From Clostridia bacterium (GTDB lineage: Bacteria > Acidobacteriota > Terriglobia > Terriglobales > Acidobacteriaceae), in NCBI GenBank assembly GCA_035561135.1, contig DATMYA010000085.1:124001-188000 (forward strand): DNA of 64,000 nucleotides, in the 5' to 3' direction. The notes under the pieces were generated by a model. It searched no databases. It had not been told where the DNA came from and was given only the letters and a program-made list of their open reading frames with translations. The translations under genes and the position numbers were made by a program. Below are positions 1-64,000 of this stretch, in pieces; position 1 is the first letter of the stretch; each line of letters opens with the position of its first letter.

Positions 1-524
1 CGCTTTCCCTTCCGCCGCTGCGTCACCGCATTGCCGACTTGCCGGAAATGACTCGCTATCTGCTCAACGTGCAGCAGCAAAAGCTGAATGGGACGGCGAA
101 GCCCATCAGTCCATCCGTGATTCGCCAGATGCAGCTCTACGCGTGGCCAGGGAACATTCGGCAACTCGAAAACGTTATCAAGCGCTACGTCATCCTGGGC
201 ACCGACGACGTAATCCTTGCCGAACTCGCCGGTTCCCGCACGGAAGACCTTCGGGTTGCGCCTGACGGGGCCTGTTCGCTTCGTTCCCTGACCCGCCAGG
301 CGGTTCGCAAACTCGAAGCGCAGGTCATTCTTGGCGCACTCGAATCGAACCACTGGAATCGCAAGCGTGCTGCGCGTGCCCTGAACATCAGTTACCGGGG
401 GCTTCTCTACAAGCTGAAGGAAGTTGGAATCGCCGGGCCGCGCAGCCGAAGCACTGTCGTTAAAACCCAGCCCGAAGAATCCGGTCCCGTTCCAGTCGAG
501 AAAGGTGCAACAGATGAAATTTAA
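1..524 (+). CDS. NtrC-family sigma-54 response regulator, C-terminal part (PrsR-like; 5' end outside window)
   Basis: Only the last 170 or so residues are present; the reading frame is open from base 3 to the left edge. The visible part begins with LPPLRHRIADLP, the motif at the end of a sigma-54-interacting AAA+ domain. It then shows WPGNIRQLENVIKR, the conserved PGNxRxLxN element, and ends in a Fis-type helix-turn-helix (NHWNRKRAARALNISYRGL). Such proteins bind upstream activator sites and use ATP hydrolysis to open sigma-54 RNA polymerase complexes. Its place at the head of an exopolysaccharide operon, with an exosortase and PEP-CTERM genes downstream, fits the PEP-CTERM-box regulator PrsR. 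The receiver domain that would confirm this lies outside the window. The stop overlaps the next gene by 11 bp. Confidence 0.9.
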   Translation, partial: LSLPPLRHRIADLPEMTRYLLNVQQQKLNGTAKPISPSVIRQMQLYAWPGNIRQLENVIKRYVILGTDDVILAELAGSRTEDLRVAPDGACSLRSLTRQAVRKLEAQVILGALESNHWNRKRAARALNISYRGLLYKLKEVGIAGPRSRSTVVKTQPEESGPVPVEKGATDEI

Positions 525-1119
525 GTGCCTGGCTATTTTGATCACATCTGCACTGCTGTTATCTGGTGCAGCGATAGGCCAAGACGGCGCTTCGAAAACT
601 TCGCAACCCGTACAGAGTCCCGCGGCCAACGATCCGAACTACGTGATCGGCGCCGAAGATCTGCTTGCGATCAGCGTGTGGAAAGAGCCCGACCTCACGC
701 GCTCCGTGCCGGTTCGACCGGACGGGAAAATTTCCCTGCCCTTAATAGATGAAGTCAAAGCCGAAGGCCTGACCCCTAAGCAATTGGAAACGGAACTGAC
801 AAAGAGGTTCTCGCAATACATTGCAAGTCCGCAGGTCTCGGTCATTGTCGCCGATGTTCGCAGCCGCACCTTCAGCATCGTCGGCGAGGTGAACCGGCCT
901 GGATCGTTTCCGTTACGGCAAAAGCTCACTGTGCTTGAGGCGCTGGCAGCCGCGGGTGGTTTCAAAGACTTTGCCAAAACGAAAAGGATTTATGTCCTGC
1001 GCCTCAATGCGGACGGCACCAGGAGTCGCCTGCCGTTCAGCTACAACCGCGTGATCAAAGGTGAGGAAACGGCCCAGAACGTTGAACTGCAGTCCCACGA
1101 CACGATCGTCGTACCGTAG
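514..1119 (+). CDS. Polysaccharide export outer-membrane protein (Wza/EpsE-like, Poly_export + SLBB)
   Basis: This 201-residue protein carries a signal peptide (MKFKCLAILITSALLLSG) with no lipobox cysteine. A Poly_export domain follows (YVIGAEDLLAISVWKEPDL, then VRPDGKISLPLIDEVKAEG) and a SLBB domain (FSIVGEVNRPGSFPL, VLEALAAAGG). Proteins of this family form the periplasmic/outer-membrane channel for exopolysaccharide export and work with the chain-length determinant encoded downstream. It is short, as expected for the PEP-CTERM-associated branch with a single SLBB repeat. The ATG at 514 was chosen because the signal peptide begins there and GAAAGG lies just upstream; longer in-frame starts would give a non-hydrophobic leader. 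It overlaps the regulator gene, so the two are probably co-transcribed. Confidence 0.9.
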   Translation: MKFKCLAILITSALLLSGAAIGQDGASKTSQPVQSPAANDPNYVIGAEDLLAISVWKEPDLTRSVPVRPDGKISLPLIDEVKAEGLTPKQLETELTKRFSQYIASPQVSVIVADVRSRTFSIVGEVNRPGSFPLRQKLTVLEALAAAGGFKDFAKTKRIYVLRLNADGTRSRLPFSYNRVIKGEETAQNVELQSHDTIVVP

Positions 1120-1126
1120 GTGCAAA

Positions 1127-2446
1127 ATGCGTAATTTTCTAAACATCACGATATTCGCGCTGCTCGCGGGCATCGCTTTCGCCCAGGTTGATGCTGCGCA
1201 ACCGCAGCAAGCTGTTGCGCCTGTGAACATTCAGCCCAGCGGCTCTCCGCGCACCGAACTGCCACCGCAGGTTGTAAACAACGAGTCGTCTCCCGCGTTC
1301 GAGATTGGCCTCAGCACCAGTGCGGCCTTCGACGACAACGGGGGAAGCTTCCTTAGCGGCGACACCGCTGGTTTTGTCACCGGCATCTCACCCCTGGTCA
1401 GGCTCAAGAGTGGCGGCCAGAAACATCGCCTGCTCCTCGAATACCAGCCAAGCTTTTCGAGAACTACCGGCCTTTCCGAACGGGACGACTTCGGGCAGAA
1501 CTTCAATGCCTCCCTTGAGTGGAAGCTGAGCAAGCGCTGGACGATGAGACTTCGCAACGGCTTCGTCATCACCTCGAATCCGTTCGAGAGCGCATTGCGG
1601 CCCACCGCCGAGTCGCCCAATGCGACCATCGCCACTCCGTTCATCCGCCAGAAGCGCGAACTCGCATCCGCTGAGCTTGAGTACTTCTTCTCGGCACGCA
1701 CTTCGGTGGGAGCGGTCGGCGGTTTCTCCATGCAGCGCTACAACGACCCGAGCGGCGTAAAGAACAAGGACCGGCAACTGCTCGACTCCTCGAACGGTTC
1801 GGGGCGCGCTTACTTCCGCCATCGCTTCACCAAAACGATCGCCGGCGGATTCGAGTACTCGTATCAGGACTTGCTTGTTGCCCAGAGCACGTCGCGCACG
1901 CAGTCGCACACGGCCACCGCGTTCACGACATGGCAGCTTGGGAAGCATTCACAGATTTCCCTGTTCGCCGGTCCGGAGCGTTCAAGACTCCGCGATGTCG
2001 CGGAAATCGATCTTGGGCTTTTCATCATTCACTATCCGCTGGATGAGTTGCAGACCTCTGTCGCCGCCGGAGCGACCTACGCGTGGGAAGGCAAGCAGAA
2101 TCGCTTTCGTGCCGGGTACAACCGACGCGTCGCCGATGGCGGCGGCCTGATCGGCGCAGTTCGCCTGGACAGCGTTTCTGCCGCATTCGAGCAGAAGCTG
2201 AGCCGGCGATGGGACGCAGCACTGGATTTCACCTACGGACATAACGCCGCGCTTGGGGTGGCCAACCGCGCATTGGAGTCCTACGCGGGCGGCTTGACCG
2301 TTCGCCACACAGTCAGCCGCGACCTGAACATCGCCATGAGCTACAACCACGTTGAGCAGAACGGCATGAGCACCATTCCCAACAACAATCACAATCGGGT
2401 CAGCGTCTCGCTTGAGTATTTGTGGACGCATCCGCTCGGAAGGTAA
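1127..2446 (+). CDS. Outer-membrane beta-barrel protein of the exopolysaccharide locus
   Basis: This 439-residue protein starts with a signal peptide (MRNFLNITIFALLAGIAFAQ). It then consists of alternating amphipathic strands rich in aromatic and charged residues, for example YQPSFSRTTGLSERDDF, AYFRHRFTKTIAGGFEYSYQD and RFRAGYNRRVADGGGL. It ends with a strand-like VSVSLEYLWTHPLGR. This is the pattern of a large outer-membrane barrel. The position between the export protein and the chain-length determinant matches the uncharacterised PEP-CTERM-system outer-membrane family found at this place in exosortase-type EPS loci, so a role in polymer secretion is inferred. Start 1127 is chosen because the signal peptide begins there, 7 bp after the previous stop. 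Confidence 0.8.
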   Translation: MRNFLNITIFALLAGIAFAQVDAAQPQQAVAPVNIQPSGSPRTELPPQVVNNESSPAFEIGLSTSAAFDDNGGSFLSGDTAGFVTGISPLVRLKSGGQKHRLLLEYQPSFSRTTGLSERDDFGQNFNASLEWKLSKRWTMRLRNGFVITSNPFESALRPTAESPNATIATPFIRQKRELASAELEYFFSARTSVGAVGGFSMQRYNDPSGVKNKDRQLLDSSNGSGRAYFRHRFTKTIAGGFEYSYQDLLVAQSTSRTQSHTATAFTTWQLGKHSQISLFAGPERSRLRDVAEIDLGLFIIHYPLDELQTSVAAGATYAWEGKQNRFRAGYNRRVADGGGLIGAVRLDSVSAAFEQKLSRRWDAALDFTYGHNAALGVANRALESYAGGLTVRHTVSRDLNIAMSYNHVEQNGMSTIPNNNHNRVSVSLEYLWTHPLGR

Positions 2447-2449
2447 CGA

Positions 2450-4012
2450 ATGACGCGCCAAAGTACAAAAGAGCTGGGCCTGAGTGATATCTGGGCGGTT
2501 GCCGTCAGGAGACGCTGGTGGCTTCTGGTTCCTGCATTCCTGGTATGGACAGTTGTATTCGGTGTCAGCTGGTTCGTCCCGTCGGAGTACAAATCCGAGA
2601 CGGTCATCCTGGTCGAACAGCAGAAGGTGCCGGAGCAGTACGTCGTCCCGAACGTGTCGTCCGACATGCAGCAGCGCCTGCAAAGCATGACCCAGCAGAT
2701 CCTCAGCCGCACTCGGCTGCTGAAGATCATTGAAGATTTCAAGCTGTATCCCAGTCTTCGCGGACGGAAGGCGCCGGACGAACTCGTGGACCGCATGCGC
2801 GAGGACATCAGCATAGAGCTCGTGCGCGCGGGGAACCGGAACGATCTCACGGCGTTCAAGATCTACTACTCGGCATCGAATCCGCTCGTTGCTCAGCAGG
2901 TCACCAATCAGCTGACAACGCTGTTCATCGACGAGAACCTGCGGGCCCGCGAACAGCAGTCGCAAGGCACCACCGACTTCCTGGAGCGGCAGGTTGATTC
3001 TGCCCGCCAGAACCTTGAACAGCAGGAAGCCCGGTTGCGCGACTTCAAGCTCCGCTACCTCGGCCAATTGCCTGCGCAGTTGCAGCCAAATGTGCAGATA
3101 CTCTCCGGCTTGCAGGGACAATTGGTAGCTGCCACAGGCGCGCGCGATCGCGCCGTGCAGCAGAATACGTACCTCACTTCCCTCATCAGCCAGTACAAGA
3201 GCACGACCAGCAGCAAGGACGGCAAAGATGCGGATCTATCCGGCATCGGCGCTGCGGCTTCGGCAGATCAGCAGCTCGAGACGCTTCGCGTTCAACTCGC
3301 CGAGTTGCAGTCGAGATACACGAACCAGCATCCGGACGTGCTGAAGCTACAACAGCAGATATCCGAGACCGAGCGTCTGCGAGAGAAGATGGCAACGGAG
3401 CCGCCGAAATTCAGCGCATCCGATGGAAAGATCACTCCGTTGGCACAGTTGAATAGTCAGCTGAAGGCAAACCAGCTTGAGATACAGAGCACCGACAAGG
3501 AAATCAAACTGCTCCAGGGGCACATTGCGGAGTATCAGGGCCGCCTTAACATCACTCCGCTGCGCGAACAGCAGATCTCCGATTTGAGCCGCGACTACGA
3601 GCAGTCAAAGGCAAACTACGAATCTCTGCTTGCGAAGAAGATGCAGTCGTCGCTGGCGACAAGTCTTGAGAAGCGTCAACAGGGCGAACAGTTCCGCATC
3701 ATCGACCCGCCTAGTCTGCCGATCAAGCCGACCTCACCCAACCGCCTGCTGTGGAGTTTGGGCGGACTGGTCGTCGGCCTCGGGTTGGCTTTCTGCGCGA
3801 CTGCTGTACTGGAAGTTCTCGACGATCGACTTCGCGGCGAGCAGGATCTCCTGGAAACGCTGCGGCTTCCGATCATCGCCGAAATCCCTCGCCTGGAAAC
3901 CAGCGCCGAGGCTGCCTCGAAACGCTTCCGGCCACTGCTGGAAACAACCGCGATTGCGACGATGGTAACCGTCATTTCCGCAAGCACGCTGTTCGTCTAC
4001 TTCCAAGGCTGA
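2450..4012 (+). CDS. Polysaccharide chain-length determinant (Wzz/GumC family, PEP-CTERM-system type)
   Basis: This 520-residue inner-membrane protein has an N-terminal membrane segment (about residues 22-44, WWLLVPAFLVWTVVFGVSWF) followed by a Wzz domain. A long periplasmic coiled coil rich in Q, E, L and R spans about residues 165-400 (REQQSQGTTDFLERQVDSA to ISDLSRDYEQSKANYESLL). A second membrane segment lies near residues 432-455, followed by a final hydrophobic stretch at the C-terminus. The family sets polymer length and couples the polymerase to the outer-membrane exporter. No kinase domain is fused; the kinase is encoded separately two genes downstream, as is usual for the exosortase-associated type. 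It starts 3 bp after the barrel gene and ends 3 bp before the ATPase gene. Confidence 0.92.
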   Translation: MTRQSTKELGLSDIWAVAVRRRWWLLVPAFLVWTVVFGVSWFVPSEYKSETVILVEQQKVPEQYVVPNVSSDMQQRLQSMTQQILSRTRLLKIIEDFKLYPSLRGRKAPDELVDRMREDISIELVRAGNRNDLTAFKIYYSASNPLVAQQVTNQLTTLFIDENLRAREQQSQGTTDFLERQVDSARQNLEQQEARLRDFKLRYLGQLPAQLQPNVQILSGLQGQLVAATGARDRAVQQNTYLTSLISQYKSTTSSKDGKDADLSGIGAAASADQQLETLRVQLAELQSRYTNQHPDVLKLQQQISETERLREKMATEPPKFSASDGKITPLAQLNSQLKANQLEIQSTDKEIKLLQGHIAEYQGRLNITPLREQQISDLSRDYEQSKANYESLLAKKMQSSLATSLEKRQQGEQFRIIDPPSLPIKPTSPNRLLWSLGGLVVGLGLAFCATAVLEVLDDRLRGEQDLLETLRLPIIAEIPRLETSAEAASKRFRPLLETTAIATMVTVISASTLFVYFQG

Positions 4013-4015
4013 GAT

Positions 4016-4966
4016 ATGTACAAGAATTTCTACGGGCTTACTAAAAACCCGTTCGAGATCAGTCCGGACCCCTACTTCTTCCACCCGACGCCTCGGCACC
4101 TGGAGGCGCTGGCGAACCTCGACTTTGGGGTTCGCCGGGGGAAGGGCTTCATCGTCGTGACCGGGGAGGTGGGCACCGGCAAGACCTTGCTCATCCGGTG
4201 CCTCTTGCGTGAACTGGTGGCGAACCAGGTCAACTTCGCATACGTGTTCAATCCCCTGCTTTCGGTGGAAGACTTCTTCAGGTGCATCCTGCATGAGCTT
4301 GGAGTAGAGGGACCGTTTCAGTCGAAGGGTGCGATGCTGATCGCCTTGAACGACTTCCTCATCAAGTCGCACGGAGAGGGCAAGTGCACGGCGCTCATCA
4401 TCGATGAGGCGCAGAATCTCACCCCAGAGTTGCTGGAAGAAGTTCGTTTGCTGACGAATCTCGAGACGGCCGAGCACAAGCTGCTACAGGTTTTGCTCGT
4501 CGGCCAACCGGAACTGGATGACAAGCTGGACTCGCCCGACCTGCGACAACTGAAACAGCGCGTGGCGTTGCGTTGCGCACTGCGGCCGTTCGATGAAGTC
4601 GAATCGCGAGCATACATTTTGAAGCGTCTGGAACGGGCGGGCGCCGGGCCCAAGTCGTCCATCTTCGCGAGTCAGGCATTGCACTCTGTTCATGCCCATG
4701 CGCGGGGCATCCCCCGCTTGATCAATGTCATATGCGAGAACGCGCTGTTGAACGGATACGCCCAGCAGTCGCGACAGATCACGCCGCGGATGATCGACGA
4801 AGTTGTAAAGGATTTGAGGCTTGACGTTCAGTCGGCGGCATTGTCGAAGCCGGACGACGAATCGAGCATGACGGAAATTGGGCTGCTGCGCGCGTTGTTG
4901 CGCCTGTTGCGCTCCGGAGGAGTGGACTCCACTCTTGCCCTAAACCTTCGAGAGGTAAAGAAATGA
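4016..4966 (+). CDS. PEP-CTERM/exosortase-system ATPase (ExeA/GspA-like AAA)
   Basis: This 316-residue protein begins MYKNFYGLTKNPFEISPDP, the hallmark opening of ExeA-like ATPases linked to exosortase EPS loci. Walker A is GEVGTGKT (residues 50-57), Walker B is ALIIDEAQ (126-133), and a sensor-like QLKQRVALRCALRPF follows. A C-terminal helical segment (RGIPRLINVICENALLNGY) completes the AAA_22 fold. It is predicted cytoplasmic and without a membrane segment, unlike full ExeA. Members of this family sit between the chain-length determinant and the tyrosine kinase in such loci, and the exact role is unknown; assembly or energising of the export complex is a guess. The stop overlaps the next start by 4 bp (ATGA). 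Confidence 0.9.
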   Translation: MYKNFYGLTKNPFEISPDPYFFHPTPRHLEALANLDFGVRRGKGFIVVTGEVGTGKTLLIRCLLRELVANQVNFAYVFNPLLSVEDFFRCILHELGVEGPFQSKGAMLIALNDFLIKSHGEGKCTALIIDEAQNLTPELLEEVRLLTNLETAEHKLLQVLLVGQPELDDKLDSPDLRQLKQRVALRCALRPFDEVESRAYILKRLERAGAGPKSSIFASQALHSVHAHARGIPRLINVICENALLNGYAQQSRQITPRMIDEVVKDLRLDVQSAALSKPDDESSMTEIGLLRALLRLLRSGGVDSTLALNLREVKK

Positions 4967-5868
4967 GCAGAATTTTTGATGCGTTGCAGCGCTTCGAACA
5001 GGAAAAGCGTGCCGGGCAGGCGACCAATCCTGCCGCTGCGCCTGACACACCTGCCGCTGCCGTCGCCAGTGCCGCCCCCGCATACGCGGCGTCCGCGACC
5101 CTGACACAGACGGTCGCCGAACCAGATTGGAATCCGAAGCCTCTCAACATCGCTCCCGAGGAATCGAGCCGGCTGGTTGCGATCAGCGATCCTTTCAGCA
5201 TTGGCGCAGAGAATTTCCGCATGCTGGGTTCGCGCCTGGCACAGATGAAGACCGCCGGGCGCAACCGAATTCTCATCACCAGTTCCGTCGCCGACGAGGG
5301 CAAGACAGTAATCGCCACAAATCTTGCAGCGACGCTGGCAAAACGTTCCGGAGAGCGCGTGCTGTTGATCGAAGGCGACTTGCGCGCTCCGAAGGTGCTG
5401 GACGACCTAGGCGCGGGCCAGGCTGCGGGAATTTCCGAGTGGTACCGGCTCGGCGGATCCATCTTCGATTACATCTACCGGGTGCAGTCGCTGGAGTTGA
5501 ACGTTCTCCCCGCAGGTCTCGGCGTGGACGATCCTTTAGAACTCCTGGATTCGCAGGCATTCAGCCGCACGATGACGCTGCTGGCGCAGCACTTTGACTG
5601 GATCGTGGTCGACTCCTCGCCCCTGGTTCCGGTAGCCGATAGCTTGTGCTGGATGCGCAATATCGATTCCGTGCTGCTGGTGACGCGCGAGAACAAGACC
5701 CCGAAAAACCTGCTGGCCAAAGCGGTCAAGACCATCGATCAGTCGAAGATTATTGGCGTGGTGCTGAACGACGCGTCGCGCGCAAAGTCCGCGTCCAAGT
5801 ACTACGGCTATTACAAATATGGAAATCGCGGCAATGCCGCCTCCAAGTCGCCCGAGGTGACGAACTAA
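4963..5868 (+). CDS. Tyrosine autokinase of the EPS locus (CpsD/CapB, BY-kinase)
   Basis: This 301-residue P-loop protein has a Walker A-type loop with a lysine (SSVADEGKT, about residues 107-115), Walker A' LLIEGDLR (134-141) and Walker B WIVVDSSP. The C-terminal tyrosine cluster KYYGYYKYGN is the autophosphorylation tail of bacterial tyrosine kinases. Such kinases control the oligomeric state of the Wzz-type partner and so polymer length. The N-terminal 60 residues are alanine-rich and probably disordered; the first residues (MSRIFDALQRFEQEKR) are typical of the exosortase-associated branch. It overlaps the ATPase gene by 4 bp and is followed after 2 bp by the priming transferase. Confidence 0.92.
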   Translation: MSRIFDALQRFEQEKRAGQATNPAAAPDTPAAAVASAAPAYAASATLTQTVAEPDWNPKPLNIAPEESSRLVAISDPFSIGAENFRMLGSRLAQMKTAGRNRILITSSVADEGKTVIATNLAATLAKRSGERVLLIEGDLRAPKVLDDLGAGQAAGISEWYRLGGSIFDYIYRVQSLELNVLPAGLGVDDPLELLDSQAFSRTMTLLAQHFDWIVVDSSPLVPVADSLCWMRNIDSVLLVTRENKTPKNLLAKAVKTIDQSKIIGVVLNDASRAKSASKYYGYYKYGNRGNAASKSPEVTN

Positions 5869-5870
5869 AT

Positions 5871-7253
5871 ATGGTTCGTCTCCTCAATGCGTACTTCCCG
5901 GCGAGAACCGTGCTGCTCTGTGTGACGGAGCTGCTGCTGGTCACGCTTGGGTTGGTTGGAGGCACGGTGATCTGGACAGGTCTGGTGGACGCCGACCTGG
6001 CGCTGTTCTATGAAGGCGGGTTTCTAAAAATCACGCTTATCACCGCCGTGGTATTCGTGTGGATGTACTACTTCGACCTCTACGACAGCACGGTGCTTGG
6101 CAACCGGCGCGAAGTGTTTACGCGCATCACCCAAGTATTGGGAACAACGTGTGTTTCGCTGGCGGCAATCTACTTTATGTTTCCGCAGAGCCGCCTGACG
6201 ATGCGGATTCTTGGGCTTGGGGCGGTTTTCGTTATCATCGCCCTCGCCTTCGGACGCCGGCTGTTCCTGCTTGTGAACACATCCGAACGATTCGCTCAGC
6301 GCGCCATCATCCTTGGAGACGGTCCACTGGTGAAGCCTCTTATCGAGGAAATCAACAACCGTCCTGAACTCGGCATCATGCCGGTTGGCATCGTCGGCGA
6401 GCAGCCGGGAGTGGCGGGTGTGCCGAATATCGGCTCCATGGATCAGTTGCTTGAATTGGTCGTGAACCGCCGTGTAGACCGCATCTTTATCGACATGGCT
6501 GAGCGTCGCGGCAAGATGCCTGTTGACCTCCTGCTGGAGTTGAAGACTTGCGGAATCAGCATCCAGGACGCTTCCGCGTTGTATGAAACGTTACATGGCA
6601 AAATTCCGCTGCAATCGCTGAAGCTGAGTTGGCTGCTCTTTTCACCCGGATTCCAGCCAACGCGCGCATCGCTGTTTTACAAGCGCTTCGTCTCGTTGCT
6701 GCTGGCAACACCGGCGCTCATCATCTCTCTGCCTGTGATGTTGCTGGTCGCTATCGCCATACGACTCGAGTCTGCCGGTCCCGCGATTTTCCGGCAGAAG
6801 CGCGTGGGTAAAGGCGGCGAGACTTTTACGTTGTACAAGTTTCGCTCCATGCGCGACGGCTGCGACAGCGATGGCAACAATCGCCCCGCCGTAAAGGATG
6901 ACGACCGCATCACGCGCCTCGGACACTTCCTTCGCCGGAGCCGGCTCGATGAACTGCCGCAACTTTTCAACATCGTGCGCGGCGATATGTACATCGTAGG
7001 CCCGCGGCCATTCGTCATCAGTCAGGAGCAGGAATACGTTAAGCAGATTCCCTTTTACCGTCAGCGCTGGGTCGTTCGCCCCGGAGCGACGGGATGGGCG
7101 CAGGTCAATCGTCCCTATTGCGCCACCATTGAAGACAATCGCGAAAAGCTTGAATACGACCTCTTCTACATCAAGAACGTCTCGTTCGGCCTCGACGTCC
7201 TCATTCTCTTCAAGACTCTGAAGATTCTGCTGCTAGGGCGAGGTGGGCAATGA
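5871..7253 (+). CDS. Undecaprenyl-phosphate sugar-1-phosphate transferase (PEP-CTERM-system EpsB-like)
   Basis: This 460-residue polyprenyl glycosylphosphotransferase has about four N-terminal membrane segments (for example TVLLCVTELLLVTLGLVGG, LITAVVFVWMYYFDLY) and a CoA-binding-like middle domain (FAQRAIILGDGPLVKPLI). A C-terminal bacterial sugar transferase domain begins near residue 265 with KRFVSLLLATPALIISL, then IFRQKRVGKGG, YKFRSM, SRLDELPQLFNIVRGDM and GPRPF. The enzyme starts repeat-unit assembly by placing the first sugar phosphate on the lipid carrier. The ATG at 5871 lies 2 bp after the kinase stop and begins the first membrane domain. A longer in-frame reading would overlap the kinase extensively and is rejected. 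The stop overlaps the next ATG by 4 bp. Confidence 0.93.
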   Translation: MVRLLNAYFPARTVLLCVTELLLVTLGLVGGTVIWTGLVDADLALFYEGGFLKITLITAVVFVWMYYFDLYDSTVLGNRREVFTRITQVLGTTCVSLAAIYFMFPQSRLTMRILGLGAVFVIIALAFGRRLFLLVNTSERFAQRAIILGDGPLVKPLIEEINNRPELGIMPVGIVGEQPGVAGVPNIGSMDQLLELVVNRRVDRIFIDMAERRGKMPVDLLLELKTCGISIQDASALYETLHGKIPLQSLKLSWLLFSPGFQPTRASLFYKRFVSLLLATPALIISLPVMLLVAIAIRLESAGPAIFRQKRVGKGGETFTLYKFRSMRDGCDSDGNNRPAVKDDDRITRLGHFLRRSRLDELPQLFNIVRGDMYIVGPRPFVISQEQEYVKQIPFYRQRWVVRPGATGWAQVNRPYCATIEDNREKLEYDLFYIKNVSFGLDVLILFKTLKILLLGRGGQ

Positions 7254-8437
7254 TCGAGTATCTGCGTGCCGCCGCCTGGGTGTCGTTCTGGATCTCGGCG
7301 TTCGCCATTGCATACACATACTTCCTTTACCCGGTTCTTCTGTTCGTGCTGTTCTCCGCAGCTCAGGTTCGCAGGGATCTTCGCTATCTGGCAATGCGAT
7401 CGAACCGTCGCGCGCCCCTCAGTCTGCGCCAATGGCCGAAGGTCAGCATCATCATGCCCGCTCACGATGAAGAAACACATCTGCCCGCCAAGCTTGAGAA
7501 CCTGAAAGAGCTTGAGTACGAGAGTGGGATGCTGGAGATCATCATCGTTTCGGATGGATCGACCGACAGGACGAACGAGTTTCTGTCCCATGTCACCGAT
7601 CCCAGGGTCACGGTTGTCATTCTCGACGAACGCCAGGGTAAGCCCAACGCTTTGAACCAGGCAGTCGCGCAAGCCTCCGGCGACGTGCTGCTGTTCTGTG
7701 ACGCTGCGACGCTTTTCCAGCCGGACACGGTCCGTATGTTGGCCCGTCATTTCGTAAATCCAAATGTGGGCGTCGTGTGCGGCGCGTTGCGGTTCGAGGG
7801 CTCCACCGAGTCCAAGCAGACCGAAGGGACTTACTGGAAGTACGAGACGGTCTTACGCCTGATGGAATCAAGGCTGGGCGCAACTCTCACCGCCAGTGGC
7901 GCACTCTATGCGATGCGCCGCAGCGCATACTCTCCCATCGCAAAGAATACGATCATCGAAGACCTTATCATTCCGATGGGCGCCCGCAAGCTTGGACTGG
8001 CCGTACTCTACGACCCTGAAGCCATAGGCGTTGAATATGCCGCGTCCACAGTGGCAGGAGAGTTCACGCGACGCGTTCGTCTTGCCATAGGAAGCTTCCG
8101 CTCAATCGGGCAGTTGCTGAGAATCCCTGTCGACTTCTACACCGCGCTTGCGCTTGTTTCGCACAAGCTGCTGCGCTGGTTCGTATTCTTGTTCGCTATC
8201 GTTCTGTTCGTCAGCAACATGGCGCTGCTGAACCGCTCCATTTATCAACTGGCGTTTCTATTGCAAATCGCTTTCTACCTGTCAGCCCTTGTTGGATATC
8301 TGCTGCGCGATCGGGCTCACAACTTACGTCTCGTTAGGCTCGGATACTTCCTGGTGGCGATGAACTGGGCGTTCGTGCTCGGCCTGTATCGATGCCTTGC
8401 AGGACGCGACAACGTGAAATGGCAGAGGGTGGCATGA
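7250..8437 (+). CDS. Membrane glycosyltransferase, family 2
   Basis: This 395-residue GT-A enzyme has one N-terminal membrane segment (residues about 8-30) and a catalytic domain beginning WPKVSIIMPAHDEETHLPAK. It shows IIIVSDGSTDRT, the nucleotide-sugar-binding LLFCDAATLF and the acceptor-side EDLIIPMGARKLG. About four C-terminal hydrophobic segments follow (FVFLFAIVLFVSNMALL onward). The layout resembles processive membrane GT2 enzymes and those that elongate lipid-linked repeat units; the sugar is not predictable. The start ATGATC overlaps the stop of the priming transferase, and the stop overlaps the deacetylase start, indicating translational coupling. Confidence 0.88.
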   Translation: MIEYLRAAAWVSFWISAFAIAYTYFLYPVLLFVLFSAAQVRRDLRYLAMRSNRRAPLSLRQWPKVSIIMPAHDEETHLPAKLENLKELEYESGMLEIIIVSDGSTDRTNEFLSHVTDPRVTVVILDERQGKPNALNQAVAQASGDVLLFCDAATLFQPDTVRMLARHFVNPNVGVVCGALRFEGSTESKQTEGTYWKYETVLRLMESRLGATLTASGALYAMRRSAYSPIAKNTIIEDLIIPMGARKLGLAVLYDPEAIGVEYAASTVAGEFTRRVRLAIGSFRSIGQLLRIPVDFYTALALVSHKLLRWFVFLFAIVLFVSNMALLNRSIYQLAFLLQIAFYLSALVGYLLRDRAHNLRLVRLGYFLVAMNWAFVLGLYRCLAGRDNVKWQRVA

Positions 8438-9264
8438 CGAATCAGATGACTCACTCTGTCGCTGCTCGCGATAACTCTATGAAGCGTCGGCTTCGGCTGC
8501 CCGGCGTGCCTGTGTTCGTCTACCACGGTATCGCTGAGGGGGCAGAAACGATTTCACCCGGCGACCGGAAGTATTGGGTGCGCGTCTCGGAATTGAAGCA
8601 GCACCTAAACCACATTCGCGCCAATGGCCATGCGATCTCGCTTGCGCAACTCACGGACCGGAGCATGACCCCTAACCCTGTCGTCATCACGTTCGATGAT
8701 GGACGACTCTCCGATTACGAGTTCGCTTATCCGGAATTGCAGAAAGCGGGCATGACCGCCGAGTTCTTTGTGAACACGGCAAAAGTTGGGACGCGCGGAT
8801 TCGCTGACTGGAGTCAGCTTCGAGAAATGCAACACGCTGGAATGTCCATCCAGTCGCACGCGCACGATCATGTCGATCTTGCACTACTGGCGGAAGGTGA
8901 CCTGGAACGGCAATTATCAGTATCCAAGAACATGATTGAAGAACGCCTCGGAACAGCCGTTCAGTTCCTGGCGGCGCCATACGGCCGGCTAAATGCAAAG
9001 CTAATCGAGATCGCTCTTAAGGTGGGATACCGCTCAGTTTGCAGCGCGCGCAGCATACCTGCGCAGTATGGAGCGACGAAGATCGACCGTGTGGTTCTGC
9101 ATCGTGACATGCCCTTAAAAGAATTTGCCCAATACTTCGACCGAGATCCGGTCCGATACCTTCGCCGAATCAGCCGCTCACTGCGTTATCGGTGGCCTCT
9201 GTCTGTGCTGTGCCGTCCGGCGTCTTCACGTTTGCAGCACGACTCCGTGGAGGGTTATCAATGA
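8434..9264 (+). CDS. Polysaccharide deacetylase (carbohydrate esterase 4 type)
   Basis: This 276-residue NodB-homology protein has motif 1 VVITFDDGRLSDY (the DD pair), motif 2 SIQSHAHDHVDL (H-x3-H metal ligands) and motif 3 LAAPYGRLNAKLIEIA. Members remove N- or O-acetyl groups from polysaccharides. No signal peptide is visible with the start at 8434, so it may act on lipid-linked intermediates in the cytoplasm, or export could use an unusual route. The start is chosen for the 4-bp ATGA overlap with the preceding glycosyltransferase. A second ATG at 8479 would shorten the tail before RRLRLPGVPVFVYHG. The stop overlaps the next gene in the same way. Confidence 0.87.
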   Translation: MTNQMTHSVAARDNSMKRRLRLPGVPVFVYHGIAEGAETISPGDRKYWVRVSELKQHLNHIRANGHAISLAQLTDRSMTPNPVVITFDDGRLSDYEFAYPELQKAGMTAEFFVNTAKVGTRGFADWSQLREMQHAGMSIQSHAHDHVDLALLAEGDLERQLSVSKNMIEERLGTAVQFLAAPYGRLNAKLIEIALKVGYRSVCSARSIPAQYGATKIDRVVLHRDMPLKEFAQYFDRDPVRYLRRISRSLRYRWPLSVLCRPASSRLQHDSVEGYQ

Positions 9265-10415
9265 AAGACGGCAGGCAGATCCAAGTGTTCGTGCTGATTG
9301 ACGCCCTGGGGTGGACTTACCTGAAAGATCGCGACTTCCTTCAGGATGTACTGCCATACCGCACGCCGCTGCGCACGGTGCTCGGCTTCAGTTCGGGAGC
9401 GATCCCTACGATCCTCACGGGAGTGCCGCCGGCCGAGAACGGGCATTGGAACCTTTTCTATTATGACCCCAACGGATCGCCATTCTGGTGGCTGAAGTAC
9501 TTCAGCTTTTTGCCGGATGCCATCCTGGATCATCGCGTCCCTCGCAAGATTCTGAAAGAGCTAGGTCGGCGCGTGCTTGGACTTGGCAAGAGCTTCGAGG
9601 TTTGCGTCAATCCGCATCTGCTCCGCTGGTTTAACTGGGTTGAGAAGAAGAACATTTACGCCCAAGGCGGCATCACCGGCGCGCCCTCCATCTTCGACCA
9701 ACTTGCGGCGAAGGACATTCCTCATCGCATTTACAGCTATCACGACTTGCGGGACGAACAGATATTCCAAACTGCGAAGCGAGACCTCGTTACGGGCGCA
9801 GCCGATTTCTATTTCGTTTATCTCTGCGAGATGGACGAATTCCTGCATCACCACTGCGAACACCCGGATCAACTCGAGGAACGCCTGGCGTGGTACGACG
9901 CGCAACTGCGCGAACTTTTCGCCGTCGCTCGTAGTCTAGACCCCGATGCTACGCTGGCAGTCTTCTCCGACCATGGCATGACGCCGGTTCGCGAACACTA
10001 CGATTTGATTCGCGACATCAATGCTCTCGGCCTTCAGATGCCGAAGGACTATCTCGCCGTTTACGACTCAACCATGGCGCGTTTCTGGTTCTTCAACGAC
10101 CGCGCACGAGAAGCGGTGACTGGCTTACTGGACAAGACGGCGTGCGGCCGCATCGTCTCCGATCGTGAACAGCAGCAACTGGGCATCTTCTTCCCTGATC
10201 GTCGTTTCGGCGAATCCATCTTTCTCATGAATCCCGGGATGATGCTGGCGCACAGCGACTTCAACGGTCCCCGCTGGATGCCGACCGGCATGCATGGCTA
10301 TCACCCCGACGACGCTTATTCGGATGCGAGCTTCCTCAGCAATCGGCAGCCATCCTTCCCTATGTCGACGATTGCCGATATCTATCCGCTGATGCGTACG
10401 GCGCTTGAGGAATAA
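9261..10415 (+). CDS. Alkaline-phosphatase-superfamily enzyme (type I phosphodiesterase/nucleotide pyrophosphatase-like)
   Basis: This 384-residue protein shows the metal-binding aspartate in VFVLIDALGWTYL, a candidate nucleophile region GFSSGAIPTILTGVPPAENG, and the metal-site motif FSDHGMTPV. A further histidine is in TGMHGYHPDDAYSD near the C-terminus. These are the landmarks of phosphodiesterases and pyrophosphatases of the alkaline phosphatase fold. There is no signal peptide, so the site of action is unclear. The substrate cannot be read from sequence: a sugar nucleotide, a phosphorylated polymer or a phospho-substituent on the repeat unit are all possible. It is locked into the operon by ATGA overlap with the deacetylase and a 2-bp gap to the next glycosyltransferase. 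The upstream in-frame ATG at 9192 is rejected because it lies inside the deacetylase. Confidence 0.8.
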   Translation: MKDGRQIQVFVLIDALGWTYLKDRDFLQDVLPYRTPLRTVLGFSSGAIPTILTGVPPAENGHWNLFYYDPNGSPFWWLKYFSFLPDAILDHRVPRKILKELGRRVLGLGKSFEVCVNPHLLRWFNWVEKKNIYAQGGITGAPSIFDQLAAKDIPHRIYSYHDLRDEQIFQTAKRDLVTGAADFYFVYLCEMDEFLHHHCEHPDQLEERLAWYDAQLRELFAVARSLDPDATLAVFSDHGMTPVREHYDLIRDINALGLQMPKDYLAVYDSTMARFWFFNDRAREAVTGLLDKTACGRIVSDREQQQLGIFFPDRRFGESIFLMNPGMMLAHSDFNGPRWMPTGMHGYHPDDAYSDASFLSNRQPSFPMSTIADIYPLMRTALEE

Positions 10416-10417
10416 CC

Positions 10418-11623
10418 ATGAGCCAGCGCATCTCGGTTCTCCAGTACACAAACACAATTGTTCGCGGCGGAGTGGAAGAGCACATCCTGGTGCTCCTCCG
10501 TGGATTGAACAGGGACATGTTCAAGCTCTCATTCGCGTGTCCGCCCGAACTGGCGTCGCAGATGCGAGCGGACGTTCCTCGCGATGTCGATTTCATAGAG
10601 ATTCCGATATTCCGATTCTGGCGTCTCGGCGAAGCTCGCCAATTCGCAACGCTCCTACGCAGCCGAGGAGTGCAGTTGTTGCACTCGCATATGTTTCAGA
10701 GCAGCCGCATGGCTTCGCCCATCGCTTCGTTCGCCGGGGTCCCAGCCATTATCGAAACGCCGCACGTCCGCGAGAGCTGGCGCAACCGCTGGCCGAGATC
10801 GAGCTATCTGCCGGACCGGATGCTGGCGCGTTGCGTCGATCGCTTTATTGCCATCTCCTACGCCAACGCGAAATACCTGGTCGCGGAAAAAGGTCTGCCC
10901 GGAGACAAAATCCGGGTCGTACAGAACAGTTGTGACCTCAAGCGATTCTCTGCGCCTCTTGCGGCGAATCCGCAGCTAAGGCACAGCGTCGGAGCCAGTG
11001 AATCCGATCCTTTGGTCCTTGTCGTCGCCCGTTTGGAACCGCAAAAAGGTCATCGCGTTTTACTCGAGTCGCTGCCGCAGGTCGTGCGCGAATGGCCGTC
11101 CCTGAAAGTGGTTTGCATCGGCGATGGCATCCTGCGACAGGAACTACTGCAACGTGCGGATGCGCTCGGCGTGACAAAGAACATCTCCTTCCTCGGCTTC
11201 CAGGCGAATGTTCCCGAATGGCTCGCGACCGCTGATTTCTGCGTGTTGCCTTCCTTTTACGAAGGATTGCCACTCGTAGCGCTGGAGTGCCTCGCCGCCG
11301 GGCGCGCAATGTTGGCCACCGCCGTGGATGGCACGCCGGAGGTGATTCAACACGAAGTAACCGGCTTGCTCGTCCCCCCTGGAGATTCAGCCGCGCTGGC
11401 GCGACAGATGTTGCGGCTAATTGCAGACCCCGAACTTCGTAAACGGTTGGGCGCAACGGGCCGGCAATTTGTGTTTCGGCAGTTCCGGGAAGAGCGACAG
11501 ATCAAAGAGACCGAGCAGGTTTATTACGAGCTCTGCAAAGCGAAATTGCCTCAGAGCCTCTGTCCTGCCCCCCCGGCCGAGTTCTCGGAACCGAGCCGCG
11601 ATGAGGCCACATCAATCGCATGA
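10418..11623 (+). CDS. Glycosyltransferase family 4
   Basis: This 401-residue GT-B enzyme has an N-terminal acceptor domain opening VLQYTNTIVRGGVEEHI and HSHMFQSSRMASP. The C-terminal donor domain has LVLVVARLEPQKGHRVLLES, VCIGDGILRQEL, FLGFQANVPEWLATADF and the E-x7-E signature PSFYEGLPLVALECLAAG. It is a retaining transferase that adds one sugar to the growing lipid-linked repeat unit; donor and acceptor are not predictable. It starts 2 bp after the phosphodiesterase gene and overlaps the nucleotidyltransferase-like gene by 4 bp. Confidence 0.9.
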   Translation: MSQRISVLQYTNTIVRGGVEEHILVLLRGLNRDMFKLSFACPPELASQMRADVPRDVDFIEIPIFRFWRLGEARQFATLLRSRGVQLLHSHMFQSSRMASPIASFAGVPAIIETPHVRESWRNRWPRSSYLPDRMLARCVDRFIAISYANAKYLVAEKGLPGDKIRVVQNSCDLKRFSAPLAANPQLRHSVGASESDPLVLVVARLEPQKGHRVLLESLPQVVREWPSLKVVCIGDGILRQELLQRADALGVTKNISFLGFQANVPEWLATADFCVLPSFYEGLPLVALECLAAGRAMLATAVDGTPEVIQHEVTGLLVPPGDSAALARQMLRLIADPELRKRLGATGRQFVFRQFREERQIKETEQVYYELCKAKLPQSLCPAPPAEFSEPSRDEATSIA

Positions 11624-12732
11624 CGAGCCAATCCATTCCGAATGCTACCGACACGGCCACCCCGCAGTCGCTCAGTGCCATGGTAGGCGCGATTGCCGCG
11701 ACCTGTTGCCGGGAACGTCTGCGGGGCCTCCGCTCCGTTCTGATGATTGGAAGCATGGGACGCGGCGAAGCCACTTGGGAGCGCATGAGCCACGGATGGC
11801 GCGTACTGGGTGACGCCGAGTTCGTCGCCGTGACCGACAAGTCCCGACATAGACCAGGCGAAATTTCCAAATTGTGCTCCGCCATTTCGACCGCGCTCGA
11901 GGGCGTTGGCATCGCCTGCGTGGTGGACGTCAGCGTAGTAGACACAAATTGGTTACGGCGGCTTCCGAAAACAATCTTCACCTTGGAAATCCGCAATGCC
12001 AGCAGCGTCGTTTATGGCAGCACGATAGTGCTTCATGAGATAACTCGGTTCAGGGCGTCTGAGATTGACCATGAGGACGCATGGAGGCTGCTGTGCAACC
12101 GACTGGTTGAGTGGCTTGAACCTCCGGTAAACAGCGATCAGCGCAGCTATCGTGCCGTCAAACTCGTCCTCGACTGCGCAACCTCACTGCTGCTCCTGCA
12201 TGGAGGCTATGAGCCCACCTACGCTGCGCGAGCGCCACAATTAAAGTTTCTAGCCGAAAACGACTCTCGCGAGTGGCCTCTGCCGAAGGACGTCTTTATT
12301 GACCTGGTCACACGCTGCACAGACTTCAAACTTGGGCGCGGTGCAAAACCCGGCAGCGCCGAACTAAGTAATGCCCCGAGCTTTGCATGTGCCATCGCTC
12401 GGCAGGCCGAACGAACCATGAGTCGCGACACCCGCTTCGCTCCAAGACTGCGCGGCTGGGCTTTTGTAGCGCGAGCATCCGGAGGCTTGCGTAGCTGGCG
12501 GCATTGGCTCAGGTGGGGGCGAATGTTCGTATCCGGCACTCCGCGAGTGCTGGTGTACTCGGCTGCGATGGATCTAATTGCCGCCATGAACGATGGCCGG
12601 TGCGACGAAGCAGAAATGCGGTTGATTGCGAAGAAACTGCCGGTGCGGAGTACAAACGCGCTAAGCATTGAAAACCTCTCGCACGATATCGCGTGGAATT
12701 ACCACAACTTCATCGAAAAGACGCGGGCATAG
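11620..12732 (+). CDS. Nucleotidyltransferase-like protein of the EPS operon, function unknown
   Basis: I do not recognise a named family for this 370-residue protein. Near the N-terminus it has VLMIGSMGRGEATWE (residues 40-54), which matches the GS-x-x-x-G-E motif of the DNA polymerase beta-type nucleotidyltransferase fold. GDAEFVAV (about 64-71) has the D-x-E metal pair, and VVDVSVVD may supply the third acid. The rest is mainly helical (AWRLLCNRLVEWLE, RAVKLVLDCATSLLLLHGGY) and resembles the helical partner domain that follows such folds. No membrane segment or signal peptide is seen. It is translationally coupled to the GT4 gene and sits 3 bp before a GT2 gene, so it belongs to the EPS pathway. 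It might transfer a nucleotide or phospho-group to a sugar, lipid or protein; that is inference. Confidence 0.6.
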   Translation: MTSQSIPNATDTATPQSLSAMVGAIAATCCRERLRGLRSVLMIGSMGRGEATWERMSHGWRVLGDAEFVAVTDKSRHRPGEISKLCSAISTALEGVGIACVVDVSVVDTNWLRRLPKTIFTLEIRNASSVVYGSTIVLHEITRFRASEIDHEDAWRLLCNRLVEWLEPPVNSDQRSYRAVKLVLDCATSLLLLHGGYEPTYAARAPQLKFLAENDSREWPLPKDVFIDLVTRCTDFKLGRGAKPGSAELSNAPSFACAIARQAERTMSRDTRFAPRLRGWAFVARASGGLRSWRHWLRWGRMFVSGTPRVLVYSAAMDLIAAMNDGRCDEAEMRLIAKKLPVRSTNALSIENLSHDIAWNYHNFIEKTRA

Positions 12733-12735
12733 TTC

Positions 12736-13707
12736 ATGAACACGAGTGACAACAACAGAAGGTCCGCTACGACGCAACCGCTCGTGAGCGTCATTATCCT
12801 TAATTACAAACGGCTGGACGCGCTCGCGCAGTGCCTCGACACAGCCGTCGCGCAGGACTACCCAAATTACGAAATCATCGTCGTCGATAATCACTCGGAA
12901 GAAGACGTGCGCTCTCTTGTTGAAGCCAAGGGGCGCAACATCCGTCTCGTAGAACTTCCGCAGAACCTCGGAACATGCGGCGGTCGGAATGCCGGCATCA
13001 ACGTCGCCCGGGGCGAGATCATCGTCACCATCGACAATGATGTCAACTTCATCACGCCGCACGAATTGACGAATATCGTGCGGGTTTTCGCAGACCATCC
13101 AGAATTCCACGTGCTGACATTTCGCATTTGCGACATGCAGGGCCGACTGAGGCTGCGCGAATGGTGCCATCCCAGATACTGGAAAGACTTCTCGGAAAAG
13201 GAATTCGAAACCACGTTCCTTCCAGAGGGTGCCTCGGCTTATCGCCGGGAGGTATTCGAGCGCGCGGGCCTCTACTTCCAGCCGTTCTTCATCGGCCACG
13301 AGGGCGGAGACCTGGCACTGCGAATCATGGACCACGGCCTTCGCATTCTCTACGCGCCGTCCGTTCGCGTAGGACATCTCGCGTCGGAAGAAACTCGCAG
13401 TTCCAGCCGGACGATCCACCTTTACACGCGCAACTACATCTGGCTCGCGTACAAGGACTACCCGCTCCTCAGTGCCCTGCGGTTTGTTCTGCCAAAGCTT
13501 GCCATGATGCTCTACCACGCATTTCGTGCTTCGCACCTGCCGGAGTACTTTCGCGGAATATGGGACGGGCTTACCGGCTTGGCGGACATTCACGGCGACC
13601 GCACGCCCATCAGCAAGGCGACTTTACGGTACGTCAACGGCCTGGAGAAAACACGGCCGAGCTTGCGCGTCCGGCTTGAGCGGCATCGCGCGCAACCACA
13701 GATTTGA
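12736..13707 (+). CDS. Glycosyltransferase family 2 (rhamnosyltransferase-like)
   Basis: This 323-residue GT-A enzyme opens PLVSVIILNYKRLDALAQCL. It has YEIIVVDNHSEEDV, the GG-R motif NLGTCGGRNAGINVARGE and the DxD-type TIDNDVNFI. The acceptor-side stretch FFIGHEGGDLALRIMDHGLR follows, then RVGHLASEE. The GGRNAG element and the ED/GGD helix are typical of soluble rhamnosyl- and related transferases. A weakly hydrophobic C-terminal region may attach it to the membrane. The sugar specificity is not decided by the sequence. Confidence 0.88.
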   Translation: MNTSDNNRRSATTQPLVSVIILNYKRLDALAQCLDTAVAQDYPNYEIIVVDNHSEEDVRSLVEAKGRNIRLVELPQNLGTCGGRNAGINVARGEIIVTIDNDVNFITPHELTNIVRVFADHPEFHVLTFRICDMQGRLRLREWCHPRYWKDFSEKEFETTFLPEGASAYRREVFERAGLYFQPFFIGHEGGDLALRIMDHGLRILYAPSVRVGHLASEETRSSSRTIHLYTRNYIWLAYKDYPLLSALRFVLPKLAMMLYHAFRASHLPEYFRGIWDGLTGLADIHGDRTPISKATLRYVNGLEKTRPSLRVRLERHRAQPQI

Positions 13708-13720
13708 ACTGGTGACCTGA

Positions 13721-14953
13721 ATGCTTTTGTTCTACCTCCTTATTTTGCTGATGGCCGTCGTGAGGCATCCGTGGCTCTCGCCGCTGCTCGGCGAAGACAC
13801 GATGTTTAAGTATCTGGGAGCAGTCTGCGCCGTTTATGCCGGGATTTACGTCTTCCGGCGGCGTACGGTCCCTCCCATTTTCCGCACCTGGCAAATGCGG
13901 ATATTTCTTGTTCTGTATGCCTGTGCTCTCGACTCTTACTTCACGCTCGGACTGACGCACTATCCGGCTCTAAGCTACTCCTCCATGGCGGTTCTGCTGC
14001 TGGTCACGATGACCATTGTCGATACCGAATCGCGATTGCGCGGAACCCTGATCGCAGTGGTCGCGTCCTTAGCGTTTGCGTCGCTCTACGTCATAAGGGA
14101 GTGGCAGGTCTATCACACCATGTACGAGGGTATGCGAGCCGCCGGAATCACAGGAGATTCGAACTACTTTTCGGCGTCGGCCCTGGTTTCAATTGCAGTC
14201 GCCTACTACCTGACGTCCAGGCAGGAGAGCAAGTTCGTACGGCTATTCGCCTTCGGGTCTCTCATCATTATCATGGTCGCAATCATGCTGGCAGCGTCTC
14301 GTGGTGGCTTGATCGGCCTAGCTGTCGCGGCAGCGCTCATCGCCGTCCGCTCACGTCATCGGATACTCGCATCCATTGCGATGCCACTATTCTTGGCGGC
14401 ATTCCTGTTCCTCGCGCCTAACTCGCCCCTCGATCGATTTCTTCACCCCGGCTACGGCGATGATTTGGCTGTACAGGCTCGTAAGCTGGCGTGGACAGCC
14501 GGAATGCGCATGATTGACACTCACCCATTGTTCGGCGTGGGGCTCGGCAACTTCAAGCCAATGATGTCCCAGTACAGCGATCCAGGTGTCACCATCACCG
14601 AAATCGCACACAACACTTATATCGAGATTGCCGCTGAATTGGGAATCCCAGCGCTGTTGCTGTTTTTAGCTCTTGTGGCCGCAACGTTTCTGTCGCTGCA
14701 AAAAGCGAGACGCCAGGCGCTGGAACTGGAGATGGATCTGGTATATAGGGCAGCCGGAGCTATGCAGGCAGGATTACTGGGGTTTGCTGTGGCAGCGGTC
14801 GTGCTGTCCGCCGAATACCAGAAATTGTTCTGGCTTGTGCTGGGAATTTCAATGGCGCTCCCGCAGATCATCGACGCACGCCTCAGGATGGTGGCAGAAA
14901 ATCAGGGCGAGTTGCCGGCACAGGATGCAGTAGGCACTGGGGTCTTACGATGA
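13721..14953 (+). CDS. O-antigen ligase / EPS polymerase (Wzy_C family membrane protein)
   Basis: This 410-residue protein is almost entirely hydrophobic, with ten or more predicted membrane segments from the first residue (MLLFYLLILLMAVVRHPWL). The Wzy_C block is MLAASRGGLIGLAVAAALIA followed by a periplasmic loop with the conserved THPLFGVGLGNFKPM and an E-rich HNTYIEIAAELGIPALLLFL. Proteins of this family either polymerise repeat units (Wzy) or ligate polymer to an acceptor (WaaL); the two cannot be separated here. In a locus with its own flippase and Wzz, a Wzy role is more likely. It overlaps the flippase gene by 4 bp. Confidence 0.88.
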   Translation: MLLFYLLILLMAVVRHPWLSPLLGEDTMFKYLGAVCAVYAGIYVFRRRTVPPIFRTWQMRIFLVLYACALDSYFTLGLTHYPALSYSSMAVLLLVTMTIVDTESRLRGTLIAVVASLAFASLYVIREWQVYHTMYEGMRAAGITGDSNYFSASALVSIAVAYYLTSRQESKFVRLFAFGSLIIIMVAIMLAASRGGLIGLAVAAALIAVRSRHRILASIAMPLFLAAFLFLAPNSPLDRFLHPGYGDDLAVQARKLAWTAGMRMIDTHPLFGVGLGNFKPMMSQYSDPGVTITEIAHNTYIEIAAELGIPALLLFLALVAATFLSLQKARRQALELEMDLVYRAAGAMQAGLLGFAVAAVVLSAEYQKLFWLVLGISMALPQIIDARLRMVAENQGELPAQDAVGTGVLR

Positions 14954-16554
14954 TCGAACCAGCGATCGAACCGGCGACGAAACCAATCCAGCAGCCGTCT
15001 CCCCAAGCTCCCGGCCTTGGTCGAAAACTAGTCGCCAGCACGTTTACGAATTTCGCTGGCCAACTGGTATTGATGGCAGCCACTTTCCTGTGGACGCCGT
15101 ACATCGTCCGCAACTTCGGTGATGCGCTATACGGTGTCTTCGTACTGTTGATGACGTACGTTGCCGTATTCACGCTGCTGGAATTAGGAATCAATTCCAG
15201 CCTTGTGAAACATCTCGCGGAGACTATCCCGCAAAAGCGTTTAGAGGACGTGAACAGTTATCTCGGGACCGCGATGGCGTTATTTTCCGGTACCGCGGTC
15301 GTCGTTGCACTGATTAGTGCAATCGGAGCGCCTTACATCGTAAGGCTCGCCCTCAATGTTCCCTCGCAATATTTCGAAGTCGCGGTGCTTGGAGTTCGAA
15401 TCGCCAGCGTGGCGTTTGCGCTGCAGTTCATCTCCCAGGGCTTCGCCTCTGTGCCCATCGCTACGCATCGCTTTGACGTAATGAACGGCATCCAGGTCGG
15501 CACCGAAATTCTGCGGATGGCACTAACTGCCGCGGCGGTGTTCGCCGGGTATCGTCTTACGGCAGTCATGTTGATAACCCTGCTGACGAGTTCGCTGCGC
15601 CTGTTGGCGTTCGCCATCGCAGCAAGCAAGCTGGTTCCAGGAATCTCCCTGCGCCCCCGATTCTCCACAAAGCACTTGTCCCACATCCTGCATTTTTCGA
15701 AATACATATTTATCAGCAAAGTCAGCTCCACGGCCGTCTGGAGTGCGGACAAGCTTTTCATCGGCCACTTCCTGCCGATTCAGTTCGTCGCGTTTTACTC
15801 GATCCCATTCCAGTTGAGCCAGAGAGTATGGGCCCTTGCCGGAAATGTGACGACCGTTGTCTTTCCTGCTGCCAGCGAACTTTCAATGGAAGCGAGCAAG
15901 GCCCGCCTTCATAACCTCTATCTGCGCAGCAACAAGATGGTGACCGCAATTCTGATGGCGCCGGCTCTCCTGTTGTTTGTCTTCAGCTCCCAGATTCTGA
16001 CTTACTGGATCAATCCGCTATTCGCGGAACGCGGCGCGTGGCCGCTCAGGCTGCTTGCGCTTGGATTCATGTTGAATGGACTTACCGTTGTTCCAGCCCT
16101 GGTTGCCGCTGCCGTGAACCGGCCTAACATTCAGGCTGCTTTCGCCGTAGCAAACTCCACCGCAAACATCGCGCTCTTTCTCATGCTGATTCCCAGATAC
16201 GGCACCACGGGTGCCGCTGCGGCTTTCTTCATTACGCAGGCCGTGCAGTGGCCCTGGTATATGCACACGGTCAACCGCCTCATCGGAATGAACAGCAGCA
16301 TCCTGCTGAAGAAAGTTTACGGACGCATAGCAATCCCTTCGATCTGCACCTTCGTTCTCGCGTTCGCGCTCAGATCGATGGTACATTCCCTGCTTTCACT
16401 CTTAGTCTGCCTTACCGCAATTGTCCTTGCGAATCTCGTCCTCCTTTTCTTCTTTGCCCTGGATGGCGACGAACGAGGCACATGTTTTCAGGTCGCGAAC
16501 TCATGGATACCGTGCCGCGCGCGCGAGTTATTTTCAACCGGCGGAGGAGCCTAG
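14950..16554 (+). CDS. Polysaccharide flippase (Wzx, MOP superfamily)
   Basis: This 534-residue protein has about 12-14 membrane segments spread along its length (for example FVLLMTYVAVFTLLELGINS, ALRLLAFAIAAS-type helices, ILMAPALLLFVFSSQIL). It has the polysacc_synt-type N-terminus LVASTFTNFAGQLVLMAATF, with WTPYIVRNFGDALYG. The protein moves lipid-linked repeat units from the inner to the outer leaflet of the cytoplasmic membrane. It works with the priming transferase at 5871 and the Wzy-type protein just upstream. The C-terminal 30 residues after the last helix are not hydrophobic. Its stop is followed at once by the GTG of the last glycosyltransferase. Confidence 0.88.
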   Translation: MIEPAIEPATKPIQQPSPQAPGLGRKLVASTFTNFAGQLVLMAATFLWTPYIVRNFGDALYGVFVLLMTYVAVFTLLELGINSSLVKHLAETIPQKRLEDVNSYLGTAMALFSGTAVVVALISAIGAPYIVRLALNVPSQYFEVAVLGVRIASVAFALQFISQGFASVPIATHRFDVMNGIQVGTEILRMALTAAAVFAGYRLTAVMLITLLTSSLRLLAFAIAASKLVPGISLRPRFSTKHLSHILHFSKYIFISKVSSTAVWSADKLFIGHFLPIQFVAFYSIPFQLSQRVWALAGNVTTVVFPAASELSMEASKARLHNLYLRSNKMVTAILMAPALLLFVFSSQILTYWINPLFAERGAWPLRLLALGFMLNGLTVVPALVAAAVNRPNIQAAFAVANSTANIALFLMLIPRYGTTGAAAAFFITQAVQWPWYMHTVNRLIGMNSSILLKKVYGRIAIPSICTFVLAFALRSMVHSLLSLLVCLTAIVLANLVLLFFFALDGDERGTCFQVANSWIPCRARELFSTGGGA

Positions 16555-17481
16555 GTGCCGCGTATCTCGTTCACAGCTATTATCCCCACCAAGAATCGCG
16601 CGCACGATTTGACTCTTGCGGTCCGCAGTCTGCTGCAGCAGTCTGTTCTTCCCGCCGAGGTGCTCATCGTTGACCAGAGCCCCGACGACCAAAGTCGAAT
16701 CTGTGTCGAGCAGGAGTTTGCCTCTGCGCTCGCGCAAGTTGACAACGTAAAGCTCACTTATATTCACGACATCGAAATCACGGGTGGAGCGACAGCGCGC
16801 AACAGGGCGATGCAGGTCGCGAGCGGAGATATCTGGCTTTTCCTTGACGATGACGTGGTACTCGAACCCGACTTCATCGAGCAATTGATGAACGCCTATG
16901 CGCGCTATCCAGAAGCCACAGGCGTCTCCGGCGTAGTCACGAATTATCCCAAACCGCCGTTGTTTTTCCGCGTCTGGAACACGCTTTTCGTGCGTGGACC
17001 ATTTCACGACGATCGCCAACCTATCTACTGGCACGCGGAACAACTGCGTCACAGCGACCCCATCCCTGTAACCCGATTCGGCGGCGGATTGATGAGTTTT
17101 CGGGCAGAAACAATCCGGAACTGTATCTTCGATCCCAACCTGACGGGCGTCTCAGATGGCGAGGATGTGCAGTTCTGTAGCCGTCTTCCCGAGGGGTCTG
17201 TGCTCCTGATAGCACCCCGAGCTCGTCTCGTTCATAATTGCAGCCCCATTGGCCGGGACCGGGATCACTGGCTACGAAGAGAGGCCCGCTCAACGCATTA
17301 TCTGTTCTGGAGCGTGTGGGACCACGGCATCTATAACCGTATCTGCCTTGCGTGGCTGACCGTTGGCTATGTATCTCTAAGCTTTATCGGGGCGCTTCGG
17401 AGGGGTTCCCTGGAGCCGTGGCGTGCATTCCGGGCGGGTGTGAAGGACGCAAAATCGGTCTTCATGCGGGAGATGCAGTAG
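16555..17481 (+). CDS. Glycosyltransferase family 2
   Basis: This 308-residue GT-A enzyme begins RISFTAIIPTKNRAHDLTLA, then VLIVDQSPDDQSR, GATARNRAMQVASGDIWLFL with the metal motif DDDVVLEPDF, and GEDVQFCSRL on the acceptor side. A single weak hydrophobic stretch lies near the C-terminus. It probably adds one residue to the repeat unit. It starts with GTG at 16555, directly after the flippase TAG with no gap, so translation is probably coupled. It is the last gene of the long plus-strand EPS operon; the next genes are on the other strand. Confidence 0.87.
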   Translation: MPRISFTAIIPTKNRAHDLTLAVRSLLQQSVLPAEVLIVDQSPDDQSRICVEQEFASALAQVDNVKLTYIHDIEITGGATARNRAMQVASGDIWLFLDDDVVLEPDFIEQLMNAYARYPEATGVSGVVTNYPKPPLFFRVWNTLFVRGPFHDDRQPIYWHAEQLRHSDPIPVTRFGGGLMSFRAETIRNCIFDPNLTGVSDGEDVQFCSRLPEGSVLLIAPRARLVHNCSPIGRDRDHWLRREARSTHYLFWSVWDHGIYNRICLAWLTVGYVSLSFIGALRRGSLEPWRAFRAGVKDAKSVFMREMQ

Positions 17482-17522
17482 GTTCTCGATAGTTCACGAT
17501 TGTGATGGCAATTGCTTCGTGC

Positions 17523-19754
17523 TTACGGCTGCATCCATTGCGTGTTCGCCTGCTTGACCGGCGTCAAAAAGTCACCATAGCAGAACTGCGAAGTTTTCAC
17601 GCCAACGTTCTTCCAAACCACAGAGCCGTCGCCAGCAAACGCGCCTTCTCTCGGAGGCCAGGGCGGCTGTGAATCCCCGGAGACACCGGGTCTGACCACT
17701 TCGTACGTATACCGCGTCCCCGCAACATCTACCTGGATTCTCGATCCTCCTCTTGGTGTAGAGTCCGGGACTGAATAAGCGTGGTTCGGCTGCCAGCCTG
17801 GGATAGATTCTTCGGCGTATGTCACGACTCCTAAGCTAGTCCTGTGAGATCCCTGGCAGGCCTCCACTCCGTCGTATGCGTTGTCATGCAGAGAAACGAC
17901 ACCCCAGTTCCCTTCCACCCAGTTGTCGTGGAACTCCCACCAGCGAATACCGATAATCGTTCGCGTGTCATAGACCGTGTTCCTGGTATTGACGAACACG
18001 TTCATGGAATCTGCGTAGAACCTGCCGCGCTCCTCCTGCGTGTTACAGGGATTACAATGCGTGTCCGCAGCGTTCGCATACCTCCACATCGCCGAATCGG
18101 CGGTGGACTTGGCACCGTGCCAAAGAATGATGGGCTTGTCGCCTGCATGTGTGGCTACGTAATTGAGCTCGGACTGAAGTCGGCGGTAATCGGGCTGCCA
18201 TGTGAGCACATCGACGTACGTTGCGGCCGCCTGTAAAACATTGCTGTTCCCGACGCCACCCCAGGTTCCCAGCACTCCGGGTCCGAAATACAAACTGTGC
18301 GGTGAGTAATGCTTGATTCGCTCGCGGGTCACCGAAAAGTATTGTGTTGCAAGCTCTCTGAGGAACGCGTTCATATCGTTATTGAACGCGACGTTTGAGC
18401 CAAGATGAACTTTGTCGGTCGGAATCCACGCATGTCGACCGTCCTCGTCCATCAGCCCTGCGCCATAACCCCAACCATCGCGGACGTAATCAATGGTGAT
18501 CGCGGCACCGCTCACGGGCGCTCGGTTGAAGGTGATTGTGAGCACACCCTTCGCATAGTCAATGTCTCCAGCCGATACTGTCACTTCGGCCCCGGCCCTC
18601 AGACCAGTAAATCCGCCGTGGCCTGTCGCAGCAGCTGTGCACAACCATCTCGGACAATCGCCCCCGACTTTGATGCCAGACACTTTCATCGCCACGCTGA
18701 GCGGCGAGATATTCCTATTGGATAATGTCTTTGTAAATGTGGCAGTCGAGCCGTCTCCAACGCCGAGCGGTTCAGCGATGGTTTGCATTCCCGTGGAGTC
18801 CCACTGGGCGTAGTTACTGCCCCATGCAGAGTTTAGGGCCGCAAGACTTGGATAGCGTTTTTGAAGGAAAGCCTTCAATTGGGTCTTAGTGGCGACTTCC
18901 TGATTCGCATACACCTGGGGCGTTCTTACCATCGCTCGTCCCGGATTTGCATTCTGCACAGGTGAGGACACGAGCGTCATCAATGCCTGGTGCCGCTGGT
19001 TGTGGCCCGGAGGATTTGTCGCCATCTCCGGTCCCGCACCACACAAACCGAAGAGCGCATCGCATTCGTCGGACACCCATCCGACTACCCAAGGCGAGTT
19101 CTGCGCCGGTTTTAAGCTGGCATCATTCCGCAATGCGCCGTCGAGCCATGCGTAGAAGTTGGGATCCCAGATGTCGGGGAAAGTCGAGTTATGACCTTTA
19201 CCGTAATACGCAACGTTAACGCCGGACTGCACGTCCTTGACCGCGCCCGCTGCATAACCGCCAGAGTTGTAAAGCGAATACATCGAAGGCTGAACCATGA
19301 CGACCATTGGCACAGGATAAGGCTGCTTGCCACCAGCTTTCTCCCATCCACCTGGGCAACTCGGAGGCCAGCCACAGGTCGTTATGGGCAGTACCCACTT
19401 GACGGAGAATTCCGCGACGGAGTTAAAGCCCCACGACTTCAGTCGCCGCACCGTCTCCGGTCCCCATATCGTGTTGCTGTTGCCGTATTTCGCCCTAACA
19501 ACGGCGTCGTACGTGGTGCCCAGGTCGGTCTTGTGCGAGTCTGGCGTCACGTTATACATGGCGATCATCCACCACACGTGACCTTCCGGGGTGCAAAACC
19601 ACCAGCGATCTTGAAGCTTTTGTGTGTGAAACCACCCTGTCGCAGTACAAGGTTTCGACTTCAGTCCGCCAAATTGGTCGAGCCTCTGGGACATCGCAAG
19701 CGAGGGCGTCAGGCAGATCACCAGGCAGAAGAGGGCGGATGTCCACTTGTTCAT
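17523..19754 (-). CDS. Secreted glycoside-hydrolase-like protein (TIM-barrel type), paralogue of the adjacent lipoprotein
   Basis: This 743-residue protein has a cleavable signal peptide (MNKWTSALFCLVICLTPSLAMS). The body resembles clan-A-type TIM-barrel hydrolases: WWFCTPEGHVWWMIAMY near the start, LKSWGFNSVAEFS, YAWLDGALRND, WVVGWVSDECDALFG (candidate acid/base region), then YPSLAALNSAWGSNYAQWDS, which is like the GH42-type YxxxxxLNxAWG motif. Late blocks are PIILWHGAKSTADSAMW and IIGIRWWEFHDNWVEGNWG (candidate nucleophile Glu). A small C-terminal module with YTYEVVRPGVSGDSQPPWP and SVVWKNVG resembles a carbohydrate-binding or tail-type beta domain. It is probably a periplasmic or extracellular enzyme that trims or degrades polysaccharide; the family number is not assigned. 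It faces the EPS operon end on. Confidence 0.7.
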   Translation of the reverse strand: MNKWTSALFCLVICLTPSLAMSQRLDQFGGLKSKPCTATGWFHTQKLQDRWWFCTPEGHVWWMIAMYNVTPDSHKTDLGTTYDAVVRAKYGNSNTIWGPETVRRLKSWGFNSVAEFSVKWVLPITTCGWPPSCPGGWEKAGGKQPYPVPMVVMVQPSMYSLYNSGGYAAGAVKDVQSGVNVAYYGKGHNSTFPDIWDPNFYAWLDGALRNDASLKPAQNSPWVVGWVSDECDALFGLCGAGPEMATNPPGHNQRHQALMTLVSSPVQNANPGRAMVRTPQVYANQEVATKTQLKAFLQKRYPSLAALNSAWGSNYAQWDSTGMQTIAEPLGVGDGSTATFTKTLSNRNISPLSVAMKVSGIKVGGDCPRWLCTAAATGHGGFTGLRAGAEVTVSAGDIDYAKGVLTITFNRAPVSGAAITIDYVRDGWGYGAGLMDEDGRHAWIPTDKVHLGSNVAFNNDMNAFLRELATQYFSVTRERIKHYSPHSLYFGPGVLGTWGGVGNSNVLQAAATYVDVLTWQPDYRRLQSELNYVATHAGDKPIILWHGAKSTADSAMWRYANAADTHCNPCNTQEERGRFYADSMNVFVNTRNTVYDTRTIIGIRWWEFHDNWVEGNWGVVSLHDNAYDGVEACQGSHRTSLGVVTYAEESIPGWQPNHAYSVPDSTPRGGSRIQVDVAGTRYTYEVVRPGVSGDSQPPWPPREGAFAGDGSVVWKNVGVKTSQFCYGDFLTPVKQANTQWMQP

Positions 19755-19796
19755 GATGTTCGTTGAATCCTACAACGGAGCGCAGGTCCTCAACGC

Positions 19797-19826
19797 AAAA
19801 AAAGCGGCCATTATCAGTGGCCGCTT
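19797..19826 (-). terminator. Rho-independent terminator after the Ig-domain lipoprotein gene
   Basis: On the minus strand a perfect 8-bp stem (AGCGGCCA/TGGCCGCT, extendable by one A-T pair) with a 7-base loop is followed by a run of seven T. It lies 21 bp beyond the stop of the 19848-23207 gene and before the start of the next minus-strand gene. The two paralogues are therefore probably separate transcription units. Confidence 0.85.
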
Positions 19827-19847
19827 GCTGAGTCCAAATCGAGACGA

Positions 19848-22800
19848 CTACTGCAATTGCCTCCACAGAGCGTTAGCTTTCTTCACCTGCGTGAGCATAT
19901 CGCCATAGCAGGTTGAGGAAGTCTTCAGCCCTACGTTCTTCCACGTAACCGTGCCATCCGTGACTGTGGCTCCTTCGACCGTGGGCCATGCCGGCTGAAC
20001 GGTGCCGGATGTTCCCGAGACAGATGCCTGATATAGATAACGCTTCCCGTCGCTTACTACAGCCTGAATGCGATTTCCTTTTACACCTGACGAAGGAACA
20101 CCGGAGGCAACCTTGTATATCGTCGCCGCTTGCCAGCTCGGGACGTTCTCTTCCGCGAAGGTTTTATATCCGAACGCATCTGTTGTGGAAACGCTGCAGT
20201 TCTCCACGCCATCGTAGGCATTATCTTGCAGCGAGACGAGTCCCCAGTTCCCTTCCAGCCAGTTGTCATGGAATTCCCACCAGCGAATGCCTATGACCGT
20301 GCGCGAATCGAACGACGTATTCTTCGTGGCCAGGAACGTGGACATGGAATCGAAGTAGAACTTGCCACGCTCCTCCTGCGTGTTGCAGGGATTGCATTCG
20401 GTATCGGTTGGGTTCGTGTAGCGCCACAACGCGGAGTCGGCGGTGGACTTCGCGCCATGCCAGAGAATCACCGGTTTATCGCCAAGATGGGTGGCAACGT
20501 ACTCGACCTCTGCCGACAACCGCGCGTAGTCTGGCTGCCATGTAAGCACGTCAACATAGGATGCCGCAGCCTCAAGGACATTCTTATTGGCCACGCCGCC
20601 CCACGTTCCCATTACGCCGGGGCCAAGGTAAAGGTTATTTGGCGCGTAGTGCTTGATGCGCTCGCTCGTGACCGAGAAGTAAGTATCTGCCAAGGCCTTG
20701 AGAAACGCGTCCATATCCGCGTTGAAGGACGTATTCGTACCGAGGTAAACCTTGTCAGTGGGGATCCACGAGTGGCGGCCATCCTCATCCATAAGACCGC
20801 TGCCATAGCCCCATCCGTCGCGAACGTAATCAACGGAGATAATTTCGCCGTTAGCAGGTGCAGTCGCAAAGCTCACGGTGATTGCGCCATTGGAATAGTT
20901 GATATCTCCGCCGGCAATAGCATTTGGCTGGGTTGAAGTTGGACCGGTAAACAGTCCGTGTCCGGTCGTCGCCGCACCACATAACCACTTCGGACAATCG
21001 CCGCCTACCTTTGTTCCCGACACTCTTACCCCGACACTTAGCGCAGCAATATTGATGTTTGCTAATGTCTTGGTGAAGGTTTTCGTGACTCCGTCACCTT
21101 TGCCGAGAATCTCGCCGTTCACTTGCGTTCCCGTTGAATCCCATTGGGAGTAGTTGCTGCTCCATGCATTGTTCAAGGCAGCGATGCTGGAATAACGACC
21201 TTGCAGGAACAGCTTGAGTTGGGTTTTGCTAAAGACGTCCTGCTCGGCGTAAACCTGTGGAGACGACACCATTGCCCGTCCCGGATTGGCGTTCTGCACG
21301 GGCGAGGTCACCAACGTCATGAGCCCCTGGTGCCTCTGATTGTGACCTTGCGGGATGGTGGCCATGTCCGGCCCGGCCCCACAAAGACCAAACAGTGAAT
21401 CGCACTCGTCGGAAATCCAACCAACCACCCACGGTGAATTCTGCGCCGCCTTGATGCTCGAATTGTTCTGCAGTTCCCCATCCAGCCATGCGTAGTAATT
21501 CGTGTCCCAAATGTCGGGAAATGTGGAATTCCAACCCGCGCCGTAATAGCTCGGCGTTATGCCGGACTGAATGTCCTTCACCGGACCAGGAGCATAGTTT
21601 CTGGAGTTGAATAGAGAGTACATAGATGGCTGAACCATCGTCAGCATCGGAACCGGAGCAGGCTGTTTGCCTCCATTCTCACCCCATCCGCCTGGGCAAC
21701 TCGGCGCCCAACCGCACGTCTGGATCGGAGTCACCCAACTAACCGAAAACTCCGCCACCGAATTGAAGCCCCACGACTTCAGACGCCGGACTGTCTGCGG
21801 ACCCCAGATCGTGTCCTTGTTGCCATACTTCGCGGTGACGACAGCATCGTAAGACGTCCCTAGATCCGTTGTATGCGAGTCTCCAGCCACGTGGTACATC
21901 GCAACCATCCACCAGATGTGCCCTTCCGGAGTGCAGAACCACCACTTTCCATTGATCTGCTCTGTGTGGAAGAATCCCGTCGCGTTGCAACTACTGGACA
22001 TTAAGCCACCGTACTGATCCAGCATGTCGCTGGAGATTAAGATGGAGAGAGTTTTCGACGCCGTCTGGCTGTTTGCATCTGCAACCTGAACAGTGAACGT
22101 AGATGTGCCGCCTATGGTTGGCGTACCGCTCAGACTGCCCGATGTGGCTGCCAAAGTTACCGATCCCGGCAGGCTTCCGCTTACCACTTTCCATGTGTAC
22201 GGCTCGGTTCCGCCCATTGCAGCGAGCGAAGCTGCATAGGGTTGCCCCAAGGTGCCGCTCGATACCGAGTTCGTTGTGATCGCCAGCGACTGCAAGGTCG
22301 TCGTCGATACTTGAATTGCAAAATTCGCTGTAGTTTTCTGCGATACCGAGTCTGTCAGTTGAGCCGTAAACGAATAGCTCCCCGCAACAGTCGGCGTGCC
22401 CTTGATCGCCCCATCCGGACCAAGGCTCAATCCTGCGGGCAAACTACCTGCAGCCAGGCTCCAGGCATAGGGAAGCTGGCCGCCTGTGCCAGACAGCGTC
22501 GCAGAATACGCTGTGCCGATTTTCGCGTCGGGGAAACTCACCGTCTCTATCGCCAGGGGTGCAACCGACTGCGTTACCGCTAGCGAGTAAGTTGCCGATG
22601 TGCTCTGTGCGGGAGACGTCGTGTCCGTCGCCATCACAACGAATGAGGAGCTACCCGCAGCCGTAGGTGTGCCGGAAATCGTTCCATTTGAGCCCAGGGA
22701 GAGACCAGCCGGAAGCGTTCCGCCCGCGAGCGCGTAGGCGTACGGCTTCGAACCGCCCGTCGCCGACAGCGTGGCCGAATAACTTGCGTTGGCCGTGGCC

Positions 22801-23207
22801 GCCCCAAGGGCGCCACCGGTGAGCTTCAGTTTCTGAACAACCGTAAGCTTGAAGTTTTTGCTCTGGGACCGCGTCGACGAGTCCACCACTTCCACACCAA
22901 CCTGGAAGGTCCCAGTCTGCTCAGGAATTCCTTCAAACACTCCCCGCGAGGAGTCGAACGAGACGCCCGACGGCAGAGCCGAATTCTTATTTAGCCGCCA
23001 GCTATACGGTGGGGCGCCCCCCGCTGCTTGCAGTGCGGCGGCGTACGTGGTCAGTTGAGTGCCGCTTGGCAGGGTTGACGTCGCAATAACCGGCGTGGAG
23101 GACTTGGAGTTCGACGCGGCTTCCGCGACTGTGCCGCCGCAACCTGTAAGAGCAAGAGCCAGCACTATTGCCAAGACGATGATTCTGCGTTGATACGTAA
23201 GCACCAT
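19848..23207 (-). CDS. Ig-like-domain lipoprotein with C-terminal glycoside-hydrolase-like domain
   Basis: This 1119-residue protein has a lipoprotein signal (VLAIVLALALTGCGG, lipobox LTGC). Four putative Ig-like (He_PIG) repeats of about 85-90 residues follow between about residues 40 and 390, each with GGxxPYxWxxxxGxLPxGxxL and GTPTxxGxxxF. From about residue 393 (LDQYGGLMSSSCNATGFFHT) it is closely similar along its length to the neighbouring 743-residue protein, including WWFCTPEGHIWWMVAMY, WVVGWISDECDSLFG, PVILWHGAKSTADSALW and GIRWWEFHDNWLEGNWG. The Ig-like repeats probably hold the hydrolase domain away from the membrane or bind polymer. Sorting beyond the inner membrane is likely but not shown by the sequence. 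It probably acts on the EPS made by the adjacent operon; this is inferred from position. Confidence 0.75.
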   Translation of the reverse strand: MVLTYQRRIIVLAIVLALALTGCGGTVAEAASNSKSSTPVIATSTLPSGTQLTTYAAALQAAGGAPPYSWRLNKNSALPSGVSFDSSRGVFEGIPEQTGTFQVGVEVVDSSTRSQSKNFKLTVVQKLKLTGGALGAATANASYSATLSATGGSKPYAYALAGGTLPAGLSLGSNGTISGTPTAAGSSSFVVMATDTTSPAQSTSATYSLAVTQSVAPLAIETVSFPDAKIGTAYSATLSGTGGQLPYAWSLAAGSLPAGLSLGPDGAIKGTPTVAGSYSFTAQLTDSVSQKTTANFAIQVSTTTLQSLAITTNSVSSGTLGQPYAASLAAMGGTEPYTWKVVSGSLPGSVTLAATSGSLSGTPTIGGTSTFTVQVADANSQTASKTLSILISSDMLDQYGGLMSSSCNATGFFHTEQINGKWWFCTPEGHIWWMVAMYHVAGDSHTTDLGTSYDAVVTAKYGNKDTIWGPQTVRRLKSWGFNSVAEFSVSWVTPIQTCGWAPSCPGGWGENGGKQPAPVPMLTMVQPSMYSLFNSRNYAPGPVKDIQSGITPSYYGAGWNSTFPDIWDTNYYAWLDGELQNNSSIKAAQNSPWVVGWISDECDSLFGLCGAGPDMATIPQGHNQRHQGLMTLVTSPVQNANPGRAMVSSPQVYAEQDVFSKTQLKLFLQGRYSSIAALNNAWSSNYSQWDSTGTQVNGEILGKGDGVTKTFTKTLANINIAALSVGVRVSGTKVGGDCPKWLCGAATTGHGLFTGPTSTQPNAIAGGDINYSNGAITVSFATAPANGEIISVDYVRDGWGYGSGLMDEDGRHSWIPTDKVYLGTNTSFNADMDAFLKALADTYFSVTSERIKHYAPNNLYLGPGVMGTWGGVANKNVLEAAASYVDVLTWQPDYARLSAEVEYVATHLGDKPVILWHGAKSTADSALWRYTNPTDTECNPCNTQEERGKFYFDSMSTFLATKNTSFDSRTVIGIRWWEFHDNWLEGNWGLVSLQDNAYDGVENCSVSTTDAFGYKTFAEENVPSWQAATIYKVASGVPSSGVKGNRIQAVVSDGKRYLYQASVSGTSGTVQPAWPTVEGATVTDGTVTWKNVGLKTSSTCYGDMLTQVKKANALWRQLQ

Positions 23208-23539
23208 GGCGCCACCTCAACTTCGATGTCGCATCAACGCTAGCCTTCGTTGCTGCTTGAATCTACTGGGCTTAGGTGCAAAAAAGGTACAGTTGGTGGA
23301 CCTGTTCCAAACCTGTCCCTCGGACCAATTAACGAACTTGATTCCCGCTACAAGGGAGAAGAACTCTGGTACCGAAGTGCAACTTTTTGCACTATCCGCG
23401 CGACGCGAGGGCTTAGTTCGAAAAAACTCCTTTAAGTCCCTAATTATCTGTTAGTTACAACGAAGATACGTCTCTCGATTTTGGCTTTCAACGTGCAACT
23501 TCGTGTGCGTAGCGACGACTTGCTAAAGATTTCGCAGGA
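23208..23539. other. Divergent intergenic region between lipoprotein and exosortase genes
   Basis: These 332 bp hold no convincing gene. The plus-strand exosortase promoter region includes a GG-N10-GC element listed separately. A direct pair of short GTGCAAAAAA / GTGCAACTTTTT segments occurs near 23276 and 23377. No terminator is needed here because the two genes diverge. The promoter of the minus-strand lipoprotein gene was not recognised, and no sigma-54 signature was found on that strand. Confidence 0.5.
23481..23497 (+). promoter_or_regulatory. Candidate sigma-54 (-24/-12) promoter for the exosortase gene
   Basis: TTGGCTTTCAACGTGCA has the invariant GG (23483-23484) and GC (23495-23496) spaced by exactly 10 bp. 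The -24 half TTGGC fits the consensus; the -12 half GTGCA differs from TTGCA at one base and the CACG extension is missing. Transcription would begin near 23508, about 30-40 bp before the start codon. It is weaker than the site at 27811. Confidence 0.45.
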
Positions 23540-24460
23540 GTGTGCTTGCCCTCTGATGCTCAAATCCGCGCCGAGGCACCGCCCACCTCGGCGCTCGAGT
23601 CCGCCGTTGGGAAATCGGTTTGGTCGTATTGGCCCATCGCGCTGCTGGCCGCAGTCGTGGCAGCCCTGTATGGCTCGGTTTTGCCTGGCTTAGTAAAGCA
23701 GTGGTACGCGGACCCCGAATACTCCCACGGATTTTTGGTGCCGGTCGTCAGTGCGTATGCGCTGTGGACGATGCGCGAAAGGCTTAGAACTCTTCGGCCA
23801 AAACCGGCAGTCTCGTTCGGCGGGGTCGCATTAATAGCCAGCTTGATGCTGCTTTTCCTCGGAAGCCTCGGTGCCGAGCTTTTCCTTACCCGCGTTTCGC
23901 TACTGGCTACGATTACGGCCCTGGTGCTCTACTTTGGCGGTTGGACGCTGTTGCAAGCTATCGCCTTCCCGCTCGGATTCCTTCTCCTGGCGATTCCTTT
24001 GCCCGCCATCCTCTACAACCAGATTGTGTTTCCGCTGCAACTCCTGGCTTCGCAGCTTGCAACCGGTTGCCTGGATACCGCGCACGTCGTGCCCATCCTG
24101 CGCGAAGGCAATGTCCTCATCCTGCCCAACACGACTTTAGAAGTGGTGGAAGCCTGTAGCGGCATTCGTTCACTCATGTCGCTCATTACGCTTGCGGTCG
24201 CCTATGGCTTTTTAACCGAGAAGAGCATTGCAATCCGGTGGCTGCTCGCCCTCGGCATGGTGCCGGTCGCAATTTTCACCAACAGCGTGCGGGTGATGAG
24301 CACGGCGACCATCACGTATTACTGGGGAGTAGAGGCAGCGGAAGGATTTACTCACACGTTTTCGGGACTGGCGATCTTCATCGCCGCGACGTTTCTCATG
24401 ATCGGACTTCATGCAGCACTCCGAAAAACCTGGAAAACATTGCATTGGGAGCGCGCATGA
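23540..24460 (+). CDS. Exosortase (EpsH/Xrt family)
   Basis: This 306-residue integral membrane transpeptidase has about eight helices. The catalytic triad is visible: Cys in VVEACSGIRS (C206), Arg in NSVRVMSTATI (R251) and His in GFTHTFSG (H272). Exosortases cleave PEP-CTERM substrates at the cytoplasmic membrane and release them to the surface. Unlike XrtA, the EpsI-like domain is not fused but encoded by the next gene, with a 4-bp ATGA overlap. The start is uncertain. GTG 23540 is used here, but AGGAG at 23536-23540 overlaps it. TTG at 23546, five bases after that sequence, may be the true start. Its substrates are probably the two PEP-CTERM proteins at 27868 and 28633. Confidence 0.92.
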   Translation: MCLPSDAQIRAEAPPTSALESAVGKSVWSYWPIALLAAVVAALYGSVLPGLVKQWYADPEYSHGFLVPVVSAYALWTMRERLRTLRPKPAVSFGGVALIASLMLLFLGSLGAELFLTRVSLLATITALVLYFGGWTLLQAIAFPLGFLLLAIPLPAILYNQIVFPLQLLASQLATGCLDTAHVVPILREGNVLILPNTTLEVVEACSGIRSLMSLITLAVAYGFLTEKSIAIRWLLALGMVPVAIFTNSVRVMSTATITYYWGVEAAEGFTHTFSGLAIFIAATFLMIGLHAALRKTWKTLHWERA

Positions 24461-25092
24461 AACCTAATGCAAAGTACTGGCTCGTTCTCGTCATCCTCGT
24501 AGCTGCCACGTTGGGATTGAATGCGCTGTCACATGGCGAGCCTGCGCTGCCCCTGCACCCCATCAGTTCCATTCCGCTGCAATTCGGCGCATGGGTGGGA
24601 CAGCAGAGAGAGCTGGAAGATCGCTTCGTGCAGGCGCTTGGCGTGGACGACTACCTCTACCGGACTTATCAGCGTGGGAACGAAATTCCGGTCGGCCTGT
24701 ACATAGGGTTCTACGCGACCCAGCGGACCGGTTCCACGATCCATTCACCAAAGAACTGTTTGCCCGGCGCGGGCTGGCAAGCCATCCATGCGGACACGAT
24801 TCCGCTTAAGCGCCCGGACGGCTCCTCGGCGGTTGCAAATCTCTACATCGTGCAGAAGGGCTTGCAGAAACAGCTCGTCGTCTACTGGTATCAATCGCAC
24901 GGCCGTATCGTTGCGAATGAATACTGGGGAAAAATCTACCTCGTCGTTGACGCCATCCAGTTGAACCGCACCGACGCGGCGCTGGTGCGCGTTGTAACGC
25001 CATTCGAGGGAAGCGACCAGGATGCGCGTGTGCGCGCCGCGGAGTTCGCTCAAGAAATCATCGGCTATGTTGACGCGGCTGTCCCGCGATAG
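24457..25092 (+). CDS. epsI: EpsI-family exosortase-associated protein
   Basis: This 211-residue protein has an N-terminal membrane anchor (YWLVLVILVAATLGLNAL) and a periplasmic domain with the family motifs VGLYIGFYATQRTG, HSPKNCLPGAGW (residues 96-107) and VVYWYQSHGRIVANEY. EpsI is found beside or fused to exosortases; its role is not settled, with periplasmic maturation of the EPS or help to the exosortase proposed. The start at 24457 overlaps the exosortase stop. The longer in-frame reading upstream lies within the exosortase gene and is rejected. Confidence 0.92.
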   Translation: MKPNAKYWLVLVILVAATLGLNALSHGEPALPLHPISSIPLQFGAWVGQQRELEDRFVQALGVDDYLYRTYQRGNEIPVGLYIGFYATQRTGSTIHSPKNCLPGAGWQAIHADTIPLKRPDGSSAVANLYIVQKGLQKQLVVYWYQSHGRIVANEYWGKIYLVVDAIQLNRTDAALVRVVTPFEGSDQDARVRAAEFAQEIIGYVDAAVPR

Positions 25093-25108
25093 CTCCAGGA
25101 GAACCAGA

Positions 25109-27382
25109 ATGCGTGCTCGGATCGTCACACTCGTCTCGTGCTTTATCGTCCTTCTCTGCGTCACCGGATGCTCCCGTGATCCGGAAAAAGCCAAGCGCCG
25201 CTACCTCGAGAGTGGCCAGCGCTATATGCAGCAGCAGAAGTACTCCGAAGCGCAGATCCAATTTAAGAATGCGCTGAAGAAGGATCCGAAGTTCGTCGAA
25301 GCGTACTTCAAGCTCGCGACCGCGCAGATCGCTCTCAAGCAGTGGTCCGATGCTTACGTCACTCTCCAGCAGGCTTTAGCTCTCGATGCATCTCGCGACG
25401 ACATTCGTATCGAGTTGGCAAAGCTCTATGCAGGCGCCGGGTCTTTCCATGACGCCGAGGAGCAGGCGAACACCGTGATCGAGCACGACCCGAAAAATGC
25501 CGGAGCTTATCAGGTCCTGGGCTCGGCGCTCGTCGCGCAGCAGAAACCGGCTCTTGCGCTGGCGGCCTTCAAGAAGTGCGTTGAACTCGCGCCGAACGAT
25601 GCCGCTGGTTACATCAATGCCGGACTCACCTTCGTCACGTTGCGCCAGTTCGATCAGGCTGAGCAGTTTCTCCGCAAAAGCATCGAGGTCGATCCCTCTG
25701 CTCTTCAGGGCTACACCAACCTTTCCAACCTGTACCGGCTGACTCGTGACTACAACAAGGCCTCCGAAGTGCTCGCCGCCGGACTCCAGCACATTCCGAA
25801 TAACCTCGATCTGCACGTCAGCCGTGCCGATATCCTTTGGGCGCAGCAGCGGCCCGACCTGGTGGCTCAGACTTTCGACCAGCTTCGAACCCGGCTCGGC
25901 GACAACGCCAAGGTCTCCCTCGCCATCGCCGATTTCTACGCCGTTCGCCAGGCACACGACAAGGCCATTGCCGAAATGCAGCACGGGCTATCTCTCGACA
26001 AGAACAATTCGGCATTCAAGAACCGGCTCGTCGAAGAGTACCTGGTCACCGGCAAGCAGGACGAAGCAATCAGGTTGAATTCCGAGGTGTTGAAGTCGAG
26101 TCCCAAGGATGTGCTCGGCCGCATCCATCAAGGCCGTATCCTGCTCGCTCAGAATCAGGTCAATGACGCTCTGAACCTGCTGCGTTCGGTGGCCGCAGAC
26201 GCACCTGAAAATGCTTCCGCGCACTATCATCTTGCGCGGGTGCTCATGATGATGAATGACGCCACCCAGGCGCGAACGGCGTTGAATGAAGCCATTAAAG
26301 TAGCGCCGGATTCGCCTGATGTGCTGCAAGCTCTTGGGGAGCTGCAACTCTCACAGGGCGAATTGCCCACAGCTCTTGAATATGCGCAGCGCAAAGCCGA
26401 ACTGTATCCGACCGACGTAGCAGGACGTCTGTTGCTCGCCCAGGTTTTGTCGCGCCAGAAGAAATTGCAGGCTGCTGAGCAACAATACAAAATAGCGCTC
26501 CAATTTGCGCCGGCCTCGCCGGAGGTCTACTCGCACTTTGGCGGCTTCTATAGCTCGGCCGGAAGACTGAAAGACGCCGAGGCGCAGTATGAGAGCGCGC
26601 TCCGCGCATCCAGTCAATACATTCCTGCCTTGGCTGCCCTGGCCGACGTCATCGAAAAGCAGAACCAGCCCGCCCGCGCCCAGGCTCGTGTCGAGCAGTT
26701 CGTCCAGGCATATCCCTCCGATCCCGCCGGTCACATCGTTTTCGCCAACCTGCTGGAGAGACGGAAGGACTACGCGCGATGCGAGCAGGAACTCGAACGC
26801 GCGTTGCAGTTGTCCCCGAACAACACGGTAGCTTACCTCCAGCTGGGACGCATCTACCAGGCCCAAAAGAAGACGGATGCCGCGATCCAGAAGTTCTCAA
26901 AGGCGCTCGAGCTGCAACCGAAGACGCCTGCGCTTCAGGCTCTTCTCGGCAACCTCTACATGGACAAGAATGATCTCGTGAAGGCGCGCATGTATTACGA
27001 ACAAGCACTGGCGAACGACCCCAATTTTGCCGTCGCTGCCGGAAACCTCGCGTGGGTCTACACCCAGGACGGCGGGAATCTGGACGTCGCCCTCGGCCTC
27101 GCACAGAAAGCCAAGCAACTTCTGCCCGAAGTCGATTCCATCTCCGATACGCTCGCATGGGTCTATTACAAGCGCGCAAATTACGACAGCGCGATTGAAC
27201 TGCTTCGTGACTGCGTGGACAAGTCGCCGCAGCGCGGATCCTATCGTTACCACCTTGGCATGGCGCTCATGCAAAACGGCAAGCAGGACCAGGCGCGCAA
27301 GCAACTCGAAGCCTCGTTGAAACTCGACTTGAAGCCAGCCGATGCCACTGAGGCGCGTAAGGCCCTGGACCAACTGCGCTAG
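25109..27382 (+). CDS. prsT: PEP-CTERM-system TPR-repeat lipoprotein (PrsT-like)
   Basis: This 757-residue protein has a lipoprotein signal (IVTLVSCFIVLLCVTGCSRD, lipobox VTGC). It then consists of about twenty tetratricopeptide repeats from residue 30 to the C-terminus, with the usual A/G-Y/F-A pattern (for example QKYSEAQIQFKNALKKDPKFVEA style units). Long TPR lipoproteins next to exosortase genes form the PrsT family and are thought to scaffold polymer export across the periplasm, much as AlgK or PgaA do. ATG 25109 is chosen for the signal peptide and the CAGGAG ribosome binding site just upstream (25096-25101). It follows epsI by 16 bp and is likely in the same operon. Confidence 0.88.
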   Translation: MRARIVTLVSCFIVLLCVTGCSRDPEKAKRRYLESGQRYMQQQKYSEAQIQFKNALKKDPKFVEAYFKLATAQIALKQWSDAYVTLQQALALDASRDDIRIELAKLYAGAGSFHDAEEQANTVIEHDPKNAGAYQVLGSALVAQQKPALALAAFKKCVELAPNDAAGYINAGLTFVTLRQFDQAEQFLRKSIEVDPSALQGYTNLSNLYRLTRDYNKASEVLAAGLQHIPNNLDLHVSRADILWAQQRPDLVAQTFDQLRTRLGDNAKVSLAIADFYAVRQAHDKAIAEMQHGLSLDKNNSAFKNRLVEEYLVTGKQDEAIRLNSEVLKSSPKDVLGRIHQGRILLAQNQVNDALNLLRSVAADAPENASAHYHLARVLMMMNDATQARTALNEAIKVAPDSPDVLQALGELQLSQGELPTALEYAQRKAELYPTDVAGRLLLAQVLSRQKKLQAAEQQYKIALQFAPASPEVYSHFGGFYSSAGRLKDAEAQYESALRASSQYIPALAALADVIEKQNQPARAQARVEQFVQAYPSDPAGHIVFANLLERRKDYARCEQELERALQLSPNNTVAYLQLGRIYQAQKKTDAAIQKFSKALELQPKTPALQALLGNLYMDKNDLVKARMYYEQALANDPNFAVAAGNLAWVYTQDGGNLDVALGLAQKAKQLLPEVDSISDTLAWVYYKRANYDSAIELLRDCVDKSPQRGSYRYHLGMALMQNGKQDQARKQLEASLKLDLKPADATEARKALDQLR

Positions 27383-27442
27383 TCAGAACGGTAGATTCAC
27401 TCTGCGGTGCCGGACAATTCCTCGTTCGGTACCGCAGCTTCA

Positions 27443-27501
27443 CAGGCTGCTGAGAAACTCGATTTCTTGAAGGGGCACGCCTTCAGGCGTTCCGTAAGTC
27501 G
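27443..27501. repeat. REP-like palindromic repeat, copy 1
   Basis: A stretch of about 59 bp containing AGGGGCACGCC-TTCA-GGCGTTCC (an imperfect inverted repeat) is nearly the same as 51574-51631, where the hairpin arms match better. Both copies lie between genes. No transposase is nearby. It is probably an extragenic palindromic element of the host genome. Confidence 0.75.
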
Positions 27502-27810
27502 CACTGAAGTCGAAACCACTTGCAATAAGCGGGGTCATCCTTCTGTCCCGCAAAGGCGGCGTGACCTCAGGATGACCCGATACGGATTCCGTTCAGCCTC
27601 AATCAACGCAGTGACCCGACGTCTTTCCAATCCAAAATGAGTCCTGTTTGTTCCCCTCGCAAAATGGACAATGATTCGCGCGAAGATGCAAGACGCTGCA
27701 CATGAGCCATTCCGCAACTCCAATTTCCCACATGCAGGAAGCTGCAGTTGCAAGTCCATGAATTCACGGGTGACTAAAGTACGTAGCCCATCGGTTCCAG
27801 AGACTCTGCT

Positions 27811-27827
27811 TGGCACGTGAGTTGCTC
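27811..27827 (+). promoter_or_regulatory. Sigma-54 (-24/-12) promoter of the first PEP-CTERM gene
   Basis: TTGGCACGTGAGTTGCTC (27810-27827) matches the sigma-54 consensus TGGCACG-N4-TTGCW in full. GG is at 27812-27813 and GC at 27824-27825, spaced by 10 bp. The predicted transcript start is near 27837, leaving a leader of about 30 bases with an AGGAG ribosome binding site at 27858-27862 before the ATG at 27868. It implies control by an NtrC-type activator such as the one at the left edge. Confidence 0.88.
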
Positions 27828-27867
27828 ATAGGAACCACAGAAGGTACCTGTACCTCTAGGAGTAAAC

Positions 27868-28527
27868 ATGCCTCGCGTGAAACTTTCAAAGATCGTGCAA
27901 GTCGCCCTGTTCAGCCTTTTGCTGCTTTTGGGCAGCAGCGCAATGGCGGATACAGCCGATTTCCAAATCACTGTGCCAAATCCTGGCCTCGCCGCCAGTG
28001 GAAACCCTAGTGGCACCCTCTTCGCAACCGTTCACCTTGAATTGAATGGCTCCAATCAGATTGTGGCCACCGTCACGATGGAATCCGGGTTCAAGGCATT
28101 CGACGTGTTCGGTTTCAATGCGCCTGATCACAACACTGCGGGCCTCACCGTCACTAGCAACACTGCTGGGTGGACGGTTGAAACCGCCGCCAACAAGCTT
28201 CCCGGGCAGGTTGATGGATTCGGCAAGTTCGACTTCGTCCTCAACGGCCCGAGCCAGGGCAATAACGGAAGCACTACCTTGAGCTTCACAGTCAATTGCG
28301 CCGGGGGATGCACCTCGGTCAATCAGATTGTTGGAATCGCGGGCGGCTCACCGGCTGCGGGCCAGGAAGGCGCGCACTTCGCACTGCACGTCTATCCGCT
28401 CAACAGCACGAATAACACCGGCTTCGCTGGTGACGGCGGCGCTCCGGTTCCTGAGCCAGCCTCGCTCGCATTGCTCGGCCTGGGATTGCTCGGCACCGGC
28501 GGCTGGTTTCGCAAGCGCAAGAGCTAA
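27868..28527 (+). CDS. PEP-CTERM sorting-domain protein 1
   Basis: This 219-residue exported protein has a signal peptide (about residues 8-29, VQVALFSLLLLLGSSAMA). A beta-rich middle follows, with low cysteine content apart from a CAGGCTSV pair. The C-terminal tripartite signal comprises the PVPEP motif, the hydrophobic helix ASLALLGLGLLGTGGWF and the basic tail RKRKS. It is a substrate of the exosortase at 23540. The middle part is not a family I recognise; such proteins are often surface or floc-associated in EPS producers. It stands behind its own sigma-54 promoter. Confidence 0.92.
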   Translation: MPRVKLSKIVQVALFSLLLLLGSSAMADTADFQITVPNPGLAASGNPSGTLFATVHLELNGSNQIVATVTMESGFKAFDVFGFNAPDHNTAGLTVTSNTAGWTVETAANKLPGQVDGFGKFDFVLNGPSQGNNGSTTLSFTVNCAGGCTSVNQIVGIAGGSPAAGQEGAHFALHVYPLNSTNNTGFAGDGGAPVPEPASLALLGLGLLGTGGWFRKRKS

Positions 28528-28632
28528 ACCGGACCGGCCTAAATAGGGAGCGTACCCCACGCGTCTCCAGAATTGGATAATCGCCGCAGATCAATGCGGC
28601 CCCTGCAAGCACTTAGGATTTCGGAGGCAGCA

Positions 28633-29292
28633 ATGCGTAAGCTCATCGTTGTACTGGCGTGTGTCGTGATGTTGATGGCCGCACTTCCGGCGGCGGCACA
28701 AACCCAGATCACACTCGGCAATCCGGCTAATTCGTTCATTTTCTCGGGTGACGGCGCGGGCAATCTCGTCATCAACCTATCCAGCGGCACATCGATGGCG
28801 GGCGCTGCCACCGCGACCGGCGACTTCGTCGGCCTCTCTAACCACGGAACCTATGTTCTCGATTTCGTGGGCACTGCGCCGATTAACGCTACGTACGTCT
28901 CTGGCGTCGCCGGATCGCAGACGTTCACCATCGTCCAGGGCGGGCCGATCGCGTTCAGCTATGTGTCGTCTGGTGGAGATACGCTTTATGGCGATCTGCA
29001 ACTTGTCGGCATGCAGCAGGCCGGTATGCTTGGCGTGTTCAACCAGAATGTCACAGCGAATCTGACGAACCTGAGCGGAACCCTTGCAAACGCACTGTCG
29101 AATGGAGAAGCGACGATCGACATCACCATCGCGTTCTCAACGGTGATGGACCTTTCGACCTTCGAAGGCCGCACCAACGCGATCTTCTCCAGCGGCGAAC
29201 TCCGTCCGACTCCGGAACCGGCAAGCCTTATGCTGCTCGGTGGCGGACTCTTGAGCATCGGTGGCGCACTGCGCCGCAAGCTCAAGGCGTAA
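28633..29292 (+). CDS. PEP-CTERM sorting-domain protein 2
   Basis: This 219-residue protein has a signal peptide (MRKLIVVLACVVMLMAALPAAAQ) and a Gly/Ser/Thr/Asn-rich beta domain. The sorting signal TPEPASLMLLGGGLLSIGGALRRKLKA stands at the C-terminus (motif PEP, helix, basic tail). The middle part is unrelated at a glance to PEP-CTERM protein 1, though the length is the same. ATG 28633 is chosen for the signal peptide and GGAGG at 28623-28627. No sigma-54 promoter of its own was found in the 105 bp upstream, so it may be read from the promoter at 27811. Confidence 0.92.
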   Translation: MRKLIVVLACVVMLMAALPAAAQTQITLGNPANSFIFSGDGAGNLVINLSSGTSMAGAATATGDFVGLSNHGTYVLDFVGTAPINATYVSGVAGSQTFTIVQGGPIAFSYVSSGGDTLYGDLQLVGMQQAGMLGVFNQNVTANLTNLSGTLANALSNGEATIDITIAFSTVMDLSTFEGRTNAIFSSGELRPTPEPASLMLLGGGLLSIGGALRRKLKA

Positions 29293-29334
29293 CTTCCGTT
29301 GATCCGGTAACGCAACGGCTCACCGCATGAGATC

Positions 29335-29376
29335 TCGGCAGCTCTTGGACAACAGACCGGGGCTGCCGATTCTTTT
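29335..29376 (+). terminator. Probable terminator after the PEP-CTERM genes
   Basis: An 8-bp perfect stem TCGGCAGC (29335-29342) and GCTGCCGA (29362-29369) encloses a 19-base loop and is followed by TTCTTTT. The long loop lowers confidence. Confidence 0.6.
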
Positions 29377-29440
29377 ACGTTTGCGTTAATCGACGTTTGC
29401 TTGGTTAACGTCCGATTTAAGCATTTTTGGTTCCCACTTT

Positions 29441-30136
29441 ATGGCAGGCAAGAAACAAACAAACCAGGTCAGCACCTGTGTTCTATCGGATCATCCCGTC
29501 GTAATTGAGCAACTGAACCGGGCACTGGCCAAAATGCCCGGCATAGAACTGCAACATCGCCTGCTCGACTGGTCCCAGTCCGGCGATGACTCGGGGATGC
29601 CACTCCCGCGCGCCACAACCTACGTCATGGACGCCCGCGATCAGGGAAAGGGCAAGCAGCTTTGTGGACGCATTCTGGAACTGCATCCCAAGGCGAGGAT
29701 ACTTATCGTTTCCGAAAAGTTGGCGGAACCGCAGGCGTTCGCCTTGTTGCGCCTTGGCGTGAAAGGCCTTCTCTCTTACGATGAAATCGATGGCCAGTTG
29801 CGGCGCGCAGTCAAAGCCGTAGCCGAAGGCGGATATTGGGTTCCCCGGGCCGTACTCTCGCGCTTTGTCGAATCTATTCTCGACGTTGCCGCCGAGGTGA
29901 AGAACTACAATCTACCCGCAAAACTTAGCCGTCGTGAGCGGGACGTCCTCGACGCCTTGTTGAAAAACGAGTCGAACAAAGAGATCGCGAATCACCTCAA
30001 TATCTCCGAGCGCACGGTCAAGTTCCACGTCTCGAACCTTCTGAACAAGTACTCCGTAAGACGCCGTGCCGACCTCATCGTCCTCTGGCTGCACGATAGC
30101 TCGGCTCATGCCAATGCTGTCCCGGCAGTTCACTGA
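29441..30136 (+). CDS. LuxR/NarL-type regulator with a degenerate receiver-like domain
   Basis: This 231-residue protein has a C-terminal LuxR-type helix-turn-helix (LSRRERDVLDALLKNESNKE, IANHLNISERTVKFHVSNLL, about residues 165-220). The N-terminal part folds like a receiver (TCVLSDHPVVIEQLNRAL; TYVMDARDQGKG; ARILIVSEKL; LLRLGVKGLLSYDEI). The usual pair of N-terminal acidic residues is reduced to one Asp, and an Asp is present at the expected phosphosite MDARD. It may be a phosphorylation-dependent or atypical regulator. No histidine kinase lies next to it. Its position after the PEP-CTERM genes suggests it could adjust EPS or sorting genes; that is inference from position. Confidence 0.8.
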   Translation: MAGKKQTNQVSTCVLSDHPVVIEQLNRALAKMPGIELQHRLLDWSQSGDDSGMPLPRATTYVMDARDQGKGKQLCGRILELHPKARILIVSEKLAEPQAFALLRLGVKGLLSYDEIDGQLRRAVKAVAEGGYWVPRAVLSRFVESILDVAAEVKNYNLPAKLSRRERDVLDALLKNESNKEIANHLNISERTVKFHVSNLLNKYSVRRRADLIVLWLHDSSAHANAVPAVH

Positions 30137-30213
30137 TCAGCAATCCGCTCTGCACGTCGAGAGAAGGCACCCACAGAGGCAGGCGCGACAGGGTGCGAGA
30201 AAGCGATGTCGCG

Positions 30214-30693
30214 TCACCTATCGCTATGCTCAGCGGGTTCGCTCGCCTTCGGTACGCAGCTTACGGTCGACACTTGCGTTGACAACGCTGATCTCACCTT
30301 CGTAACGATTGGCGGCAGTACCACGAACCATTGGAGCCATCCAGCCACGAAGAATAATGCCCACATCGAGAACAGCGATGCCATCGTGAGTGTAGGTACC
30401 GAATTGAAAACGTACAAGTAGTACAAGTAGATTCCAAGCGCCGCAAAACAGATAGGCCAAGACAACGCAAGCATCAGGAAAAGCTCAAGTTCCTGCGCGT
30501 CGTAAGTTCGCAGTAGCAGAGTTCTGACTAGAACGGCGACACAAGCCAAGATCCAAACCGGTTGTACGGCACAAAAGTAGAATCCGTTTGTGCGTATCAC
30601 GCGCATGAGTTCCGTTCTTTGTGAATGCGAACAGGCCTTCGCATCGGTATTGTGACACTCTGGATTATGTGTGAGAAGGGGATATACCAACAA
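30214..30693 (-). CDS. Small membrane protein, unknown
   Basis: This protein of up to 159 residues has about four predicted hydrophobic segments (VWILACVAVLVRTLLL, LFLMLALSWPICFAALGIYLYYLYVF, MASLFSMWALFFVAGWL, WFVVLPPIVT). I recognise no family. The long form starts with TTG right after the stop of the upstream gene; an ATG at 30606 gives a 130-residue form that keeps all membrane segments and may be the true start. It appears to be co-transcribed with the 69-residue membrane protein upstream. Confidence 0.5.
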   Translation of the reverse strand: MLVYPLLTHNPECHNTDAKACSHSQRTELMRVIRTNGFYFCAVQPVWILACVAVLVRTLLLRTYDAQELELFLMLALSWPICFAALGIYLYYLYVFNSVPTLTMASLFSMWALFFVAGWLQWFVVLPPIVTKVRSALSTQVSTVSCVPKASEPAEHSDR

Positions 30694-30903
30694 CTATCTC
30701 TCGTATCGGCTTTCCAGAATCCACACGGCTAGAGCCAGCGCAGCCATCACCGCCCAGTAAACGCTGTGTTCACGAAGATACAGTTCGCTACTCGTTCCGA
30801 AGTATGAAGTGAAGAAGTGGTACTTGGCGGATATGTACACCAGAATGAATACGCCGCACAAGACTAGTGAGGACTTGCGTATCAGATTTCGACTGAGCAG
30901 CAT
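30694..30903 (-). CDS. Small two-helix membrane protein, unknown
   Basis: This 69-residue protein has two hydrophobic segments (SLVLCGVFILVYISA and SVYWAVMAALALAVWIL) separated by a short hydrophilic loop and ends in a basic tail. No family is recognised. A repeated upstream element (30938-30961) lies 35 bp before the ATG, as it does before the 31733-32254 gene, which supports this being a real gene with its own promoter. Confidence 0.5.
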   Translation of the reverse strand: MLLSRNLIRKSSLVLCGVFILVYISAKYHFFTSYFGTSSELYLREHSVYWAVMAALALAVWILESRYER

Positions 30904-30937
30904 GTGCCGAACCTACAACGTAATCACGGCGCATTCA

Positions 30938-30961
30938 AGATTACTGTCGATAACAGCCCTT
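30938..30961 (-). repeat. Duplicated upstream element, copy A
   Basis: On the minus strand AGGGCTGTTATCGACAGTAATCT matches the element at 32290-32313 with two mismatches in 24 bp; weaker similarity extends on both sides. Both copies sit 35 bp before the ATG of a small minus-strand gene. It could be a shared promoter region or an old duplication scar. Confidence 0.65.
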
Positions 30962-31045
30962 AGCACACGCTATAGTGCCACTCTGGATAGGGTGTGCGAT
31001 GACGATTTATGCACAGTGATAAGGGCACACCGCACGAATTGGATC

Positions 31046-31639
31046 TCAGCACGTTGCTGAGTGAATCTGAAACCCAAAAGCGAACGGACCTATCGGCCCC
31101 TTGTTTGTTTTCGCAATGCCGGATGCGTCGTACAGGATGTTAGCAATCCTCTCTACGTCTTGCTGCGCACGAACGGCGTTCTCTTCCGTGCAAAACTTCT
31201 CCCACTGCGCCCTGACGGGCTCGCCTAGCTTTCCATCAAGGAAATCATTCAAGTCCTCATAGCTCTCACTAGTCAGCAATACGGGTTTACCGTGGGCAAC
31301 CTCATTTCTGAACTGAAAGAGAAGTTTCACGATCTGCCAGGGGTGTGAACCGTAATCGGGCTCAACCTTCACCAAGTCAGCCAACAGCTCTAATTTCTGA
31401 AGTGTCTTGATCTGCTCCAGATATTTCCAGTGCGGCACAAGCTGCTGGCCAAGCCAGTTCAAGAATGCTTCAAGGCAGAACGCGCGGAAAATCAGGCTTG
31501 CCCTGAATTGATGTGCTGAACCCTCTTTTTCGAGTTTGCCGGCCTTGAGTAGGCAATTGGATGTGTGCCACAGCTCGGCGTGTATCCTAAGATCTCTTTC
31601 TTTCGTTACATGAGCTTTCTTAACCGACGGTTTGTTCAT
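31046..31639 (-). CDS. HEPN-like protein, unknown
   Basis: This 197-residue, mostly helical protein has an R-x4-H motif (RNEVAH, R111-H116) inside LLFQFRNEVAHGKP, the landmark of HEPN-fold proteins, many of which are RNases or nucleic-acid-binding partners. The N-terminal part (RASLIFRAFCLEAFLNWLGQ) fits the first HEPN helices. No nucleotidyltransferase antitoxin is adjacent, so a toxin role is not supported by context. It could be a solitary HEPN-domain protein; a few similar proteins are annotated only as hypothetical. The upstream 93 bp up to the next gene show no clear promoter. Confidence 0.6.
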   Translation of the reverse strand: MNKPSVKKAHVTKERDLRIHAELWHTSNCLLKAGKLEKEGSAHQFRASLIFRAFCLEAFLNWLGQQLVPHWKYLEQIKTLQKLELLADLVKVEPDYGSHPWQIVKLLFQFRNEVAHGKPVLLTSESYEDLNDFLDGKLGEPVRAQWEKFCTEENAVRAQQDVERIANILYDASGIAKTNKGPIGPFAFGFQIHSATC

Positions 31640-31732
31640 TGGCCAAAAATTCTACGCAGGAGCGTTAGAAATTGATACGGGAATTCGCAGAAGTCTTCCC
31701 TTTTCGCGATAGCTGTACAGATATATCACCAA

Positions 31733-32254
31733 CTATCTGTTACCTGATGACTTGTCGGTGGTACTGGCTACCTTGATCCATTTCGGCAAGTCTTCCGTCG
31801 GGGATGATGCCCATCGAAACTCCTCAAATGTTCCATCTCCGTCGCGGTCTGTCCACGTTGCGTTTGCACTCGCCCCGATGTGGCTCCCGACTGCCGCCGC
31901 AGTGTATCTGAACGGCTTTCCATCCACCTCGAACATCAGTAACGTCGGGAGTCGGAATTTGAAAGAGTAAAGCATCAGTCGGTCGTTTTCGATGTAGTAC
32001 CACGGCAGGAACATGGGCTGCGAACTGCCAAACTCTGACACATAGACGCGAGTAACTTTTGGCTGGCCCGCAGGTGCAACGAACAGCTTGCGTGACTTCG
32101 CGCGACGATGCTTCGGCAATTCCCATCCCTGTGGTTTCACAATACTGCGAAATGGGGATATCGCCATTCGTTCAGGAGATGCCGGTTCCTGTGCAACGCC
32201 TGATACCAACAGGAGAAATGCAACGAGAGCGAAGGCGAATGGATGTCTGCTCAT
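31733..32254 (-). CDS. Exported protein, unknown
   Basis: This 173-residue protein has a signal peptide (HPFAFALVAFLLLVSGVAQ) followed by a basic linker and a beta-rich domain (VTRVYVSEFGSSQPMFLPWY, YSFKFRLPTLLMFEVDGKPF) and TWTDRDGDGTFEEFRW. The DRDGDG segment resembles a calcium-binding loop of the kind found in secreted proteins. I know no family for it. ATG 32254 is chosen for the signal peptide; a longer reading would include the repeated upstream element and lacks a membrane signal at its start. Confidence 0.6.
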   Translation of the reverse strand: MSRHPFAFALVAFLLLVSGVAQEPASPERMAISPFRSIVKPQGWELPKHRRAKSRKLFVAPAGQPKVTRVYVSEFGSSQPMFLPWYYIENDRLMLYSFKFRLPTLLMFEVDGKPFRYTAAAVGSHIGASANATWTDRDGDGTFEEFRWASSPTEDLPKWIKVASTTDKSSGNR

Positions 32255-32289
32255 GGTCAGCAGATTACGCCGAACTTGGTTGTCGTTCC

Positions 32290-32313
32290 AGATTACTGGC
32301 GATAACAGCGCTT
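32290..32313 (-). repeat. Duplicated upstream element, copy B
   Basis: On the minus strand AAGCGCTGTTATCGCCAGTAATCT matches copy A (30938-30961) at 22 of 24 positions and lies 35 bp before the ATG at 32254. Confidence 0.65.
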
Positions 32314-32500
32314 CTCTTACCCTATTCTCCCAATGTCGCAGCTGTTCCGGCACGGTCTCCGTGTTCTCCGAAGCATGTAGCCTCCTCAGCCAACAGATAG
32401 CAATAGATACGGATGTACTATGGACTCCGCGTCGACGCTCGCGCTATGCGCTAGCCAACGCACATATCGAAGCATTGTTGGACACCGCACGAGGGCACTC

Positions 32501-33493
32501 ATGGTCAGGTACGGAATCGTCGGGTTTGGTCTGCATGCAGTTCGCCGCTTGATGCCCGCATTTCAGAAATCCGAGCAGTCGGTTGCAGTTGCTCTTTCAA
32601 GACGCGATCAGACCAAAGCGCGGGAGAATGCGGAGCACTACGGCATTCCAAATGTCTTTGCGACTACCGAGGAGCTCTGCCGGTGTCCTGACGTGGACGC
32701 CGTATTCGTCACAACCCCGAATTCCCTTCACCTCTCCGATGTCCTGACCTCAGCACGCCACGGCAAGCACATTCTTTGCGAGAAGCCGATGGCGATGAAC
32801 ATTGAGCAAGCCGAACAGATGATCGCCGCGGCAGATTCCGCGGGTGTTCAACTTGGTATCGCACAGTGCTTCCGTTTCGCGGAAAGCGTAAATCGCTTTC
32901 GCGAACGAGTTCTGCGGGGAGACCTCGGCACTGTGGTCGCCGCGCGATGCGACTTCTCGTTCCTGGGAACAGAAAGCTCAAGAGCGTGGCTCAGGAATGC
33001 AGCCATCTCCGGCGGCGGACCGATTAACGATATCGGCGTTCACTGTATTGACGCCCTTCGATACATCCTCGGCGACGACCCCATAAGGGTCAGCGCGTTG
33101 GCAGAACAGGATGAAAACTTCAGCGAAGTGGAAGCCTCTGCTGCAATCAGCCTGCTGTTCCCCAAAGGCGCGCTTGGAACGGTGACGGTTTCCTATCGCT
33201 CGCCTTATCGAACGTTGCTGGAAGTCGTCGGCACCGAGGGAGTCTTGACGGCAAGGAACGGGCTGACCATCAACCATCCCGTCACTATAGATTTCATCCC
33301 CAATGAGGGCGCGGCAGAGAACGAGGTCGTCGATAACGCACGCGCTTACGTTCTGCAGGTCGATGCCTTTTCCGCGGCGGTTGAGGGACGGCAGCAGTTT
33401 CCCGTGCCTGGGCAGGAGGGCGCGATCAACCAGCGAATCCTCGACGCCGCTTATCGCAGCGCGAAATCGGGACACGCAGAAGACTTAGCCTGA
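32501..33493 (+). CDS. Gfo/Idh/MocA-family NAD(P)-dependent oxidoreductase
   Basis: This 330-residue protein has an N-terminal Rossmann fold (YGIVGFGLHAVRRLMPAFQ), DAVFVTTPNSLHLSDVL, the catalytic-domain hinge HILCEKPMAMNIEQAEQM with the EKP motif, and GGGPINDIGVHCIDALRYIL, which carries the conserved D-x-x-x-H. The family oxidises or reduces sugars, inositols or dihydrodiols; the substrate is not predictable here. ATG 32501 is chosen because the Rossmann strand starts two residues later; no strong ribosome binding site is seen. It is followed after 50 bp by a flavoprotein gene. Confidence 0.88.
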   Translation: MVRYGIVGFGLHAVRRLMPAFQKSEQSVAVALSRRDQTKARENAEHYGIPNVFATTEELCRCPDVDAVFVTTPNSLHLSDVLTSARHGKHILCEKPMAMNIEQAEQMIAAADSAGVQLGIAQCFRFAESVNRFRERVLRGDLGTVVAARCDFSFLGTESSRAWLRNAAISGGGPINDIGVHCIDALRYILGDDPIRVSALAEQDENFSEVEASAAISLLFPKGALGTVTVSYRSPYRTLLEVVGTEGVLTARNGLTINHPVTIDFIPNEGAAENEVVDNARAYVLQVDAFSAAVEGRQQFPVPGQEGAINQRILDAAYRSAKSGHAEDLA

Positions 33494-33543
33494 CAGTCGC
33501 TCCGTCGGTCGATGCCGGGCCTTTCTGTTAGATTCGCATAAGC

Positions 33544-34722
33544 GTGACTCAAACTTTCGATGCGATCATTTTGGGTGGCGGCGCCGCCGGTCTCATGTGC
33601 GCCATGGAAGCCGGCAAGCGCGGGCGTCGCATCGCCGTGCTCGATCACGCGGAACGCGTTGGCAAGAAAATCCTGATCTCCGGCGGCGGACGTTGTAATT
33701 TCACGAACCTGCACTGCCAGCCGGAAAACTTCCTCTCCGCCAACCCTCACTTCTGCAAGTCGGCGCTGGCCCGCTACACCCCATCGGACTTCATCGCGCT
33801 CGTCGAAAAGCATCGCATCCCTTATCACGAGAAGACACTCGGACAGCTTTTCTGCGACCGCTCAGCGGGCGATATTCTTGGAATGCTGGAGGAAGAGTGC
33901 CGTCGCGCGGGCGTCCGTATTCTTCCGAAAACGCCTGTGCGCGAGGTGGTGCATGGCAGCGGATTCACCGTGCGCGCTGGAGAAGACGAATTCCAGGCAC
34001 CTGCGCTCGTGGTCGCGACCGGCGGGTTATCGATCCCGAAGATGGGCGCAACCGCTTTCGGATACGAACTCGCGCGGCAGTTCGGCCATCGCATCCGCGA
34101 ATGTCGCCCGGGCCTCGTGCCGCTCACCTTCAATCCAGACGATCGCCAGCGCTTCTGCGATCTCGCCGGAGTCTCGACGGAAATCATTGCGTCCGTCGCC
34201 GACGGACGCAGCCGCCAGCACTTCCGCGAAAAGATGCTCATCACGCATCGTGGACTGAGCGGCCCAGCGATACTTCAGATCTCGTCATACTGGAACAAAT
34301 CTGACGCGGTGGTTATCGATCTCGCACCCAATCGCGAAGTCACCGCTCCGCTGCGTGACCCGAAAGCCCGGCGCGACATTGCCTCGGCCAAAGCTGCATT
34401 TCGCGCCACGCTCCCCAACCGCTTCGCCGAACGTTGGCTCGATCTGTACCAGCCCGCCGGATGGACAAATCAGGCTCTCGCCGAAGTCGAACGACAGGTA
34501 CATCGTTGGGAAGTGCTGCCCGAAGACACGGAAGGGTACGACAAAGCAGAAGTCACGGCGGGCGGCGTCGATACCGCCGAGCTCTCGGCCAAGACGATGG
34601 AGAGCCGCAGAGTTCCCGGGCTGTTTTTCATCGGAGAAGTTGTGGACGTGACCGGACACCTTGGTGGATTCAATTTCCAATGGGCGTGGGCATCTGGCTT
34701 CTGCGCCGGACAAGCAATCTAG
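33544..34722 (+). CDS. BaiN/HI0933-like FAD-dependent oxidoreductase
   Basis: This 392-residue flavoprotein begins with an FAD-binding GxGxxG (FDAIILGGGAAGLMCAMEAG) followed by the family motif KKILISGGGRCNFTN. It ends with VPGLFFIGEVVDVTGHLGGFNFQWAWASG, the FAD-contacting tail of the HI0933/YhiN family. Members are NAD(P)H or flavin-dependent enzymes of mostly unknown physiological substrate; some reduce bile-acid intermediates. It starts with GTG at 33544, since the Rossmann strand begins six residues on. A likely -10 element (TTAGAT) lies about 15 bp upstream. Confidence 0.88.
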   Translation: MTQTFDAIILGGGAAGLMCAMEAGKRGRRIAVLDHAERVGKKILISGGGRCNFTNLHCQPENFLSANPHFCKSALARYTPSDFIALVEKHRIPYHEKTLGQLFCDRSAGDILGMLEEECRRAGVRILPKTPVREVVHGSGFTVRAGEDEFQAPALVVATGGLSIPKMGATAFGYELARQFGHRIRECRPGLVPLTFNPDDRQRFCDLAGVSTEIIASVADGRSRQHFREKMLITHRGLSGPAILQISSYWNKSDAVVIDLAPNREVTAPLRDPKARRDIASAKAAFRATLPNRFAERWLDLYQPAGWTNQALAEVERQVHRWEVLPEDTEGYDKAEVTAGGVDTAELSAKTMESRRVPGLFFIGEVVDVTGHLGGFNFQWAWASGFCAGQAI

Positions 34723-34734
34723 GGTCACTAATTG

Positions 34735-35121
34735 CTAGAGCAGAACCAGCCTACCGCCATCCGTCACGATGATGACGAGGCACATCAGCACCAGCATTAA
34801 GTCATAATGCCAGCCGTACGTTCCGCTTTCTCCCCAGAAGCCGGTGTGCCAAACCGTGGCTTTCTTCTGTATGGCGCCCAGCATGACGAGGATCAGTCCT
34901 AAGGCAGCCAGTTGGGTCAGCACACCGAAGAGGATGCCGAGCGCCCCAAGCAATTCTGCCGCACCGAGGAGCAATGTGAAGCCCTTACTCATTCCTATGC
35001 TCTTGCTGCGAGCTTCAGCATCGCTAAGATGACTCCACCCGCTCGAGATGAAGATTGCGGCCACCATCATTCGAACCAACAGTAAAGCGACATCCGTGAA
35101 CCGCGCTAACTGTGGAAACAT
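34735..35121 (-). CDS. DoxX-family membrane protein
   Basis: This 128-residue protein has four membrane helices (VALLLVRMMVAAIFISSGW, TLLLGAAELLGALGILFG, LGLILVMLGAIQ, YDLMLVLMCLVIIVTDGGR). The DoxX pattern FISSGWSHL is in the first helix and the closing GGR is present. The family is linked to quinone or thiosulfate metabolism in some species; in others its role is unknown. It is convergent with the flavoprotein gene, 12 bp away. Confidence 0.85.
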   Translation of the reverse strand: MFPQLARFTDVALLLVRMMVAAIFISSGWSHLSDAEARSKSIGMSKGFTLLLGAAELLGALGILFGVLTQLAALGLILVMLGAIQKKATVWHTGFWGESGTYGWHYDLMLVLMCLVIIVTDGGRLVLL

Positions 35122-35154
35122 CGAAGACCTCGCTTACCAAACAGCCGCCCTCGT

Positions 35155-36162
35155 TTATGCCACCCCGTACAGCCCCACCGCGAAGTAGCGAGCTCCGTCA
35201 ATCCGCAACGCCATTCGCCTGAATCCCGCATCGCCGGCGAGAGCATCGAAACCATCCACGCCATACTTGTACGAATTTTCCGTGTGGATTCGCTCCATCG
35301 CCTCGAAGGCCACGCGCTCTCCGGCCACTCTCACTTCCTGTCTCTTTGCGCTTTCCAGATGCATCTCGATTCGGCTGAATTCCTCGTTGAACCAGGCGAC
35401 GTGCCGAAACGCATTCAGGTCAAAGTCGGCGTCCAGCTCGCGATTGAAACGAGCAAGCAGGTTCAGATTGAATGCCGCCGTCACGCCCTGAGCGTCGTTG
35501 TAGGCGCGAACCAGCACGTTGCGATCTTTCTTGAGATCGAAGCCGATCAGCAGTGCGCCATCATCGCCCAGCACCGCGCGGCACTGCGAAAGGAGCGCAC
35601 ACGCTTCGAGGGGATCGAAATTGCCAATGCTTGAGCCCGCATACAGAAGCACCCGCCGGCCCGCTTCCGGCAGCAGCGCTTCCAATCTTCCGAGGCCAGC
35701 CAGGAAGTCCATCGCGACGGCGTGCACAGAAATCCCGGCGAACGAGTTTGCAATATCCAGCCCGGCAGTTCTCAAGTGTTCGGTTGAGATATCCACTGGG
35801 ACAAACGTCGATACTGCGCCGGTCTGCAGCAGCAATCTGCCCTTGTCGCAATTGCCCGCGCCGAGCTCGATGAGACACAACTCCCGTCCCAAGCTCCGCA
35901 GCAACTCATTCGCGTTGTTCGTCAGAAGAGCTTTTTCCGTGCGCGTCGGGTAGTACTCAGGCAGAGCACATATCTCCTCGAATAGCGCCGAACCGCGTTC
36001 GTCGTAGAAGTACTTGGCCGGGGTCGTCTTCGGCAGACGCCGCAGTCCCTCGAGCACTTCTTCTTTCATTGTTCGTGAAGCCGAGCTTAGCTCGCTTAGC
36101 CGAAAGCGTGCTTGACCGCCAGGCATAGGCCAATAGGTGCTCGCCGATGTAGTCATCCCCAT
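35155..36162 (-). CDS. egtD: L-histidine N-alpha-methyltransferase EgtD
   Basis: This 335-residue SAM-dependent enzyme makes N,N,N-trimethyl-L-histidine (hercynine), the first step of ergothioneine synthesis. Visible motifs are KYFYDERGSALFEEI and LPEYYPTRTE near the start, LIELGAGNCDKGRLLL (SAM loop), VPVDISTEHL, YAGSSIGNFDP, and ENSYKYGVDGF near the end; all are typical of EgtD. It follows egtB by 39 bp on the same strand. Length fits the family (about 320). The start may be ATG 36162 or ATG 36156. Confidence 0.95.
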   Translation of the reverse strand: MGMTTSASTYWPMPGGQARFRLSELSSASRTMKEEVLEGLRRLPKTTPAKYFYDERGSALFEEICALPEYYPTRTEKALLTNNANELLRSLGRELCLIELGAGNCDKGRLLLQTGAVSTFVPVDISTEHLRTAGLDIANSFAGISVHAVAMDFLAGLGRLEALLPEAGRRVLLYAGSSIGNFDPLEACALLSQCRAVLGDDGALLIGFDLKKDRNVLVRAYNDAQGVTAAFNLNLLARFNRELDADFDLNAFRHVAWFNEEFSRIEMHLESAKRQEVRVAGERVAFEAMERIHTENSYKYGVDGFDALAGDAGFRRMALRIDGARYFAVGLYGVA

Positions 36163-36201
36163 CCAGAAATCCTCACAAATTCGAAATCGTTATGGAGCGG
36201 G

Positions 36202-37482
36202 CTACTCCACGTCCTTCGCAAGACGTACGCCCGAGAATTGCCATCTCGCATGTGGCGGGAAGAAATTCCGGTAGCTTGCACGGATGTGGTCCGCCGGAGT
36301 CGCGCAGGAACCGCCGCGCAACACAAGCTGGTTGCACATGAACTTCCCGTTGTATTCACCGATTGCGCCGGCCGCAGCTTTGTAACCCGGGTACGCGACG
36401 TACGGACTCGCCGTCCATTCCCAAACATCTCCGAACAGCTGCTGCATTCCCTCTCCCGCAGCGGGCTGCGGATGCAGAACATTGACGTCCAGCAGTGTGC
36501 CCGTTGCAGGCGTGCGCGTCGCGACTACCTCCCACTCCTCTTCCCGCGGCAGTCGTGCACCGGGGAGTCGAACGCCGACCCACTGCGCGTACGCATCCGC
36601 CTCGTAGTAGCTGATGTGGCACACAGGTTCCGCCGCGTTCACGTTCCTGACCTCATCCCTGGTGCGCTCGCACCAGCCATCGTCGATGCGCTCCCAGTAC
36701 AGCGGTGAATTCCAGCCCTGCGCACAAACCATGTCCCAACCATCGGACAGCCACAACTCGGGACGCCGATAGCCGTCATCGGCCATGAACTCCATGTATT
36801 CGGCGTTCGTTACTGGTCGCGATGCAATCTGGGATGGCCGCAGCAGCACTTCATGCCGAGGGCCTTCGTTGTCGAAAGCAAAGCCGTCGCCTTCGTGCCC
36901 GACCGGCACGACACCGCCCTCGACATCGATAAAGGTTAGTCGCGGAGCGATCGCCGCCGGACGAGGCCCGGCGTTCGCTGCCTCTGCCAGCAGCGGGCCT
37001 GACCACAGAGCATGTTTGATGTCCGTCACCATTAGCTCTTGATGCTGTTGCTCGTGGTTGATGCCGAGTTCTACCAACCGAAGCACCTCGTCGCTTGCCG
37101 TCTCCAATTCTGCAAGCACGGCTGCGTCCACGTGGCGGCGGTACTCATCCACTTGTTGCAGCGACGGACGCGACATCAACCCGCGCGATCCGCGGTAAGG
37201 ATGCCCGCCGATTTGTTTGTAATAGGAATTGAAGAGGTACCTGTAACGCTCATCCAGCGGCTTGTACGCACGAACGTGGTCCCGCAAGATAAACGTCTCG
37301 AAGAACCATGTCGTATGCGCAAGATGCCATTTGATCGGACTCGCGTCGGGCATTGACTGCAGCATCTGGTCCTCGGCAGAGAGGTTCTCAGTCAGGCGCA
37401 TACTCAGCGTACGTACTGCGATGAATCTCCGCGCAAGCCCGTCGGCAATCGGCGATAGGTGCCCGTGGACAGCCGTTGACAT
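36202..37482 (-). CDS. egtB: Ergothioneine biosynthesis sulfoxide synthase EgtB
   Basis: This 426-residue non-haem iron enzyme joins hercynine with a thiol substrate in an oxygen-dependent C-S bond step. An N-terminal DinB-like domain carries the iron-binding histidines in WHLAHTTWFFETF and NHEQQHQELM. The C-terminal FGE-sulfatase domain has NAEYMEFMADDGY, ARLPREEEWE and the ending GGSCATPADHIRASYRNFFP. Start ATG 37482 is supported by AGGAGG just upstream. It is paired with egtD; egtA, egtC and egtE are not in the window, as in bacteria where the partner thiol is cysteine or another thiol. Confidence 0.95.
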   Translation of the reverse strand: MSTAVHGHLSPIADGLARRFIAVRTLSMRLTENLSAEDQMLQSMPDASPIKWHLAHTTWFFETFILRDHVRAYKPLDERYRYLFNSYYKQIGGHPYRGSRGLMSRPSLQQVDEYRRHVDAAVLAELETASDEVLRLVELGINHEQQHQELMVTDIKHALWSGPLLAEAANAGPRPAAIAPRLTFIDVEGGVVPVGHEGDGFAFDNEGPRHEVLLRPSQIASRPVTNAEYMEFMADDGYRRPELWLSDGWDMVCAQGWNSPLYWERIDDGWCERTRDEVRNVNAAEPVCHISYYEADAYAQWVGVRLPGARLPREEEWEVVATRTPATGTLLDVNVLHPQPAAGEGMQQLFGDVWEWTASPYVAYPGYKAAAGAIGEYNGKFMCNQLVLRGGSCATPADHIRASYRNFFPPHARWQFSGVRLAKDVE

Positions 37483-37825
37483 CGTTCCTCCTTCAACCAT
37501 GCGCGTCTGCACGGCGGTTGCAAAGACAGGTGCTTTGGCTGATGCGCACCGGGTTCCCGCAGGTTGCGCTAACAATCCTGCAACACGAGTTGACCTTCAT
37601 CTTGACGGCTGTGCGAGGACCGCTCATACCATTTACTACTTGGTAACCACGGATTTCAACTCTCCACCTCGCAAACCTAAAGTCACCACGCGAATGCGCT
37701 CCGAAATGAACGTCAGTCAAGAATTTGAAAATTCGGAACTTGCGGCCTGAGCGAGTTGACGAAGTTCGAGAACGCGGCACTCCTGATATCCTCAAAAGAG
37801 ACCAACAAAGGAACGTAACCAGTCA
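37483..37825. other. Divergent intergenic region between egtB and the ABC-F gene
   Basis: These 343 bp contain no gene I can support; reading frames present in it lack a ribosome binding site and family features. It must hold divergent promoters for egtB and the ABC-F gene, which I could not place with confidence. Confidence 0.4.
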
Positions 37826-39646
37826 TTGCCGCCGATTCTCAACGCACAAGGCCTGTCGAAAACCTACGGTGCCGCGCCGCTTTTCCAGAACGTCTCGTTC
37901 ACCGTTTCCGAAGGTGAGCGTATCGGCCTCATCGGGCCAAACGGTTCCGGCAAGTCCACATTGCTCGGCATTCTCGCGGGAGATATAGACAGCGATATCG
38001 GGGAAGTCGCCGTACGCAAGCGCGCGACCCTCAGCTACGTCGTACAGGAATCGCAGTTCACTCCCGGCGCGACCGTGCGTTCCGTTATCAGCGACGCCCT
38101 GCAACGCGCCGCCGTGCTTGAGTCTGAGCACGACACTCGCCTCGCCGAAACACTCGGGCGCGCAGGCTTCGAAGACTTCGATGCCGAAGCCGCCGCACTC
38201 TCGGGTGGCTGGCGCAAGCGCCTCGCCATCGTCGAGGCACTGGTGCAGGCGCCAGACATCCTGCTGCTGGACGAACCTACAAACCACCTCGACCTCGCCG
38301 GAATCGATTGGCTCGAAACGCTTCTGAAAAACGCGCCGTTCGCTTGCGTAGTCGTCAGCCACGATCGCTATTTTCTGGAAAACGTCGCCACCGAGATGGC
38401 AGAACTGAATCGCGCTTACCCCGACGGCATTCTGCGTGTGAACGGAAACTACAGCAGGTTCCTAGAGAAGAAAGAAGAGTTCCTGCACGCGCAAGCCAAA
38501 CACCAAGATGCGCTCGAGAATCGTGTTCGCACCGAAATTGAGTGGCTGCGTCGCGGTCCCAAGGCGCGCGCCACCAAGGCCAAAGCCCGCATCGACAAGG
38601 CGAACGAACTCATCGGCGAGCTTGCCGACCTGAATGCGCGCACTCGCACGGCGGCCGCGAAGATTGACTTCTCTGCCACGGATCGCCAGACCAAGCGCCT
38701 GATCGAGCTGAAAGGCGTCACTTACTCGATTGGCGGACGCACGCTCTTCGAGAACCTCGATTTCGCGATTACCGCAGGCATGAGCGTTGGACTTGTCGGG
38801 CCCAACGGCAGTGGGAAAACAACACTGCTGCGACTGCTGCGTGGCGAGGCCAACGCAGACTCTGGCAAGATCCACCGAGCCGACCAGTTGCGCATTGTGT
38901 ACTTCGATCAGAACCGGCAGCTCGATCCTGACATCACTCTGCGCCGCGCGCTCGCGCCGCATGGCGACTCGGTCATCTACCAGGACCGGGTGGTTCACGT
39001 CGCTTCATGGGCGTCACGCTTCCTGTTCCTCAGCGAGCAACTCAACCAGCCCGTCGGACGCCTCTCCGGCGGAGAGCGTGCCCGCGTGCTCATTGCACAG
39101 CTCATGCTTCAGCCCGCGGACGTGCTGCTGCTCGACGAGCCCACGAACGATCTCGACATCCCGACGCTGGAGATTCTCGAAGAGAGCCTGCTCGAGTACA
39201 GTGGCGCGCTCGTGCTCGTCACTCACGATCGCTACATGCTGGATCGCGTCTCGACTGTTGTCCTTGGGCTCGATGGCCAGGGCGCAGCTGAACGCTTTGC
39301 CGACTACTCGCAGTGGGACCTTTGGCAAGCCGAGCGCAAGCAGGCCGAGAAATCTGCCACCCCAGTAAACGGCGATCAACCGGCGCGCAATTCCCCTCCG
39401 GTCGCACCTCCCGTGTCAGCGAAAAAGAAACTCTCCTACAAGGAAGCGCGCGAATACGCCACGCTCGAACAGCGCATTGCCGATGCCGAGCAGTTACTCG
39501 CAGCAAAACGCGAAGCCGCCGAAAACCCCGCTATCGCGACCGACTCCGCGAGCCTGCTCAGTGTCCACGCCGAAATTGAGGAAGCGCAGAAGATCGTCGA
39601 TGAGCTCTACGCCCGCTGGGCAGAGTTAGAAGAAAAGAAAAGCTGA
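37826..39646 (+). CDS. uup: ABC-F ATPase (Uup-like)
   Basis: This 606-residue protein has two ABC domains and no membrane segments. Walker A motifs are GPNGSGKST and GPNGSGKTT; signature motifs are LSGGWRKRLAIVEAL and LSGGERARVLIAQLM; Walker B motifs are ILLLDEPTNHLDL and VLLLDEPTNDLDI. The linker between them (EWLRRGPKARATKAKARIDKA) is the interaction motif that contacts the ribosome, and the C-terminal coiled coil (AEQLLAAKREAAEN to ELYARWAELEEKK) is the Uup type, linked to branched DNA or ribosome binding. It probably acts on translating ribosomes. It starts with TTG at 37826; AAGGAAC is 14 bp upstream. Confidence 0.9.
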   Translation: MPPILNAQGLSKTYGAAPLFQNVSFTVSEGERIGLIGPNGSGKSTLLGILAGDIDSDIGEVAVRKRATLSYVVQESQFTPGATVRSVISDALQRAAVLESEHDTRLAETLGRAGFEDFDAEAAALSGGWRKRLAIVEALVQAPDILLLDEPTNHLDLAGIDWLETLLKNAPFACVVVSHDRYFLENVATEMAELNRAYPDGILRVNGNYSRFLEKKEEFLHAQAKHQDALENRVRTEIEWLRRGPKARATKAKARIDKANELIGELADLNARTRTAAAKIDFSATDRQTKRLIELKGVTYSIGGRTLFENLDFAITAGMSVGLVGPNGSGKTTLLRLLRGEANADSGKIHRADQLRIVYFDQNRQLDPDITLRRALAPHGDSVIYQDRVVHVASWASRFLFLSEQLNQPVGRLSGGERARVLIAQLMLQPADVLLLDEPTNDLDIPTLEILEESLLEYSGALVLVTHDRYMLDRVSTVVLGLDGQGAAERFADYSQWDLWQAERKQAEKSATPVNGDQPARNSPPVAPPVSAKKKLSYKEAREYATLEQRIADAEQLLAAKREAAENPAIATDSASLLSVHAEIEEAQKIVDELYARWAELEEKKS

Positions 39647-39697
39647 CGTAACCGCGGGGTGGTTCGCTCAAAAGAGAGAGCTGAAAGCGAAGCTTTT

Positions 39698-39724
39698 AAG
39701 CTACTAAGCTACAGCTACTAAGCT
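39698..39724. repeat. Short tandem repeat AGCTACTAAGCT
   Basis: Two near-identical 13-base units (AAGCTACTAAGCT and CAGCTACTAAGCT) stand one base apart between the ABC-F gene and the phosphoesterase gene. It is part of a wider low-complexity zone rich in AGCT. Confidence 0.6.
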
Positions 39725-39739
39725 TTGCGAAAGATCCTG

Positions 39740-39840
39740 TCATCCTGAACGAGGGCTTAAGCCCGAGTCGAGGGATCCCTTTTGCCAGCTTCGTGCTGAT
39801 CGTAGGGGTCCTTCGACTCCGCGACTTCGTCGCTCCGCTC
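39740..39840. repeat. Inverted REP-like pair between convergent genes
   Basis: The left arm TCATCCTGAACGAGGG...GTCGAGGGATCCC (39740-39779) and the right arm GGGGTCCTTCGACTCCGCGACTTCGTCGCTCCGCTC (39805-39840) are opposed forms of one element. A further copy, in the left-arm orientation, lies at 55438-55473. The pair lies between two convergent genes and may form a large cruciform or act as a bidirectional transcription barrier. Confidence 0.65.
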
Positions 39841-39902
39841 ATCAAACAACAAAACTCGACAGCTCAGGAGCTCAGCGGCTCAGAAGCTCACGTTCTGTTG
39901 CT

Positions 39903-40754
39903 TTACTTGAAAAATCCCTTCATGCTCGGCGCGGTAATTGAGGCGCCTATGAAGTTCCTCATACCTAGCGCCGACATCGTCGTTCTCAGCAGGCTCTGAT
40001 GCTGGAAGAATGTTGATGATCTGTAGTTCGACTTCACCTTGGGACCAACAGCCACGAACGCCACGCGTCCGCCTCCGTGCGTTCTATCACCGAAATTCGC
40101 TTCATCGAAGACAATGATCAGCAAACCATCTTTTTGGAAACTGGAAGTGGAAAGGAGCGGCGCGAAATTCTTCTTGAGCCAGGCGTCTGCCGTTCCCAGG
40201 GAACAATCGTGCGCATTATGACAATTGTTTGGAATGACGAAAGAGTAGCGCGGCAGCGCGTTGTTTCTCCTGTCGGTCGCGAATCGCGAAAACGGTACCA
40301 TGTTTAGCCGTTCAGACCTGCTATTCACCACGTCCACAAAATAAGCGAATGGGTTGTGGTGCTTCACATAGCCGGTCCTGTCGCCCCCCGTATAGCCGGC
40401 GTAGGGCAATCCCTCGGCGTAAGCCTTCCATGTCTTACCCGAGATCAATAACCGCCGGACGATGTTGTCGGCGGTAACCTTGCTGGAAAAACTGTCGTTG
40501 AATGTGATTGTTCTTCCGGTGGTCATCACGAAGTAGTTCGTGAGCGAGGGGTGAGCATTCGCGTAATACTGTGTCGCCAATCCGTACCTCCTTGCGAGGC
40601 TGTTCAGGTACGGCATTGACGAATTGCCAATCACGCTCGTGTATCCATGGTTTTCCAGGACGACCACGAACACATGACCAGCCGAAGGAACCTGTGCGGA
40701 CGCAAGGATTCCCGCCATCATCACAACGCAAACAATCACGAGCAGCTTCTTCAT
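39903..40754 (-). CDS. Secreted phosphoesterase (acid phosphatase/phospholipase C-like)
   Basis: This 283-residue exported protein has a signal peptide (MKKLLVIVCVVMMAGILASA). Alkaline-phosphatase-superfamily landmarks follow: HVFVVVLENHGYTSVIG with the metal-binding ENH, YYANAHPSLTNYFVMTTG with the nucleophile region, and GLLIIVFDEANFGDRTHGGGRVAF with the FDE metal ligands. It resembles the PF04185 phosphoesterases that hydrolyse phosphate monoesters or phospholipids outside the cytoplasm. ATG 40754 is chosen for the signal peptide and GGAGG 6 bp upstream. Confidence 0.82.
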   Translation of the reverse strand: MKKLLVIVCVVMMAGILASAQVPSAGHVFVVVLENHGYTSVIGNSSMPYLNSLARRYGLATQYYANAHPSLTNYFVMTTGRTITFNDSFSSKVTADNIVRRLLISGKTWKAYAEGLPYAGYTGGDRTGYVKHHNPFAYFVDVVNSRSERLNMVPFSRFATDRRNNALPRYSFVIPNNCHNAHDCSLGTADAWLKKNFAPLLSTSSFQKDGLLIIVFDEANFGDRTHGGGRVAFVAVGPKVKSNYRSSTFFQHQSLLRTTMSALGMRNFIGASITAPSMKGFFK

Positions 40755-40884
40755 GCGACACCTCCAGCAAGGAACGTAGATGTCGCTCAACTCTGGCTCA
40801 AGCTTTAACCAAAGCTCATGGTGTCATGCACTGAAAGCAATAGACATGGTAAGCACGATTTTCGACGTGCGACACAGAACGGAA

Positions 40885-40908
40885 AAGCCGCTGATTTCTC
40901 AGCGGCTT
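40885..40908 (-). terminator. Rho-independent terminator after the outer-membrane protein gene
   Basis: A perfect 10-bp stem (AAGCCGCTGA/TCAGCGGCTT) with the loop TTTC lies 49 bp beyond the stop of the 40957-41649 gene. On the minus strand it is followed by TT after the closing TT pair, giving a short T-run. Confidence 0.75.
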
Positions 40909-40956
40909 CGTTGCGTTTATCCCAGAAGCGTGGCGTCGCTTCATGAGTTTTGATTC

Positions 40957-41649
40957 CTAGTGAACGCTCTTTCCGCCGACATTCTTTCCAAAGCGAAACG
41001 TCGGGCCTGTCGAGAAGCGAACACTGTTTCGACCTTCCCTCAACATGCCTTCGAAAAGGTTCGTGTGCACGAAGTCGGCCGCAAACCGCAACGCAACGTG
41101 CTTGGAGACATTAAGGTCCATACCGCCACCGAAGCCGTAGAACAGCACGGTGTCGCTCTTCGCTTTACTTGGCCCGACGAGCCCGGTCACAACAGTTGTC
41201 GCGAGTGGATTATCCGGCTTGCCTGTCACCTTCTCGTACAAGATGCCAAAGGCCGGGCGAACGAAAAACGTCACCGCATTCAGCTTGCGAATGTTGACTT
41301 GCGGCCCTGCGCTGAACGTGTACGTTTCTGCGTCGTAAGGAACCGACAGCTTCGTGCCTGGCGGAAGCAACGGAAGCAGCGGAGCCAAATTCGCCTGATG
41401 AGCGTCGGTCAGTTCTTCCGGCGTTAGTGAGCTGTGGCCTTTGAACATGCTGAAATCGGCACCCAACGCTAGCCACCGGTTTACATTGATACCGGCCTCG
41501 CCATTGAACCCGCGCTGAAACAGGTTCATCTTCGGCGTGGACAGGTAAGAAAATCCAGTAAATGCATTGTAACGTCCTACATAGGATTCCTGTGCCAGGG
41601 CCGACATAGACACAAATGCTAAAAGAACGCACAAAAGTAAGCGGCGCAT
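40957..41649 (-). CDS. Small outer-membrane beta-barrel protein
   Basis: This 230-residue protein has a signal peptide (MRRLLLCVLLAFVSMSALAQ) and an eight-strand type barrel pattern: RYNAFTGFSYLSTP, GFNGEAGINVNRWLALGADFS, TYTFSAGPQVNIR, TFFVRPAFGILYEKV, FYGFGGGMDLNVS, HVALRFAADFVHTNL and a closing FSTGPTFRFGK. It matches the OMP beta-barrel (OmpA N-terminal/OmpW-like) fold and lacks the peptidoglycan-binding OmpA tail. Function unknown; it may be a structural porin-like protein. It stands alone between convergent and divergent neighbours. Confidence 0.78.
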   Translation of the reverse strand: MRRLLLCVLLAFVSMSALAQESYVGRYNAFTGFSYLSTPKMNLFQRGFNGEAGINVNRWLALGADFSMFKGHSSLTPEELTDAHQANLAPLLPLLPPGTKLSVPYDAETYTFSAGPQVNIRKLNAVTFFVRPAFGILYEKVTGKPDNPLATTVVTGLVGPSKAKSDTVLFYGFGGGMDLNVSKHVALRFAADFVHTNLFEGMLREGRNSVRFSTGPTFRFGKNVGGKSVH

Positions 41650-42041
41650 ATCACTCCAAGAGACGGGAATTGTATTCAGAAAACCGCGAGAGTTTACCAG
41701 AGCAGCTATTCACGAGTAAGTGACAGAGCACGCATTCAGGAGAGATCGCCTAACCGAGAGCCAGTGGGATGCCGATTTCGGATTGAGTCGCGTTATGCAA
41801 TCGCGTTCTGACCTAAGTTGCCTTTTTGCGTCCTGCGTTTTTGCATCCAACGGAGTACAGAACGCCTTGAGGATTTGCTGGTCTCAACGGCTTGTTTCAT
41901 GTTGCATTTTTCGTATGCTTGACAAGCCGCCGCAGCCGTAGCAGAATCCCATTCGCAGGCGAATAAAAAGCGAAAATGGACCCAGCAGCCCAGCATCATG
42001 GCTTCCAGCTTCGCTCCCCACGCCGTTTCTTGAGGTACTCC
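41650..42041. other. Divergent intergenic region before imuA
   Basis: These 392 bp contain no supported gene. They include a perfect 14-bp palindrome near the imuA start (listed separately) which may be the SOS operator. Confidence 0.5.
41951..41964. promoter_or_regulatory. Perfect palindrome ATTCGCAGGCGAAT upstream of imuA, candidate LexA operator
   Basis: Six-base arms around a two-base centre stand 78 bp before the likely imuA start. SOS mutagenesis cassettes are usually under LexA, and the LexA box differs between phyla. The identity of this site is inference from position and symmetry only; no second copy was noticed in the window. Confidence 0.4.
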
Positions 42042-43022
42042 ATGAAAGGGCCCGCACCCTTGCCCTTCTTCGCTCGTAGCGGAGAAGGTGCATCCGCCAC
42101 TTCGAAATTACCGGCGGCGGAACTCGCAGCTTCAAATGCTTCTGCTGACGCACGGGCAGACGACCAACGCGCGCGTGTGCAGTCTATCCGCAACAGCCTC
42201 GGCAACCTCGCTTACCAGATGGTTGCTGCCACGGAGTTGCCGAAGCGTGAAGCCCTACAGGTTCTATCGACAGGCATCGCACCGCTCGATGCCGTTGTGA
42301 GCGGCTTGCCTCGTGGCGCGCTCACAGAAATCTACGGTTCTGCGTCATCGGGACGCACCAGCGTTCTGCTGGCTTCACTTGCCGCTGCTACCGGGCGCGG
42401 AGAAGTTTGCGCCCTGGTTGATACCACCGACAGCTTTGATCCCGAATCCGCTGCGGCTGCCGGCGTCGAACTCAGCCAGTTGCTCTGGATTCGCTGCAAC
42501 GGTGCGCAACAGGCGAAAGAGAAGCGCACGCAGCGCTTCGCTGGAAATGACTTTGGCGGCCACGACCTTCTGGAGAAGCCGGCGTTTGTGCCGCGTGCCG
42601 ACAAGATCGCGCGCTCCAAGGCCTTTCGCCGCCTCGAACAGGCACTCAAAATTACCGACCTGTTGCTGCAAGCCGGTGGATTCGGAATAGTGGCCATCGA
42701 CATGGCCGACCTCCCCGACGACGTCGCGCGGCGGGTTCCGCTCACGTCGTGGTTCCGCTTTCGGCGTGCCGTGGAGAACACGCCAACTTCGCTTTTGGTA
42801 ATCGAGCGTGAGGCATACGCACGCGCCTGTGCGTCGCTCGTGCTGCGATTCGAGCGCGCACGTGCACGGCGTTCGCAAGTGTCGGTCTCTTCCCCGACGC
42901 ACGCAATGCTCCTGCGGGGAATCGAGGTCGACGTGGAGGTGATTCGCTCGCCCGAATCGGCTGGATTTAAGAAACCTGTGCAGTCAGCGCATTTCATCGC
43001 ACGCGTGCGCGACACCGCATGA
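42042..43022 (+). CDS. imuA: ImuA (RecA-like SOS mutagenesis protein)
   Basis: This 326-residue RecA-related protein is the first gene of an imuA-imuB-dnaE2 cassette. Visible features are VLSTGIAPLDAVVSGLPRGA, the P-loop-like IYGSASSGRTSVLLASLA, CALVDTTDSFDPESAAAAGV and LLWIRCNGAQQAKE, in the order of RecA-type ATPases; the middle is divergent. It helps recruit ImuB and DnaE2 to damaged DNA. ATG 42042 is preferred because TGAGGT lies 6 bp upstream; an earlier in-frame ATG at 41976 lacks such a site. The candidate operator lies upstream. Confidence 0.88.
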   Translation: MKGPAPLPFFARSGEGASATSKLPAAELAASNASADARADDQRARVQSIRNSLGNLAYQMVAATELPKREALQVLSTGIAPLDAVVSGLPRGALTEIYGSASSGRTSVLLASLAAATGRGEVCALVDTTDSFDPESAAAAGVELSQLLWIRCNGAQQAKEKRTQRFAGNDFGGHDLLEKPAFVPRADKIARSKAFRRLEQALKITDLLLQAGGFGIVAIDMADLPDDVARRVPLTSWFRFRRAVENTPTSLLVIEREAYARACASLVLRFERARARRSQVSVSSPTHAMLLRGIEVDVEVIRSPESAGFKKPVQSAHFIARVRDTA

Positions 43023-43047
43023 GCGCTCATGCCGCAGCCGCTCGCTT

Positions 43048-44877
43048 ATGAGCTTCGAAAAAATTCGAACTTTTCCTATGTACGCCTGTGTTTACATCCC
43101 GGGTTTCCTCTCTGAAGCCATCGTGCGCACGCGTGCGGAGTTGCGTCCGCAGGCCGTCGTCGTCATAGAAGGCACGCCGCCCCTCAAGAATCCAGACACG
43201 AAAAAGCGACGAGACACACGGTCGCAGGTAGCGGTCGCACTATGCCTACGGTCGCATGAGCAGGAGCGAGCAGCACACGCCGCGCTGCTCGATGCCGCGC
43301 ACGCGTTCTCTCCGCGAGTGGAAGACACGGCGTCCGACACCGTGCTCCTTGATCTCTCTGGACTGGAAAGGCTCTTTGGGATGCCACAAAAAATCGCCCG
43401 TGAACTTGCGCGCCGCGTGACTGATGTCGGGCTCGAAGCCAACATTGCCGTTGCGGCGAACCCCTACACCGCAATGCACGCCGCTCGCGGCTTTGCTGGC
43501 ATCACCGTCCTTGAACCCGGAACGGAGGCCGAGCGGCTCGCCTCGCTGAACATTGAACACCTTTTCGCAACTCCCGCCTTCGCAGCCACCGCTCCGACCG
43601 GTGGTCCGCGCAAACGCCGCGATACTGCGGACGCGCAGAAGCGCGCAGCTCGCATCCTGGAGACACTTGACCGGTGGGGCGTACGCAACTTCCGTGCGCT
43701 GGCGGCGTTGCCGGCCGTGTCGCTCTCCGAACGGCTGGGAGCGGAAGGTGTCCGCTTGCAGCAACTCGCGCGCGGCGCAGTGACACGCGACCTCGTTCTC
43801 GCCGAGCCGCAACTCGCTTTTGAAGAAGCCCTTGAGCTGGACTATCCCGTTGAGTTGATCGAGCCGCTGGCGTTCCTGCTCGGACGCATGCTGGAGCAGC
43901 TATGCGCGCGTATGAACGGCCGCGCGCTGGCCACCAATGAACTCCGCCTGCGCATGCAACTCGAGCATCGCGTGGCGGACGAGTCCATAGCTACACAGAA
44001 CGAACTCGACGATGCGATGCCCACTATCGAGCGCCGCCTGACATTGCCCGTACCGATGAACGATGCGCGGCTCTTCCTGAAGCTGCTGCACCTGGAGTTG
44101 AACTCCAATCCGCCGGGCGCACCCGTCATCAAGCTCTGTCTTGTCGCCGAACCGGCACGCCCACGCGTCACGCAGAGCGGGCTGTTCATGCCTCTGGCTC
44201 CTGAGCCGGAGAAACTTGAACTCACGCTCGCGCGCATTGATCGTGTACTTCGCGGCACGCGTGAGTGCGGCGATCACCCCAGCGCGCACCCAAAGCACAC
44301 CAGAGAACTGCGTGCTGGTTCCGTGGAAACCATCGACACCAACCAGCCGGATGCGTTCCGCATGACTCGCTTTACGCCGAAATCGCCGGAGCAGTTTGCG
44401 AACACCTCCGCGCCGGAGCCGTCCACGCGCACGGTCGTTGCATTGCGAAGATTTCGCCCGCCGCTCGGGGCCGATGTGGCGTTGCGCGAGGGCCGTCCCA
44501 TCGCGCTTAGCTGCGAATCGCTGGGCGCAAGCGAGAAACGCAGCGCGAAAGAAAATGTCGTGTGGGCCGCCGGACCTTGGCGCATCAACGGCAACTGGTG
44601 GATGGCAGGTGAAGAAGGTTCGGAATCCCGGGAAACGAAGCAGAACGAACATACGCAACCATCCGACCTTAAGCATCGCGACCTCGACGGCGCTTGTACC
44701 TGGCAGCGCGATCAGTGGGACATCGCCGTTGCCATCACTACAACTGCACTCGACAAGCGTTCGCCAGAAACGCAGCACTCGATGGAAGAAACCCAGCGCC
44801 AAACAAACATCGCGCTCTACCGAATCTTTTGCGATGCCACCACCCGCGAGTGGTTCGTAGATGGCTGCTACGACTGA
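43048..44877 (+). CDS. imuB: ImuB (Y-family polymerase-like protein)
   Basis: This 609-residue protein is a catalytically altered Y-family polymerase that bridges DnaE2 to the beta clamp. MYACVYIPGFLSEAIVRTR opens the fold. SDTVLLDLSGLERLFGMP, ANIAVAANPYTAMHAARGFAG and LDRWGVRNFRALAALPAVSLSE follow, while the metal-binding acids of active DinB are not conserved at the first position. The C-terminal third carries RRFRPPLGADVALREGRPIA and WRINGNWW, a family-specific tail. The start may be ATG 43048 or ATG 43078. It lies 25 bp after imuA. Confidence 0.88.
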   Translation: MSFEKIRTFPMYACVYIPGFLSEAIVRTRAELRPQAVVVIEGTPPLKNPDTKKRRDTRSQVAVALCLRSHEQERAAHAALLDAAHAFSPRVEDTASDTVLLDLSGLERLFGMPQKIARELARRVTDVGLEANIAVAANPYTAMHAARGFAGITVLEPGTEAERLASLNIEHLFATPAFAATAPTGGPRKRRDTADAQKRAARILETLDRWGVRNFRALAALPAVSLSERLGAEGVRLQQLARGAVTRDLVLAEPQLAFEEALELDYPVELIEPLAFLLGRMLEQLCARMNGRALATNELRLRMQLEHRVADESIATQNELDDAMPTIERRLTLPVPMNDARLFLKLLHLELNSNPPGAPVIKLCLVAEPARPRVTQSGLFMPLAPEPEKLELTLARIDRVLRGTRECGDHPSAHPKHTRELRAGSVETIDTNQPDAFRMTRFTPKSPEQFANTSAPEPSTRTVVALRRFRPPLGADVALREGRPIALSCESLGASEKRSAKENVVWAAGPWRINGNWWMAGEEGSESRETKQNEHTQPSDLKHRDLDGACTWQRDQWDIAVAITTTALDKRSPETQHSMEETQRQTNIALYRIFCDATTREWFVDGCYD

Positions 44878-44943
44878 AACCGGCACCGCCAACTGGCAAC
44901 TAATTGGCATTAAACCGGCAACAGACAACTGGCAACTGCATTT

Positions 44944-47900
44944 ATGTTCGTAGAACTCCACGCCCGCTCCGCCTTCAGTTTTCTTGAGGGCGCTTCCCTG
45001 CCAGAAGAACTGGTGGAAGTGTGCGCCGAGAGCGGCGTGGGGGCGATGGCGCTGCTCGACCGCGACGGCGTTTACGGTTCTGCGCGCTTCCACACGGCGG
45101 CGAAGAAACTCGGCCTCAAAGCCCACATTGGAAGTGAGCTTTCGCTGGACGGTGAGTCGCGCTTGCCCCTCCTGGTCTCCGAGCGCAGCGGCTATCAGAA
45201 CCTCTGCCGTCTCATAACGCAGATGAAACTGCGCGTGCGAAAGAACACCGAGTGCTTCACCTGTCCGGAAGAGATTGCAAACTACAGCGCCGGACTCATC
45301 TGTCTCACGGGCGGAGATGACGGCCCCCTGGCTCGTGCGCTCGAACACGGCGGCATTGACAAAGCTCGTCGCACGGTCGAGCAACTCACGCGCATTTTCG
45401 GACGTGAAAACGTGTACGTCGAACTCCAGCGCCACTACGATCGCTCTGAAGAAGCGCGCAATCAGGCGTCGCTGGAGATTGCCCGCTCGCTCGGATTGCA
45501 CGTCATCGCCACCAATGCCCCGCAGTACGCGCGTGCCGCACAGCGCCAGGTGCTCGATGTCTTTACCTGCATACGAAACCATCGCACGCTCGCAACCGGA
45601 CGCCTGCTCTCAAAAAATTCCGAGCGCCACATCAAGAGCGCGGTAGAGATGGCGCGCCTCTTCGCCGACATTCCCGAAGCTCTCGCCAACACCGTCGAAC
45701 TCTCCAATCGCCTTGGCTTCACCCTCGCCGATCTCGGTTATGAGTTCCCTCGCTATCTGGTGCCTGACGGCGACACCATGATGTCGTTTCTTCGCAAGCG
45801 CACGGAAGAAGGCGCGCGCGAGCGTTACGGACATCCCGCGAAGGCGCATCTGCGCCAGCGTGCGCGGCGCCAGATCGAGCGTGAGCTATGCCTTATCGAA
45901 AAACTCAAGCTGGAAGGCTACTTCCTGATTGTCTGGGATCTCGTTCGCTTCTGCCGTGAGCAAGGCATCCTCGCCCAGGGACGCGGGTCGGCCGCCAACA
46001 GCGCAGTCTGCTACTCGCTCGGCATCACTGCCGTCGATCCCGTCGGGATGGAATTGCTGTTCGAACGTTTTCTTTCCGAAGAACGGGGCGAGTGGCCTGA
46101 CATCGATCTCGACCTGCCCAGCGGCGATGAACGCGAGCGTGTCATTCAGTATGTGTATCAACGTTACGGCAAACTTGGCGCGGCCATGACCGCGAACGTC
46201 ATAACCTATCGCGGACGTTCTGCCGCACGTGAGGTCGGCAAGGCTCTCAACTTCGACGCCGACACGCTCGACCGCGTCTCCCACCTCGTCGGCACCTGGG
46301 AGTACAAGGACCCGGACGACACGATGGAACGTCAATTCCGTCAGGCCGGTTGCGACCTCCGCCATCCGCGAATACAGAAATACCTCAGCCTATGCATGGC
46401 CGTGCAGGACTTGCCGCGTCATCTTGGGCAGCACTCCGGCGGCATGGTTATCTGCCAGGGACAACTCGACTCCGTCGTCCCGCTCGAACCTGCCAGCATG
46501 CCTGGCCGCGTCGTCGTGCAATGGGATAAAGAAGACTGCGCCGACATGGGCATCATCAAGGTGGATTTGCTCGGCCTTGGCATGATGGCCGTATTAAAGG
46601 ATTCCGTCTCGCTCATCGAACGACACTACGGCGAACAGGTTTCGCTCGCGCACCTGCCGCCCGATGATGCCGGCGTTTACGCCGCGTTGCAGAAGGCCGA
46701 TACCGTAGGCATGTTCCAGATCGAGAGCCGCGCGCAGATGTCATGCCTGCCGCGGCTTCGTCCGCAGAATTTCTACGACATAGTGATACAGGTCGCACTC
46801 ATTCGTCCCGGCCCCATCGTCGGCGAAATGGTGAACCCCTATATCAAGCGACGGCAAGGCCGCACGTCAGTCGAGTACGCGCATCCTTCGCTCGAGCCCA
46901 TCCTCGAGCGCACCCTTGGCGTGCCACTCTTTCAGGAACAGCTTTTACGTATCGCCATGGTCGCCGCCAACTTTACCGGCGGCGAGGCCGAAGAGTTGCG
47001 TCGAGCTCTCGGGGCCAAACGCTCCGAAAAGCGCATGAAAGAAATTGAGGTCAAGCTGCGACGCGGCATGACAAGCAACGGCATCGTGCCCATAGCGCAG
47101 GAGCAGATCATCCAATCCATCGTCTCGTTCGCACTCTACGGATTCCCGGAGTCGCACGCCGCCAGCTTCGCGCTAATCGCCTACTCGAGTGCGTACCTGA
47201 AGACTCATTACCTCGCGGCCTTCACCGCAGCCATGCTCAATAACCAGCCAATGGGCTTTTATTCGCCAGCCACTATCGTCAAAGACGCGCAGCGCCATGG
47301 ACTGCTCATCAAGCCCATAGACATCTGCACCTCACACTGGCTCTGCACACTGGAAACTGAAGATGAAAGTCGTCGCACGTCACGCGGCGGCGAATCCGGA
47401 AAGCCGGTTGTTCGCATGGGCCTGCGCTACGTTCGGGGTCTTCGCGAGGACGCTGCGCTTACATTGTTGCGCGAACGTGCTCGTCGCCCATTCGAGTCCA
47501 TTGCCGATCTTGCACGCCGTGTACCCGAGTTGCGCAAGAACGAACTCGTCGCTCTCGCCGACATAGGTGCGCTCAATTCGTTGGGCGACGTTACGCAGCA
47601 AGCCCTGCCCGGTGTGGAACAACCGATAAATGTTCGCGTACCCGGAGCGCCCGCGCGTAATAGCGCGCACGCTACCGTGCAGTTCCACCGACGCGACGCA
47701 CTCTGGCAAGCCGAGGCGGCTTCGCAGCCCGTCGGTCCCCTGCTCTCAAAACTCGCGCAGCCCGATGGCTCATCGCCTCTCAATCGCATGACCAACGACG
47801 AGCGCCTGGTTGCGGACTTCCGTGGCACGGGACTCACCGTCGGCCCGCATCCCATGTCGTACCATCGCGCACGCATGACGAAGATGGGGGCAGTGCCAGC

Positions 47901-48204
47901 AGCAGAACTCGCGAACATTCCCAATGCCCGAAGCGTGCGCGTTGCTGGAACTGTCATTGTGCGTCAACGCCCCGGAACCGCGCATGGCTTTGTCTTCCTC
48001 AGCCTGGAGGACGAGACCGGAATCGCGAACATTATCATCACCCCCGGCCTCTTCGAAGCCAACCGGCTGCTGCTAGTCGAAGAACGGCTTCTCTTCATTG
48101 AAGGTATTCTGCAAAACCTGGATGGAGTCGTCTCCGTCAAAGCCGATCGCGTGTTACCCATGCGCGTCAGCGCCGCCGAGATCGCGTCGCACGACTTTCA
48201 TTAA
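44944..48204 (+). CDS. dnaE2: Error-prone DNA polymerase DnaE2
   Basis: This 1086-residue C-family polymerase has an N-terminal PHP domain beginning FVELHARSAFSFLEGASLPE. The palm domain has FCREQGILAQGRGSAANSAVCY and the catalytic aspartates in EWPDIDLDLPSGDERERV. Later motifs are DLPRHLGQHSGGMVI, MFQIESRAQMSCLPR and QEQLLRIAMVAANFTGGEAE. An OB domain (VRVAGTVIVRQRPGT) lies near the end. The length and absence of an exonuclease fit DnaE2, which copies past lesions with ImuA and ImuB. It completes the SOS mutagenesis cassette, 66 bp after imuB. That gap holds short repeats of CAACTGGCAACT. Confidence 0.95.
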   Translation: MFVELHARSAFSFLEGASLPEELVEVCAESGVGAMALLDRDGVYGSARFHTAAKKLGLKAHIGSELSLDGESRLPLLVSERSGYQNLCRLITQMKLRVRKNTECFTCPEEIANYSAGLICLTGGDDGPLARALEHGGIDKARRTVEQLTRIFGRENVYVELQRHYDRSEEARNQASLEIARSLGLHVIATNAPQYARAAQRQVLDVFTCIRNHRTLATGRLLSKNSERHIKSAVEMARLFADIPEALANTVELSNRLGFTLADLGYEFPRYLVPDGDTMMSFLRKRTEEGARERYGHPAKAHLRQRARRQIERELCLIEKLKLEGYFLIVWDLVRFCREQGILAQGRGSAANSAVCYSLGITAVDPVGMELLFERFLSEERGEWPDIDLDLPSGDERERVIQYVYQRYGKLGAAMTANVITYRGRSAAREVGKALNFDADTLDRVSHLVGTWEYKDPDDTMERQFRQAGCDLRHPRIQKYLSLCMAVQDLPRHLGQHSGGMVICQGQLDSVVPLEPASMPGRVVVQWDKEDCADMGIIKVDLLGLGMMAVLKDSVSLIERHYGEQVSLAHLPPDDAGVYAALQKADTVGMFQIESRAQMSCLPRLRPQNFYDIVIQVALIRPGPIVGEMVNPYIKRRQGRTSVEYAHPSLEPILERTLGVPLFQEQLLRIAMVAANFTGGEAEELRRALGAKRSEKRMKEIEVKLRRGMTSNGIVPIAQEQIIQSIVSFALYGFPESHAASFALIAYSSAYLKTHYLAAFTAAMLNNQPMGFYSPATIVKDAQRHGLLIKPIDICTSHWLCTLETEDESRRTSRGGESGKPVVRMGLRYVRGLREDAALTLLRERARRPFESIADLARRVPELRKNELVALADIGALNSLGDVTQQALPGVEQPINVRVPGAPARNSAHATVQFHRRDALWQAEAASQPVGPLLSKLAQPDGSSPLNRMTNDERLVADFRGTGLTVGPHPMSYHRARMTKMGAVPAAELANIPNARSVRVAGTVIVRQRPGTAHGFVFLSLEDETGIANIIITPGLFEANRLLLVEERLLFIEGILQNLDGVVSVKADRVLPMRVSAAEIASHDFH

Positions 48205-48419
48205 TTCAATTCTGCCCGCAATATCGCTTCGCGACATAAAAAGTCACATGCGTGCTGTAGTTCGGAGTTACGGCAAAAATTTCCGTTTCGCCCCTGATAT
48301 CCACAGTGCCCTAGGTTTATCATCTCCTCAAGGACTCAGGGGTGAGAACCTGCTTCACAAAAAACCAGTAGTATTCCATCCCGTTGCCCAATTTTTATTC
48401 ATATAGGAGTTGGTGTTCG

Positions 48420-48671
48420 ATGCCGAAATCCACGAAAGCAACCGGCCCCACCGCAAAAAAGACTTCCGAGAAGAAGAACAAAACTGCCGCCACAGCAACG
48501 AAAGCATCAGTGACTTCTATGCCTAAGACCCAGGACATCACGATCAGCACGGAGGAACAGATCCGGCGCCGCGCATACGAGATATACAAAGAACGCGGCG
48601 GCCACGGCGGCACTGCTCAGGAAGATTGGTTGCAAGCTGAAATCCAGATCCGCGGGAAGCGTACTGCCTGA
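48420..48671 (+). CDS. DUF2934 small protein
   Basis: This 83-residue protein has a low-complexity basic N-terminus rich in Lys, Thr, Ala and Ser, and a C-terminal DUF2934 motif (EEQIRRRAYEIYKERGGHGG then EDWLQAEIQI). The motif is common in Acidobacteria and some Proteobacteria and its function is unknown. ATG 48420 has AGGAG 9 bp upstream. The N-terminal Lys/Ala region could bind nucleic acid; this is a guess. Confidence 0.8.
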   Translation: MPKSTKATGPTAKKTSEKKNKTAATATKASVTSMPKTQDITISTEEQIRRRAYEIYKERGGHGGTAQEDWLQAEIQIRGKRTA

Positions 48672-48697
48672 ACCACACTGGCAGGCATCGGAGAGAG

Positions 48698-49129
48698 ATG
48701 ACCGGTTGTGAAATCGAAGTACATCAGAGTCCCGTAACCTTGAGCCACATTCTTATCATCGATGACAACCCGCTGCAATTGCGCGTGCGCGAAACGATCA
48801 TGCGCGATGCGGGGTTTCAAGTGTCCATTGCTACCACGGCGGAAAGCGCCTTGGCGCTGCTAAAAACGCAACACCGGCTCTTCGGCGCGGTAATAACCGA
48901 TCACGTCCTGCCGAAGGCCAGCGGGGCCGACTTCGTCCGAGAACTGCGCAAAGCAAACTCGGAAATCCCTGTCATCGTCGTAAGCGGCATGGCTGAAGCG
49001 GAAGACGAATATGAAGGCCTGGGCGTGGAGTTCCGGCAAAAACCGCTCCCACCCGCAGAACTGATCGATCTCGTGCAGACGGCGCTTTCTGTTGCGGACG
49101 GCCAACCGGGTGAGAGTTCGTTGACGTAA
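48698..49129 (+). CDS. Single-domain response regulator (receiver only)
   Basis: This 143-residue CheY-like protein has the acidic pair in ILIIDDNPLQLRVRE, the phosphoacceptor aspartate in AVITDHVLPKASGADF, and the lysine in EFRQKPLPPAEL, with T/S in VIVVSGMAE. No output domain follows, so it probably acts by protein contact in a phosphorelay or chemotaxis-like pathway. No histidine kinase is near. It lies 26 bp after the DUF2934 gene and a terminator follows. Confidence 0.88.
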   Translation: MTGCEIEVHQSPVTLSHILIIDDNPLQLRVRETIMRDAGFQVSIATTAESALALLKTQHRLFGAVITDHVLPKASGADFVRELRKANSEIPVIVVSGMAEAEDEYEGLGVEFRQKPLPPAELIDLVQTALSVADGQPGESSLT

Positions 49130-49170
49130 ACATGACGTAAACAAACAGCGTCAACATACAAAGATCACGG

Positions 49171-49199
49171 CTGTGCTTCCCCGGGGGCGCGGCTTTTTG
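49171..49199 (+). terminator. Probable terminator after the response regulator
   Basis: GCTGTGC (49171-49177) pairs with GCGCGGC (49188-49194) with two G-U pairs and a 10-base GC-rich loop, followed by TTTTT. Confidence 0.65.
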
Positions 49200-49424
49200 C
49201 TTTGCTGAGTTTCGCGATGCGAACTTACTGCAACTTTCGTGCCGCGTTCTCATCAGGTATGTAGCGGAACGATGTAGAAGGACGACGACGATGTAAAGGG
49301 CGATGTGGGCTCGCCTCGTTCCCGCTGATCCTCCTTCGTTACTTGCGCGCAGATCGGCCCAGCGCCGCTGTTCGCAAGTTGTAGGAGCAGCGGCTTTCTG
49401 GAAGAATACTGGCAAACACTCACC

Positions 49425-51467
49425 ATGCCTCAAATCGGAAGTTTCTCACTGTTGCTGGCACTTGCATTGAGCGTTTACGCGTTTGGTGCGGGAACGATCG
49501 CGCTGATGCGGCGCAACGAAATCCTTGGCGAAACTGCGCGACGCGCCGGTATCGCCATCTTCGTCGCCGTCACGGCTGCGTCACTGGCGCTTGTGTTGGC
49601 GGCGTTCCGGAATGACTTCTCGGTCGCGTACATTCTTCACCACAGCAATCGCGACCTGCCCATCCAGTACAAGTTTGCGGCATTGTGGTCTGGCCAGGAA
49701 GGTTCGTTGCTTTTCTGGTGCTGGCTGCTTGCCGCCTACGGCCTGGTGCTGCGGCTGCGGCACAAGGTGGACACGCGCCTGGTGGCGTACGCGTCCGTCA
49801 TCATTGCCGCCGTGCAGATCTTCTTCCTGCTGCTGGTGAATTTTGCGGCGCATCCGTTTGCCACCGTCAGCGGAACCATTCCGCCGGATGGCAACGGCCT
49901 CAATCCTCTCCTGCAATATCCGGAGATGGTCATCCATCCGCCGATGCTCTACCTCGGCTATGTAGGGATGACCGTGCCGTTCGCCTTCGCCCTCGCTGCC
50001 CTCATCATGAAGTATCCCGGCGAGAAGTGGATTCACATCACGCGGCGTTGGACCATGGTGGGTTGGGCTTTCCTTACCTGCGGAATCTTCCTCGGCGCAC
50101 ACTGGGCTTATGCCGTGCTGGGCTGGGGCGGATATTGGGGCTGGGACCCGGTTGAGAATGCTTCGCTGCTGCCGTGGCTTACCGGCACGGCTTTCCTGCA
50201 CTCGGTGATGATGCAGGAGAAGCGCGGCATGATGAAGGTCTGGAACATGTGGCTAATCTTCTCCACGTTCCTGCTTTCCATCTTCGGCACCTTCCTGACG
50301 CGCTCCGGCGTCGTCAGTTCCGTACACGCCTTCGCACAATCGGGGATTGGCCCCTGGTTCGTCGTATTCCTGGCTCTGACATTCGCGACGTGCGTCTTCT
50401 TCTTCGTGAAGAACCGCTCACACCTCAAGAGCGAGCACAAGCTGGAGTCGCTGGTTTCGCGCGAATCCAGTTTCCTGTTCAATAACGTTCTGCTGCTCGT
50501 GAGTTGCTTCGCCGTTCTTTGGGGCACGCTCTTCCCCGTCCTGTCGGAATGGGTGCAGGGGACGAAAGTCACCGTCGGCCCGCCGTTCTTCAATCGCGTC
50601 AACATTCCGATTGCGATGTTTCTGCTGCTTCTCACCGGCATCGGGCCATTGCTTGCGTGGCGCAAGACGTCCATGGAAAGTCTGCGCCGCAATTTCCTGA
50701 TCCCGACCATTGTTGCCGCGCTTACCGCCGTGGCGCTCATCATCGGCGGCATGAAGCCCTGGCAGGACAGCTCGGTTTTCTTTTCATTGATGGGTATCAC
50801 GCTTTCTGTGCTTGTCGCTGCCACGATCTTCTCTGAGTTCTGGCGCGGCGGACGCGTTATCGCCCGTCACAATAACTCCAACGTCTTCGCCGGCATGATC
50901 CAGCTGACGCGCCGCAACACGCGCCGCTACGGCGGATACATCGTTCACCTCGGCGTGGTCCTCGTCATCATCGGCTTCGCCGGATCGGCATTCAATTCGG
51001 ACCGCGAACAGGAACTCGGCTTCGGCGACAAGATGCAGATTGGTTCTTACACGCTCGTTTGCCGCTCCTACACGCAGGACGACAAACCGAACTACCGCAG
51101 CGAATGGGCCATCCTGGATGTCTTCAAGGGCGGCAAGCAGGTCGACACCATGTTCCCCGAACGCCGCTTTTACAAGGCAAGCGAGCAGACGGCGACCATC
51201 GTGGCGAACCGCTCCACGCTTCGCGAAGACCTCTATCTCGTTTACACCGGAATCAACCAGGACACCGGACGGCCCATCATCAAGGCGCACTTGAACCCGC
51301 TCGTGCTGTGGATATGGATGGGAGCCCATATCCTGCTGATTGGCACAATAATCGCGCTGTTCCCGAACATGGCGGCTTCCAGCGTGGCATCACCGGCGCG
51401 TGAGCGGGCCGCCGTTCCGGCTGACGCTGTTGCCAGCAGCACAACGACGGCCGGCGGGGACGATTAA
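49425..51467 (+). CDS. ccmF: Cytochrome c haem lyase CcmF/NrfE-like
   Basis: This 680-residue protein has about 14-15 membrane segments and the tryptophan-rich WWD motif WGGYWGWDPVENASLLPWLT. HPPMLYLGYVGMTVPFAFAL and ALWSGQEGSLLFW are also typical. It is the haem ligation component of System I cytochrome c maturation. The periplasmic domain before the last helix (LGFGDKMQIGSYTLVCRSYT) is the CcmF-type C-terminal region. ccmH and a CcmI-like gene follow after a 262-bp spacer with repeats. The remaining System I genes (ccmA-E) are not in the window. Confidence 0.93.
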   Translation: MPQIGSFSLLLALALSVYAFGAGTIALMRRNEILGETARRAGIAIFVAVTAASLALVLAAFRNDFSVAYILHHSNRDLPIQYKFAALWSGQEGSLLFWCWLLAAYGLVLRLRHKVDTRLVAYASVIIAAVQIFFLLLVNFAAHPFATVSGTIPPDGNGLNPLLQYPEMVIHPPMLYLGYVGMTVPFAFALAALIMKYPGEKWIHITRRWTMVGWAFLTCGIFLGAHWAYAVLGWGGYWGWDPVENASLLPWLTGTAFLHSVMMQEKRGMMKVWNMWLIFSTFLLSIFGTFLTRSGVVSSVHAFAQSGIGPWFVVFLALTFATCVFFFVKNRSHLKSEHKLESLVSRESSFLFNNVLLLVSCFAVLWGTLFPVLSEWVQGTKVTVGPPFFNRVNIPIAMFLLLLTGIGPLLAWRKTSMESLRRNFLIPTIVAALTAVALIIGGMKPWQDSSVFFSLMGITLSVLVAATIFSEFWRGGRVIARHNNSNVFAGMIQLTRRNTRRYGGYIVHLGVVLVIIGFAGSAFNSDREQELGFGDKMQIGSYTLVCRSYTQDDKPNYRSEWAILDVFKGGKQVDTMFPERRFYKASEQTATIVANRSTLREDLYLVYTGINQDTGRPIIKAHLNPLVLWIWMGAHILLIGTIIALFPNMAASSVASPARERAAVPADAVASSTTTAGGDD

Positions 51468-51546
51468 GTTTCGTTATGGCGGTGGCTAAACAGGCTGCTG
51501 AAGAACTCAGGGCACGTCATCGTGCGCGTTGTAAGTGGCAAAAGGC

Positions 51547-51584
51547 CGCTTTACAGGCGCTGAATACGCTTTACAGGCGCTGAA
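51547..51584. repeat. Tandem direct repeat CGCTTTACAGGCGCTGAA
   Basis: Two 18-base units stand with a period of 20 bp (51547-51564 and 51567-51584). They overlap the left part of REP-like copy 2. Confidence 0.7.
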
Positions 51585-51631
51585 AAACTCGATTCCTTGA
51601 AGGGGCACGCCTTCAGGCGTGCCGTAAGTCG
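51574..51631. repeat. REP-like palindromic repeat, copy 2
   Basis: Nearly identical to 27443-27501. The hairpin GGGGCACGCC-TTCA-GGCGTGCC is here perfect over 8 bp. It is followed by two further short inverted elements GCGGCTTTAGCCGC (about 51644-51657) and GGGGTTATAGCCCC (about 51707-51720), so the spacer is a run of palindromes. Confidence 0.75.
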
Positions 51632-51729
51632 TAACGGATGAACGGCGGCTTTAGCCGCTGAGGTCGATGTCTTCAAGAAAAGACTTTTTCCGCGGTAACG
51701 AATTCCGGGGTTATAGCCCCTGAGGTCCG

Positions 51730-52224
51730 ATGAACAGACTTCGACAAACGATTCGCCGCACGTTGTTGCTGATGGCTATCGCGCTATGCGCGATCACATT
51801 GCTGGGCGCAGGAGACGGAAGCACCGACGCGCGCTTCAACAAACTCGGACACAACCTGATGTGCATGTGCGGTTGCAACCAGGTGCTGCTGGAATGCAAT
51901 CATGTCGGTTGCTCGTTCAGCGACCGTATGCGCGAGGAACTCGCCGCCGGCATGCAGCGTGGCGACAGCGATTCGCTGATCCTCCAGAGCTTCGTGCAGA
52001 AATACGGCAACACCGTGCTTTCCGCACCCACTACCACGGGATTCAACCGGGTGGCGTGGATTATGCCTTTTGCGATTTTCCTCGCCTCGATGGGCGCTGT
52101 CATTGTTGTCATCCGCACATGGAAATTGCGTCCCGCGTACCGCGCCGCGAACGCCGCTGCTGGATTGCCTCCGGAGCAACTCGACGAACTCCGCGAGCGC
52201 GCGCGCAAGGAGACCGAACTGTGA
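51730..52224 (+). CDS. ccmH: CcmH-family cytochrome c maturation protein, atypical Cys motif
   Basis: This 164-residue protein has an N-terminal signal/membrane segment (TLLLMAIALCAITLLGAGDG), a periplasmic domain with HNLMCMCGCNQVLLECNHVG followed by CSFSDRMREELAAGM, and one membrane helix (VAWIMPFAIFLASMGAVIVV). The usual CcmH motif is LRCxxCQ; here the pair is CMCGC within a five-cysteine stretch. The RGDSD..I-L..F...YG part is as in CcmH. It reduces apocytochrome thiols for haem ligation by CcmF. It overlaps the next gene by 4 bp (GTGA). Confidence 0.85.
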   Translation: MNRLRQTIRRTLLLMAIALCAITLLGAGDGSTDARFNKLGHNLMCMCGCNQVLLECNHVGCSFSDRMREELAAGMQRGDSDSLILQSFVQKYGNTVLSAPTTTGFNRVAWIMPFAIFLASMGAVIVVIRTWKLRPAYRAANAAAGLPPEQLDELRERARKETEL

Positions 52225-52592
52225 TTCTTGCCCTGCTGCAAATGCAAGTCGCCCCACTGCCGGATGCGACTGATTCCACGTTCATCCTGTTCGGGTGCAT
52301 CCTTTTTGCGGCTTGCCTGCTGATCTACATCTTCATGCCCGTACAGGTTGAGAGTGGCGAAGAGAAGACGCGCCTCGCCTATCTCTACGAACGCAAGGAC
52401 GTGGTTTACGAAAACCTCCGCGACCTCAACTTCGAATACAAGGCGGGCAAACTTAGCGATGCCGATTTCCAGACCATGCGTGCTTCGATGGAAGAAGAAG
52501 CTACCGGCGTGCTCGCTGAGATTGAACAACTGGAGAAGGCGCGCCGCTCGCTGCTCCCAAAACGCAACGCGGACAAAGGAGCACGCGCGTGA
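52221..52592 (+). CDS. Small membrane-anchored cytochrome c biogenesis-associated protein (CcmI-like in position)
   Basis: This 123-residue protein has one membrane helix (STFILFGCILFAACLLIYIF) and a cytoplasmic or periplasmic helical tail (LAYLYERKDVVYENLRDLNF, EYKAGKLSDADFQTMRASME) that resembles the helical N-terminal part of CcmI. The TPR part of CcmI is absent. It starts with GTG at 52221 in a GTGA overlap with ccmH, and its stop overlaps the next gene in the same way. A long in-frame reading from inside ccmH is rejected. Confidence 0.7.
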   Translation: MILALLQMQVAPLPDATDSTFILFGCILFAACLLIYIFMPVQVESGEEKTRLAYLYERKDVVYENLRDLNFEYKAGKLSDADFQTMRASMEEEATGVLAEIEQLEKARRSLLPKRNADKGARA

Positions 52593-53854
52593 GAACAAAC
52601 ACGATGATGAAAGTCTGCTGTGCCGTGCTACTGCTGACCGCAATGGCAGCGGCACAGAACGTTACCGGAACGGTCAGAAACGGTACGACCGGAAAACCCG
52701 CCGCAGGCGTGGAGGTCGTGCTGCTCGATCTTTCGCAAGGCATGAACGAAGCTGCCAAAACAAAGACCGATGCCGAAGGCCGCTTCTCCATGCCAATGGA
52801 GGGCGGACAGGTGCCGCACCTCGTGCGCGTCAGCTACCAGAACGCAAGCTATTTTAAGATGGTTCCCCCCGGAACCAGCACGGCCGAAATTCAGATCTAC
52901 GAAGCCGCTAAGAAGATCGACGCGCTCGCTGGAAACGTCAACGTCATCCGCGTGCAGGCCGACGGCAACACCATGCAGGTGATCGAACTCTACGCCGTGC
53001 GCAACGACTCCCGGCCACCACGCACTGTCGTCGGAGACAGCACCTTCGAGGTTGTCCTACCGGAAGGCGCGCAGATCGACACCGCCGATGCCCAGGGACC
53101 CAACGGGCAGCCGGTCTCCAACGTTCCGACGCCGCTTAAGGAGAAGAACCATTACGGATTCTCTTTCCCATTGCGCCCCGGTGAAACCAGATTTCAGCTC
53201 GCCTACCATCTCCACTATTCGGGCAATGCAGTGATTACGCCGCGCCTCGCGCACGCCTTCGACCACTTTGTTGTTGTCCTGCCGGCGACAATGGGCTTTG
53301 AGGCGAAGAATGCTGCGCAGTTCCGCCCTATGCCAGATCAGCAGGGTACCAACGTTCAGGTTGTAACGAACGCCAGGCCCGGTCAGGATCTCTCGTTCCG
53401 TGTCTCTGGCCAAGGTGCGATTCCTGAAGATCAGACTGAGGCCGCACAATCCCAATCTGGCGGCGCGACGGGTGGCACGCAGAATGACAGCCGACCCGGC
53501 GGCGGATTAGGCCCGCCTATTGACGCTCCCGACCCGCTCGCAAAATACAAGTGGTGGGTTCTCGGCGGGCTCGGAATCGCACTCACCGGTGGCGCGTACA
53601 TGCTGACTCGCCGCCCCGCCGCTCTGGCCACAACAGGTGCATCTCAGACTTCCGCCGCCGCTCCCGCAGCCTCGGCCAGTGCCCCTGTCGCGATAAGCTC
53701 CGGGAACGCGCTGCTTGAAGCCATGAAAGAAGAACTCTTCCAATTGGAGATCGAGCGCCAGCAGGGCGCCATCACGCAAGAGGAGTACGAGAAGCACAAG
53801 GCTGCGCTCGACCAAACCTTGCAGCGTGCTCTATCCCGTGCCACTCGCGTCTGA
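52589..53854 (+). CDS. Secreted/membrane protein with carboxypeptidase-regulatory-like domain, cytochrome c cluster
   Basis: This 421-residue protein has a signal peptide (MMKVCCAVLLLTAMAAAQ) and an N-terminal carboxypeptidase-regulatory/CNA-B-like beta domain (NVTGTVRNGTTGKPAAGVEV, TDAEGRFSMPMEGG). A beta-rich middle follows. A membrane helix (WWVLGGLGIALTGGAYML) lies near residue 330, and a C-terminal helix pair (MKEELFQLEIERQQGAIT, QEEYEKHKAALDQTLQRAL) resembles a short oligomerisation (SHOCT-like) module. Function is unknown; the tight operon with ccmH suggests a role in cytochrome c maturation or assembly. The start is GTG 52589 or ATG 52604. Confidence 0.7.
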   Translation: MRTNTMMKVCCAVLLLTAMAAAQNVTGTVRNGTTGKPAAGVEVVLLDLSQGMNEAAKTKTDAEGRFSMPMEGGQVPHLVRVSYQNASYFKMVPPGTSTAEIQIYEAAKKIDALAGNVNVIRVQADGNTMQVIELYAVRNDSRPPRTVVGDSTFEVVLPEGAQIDTADAQGPNGQPVSNVPTPLKEKNHYGFSFPLRPGETRFQLAYHLHYSGNAVITPRLAHAFDHFVVVLPATMGFEAKNAAQFRPMPDQQGTNVQVVTNARPGQDLSFRVSGQGAIPEDQTEAAQSQSGGATGGTQNDSRPGGGLGPPIDAPDPLAKYKWWVLGGLGIALTGGAYMLTRRPAALATTGASQTSAAAPAASASAPVAISSGNALLEAMKEELFQLEIERQQGAITQEEYEKHKAALDQTLQRALSRATRV

Positions 53855-53881
53855 GTTCGGCAGTTCGGCGATGTGAAGAAA

Positions 53882-53923
53882 GGAATCGAAGAGGCCACTC
53901 ACTCGAGTGGCCACTTCGATTCC
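53882..53923. other. Long perfect hairpin after the cytochrome c gene cluster
   Basis: GGAATCGAAG-A-GGCCACTC pairs with GAGTGGCC-A-CTTCGATTCC through 18 base pairs with one A-A mismatch and a 4-base loop. It lies 27 bp past the stop of the preceding gene. No U-run follows, so it may stabilise the 3' end of the transcript or be a terminator of a non-canonical kind. Confidence 0.7.
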
Positions 53924-54017
53924 GGCGAGCAGCACCTGAAGGTCGCCCCGGCCGCGCGCACCCTCCCCCCCAACCAGTCCCCCGCCCTGCGCATCTTTCA
54001 ATCAGAGGAAACCAGAG

Positions 54018-54446
54018 ATGCCACTTGTTCAGAAGAGCATGTCGATGTTCGCCAACCAAATGCCCAAAGTCGTAGGGCCCAGGGCTCACGCCGTCATTGA
54101 CTACGCTGTCGCCGCCACTTTTTTCACCGTGGGCGCGCTGTTCTGGAATCGGGACAAACGAGCTGCTATCAGTTCCATCATCTGCGGAGTAGCCACCGTC
54201 ACCAACAGCATTTTTACCGACTACCCCGGCGGAATCGTCAAGGCAATCAGCTATCACACGCATGGACGTATCGACATGGGACTTGCCGGCCTCACCGCCA
54301 CCATGCCGCAAGTCATGGGCTTCGGCGACGAAGCTGAATCCCGCTTCTTCCAAATGCAGGCAATCGGCGAAACCGCCATCACTGCCATGACGGATTTCAA
54401 TGCACTGGAGCGCACTGAGTCCTATCGTTATAGGGAAGCGGCTTAA
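54018..54446 (+). CDS. Small membrane protein, unknown
   Basis: This 142-residue protein has two or three hydrophobic segments (VIDYAVAATFFTVGALFW, AISSIICGVATVTNSIF, IDMGLAGLTATMPQVMGF) and a polar C-terminal tail. A recurring pattern VGPRAHAVIDY and TDYPGGIVKAISYHTHG is seen in acidobacterial hypothetical membrane proteins. I do not know its function. AGAGG lies upstream of the ATG at 54018. It is not obviously linked to htpX, 55 bp downstream. Confidence 0.65.
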   Translation: MPLVQKSMSMFANQMPKVVGPRAHAVIDYAVAATFFTVGALFWNRDKRAAISSIICGVATVTNSIFTDYPGGIVKAISYHTHGRIDMGLAGLTATMPQVMGFGDEAESRFFQMQAIGETAITAMTDFNALERTESYRYREAA

Positions 54447-54501
54447 TCTCCGGCGTTCCGCGTTGGCGCGACCGGACGACATCCTGTAGCATCTACATAA
54501 C

Positions 54502-55368
54502 ATGGGAAACACGTTTAAGACAGCGGCCCTGCTAACGGGCCTTACTTTGTTCCTGGTATTAATGGGTCAGGCCTTCGGCGGCCAGCGCGGAATGGTGCTC
54601 GCATTCGTGCTGGCGGCGGTCATGAATTTCGTTTCGTACTTCTTCTCGGACAAGATTGCTCTCGCGATGTATCGCGCGAAGCCCATCACACGCGATCAAC
54701 TGCCGCGCGTGTATGACGTCGTGGAACGCCTGACCCAGAAGGTTGGGCTGCCGATGCCGAAGTTATTCGTCATCCCGCAGGACTCGCCCAACGCGTTCGC
54801 CACCGGACGCAACCCGCAGCATGCATCCGTTGCTGTAACGGAAGGCATCCTGACCCTGCTCACGGACGATGAACTCGAAGGCGTGCTCGCTCACGAACTC
54901 GGCCACGTTCGCAACCGCGACATTCTTATCAGTTCCATTGCCGCCACCCTCGCCGGTGCCATCACGATGATGGCGCGCATGGGATACTACGCCGCGTTGT
55001 TTGGCGGCATGGGTGGTCGCGATGATCGCGATCGCGGCAACGGAGGCGGAGCCCTCGGCGCGCTCTTCATGATGATCCTCGCCCCAATCGCGGCGATGCT
55101 CATTCAGATGGCAGTCTCTCGTTCCCGCGAGTATGCGGCAGACGCCACCGCCGCGAAGTTCACCGGGAATCCTTATGCGCTGGCCAACGCTCTCCGCAAG
55201 CTAGATTCGTATTCCAAGCGCGTGCCTATGCAGGCCTCGCCCTCAACGGCGCATATGTTTATCGTGAAACCGATGCTCGGTGTCAACTTCGGAAACTTGT
55301 TCTCTACGCATCCTCCGATTCCGGAGCGCATTGCGCGACTCACCGGAATGTCACCGGAGAGCGTGTAA
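54502..55368 (+). CDS. htpX: Membrane zinc metalloprotease HtpX
   Basis: This 288-residue protein has two N-terminal membrane helices ([37 protein letters not shown]), the zinc-binding HExxH motif in [13 protein letters not shown] and the third ligand Glu in [15 protein letters not shown]. Two hydrophobic segments follow HExxH. It degrades misfolded membrane proteins. A Gly-rich loop ([16 protein letters not shown]) separates the later segments. Length matches HtpX (about 290). Confidence 0.95.
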
Positions 55369-55437
55369 AGAAAGACACAGGCGCGCGCTGGCGGCCTAGT
55401 TCCTCCTCCTGAGCAGCGCAACCAATGTTGTCTTCCT

Positions 55438-55473
55438 GAGCGCAGCGACGTAGTCGCGGAGTCGAAGGATCCC
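55438..55473. repeat. REP-like element, third copy
   Basis: GAGCGCAGCGACGTAGTCGCGGAGTCGAAGGATCCC is the reverse complement, with few changes, of 39805-39840. The inner part GCGACGTAGTCGC is itself palindromic. Confidence 0.7.
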
Positions 55474-55534
55474 TATGCTCGCTGAAACCCTGGAGCAACA
55501 ACTTCCGCGTGCTCTCTAGTACAATCGCTGCCAG

Positions 55535-56497
55535 ATGCAACCGCAATCTGCGCCTGCCGCCCTGCTAGATCGCGCTGCTCGCCTCGAGTCTGCGCTACGC
55601 TCCGTTATTCGCGGTAAAAACGAAGTCGTCCGCCTTGCCCTGGTTGCGGTCTTCGCGCGCGGTCATCTGCTCATTGAAGGCGTTCCCGGCGTTGGCAAGA
55701 CTACGCTCGGGCAGGTCCTCGCTCGCGCCATTGATTGCCAGTTCCAGCGCGTTCAGTTCACCAGCGACATGCTTCCCAGCGACGTGCTCGGCATTTCCAT
55801 CTACTCGGCCACCGAGCAGCAGTTTGAATTCAAGCGCGGCCCGGTTTTCACGAACGTGCTGCTCGCCGACGAGATCAATCGCACCACGCCCAAGACGCAG
55901 TCCGCCCTGCTCGAAGCCATGAACGAGCAGCAGGTCACGGTGGATTCCTACTCGCATCCCCTGCCACAGCCGTTCATCGTCATTGCCACGCAGAACCCCA
56001 TCGAGCACCACGGCACCTATCCCCTGCCGGAATCGCAGATGGATCGCTTCCTTTTACGGGTACAAATGGGATACCCCGAGGCCGGCAGCGAGCGCGAGAT
56101 CCTGCGCGGCGAGGCCGGAGCGGCGCGTCTCGACGATGTCCGTCCCGTTCTCAGCGCCGACGAGATTACCGAACTCCAGAAGTTCGTGAGCCAGGTTCGC
56201 GTGGATGAAGCCCTGGTGGATTACGCGTTGCAGATTGTTAACAAGACGCGCGAGTCGGATCAACTTTCTCTCGGAGTCTCGCCTCGCGGCTCCCTTATGC
56301 TCTATCGAGCTGCCCAGGGTATGGCCTTCCTCGAAGGCCGAGACTTCTGCACGCCGGAAGACTTCAAGAATCTCGCTGTACACACCTTCGCACATCGCGT
56401 AGTGGTCAACGCGCGTTACTCGTCCCTGCGAAAGAAATCCGAGCAGGCCGAAGAGATTCTGCGCGAGATCGTCGAGAGCGTCCCGGTTCCGGTCTAA
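55535..56497 (+). CDS. MoxR-family AAA+ ATPase
   Basis: This 320-residue protein has Walker A GVPGVGKTT, Walker B VLLADEINRTTPKTQSALLE, and the family motifs LPSDVLG, FIVIATQNPIEHHGTYPLPE and SQMDRFLLRV. MoxR ATPases act as chaperones that mature enzyme complexes; in many genomes a DUF58 and a VWA-domain protein follow, but here neither is present downstream, where a decayed gene begins. A TACAAT sequence 10 bp before the ATG may be the -10 element, which would give a very short leader. Confidence 0.92.
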   Translation: MQPQSAPAALLDRAARLESALRSVIRGKNEVVRLALVAVFARGHLLIEGVPGVGKTTLGQVLARAIDCQFQRVQFTSDMLPSDVLGISIYSATEQQFEFKRGPVFTNVLLADEINRTTPKTQSALLEAMNEQQVTVDSYSHPLPQPFIVIATQNPIEHHGTYPLPESQMDRFLLRVQMGYPEAGSEREILRGEAGAARLDDVRPVLSADEITELQKFVSQVRVDEALVDYALQIVNKTRESDQLSLGVSPRGSLMLYRAAQGMAFLEGRDFCTPEDFKNLAVHTFAHRVVVNARYSSLRKKSEQAEEILREIVESVPVPV

Positions 56498-56528
56498 CGC
56501 ACTTACCCTGAGACGTGGGACAATAACG

Positions 56529-56787
56529 ATGACTCGTGCTCGTGTGCTGGCCCTTACGGCTGCGGTGCTCAGGCTCGCGGTCCACGCGCAGCCGCTGGTC
56601 ATCATTGGCAACGAGCGCTTCTTCTCCCTGGGAGCCGACCTGGCGGAAATTGCCACGCTCATTGGGCCTTCGGCTCACGAGTTCGCGGCCATGGGACAGC
56701 GACTGATGAAGGCGCCTGGTGAACGCGGTCGCGCCTGACCCGCTGAAGGAGGCGCTTCGCCGCTCGCGCGCACATTGCTGTGCTTAG
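56529..56787 (+). pseudogene. Remnant of an enoyl-CoA hydratase gene
   Basis: The first frame reads LVIIGNERFFSLGADLAEIA then FAAMGQRLMKA, which matches the N-terminal third of enoyl-CoA hydratases (the oxyanion-hole region xRFFSxGADLxE). In the next frame from 56713 the text continues RLVNAVAPDPLKEALRRSR and stops at TAG 56785, resembling the C-terminal GLVNxVxPD...ALxxA part of the same family. The central half, with the active-site acids, is missing. It appears to be a deletion remnant with a frame change. A complete enoyl-CoA hydratase is encoded 2.8 kb downstream. Confidence 0.7.
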
Positions 56788-56800
56788 GGTCAACCCTAAG
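56783..56800. promoter_or_regulatory. CTTAGGGT-CA-ACCCTAAG perfect inverted repeat, candidate operator
   Basis: A perfect 8-bp-arm palindrome with a 2-bp centre lies 113 bp before the carboxyltransferase gene. A third half-site CTTAGGG occurs at 56845-56851. The same CTTAGGGTT core occurs twice before the XRE gene at 63379. This looks like the binding site of a dimeric regulator. Confidence 0.6.
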
Positions 56801-56913
56801 CCTGTGACCAGTCTCCATTGCGTATCCCGTACCGCTCATTTACGCTTAGGGGGTTTTCATTCATTCGTGATCCGGTTACGCCCGGCTACGATTTCGCCGG
56901 GGTGTGAGGGTTT

Positions 56914-58623
56914 ATGGCCGACCGCAAGAGCAATACGATATCGGAACTTCCCGCCAATGTACTGGCCTCCAAGATTGACAGCAAGAACGCGCGCTTCATG
57001 ACAAACACGCGTGATCTGGCGCACAAAGTGGCCGAGGTCCGCAACGAAGAAGAGGCGATCCGTGAAGGCGGCGGCGAAAAGGCGATTGCCGCACAGCACA
57101 AGAAAAACCGGCTGACGGCACGCGAGCGCCTGCACTTACTGCTCGATCCCGACGTTGAGTTCTTTGAGATCGGCGCCTATGCGGCTTATGGAATGTATGA
57201 GGAATGGGGCGGTGCGCCGGCAGCGGGCGTGATCACCGGCCTGGGACGCGTTTGTGACCGGCTCTTCATGGTCATCGCCAACGATGCGACGGTGAAGGCC
57301 GGTGCCTTCTTCCCGATGACGGCGAAAAAAGTCATTCGCGCGCAGAACATAGCCATCGATAACCACCTGCCGACGATCTATCTCGTCGATTCCGCCGGAG
57401 TTTTCCTTCCTTTGCAGGAAGACGTCTTCCCCGACACGGATGACTTTGGCCGCGTGTTCCGCAACAACGCCGTCATGTCCGCCAAGGGCATCCCGCAGAT
57501 CACGGCCATCATGGGCATGTGCGTTGCCGGCGGTGCTTATCTGCCCGTCATGTGCGACCACGTGCTGATGACCGAAGGCAGCGGCCTTTTCCTGGCAGGC
57601 CCCGCGCTGGTACAGGCGGCGATTGGACAAAAGGTTTCGGCAGAGGAACTGGGCGGCGCGACCATGCACGCCGAGATCAGCGGCACGGTGGACTTCAAGG
57701 AACCGAACGACGAGGCTTGCATTGCACGCATCCGCTCGCTGGTGGACAAGATGGGCTATCGCCAACCGGCACCCTTCCACCGCTCGGAAACCGTGGAAGC
57801 GCCGCTGTATTCGGCGGAAGACCTCTACGGAATCGTGGAAGCCGATGCATCGAAACCGTACGACATGAAGGAAGTAATCGCGCGCATCGTCGATGGCAGC
57901 CGCTTTGACGAGTACAAGCCCGATTACGGCGAGACGCTTATCTGCGGATATGCGCGCATCAACGGCTACGCCGTCGGCATCGTGGCAAACCAGAAGATGC
58001 ACGCGCAGCAGGTGGATCACCAGGGTAACAAGCGCATAGAGTTCGGCGGCGTGATCTATACGGATTCCGCCGAGAAGGCAGCGCGCTTCATTATGGACTG
58101 CAACCAGAACCTGGTGCCGCTGGTCTTCATCCACGACGTGAACGGCTTCATGGTGGGACGCGATGCTGAGTGGAGCGGCATCATTCGAGCAGGCGCAAAG
58201 ATGGTCAGCGCGGTTTCGAACTCCGTCGTGCCGAAGATCACGGTCATCGTTGGCGGGTCGTTCGGCGCGGGTCACTATGCGATGTGCGGCAAAGCCTACG
58301 ATCCGCGGTTCGTATTCGCATGGCCGAGCGCGCGCTATGCCGTAATGAGCGGCGATTCGGCGGCCTCAACGCTGGTCGAAATCAAGGTCAAGCAACTCGA
58401 ACGCCAGGGCAAGAAGATTACCGACGCCGACCGTAAGGAGCTATTCGAGTCCGTAAAGGCGACCTATGACCAGCAAACGGATCCGCGCTACGGTGCGGCA
58501 CGCCTGTGGGTAGACCGCATCATTGACCCGATCGAGACGCGTGAAGCAATCACGTGGGCGCTGAGATCGGCTCGGCATAATCCGGATGTCGCGACGTTTA
58601 ATGTTGGGATATTGCAGACATAA
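56914..58623 (+). CDS. Acyl-CoA carboxylase carboxyltransferase subunit (methylcrotonyl-CoA carboxylase beta-like)
   Basis: This 569-residue protein has the paired crotonase folds of biotin-dependent carboxyltransferases: KKNRLTARERLHLLLDPDVE, ITAIMGMCVAGGAYLPVMCD in the first half, and LVPLVFIHDVNGFMVGRDAE, then ITVIVGGSFGAGHYAMCGKA, in the second. The two oxyanion-hole glycine-rich loops are visible. It transfers carboxyl from biotin to an acyl-CoA. Followed by HMG-CoA lyase and enoyl-CoA hydratase genes, the likeliest substrate is 3-methylcrotonyl-CoA (leucine degradation), but propionyl- or geranyl-CoA are possible. The biotin carboxylase partner is not in the window. Confidence 0.88.
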   Translation: MADRKSNTISELPANVLASKIDSKNARFMTNTRDLAHKVAEVRNEEEAIREGGGEKAIAAQHKKNRLTARERLHLLLDPDVEFFEIGAYAAYGMYEEWGGAPAAGVITGLGRVCDRLFMVIANDATVKAGAFFPMTAKKVIRAQNIAIDNHLPTIYLVDSAGVFLPLQEDVFPDTDDFGRVFRNNAVMSAKGIPQITAIMGMCVAGGAYLPVMCDHVLMTEGSGLFLAGPALVQAAIGQKVSAEELGGATMHAEISGTVDFKEPNDEACIARIRSLVDKMGYRQPAPFHRSETVEAPLYSAEDLYGIVEADASKPYDMKEVIARIVDGSRFDEYKPDYGETLICGYARINGYAVGIVANQKMHAQQVDHQGNKRIEFGGVIYTDSAEKAARFIMDCNQNLVPLVFIHDVNGFMVGRDAEWSGIIRAGAKMVSAVSNSVVPKITVIVGGSFGAGHYAMCGKAYDPRFVFAWPSARYAVMSGDSAASTLVEIKVKQLERQGKKITDADRKELFESVKATYDQQTDPRYGAARLWVDRIIDPIETREAITWALRSARHNPDVATFNVGILQT

Positions 58624-58647
58624 CTAGCCGCACTGCTGAATTGCTCT

Positions 58648-59511
58648 ATGCCTGATTCCGTGAAGATCATCGAGTGTCCGCGCGACGCGTGGCAGGGCCT
58701 TCAGGTGCAGATTCCTACGAGCTCGAAGGTGGAGTATCTGCGGGCGCTGATTACAGCGGGCTTTAAGCACCTGGACGCCGCGAGCTTCGTATCGCCGAAG
58801 GCCGTGCCGCAGATGGCCGACAGCGAAGGGGTGCTGAAGCAGCTCGACCCGCCGGATGACGTTGAGATCATCGGGATCGTGGTAAACGAAAAGGGAGCGG
58901 AGCGCGCCATCGCCACCGACGCGGTGCGCACGCTCGGCTACCCTTACTCGATCTCCGAAACGTTTCTCCGCAAAAACCAGAACCAGTCTCCGGAGGAGAA
59001 CTTCGACGTGCTGGAGGCGATCAAGAAGAAGGCCGACGAAGCCGGGCTCGACATGGTTGTTTACATATCGATGGCGTTCGGCAATCCGTATGGCGATTCC
59101 TGGAGCGTCGAAGAAGTGCTCGCCGCCGTAGAGAATCTCGCGGACATGGGGATCGACACGGTGTCGCTGGCGGACACGGTTGGCATGTCGAAGCCTGAGC
59201 AAATCGCTGGACTTGTGAGTTCCGTAGTCTCGCAATTCGAGTGGCTGAAGATCGGCGTACACATGCATTCGCGTCGCGACGACGCAGCGGCGAAAGTGCT
59301 GGCCGCGTATGACGCCGGCGCACGGCGCTTCGACTCGGCCATAGGCGGATTGGGCGGATGTCCCTTCGCGCAGGATTCGCTGATCGGGAATATCCCTACG
59401 GAGATCGTGCTGGAAACACTGGCCGCGCGCGGAATTAAACTTCCGATCCGAAAATCGCTGGATGCGGTGCTGGCGATGAATGCGGAGATTGCGGCAAACC
59501 ACGCTTCGTGA
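58648..59511 (+). CDS. Hydroxymethylglutaryl-CoA lyase-like
   Basis: This 287-residue HMGL-type TIM barrel has VKIIECPRDAWQGLQVQIPT in place of the usual VEVGPRDGLQNE opening, then ITAGFKHLDAASFVSPKAVP and QMADSEGVLKQL. The C-terminal metal/active-site loop GVHMHSRRDDAAAKVL and IGGLGGCPFAQDS carries the catalytic cysteine of HMG-CoA lyase. It cleaves HMG-CoA to acetoacetate and acetyl-CoA. The altered DGLQ motif (DAWQ) is noted: the catalytic Asp and Arg (RD) remain. It follows the carboxyltransferase by 24 bp. Confidence 0.88.
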   Translation: MPDSVKIIECPRDAWQGLQVQIPTSSKVEYLRALITAGFKHLDAASFVSPKAVPQMADSEGVLKQLDPPDDVEIIGIVVNEKGAERAIATDAVRTLGYPYSISETFLRKNQNQSPEENFDVLEAIKKKADEAGLDMVVYISMAFGNPYGDSWSVEEVLAAVENLADMGIDTVSLADTVGMSKPEQIAGLVSSVVSQFEWLKIGVHMHSRRDDAAAKVLAAYDAGARRFDSAIGGLGGCPFAQDSLIGNIPTEIVLETLAARGIKLPIRKSLDAVLAMNAEIAANHAS

Positions 59512-59577
59512 AACTCACCTACGACCTCCGGGCTGACTATTCCCTGCCGCGTGTTTTACACTGAATAGGCTTAACGT

Positions 59578-60360
59578 ATGGCCTACAACACACTCACGCT
59601 CGCGCATGATGGCGCCGTCGCTACCATCACTTTTAATCGACCTGACAAGCGCAACGCGATCAGTTATGAACTGATCGACGAACTGCTGCTCGCGCTCGCG
59701 GACGTGGAGCAGTCTTCTGCACAGGTACTGATGCTCACCGGGGCTGGCAAAGCCTTCTGTTCCGGCATGGACCTGGACAACCTGCGGGAGATCACGGCCC
59801 GATCTTCGTCTGAGAATCTGAAGGATTCTCAGAGGATGGGCCTGCTTTTCCGGTCGATCTACGAATTCCCAAGGCCGACGATTGCGGTCGTCAACGGACC
59901 TGCCATTGCAGGCGGGTGCGGCATCGCGACGCTCTGCGATTTCACGCTGGCCTCGACGGAAGCGAAATTTGGCTACACGGAAGTGCGTATCGGGTTCCTG
60001 CCGGCGATCGTCTCGACTTTCCTGATCCGCCAGGTTGGCGAAAAGCATGCGCGCGATCTGCTGCTGACCGGCCGCATCATCGGCGCGGAGGAAGCGTTCC
60101 GGATGGGCTTGGCAACCGAAGTGGTTTTGCCGGAGAAACTTGTGCCGCGCGCCCGGGAACTGGCGTCGCAGTTGATGGAAAACGCTCCCGCCTCGCTGCT
60201 TGCAACCAAGCAATTGCTGACCGGCTACTCATTCGAATTGCTGAACGAACATATCAAGGCCGCCGTAGATTCGAACGCGCGCATACGCGCGACCGACGAC
60301 TTCCGCGAAGGCGTAACCTCGTTTCTTGAGAAGCGCAAGCCTAACTGGAGCGGTAAATGA
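59578..60360 (+). CDS. Enoyl-CoA hydratase/isomerase (possible methylglutaconyl-CoA hydratase)
   Basis: This 260-residue crotonase has AVATITFNRPDKRNAISYEL, the first oxyanion loop VLMLTGAGKAFCSGMDLDNL, the second loop AIAGGCGIATLCDFTLAS and TEVRIGFLPAIVS. The glutamate at the first catalytic position is not in its usual place (here IAGGCGIATLCDF), while a Glu is present in YTEVRIG. Between HMG-CoA lyase and carboxyltransferase genes, a role as the methylglutaconyl-CoA hydratase of leucine degradation fits; this is inferred from context. The stop overlaps the thioesterase start. Confidence 0.88.
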   Translation: MAYNTLTLAHDGAVATITFNRPDKRNAISYELIDELLLALADVEQSSAQVLMLTGAGKAFCSGMDLDNLREITARSSSENLKDSQRMGLLFRSIYEFPRPTIAVVNGPAIAGGCGIATLCDFTLASTEAKFGYTEVRIGFLPAIVSTFLIRQVGEKHARDLLLTGRIIGAEEAFRMGLATEVVLPEKLVPRARELASQLMENAPASLLATKQLLTGYSFELLNEHIKAAVDSNARIRATDDFREGVTSFLEKRKPNWSGK

Positions 60361-60845
60361 GTTCTGCTGCCGCACCGGTTGCGCGCAAGAACGGACAAAA
60401 GGGAGGAATGTTGACCGCTCATCGTGGTCCTGCCGCAACCGTCGGCGAAGCGCGCCTGCGCGTTCGCTATGCCGAGACCGACCAGATGGGTGTGGTCTAT
60501 CACTCGAATTACATCGTCTGGTTCGAGGTTGGACGGGTGGAACTGCTGCGCCAGATCGGGTACACGTACCGGGAGATGGAAGCCGATGGCGTCCAGTTGC
60601 CGGTTGCCGAAGTACGTTGCCGCTACAAGTCTCCAGCACGATATGACGACCAGATCCTGATCCGTACGTCCATACAGAACGTGCGTGGAGCGCTCATACA
60701 GTTCGGTTATGAAGTGCTGCGCCAGACCGACAACACGTTGCTAGCAGAGGGCACAACAACTCATCTTGTCGTTGGCGGCGATATGCAGCGAATTACTCTG
60801 CCAGAAAAATACATGACCCCCTTCACCGGCGCTATGGGCCGCTAA
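60357..60845 (+). CDS. Acyl-CoA thioesterase (YbgC/4-hydroxybenzoyl-CoA type)
   Basis: This 162-residue hotdog-fold protein has RVRYAETDQMGVVYHSNYIV and WFEVGRVELLRQIGYTYREM, with the active-site Asp in ETDQMGVVYH, and ends in the TTHLVVGGDMQRITLP strand. The family hydrolyses short or aromatic acyl-CoA. It would release CoA from intermediates of the upstream genes. The start overlaps the hydratase stop by 4 bp (ATGA); an inner ATG at 60408 lies too close to GGGAGGA to use it as a binding site. Confidence 0.88.
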   Translation: MSSAAAPVARKNGQKGGMLTAHRGPAATVGEARLRVRYAETDQMGVVYHSNYIVWFEVGRVELLRQIGYTYREMEADGVQLPVAEVRCRYKSPARYDDQILIRTSIQNVRGALIQFGYEVLRQTDNTLLAEGTTTHLVVGGDMQRITLPEKYMTPFTGAMGR

Positions 60846-60984
60846 CAAGCGCCTTCGCGGAGAGTCATACGGTTTTCTTAGACAAACCTTTACAATGGAG
60901 CGTTTGCCACTGCAATTCTGCTCCGGCCTGCGATGCAATGGGCGCGCCAATGCTGAGTTGACGGTCGCAGGCAGAGGGTTCCGC

Positions 60985-62541
<1,557 letters not shown>

Positions 62542-62562
62542 AAATCAGTCGTTGATGTATTG

Positions 62563-62587
62563 AAGGCGCAGCTTCACGCTGCGCCTT
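62563..62587 (+). terminator. Terminator after hutH
   Basis: A perfect 10-bp stem AAGGCGCAGC/GCTGCGCCTT with the loop TTCAC follows the hutH stop by 21 bp and precedes a convergent gene. The downstream sequence is TCACTTT, so it may work in both directions. Confidence 0.75.
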
Positions 62588-62606
62588 TCACTTTGGGAGC
62601 GGATCG

Positions 62607-63194
62607 TCAAGGTTGAGCTTGTACGCCCGCCAGTCCTAATTTCTCCGCAATGCCCTTCATCGCCTCCACGCAGAAAGCGATGTGCTCGTCGAGATCGATA
62701 CCAAGGTCTGCCGCACCATTCACGATGTCATCACGGGAAACTGAGCGCGCGAAGGCTTTATCCTTCATCCGCTTGCGCACGCTCTTTGCATCAACCTCAC
62801 TTAGAGATTTGTTCGGCTTTATCAGGGTGACGGCCGTGATGAAGCCGGCGAGTTCGTCGCAGGCGAAGAGCGTCTTCTCCATCCTGGAGTCGCGGCTGAC
62901 GCCTGAATAGTTGGCGTGGCTCATGACGGCGCGGCGTATCTCGTCGCTGACGCCGCGCTCGGCAAGGATCTGATTGCCCTTAAATGGATGCTCCTCGGCC
63001 GTCGGATACTTCTCGTAGTCGAAGTCATGCAGCAGACCGACAACGCCCCAGGTGCCCGCGTCTTCCCCAAACTTCCCGGCGTAAGCCCTCATGCAGGCCT
63101 CGACGGCTAGGGCGTGTTTGCGCAAGCTTTCGGACTGGGTGAACTCAGTTAGTAACCCCCAGGCATCTTCGCGATTCATTACTGTTTTCTCCAT
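62607..63194 (-). CDS. HD-domain protein, phosphohydrolase-like
   Basis: This 195-residue protein has the HD metal motif: an N-terminal His in SLRKHALAVEACM, HD in VVGLLHDFDYEKYP, and a late His in VMSHANYSGVSRD. It is of the HDIG type found in small predicted hydrolases of nucleotides. The substrate is unknown. The start may be ATG 63194 or ATG 63179; the latter has GGAG 9 bp upstream. It is convergent to hutH. Confidence 0.82.
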   Translation of the reverse strand: MEKTVMNREDAWGLLTEFTQSESLRKHALAVEACMRAYAGKFGEDAGTWGVVGLLHDFDYEKYPTAEEHPFKGNQILAERGVSDEIRRAVMSHANYSGVSRDSRMEKTLFACDELAGFITAVTLIKPNKSLSEVDAKSVRKRMKDKAFARSVSRDDIVNGAADLGIDLDEHIAFCVEAMKGIAEKLGLAGVQAQP

Positions 63195-63313
63195 GTTTTC
63201 GCCCTATAACTTCCTATATCGTGCGCTCTGTTGCGAGCTTCACGGGTAATTCGTACCTGAATGACTATAAAAATGTCTTGACACGCCTACCTCATTTATC
63301 GGAAATTAGCCAA

Positions 63314-63348
63314 GCCTAAGGGTTACCAGTTTGGTGCCTTAGGGTTGA
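63314..63348. promoter_or_regulatory. Two CTTAGGGTT-type sites before the XRE gene
   Basis: GCCTAAGGGTTACC (63314-63327) and GCCTTAGGGTTGA (63336-63348) stand 31-65 bp before the ATG, spaced by two helical turns. They match the element at 56783-56800, suggesting autoregulation and shared control. Confidence 0.6.
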
Positions 63349-63378
63349 GAGTGCCTGCTCTGGCAACTCCCACATTTC

Positions 63379-63912
63379 ATGGCCACAACACTCGCGCCCG
63401 TCGACTCCAGGGAAGTGGTGCGCTGCGACCAATGCCATCTCGTGCAATTCCGCACGAACAATAATCTTTGCCGCAAATGCAAGTTGTCCCTTGATGAAGA
63501 ACCTGAGCCGGTGGCGATGCAACCTGTCATCGAGCCTCAACCCACGTCGTCTCATTCAACACACCTGCCAGTTGCGCTAGCGATTCGTTCGTTGCGCCTT
63601 CGCGCCGGATTGAGCCAGCGCCAGCTCGCGCTGCGCATGCGCGTGCCGCGCACCTACGTATCCAAGATCGAGAACGAAAAGGCCTGTCCAACGCTTTCTT
63701 CGCTGGAACGGCTGGCCAACGCGTTGCATGTGAGCGTCCCCGACTTGCTGAAAGGCGACGCGCACAATTTACAGGATGACATCCGCGAGTTGCAGTCTGA
63801 CGAATTCATCGCGGAATTGATCGACCTGCTTCCCAAGCTGTCACCGATGGACTGCGCCACCATCATGGCACGCGTGCGCGACATGAGCATCATGCCACGA
63901 CGAACTGCATAG
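63379..63912 (+). CDS. XRE-family regulator with N-terminal zinc ribbon
   Basis: This 177-residue protein has a CxxC-x11-CxxC zinc ribbon (C16, C19, C31, C34 in CDQCHLVQFRTNNNLCRKC) followed by a HTH_3 domain (about residues 67-121: LRLRAGLSQRQLALRMRVPR, TYVSKIENEKACPTLSSLER). The C-terminal region is helical (SDEFIAELIDLLPKLSP) with no known ligand domain. Its promoter carries two CTTAGGG-type sites also found before the acyl-CoA operon, so it may control both; this is inferred. It is followed by a hairpin at 63953. Confidence 0.85.
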   Translation: MATTLAPVDSREVVRCDQCHLVQFRTNNNLCRKCKLSLDEEPEPVAMQPVIEPQPTSSHSTHLPVALAIRSLRLRAGLSQRQLALRMRVPRTYVSKIENEKACPTLSSLERLANALHVSVPDLLKGDAHNLQDDIRELQSDEFIAELIDLLPKLSPMDCATIMARVRDMSIMPRRTA

Positions 63913-63952
63913 TTCTCGATCAATGCGTCGCCAGTCAACTCAACCAACAAGA

Positions 63953-63976
63953 AGGCCGGAGCAAACGCTCCGGCCT
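63953..63976. terminator. Hairpin at the end of the window
   Basis: A perfect 10-bp stem AGGCCGGAGC/GCTCCGGCCT with loop AAAC follows the XRE gene stop by 40 bp. The T-run on the plus strand is poor; it is probably a terminator of one or both converging genes. Confidence 0.6.
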
Positions 63977-64000
63977 GACTGCTTGTGGTCAAAAGCTAAT

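Follow-up and report, generated by a model that had tools for sequence, protein, structure and literature searches.

A paralogous pair of GH50-like barrel proteins encoded in an exosortase-type exopolysaccharide cluster belongs to a family linked to wzy

Results

Two paralogous genes lie within an exopolysaccharide cluster

Judged from its gene content, the DNA at 1–17.5 kb and 23.5–27.4 kb of the window (the whole 64,000-nucleotide stretch that was analysed) is one complete XrtA/exosortase-type, Wzy-dependent exopolysaccharide (EPS) cluster:

2450–4012, plus strand: XrtA-system polysaccharide chain-length determinant (TIGR03007 above cut-off)
4016–4966, plus strand: XrtA/PEP-CTERM-associated ATPase (TIGR03015, E = 1.2e-87, slightly below cut-off)
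5646–7253, plus strand: initiating sugar transferase (Bac_transf, E = 1.7e-60)
8392–9264, plus strand: polysaccharide deacetylase (PF01522, E = 3.6e-24)
10418–11623, plus strand: GT4 glycosyltransferase
13721–14953, plus strand: Wzy/O-antigen-ligase-type polymerase of the cluster (Wzy_C, E = 1.2e-19; TIGR03097, E = 9.5e-32)
14950–16554, plus strand: Wzx-type flippase (Polysacc_synt_3)
16555–17481, plus strand: GT2 glycosyltransferase, end of the upstream EPS operon
23540–24460, plus strand: exosortase (PF09721, E = 7.2e-68; TIGR02602 above cut-off)
24238–25092, plus strand: EpsI (DUF3485; TIGR02914), whose true start probably lies downstream of the first start codon
25022–27382, plus strand: TPR protein PrsT of the XrtA system (TIGR02917 above cut-off)

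Exosortase, EpsI, PrsT and chain-length determinant occur together, with TIGR02602, TIGR02914, TIGR02917 and TIGR03007 all above cut-off; with the ATPase and a PEP_O_lig-type Wzy, they make the cluster resemble other XrtA/PEP-CTERM exosortase EPS clusters. A kinase is also encoded in it. The host genome (4.19 Mb) has one exosortase and one close wzy homologue. It is probably from the Acidobacteriota, as several genomes of its family match named contigs of that phylum.

Inside this cluster, on the opposite strand, lie two related genes that are convergent with the last glycosyltransferase gene and divergent from the exosortase gene, are not adjacent to wzy, and are the sole two copies in the genome. 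Their features are as follows:

17523–19754, minus strand: P0001, plain secreted GH50-like protein, 743 aa (ORF)
17583–17804, minus strand: insert 2 in the P0001 barrel (aa ~651–724), from the alignment; P0002 equivalent at 19911–20144
18477–18788, minus strand: insert 1 in the P0001 barrel (aa 323–426), a beta-rich module, from the alignment and the AlphaFold model; P0002 equivalent at 20817–21128
19802–19826, minus strand: intrinsic terminator-like hairpin between the paralogues
19848–23207, minus strand: P0002, GH50-like lipoprotein with four Ig (He_PIG) domains, 1119 aa (ORF)
19851–22022, minus strand: GH50-like barrel region of P0002 (aa 396–1119), its two inserts included, from BLASTP and alignment
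22032–23090, minus strand: four He_PIG Ig-like domains before the P0002 barrel, bounds approximate (E = 1.1e-42, four stretches)
23139–23207, minus strand: P0002 lipoprotein signal peptide, lipobox LTGC, Cys23
23208–23539, no strand: divergent intergenic region common to P0002 and the exosortase gene, containing an inverted repeat

The first-pass annotation of this DNA had described a plain secreted form and a lipoprotein with four Ig repeats, and both descriptions hold: P0001 begins with a Sec-like signal, as read from its sequence (MNKWTSALFCLVICLTPSLA), and P0002 has a lipobox in its N-terminal sequence (MVLTYQRRIIVLAIVLALALTGC) followed by the He_PIG stretches. Note that the Pfam model LPAM_1 matched the P0002 signal peptide below its cut-off only. 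The annotation was also right that neither product is tagged for the exosortase, as both C termini, VKQANTQWMQP in P0001 and VKKANALWRQLQ in P0002, read without the PEP-CTERM tail of exosortase substrates.

The two proteins are identical at 497 of 728 positions (68%, E = 0 by BLASTP). Of the earlier description of two minus-strand genes with a common hydrolase-like domain of about 700 residues, the ORFs, the strand and the 728-residue similarity stand, but not the single plain domain: when aligned with relatives, the shared region is a barrel of ~530 residues broken by two inserted modules. Insert 1, missing from about half of the aligned rows, occurs in part of the GH50-like family and shows a weak phage-protein similarity (phrog_1014, E = 3.3e-5). 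Insert 2 is seen, among the aligned relatives, in the window pair only; its P0002 copy matches phrog_20658, head decoration (E = 2.6e-8), and its P0001 copy is modelled with a pLDDT under 50. By these matches, both modules look like phage-protein modules.

The hairpin between the paralogues was the sole terminator-like site found, against a mean of 5.8 for shuffled sequence, and is hence to be read as a pattern match only. Upstream of P0002, a perfect inverted repeat, AGTGCAA-N4-TTGCACT (23376–23393), is present, among the loci compared, in this genome only. Sigma-70-like sites did not exceed those in shuffled sequence, and Rfam gave no match in 16500–24500.

The shared region is predicted to be a GH50-type barrel

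Neither Pfam nor NCBIfam has a family that covers the barrel region. In the PDB, a search with one sequence was enough to give GH50 beta-agarases; these were again found with a profile of eleven sequences (E = 2e-37), and comparison of the family profile with GH50 by hhalign gave E = 5.7e-60. AlphaFold modelled the P0001 barrel with a pLDDT of 84.8 and a pTM of 0.86, its best PDB matches being GH50, and a compact wzy-coupled relative with a pLDDT of 92.3. These two AlphaFold models superposed on GH50 with Z scores of 30.4 (402 residues, 2.5 Å) and 28.1 (396 residues, 2.4 Å). Overall, GH50 chains were matched at Z 26–30 over ~400 residues, with the next family at about 21, which makes GH50 the nearest family within clan GH-A for this (beta/alpha)8 barrel. 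The likeness extends to beta-agarases and beta-1,3-glucanases (Aga50D 4bq2, AgWH50C 5z6p, PfGH50B 6xj9, BpGH50 5t3b), the agarase chains being 24–27% identical to the GH50-like barrel on structural alignment. PslG was a weak structural match to the model, and viral structures gave distant glycoside hydrolases only. The predicted structures and profiles establish, by computation, that the shared region takes the (beta/alpha)8 barrel fold of GH50 agarases, in line with the glycoside-hydrolase-like TIM barrel that had been proposed.

The GH50 catalytic glutamates are replaced in the family

The catalytic residues of the GH50 enzyme Aga50D are Glu534 and Glu695 (PMC11079163). We mapped the GH50 catalytic positions onto P0001 by HMMER and hhalign:

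19059–19070, minus strand: D229-E230-C231-D232 at the end of strand beta-4, C231 being at the position of the GH50 acid/base Glu534
18444–18449, minus strand: D436-E437, an invariant acidic pair in a family-specific loop missing from GH50
18117–18119, minus strand: H546, at the position of the GH50 nucleophile Glu695

Whereas both catalytic glutamates are kept in all three GH50 sequences compared, the complete pair occurs in 0 of 49 members of the GH50-like family. The Glu534 column, never acidic, holds A, T, G, S, L, C, I or R (48 members); at the Glu695 column, 12 of 49 members have Glu and the window pair has His546, and in 30 of 49, window pair included, the end of beta-7 is without a nearby acidic residue. 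The first-pass annotation had counted on the ‘two catalytic Glu’ of the clan. Because this pair is missing from the GH50 positions throughout the family, the data do not support the usual mechanism of hydrolysis, and cleavage via the Glu534/Glu695 pair is excluded on sequence grounds. Note that a one-residue alignment shift at beta-4 would make E230 the acid/base, the nucleophile still not being restored.

A lack of paired acidic active-site residues had been named in the first-pass annotation as grounds for refuting its proposal; for the canonical pair this lack is what we find, while other, invariant acidic residues are present. Conserved charged residues comprise [DE]230 (48/48), D232 (47/48), D436 (48/48), E437 (47/47), E614 (45/48) and R576 (48/48); D553 and E648 are also invariant or nearly so, and positions 229–230 read DD, DE, ED or EE in 44 of 48 members. 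By hhalign, E614 aligns with Aga50D Glu757, an active-site residue (PMC11079163), and W606 aligns with Aga50D Phe742. In GH20 hexosaminidases and dispersins, an adjacent Asp-Glu pair replaces the enzymic nucleophile in substrate-assisted catalysis (PMC11883664); an acidic pair could act likewise in the GH50-like family, a likeness that is a motif analogy only, with no homology shown. The conservation pattern suggests that either other residues catalyse, for example such a pair, or the barrel is a binding protein. If catalysis occurs, the most likely replacement residues would be [DE]230-x-D232 at the end of beta-4, with D436/E437 or an N-acetyl group of the substrate.

The paralogues are old, and similar pairs probably arose more than once

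The annotation had attributed the plain and Ig-lipoprotein forms to duplication, which is supported: on the tree, the window pair are sisters with 100% support. Their dN is 0.24, their synonymous sites are saturated, and amino-acid identity (69%) exceeds nucleotide identity (66%); by these measures, the pair is old and both copies are kept under purifying selection. A recent duplication was rejected on the saturated dS, and a recent horizontal gain on a GC3 of 0.65, as in the neighbouring cluster genes. A second plain-plus-He_PIG pair (741 and 1127 aa), in genome G142, adjoins a homologue of the GT2 glycosyltransferase of the window, and its members are also sisters with 100% support; the three copies of genome G469 group together. 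Going by these independent sister pairs, plain-plus-Ig pairs have two or more origins, unless older pairs were made alike by gene conversion.

The family is linked to EPS assembly genes and to wzy

A scan of genome contigs with the profile of alignment A3 yielded 41 loci, while a single-protein scan of the same contigs found no relative. Alignment A2, which included the Ig repeats, gave mostly He_PIG matches and was set aside except for G469. Core EPS assembly genes were present in 15 of 32 loci (those of at least 12 kb with a member) and in none of the 20 control regions, each of 20 kb, that were drawn at random from related genomes (Fisher p = 1.3e-4). Because loci from one genome are not independent, we also counted by genome: in 18 of 29, a copy adjoins genes for core EPS assembly. 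The gene is part of the EPS operon in 11 loci, where it comes immediately after wzy on the same strand, with a 4-bp ATGA stop/start overlap in seven of them (-8, -8, -1 and +9 nt in the others). In L089, a contig of Rokubacteria, a single ORF of 978 aa, with no N and no internal stop, encodes both Wzy and the GH50-like domain. The relatives have Tat-like (L067, L086, L074) or Sec/lipoprotein N termini; Tat-like signals occur on some wzy-coupled members. Several copies sit outside recognisable EPS loci.

The EPS link of the family is established by this computation, and is stronger than the first-pass guess of a link in other Acidobacteriota, given the wzy adjacency, the ATGA overlaps and the fusion. 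A link to the exosortase itself did not hold up: in G142 the exosortase is on a separate contig from the pair while wzy and GT2 stay adjacent, so that we rejected it as a direct partner and place the link with the Wzy-dependent EPS cluster. The GH50-like family is rare: of 250 genomes from the bacterial family, 6 have strong matches and 140 an exosortase; the EPS system therefore works without the GH50-like gene.

Discussion

Degrading enzymes are encoded inside EPS biosynthesis operons in other systems, as with PslG (Psl operon), PelA and AlgL. PslG in particular is a precedent for a glycosidase in an EPS operon (PMC9075953). The GH50-like genes resemble these in being glycosidase-like genes in EPS operons, with an export signal, but they belong to another enzyme family (no sequence relationship was found here), are wzy-coupled or fused, lack the canonical catalytic pair, and are duplicated here into soluble and Ig-lipoprotein forms. 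They differ from GH50 enzymes in being linked to EPS biosynthesis genes, not agarolysis, and from XrtA/PEP-CTERM clusters as described by the NCBIfam models of the XrtA system that we searched, which include no GH50-like component. In the literature, which was covered in part, no account of a GH50-type gene within an EPS biosynthesis cluster came up.

On balance we favour the reading that P0001 and P0002 are secreted GH50-like barrels whose target, in the cell envelope, is the polymer of their own EPS cluster; with their active site remodelled, they would have a PslG-like processing role. Both export and action on this polymer in the periplasm are likely, and hydrolysis is plausible. The commonest arrangement in relatives, the gene in the EPS operon right after wzy and translationally coupled to it, would mean that the protein is made along with the polymerase and acts on the nascent or periplasmic chain, which it is predicted to cut, trim or clear, as PslG, AlgL and PelA do in their own EPS systems. 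The soluble and Ig-spaced lipoprotein forms of the window lineage and, independently, of G142 would provide the same activity at two different distances from the membrane. The polymer-specific depolymerase that had been proposed as partner of the EPS cluster is upheld as to location, through the EPS linkage, but not as to catalytic detail, the GH50 glutamate pair being absent. A bolder version, which we find possible but hold tentatively, is that a GH50-derived family swapped the two-glutamate mechanism for a substrate-assisted or inverting one at [DE]230-x-D232 and became a dedicated partner of Wzy, sometimes within one polypeptide; polymerisation and cutting would then be coupled, setting chain length or release.

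The loss of both GH50 catalytic positions could also mean, as the main alternative, that the barrel, its dyad gone, is non-catalytic and serves to bind the EPS chain, which it would lead from Wzy towards export or, as the lipoprotein, keep at the membrane. The Ig repeats and the inserted modules have the look of spacers or binding elements, and coupling to wzy fits a chain-handling subunit as well as an enzyme; yet [DE]230, D232, D436, E437, E614 and R576 are more conserved than expected of a mere binder, and E614 aligns with an active-site residue of Aga50D (PMC11079163), so that we regard this alternative as rather unlikely. That the proteins serve to catabolise a foreign polysaccharide, one like agar or beta-glucan, their position in the EPS cluster being incidental, is suggested by the nearest characterised family, which degrades agarose or beta-1,3-glucan (PMC11079163), and by the copies outside EPS loci. 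However, the excess of EPS genes over controls, the repeated ATGA overlap with wzy and the Wzy fusion argue against it, as does the fact that no transporter or other polysaccharide-utilisation genes were seen adjoining the window pair, and we consider it very improbable. Coupling and fusion to Wzy, together with the membership of the partner Wzy in the Wzy_C/TIGR03097 ‘O-glycosylation ligase’ family, would also fit transglycosylases or ligases that move the finished chain to a lipid or protein acceptor with the PEP_O_lig-type Wzy. The sequence, however, gives no preference for transfer over hydrolysis, and we know of no GH50 relative acting in this way; we hold this to be the least probable of the readings.

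At stake is the question of why EPS operons carry a polymer-degrading enzyme; with a family that is translationally coupled to the polymerase, and in one case fused to it, whether cutting belongs to synthesis can be tested directly. If catalytic, its members would be a case of a familiar barrel with a remodelled active site, and could supply depolymerases that act specifically on exopolysaccharides from abundant soil bacteria. The GH50-like genes also form an unannotated family by which a subset of the exosortase-type EPS clusters can be recognised.

Inserted modules and intergenic signals

The bacterial glycoside-hydrolase barrel of P0001, the plain secreted GH50-like protein, is interrupted by two modules similar to phage virion proteins:

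17583-17804, minus strand: phage-like module similar to phrog_20658 (head decoration), matched through the P0002 copy of this insert
18477-18788, minus strand: phage-like module weakly similar to phrog_1014

The 17583-17804 module is modeled with low confidence by AlphaFold.

Between P0001 and P0002, the GH50-like lipoprotein, the minus strand carries a perfect hairpin of 9 bp that leads into a run of Ts (19802-19826); this putative terminator suggests that the P0002 transcript ends there and that P0001 requires its own promoter. Between the divergently oriented P0002 and exosortase genes lies a perfect inverted repeat (AGTGCAA-N4-TTGCACT, 23376-23393), possibly a regulator site, which is absent from the other loci compared.

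Other EPS genes and relatives

Within the EPS cluster, a type I phosphodiesterase-like gene (9192-10415) precedes the glycosyltransferase gene GT4, an order kept in many relatives. The gene at 11620-12732, which matched no Pfam or NCBIfam family, is kept across these clusters; in most of the EPS loci identified, its neighbour is GT2_b or GT4.

The genomes JAJYIU (L067, L084) and JAKASR (L081, L086) each possess two distinct EPS clusters, every one with its own GH50-like gene coupled to wzy, as well as two further GH50-like copies elsewhere. At L064 and L065, members of ~900 and ~1340 aa are paired convergently, with no recognised EPS genes around them; these pairs are older duplicates than the window pair. 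On the Rokubacteria contig L089, a single ORF (2671-5607) encodes both a PEP_O_lig-type Wzy and a GH50-like barrel, joined by an extra hydrophobic segment.
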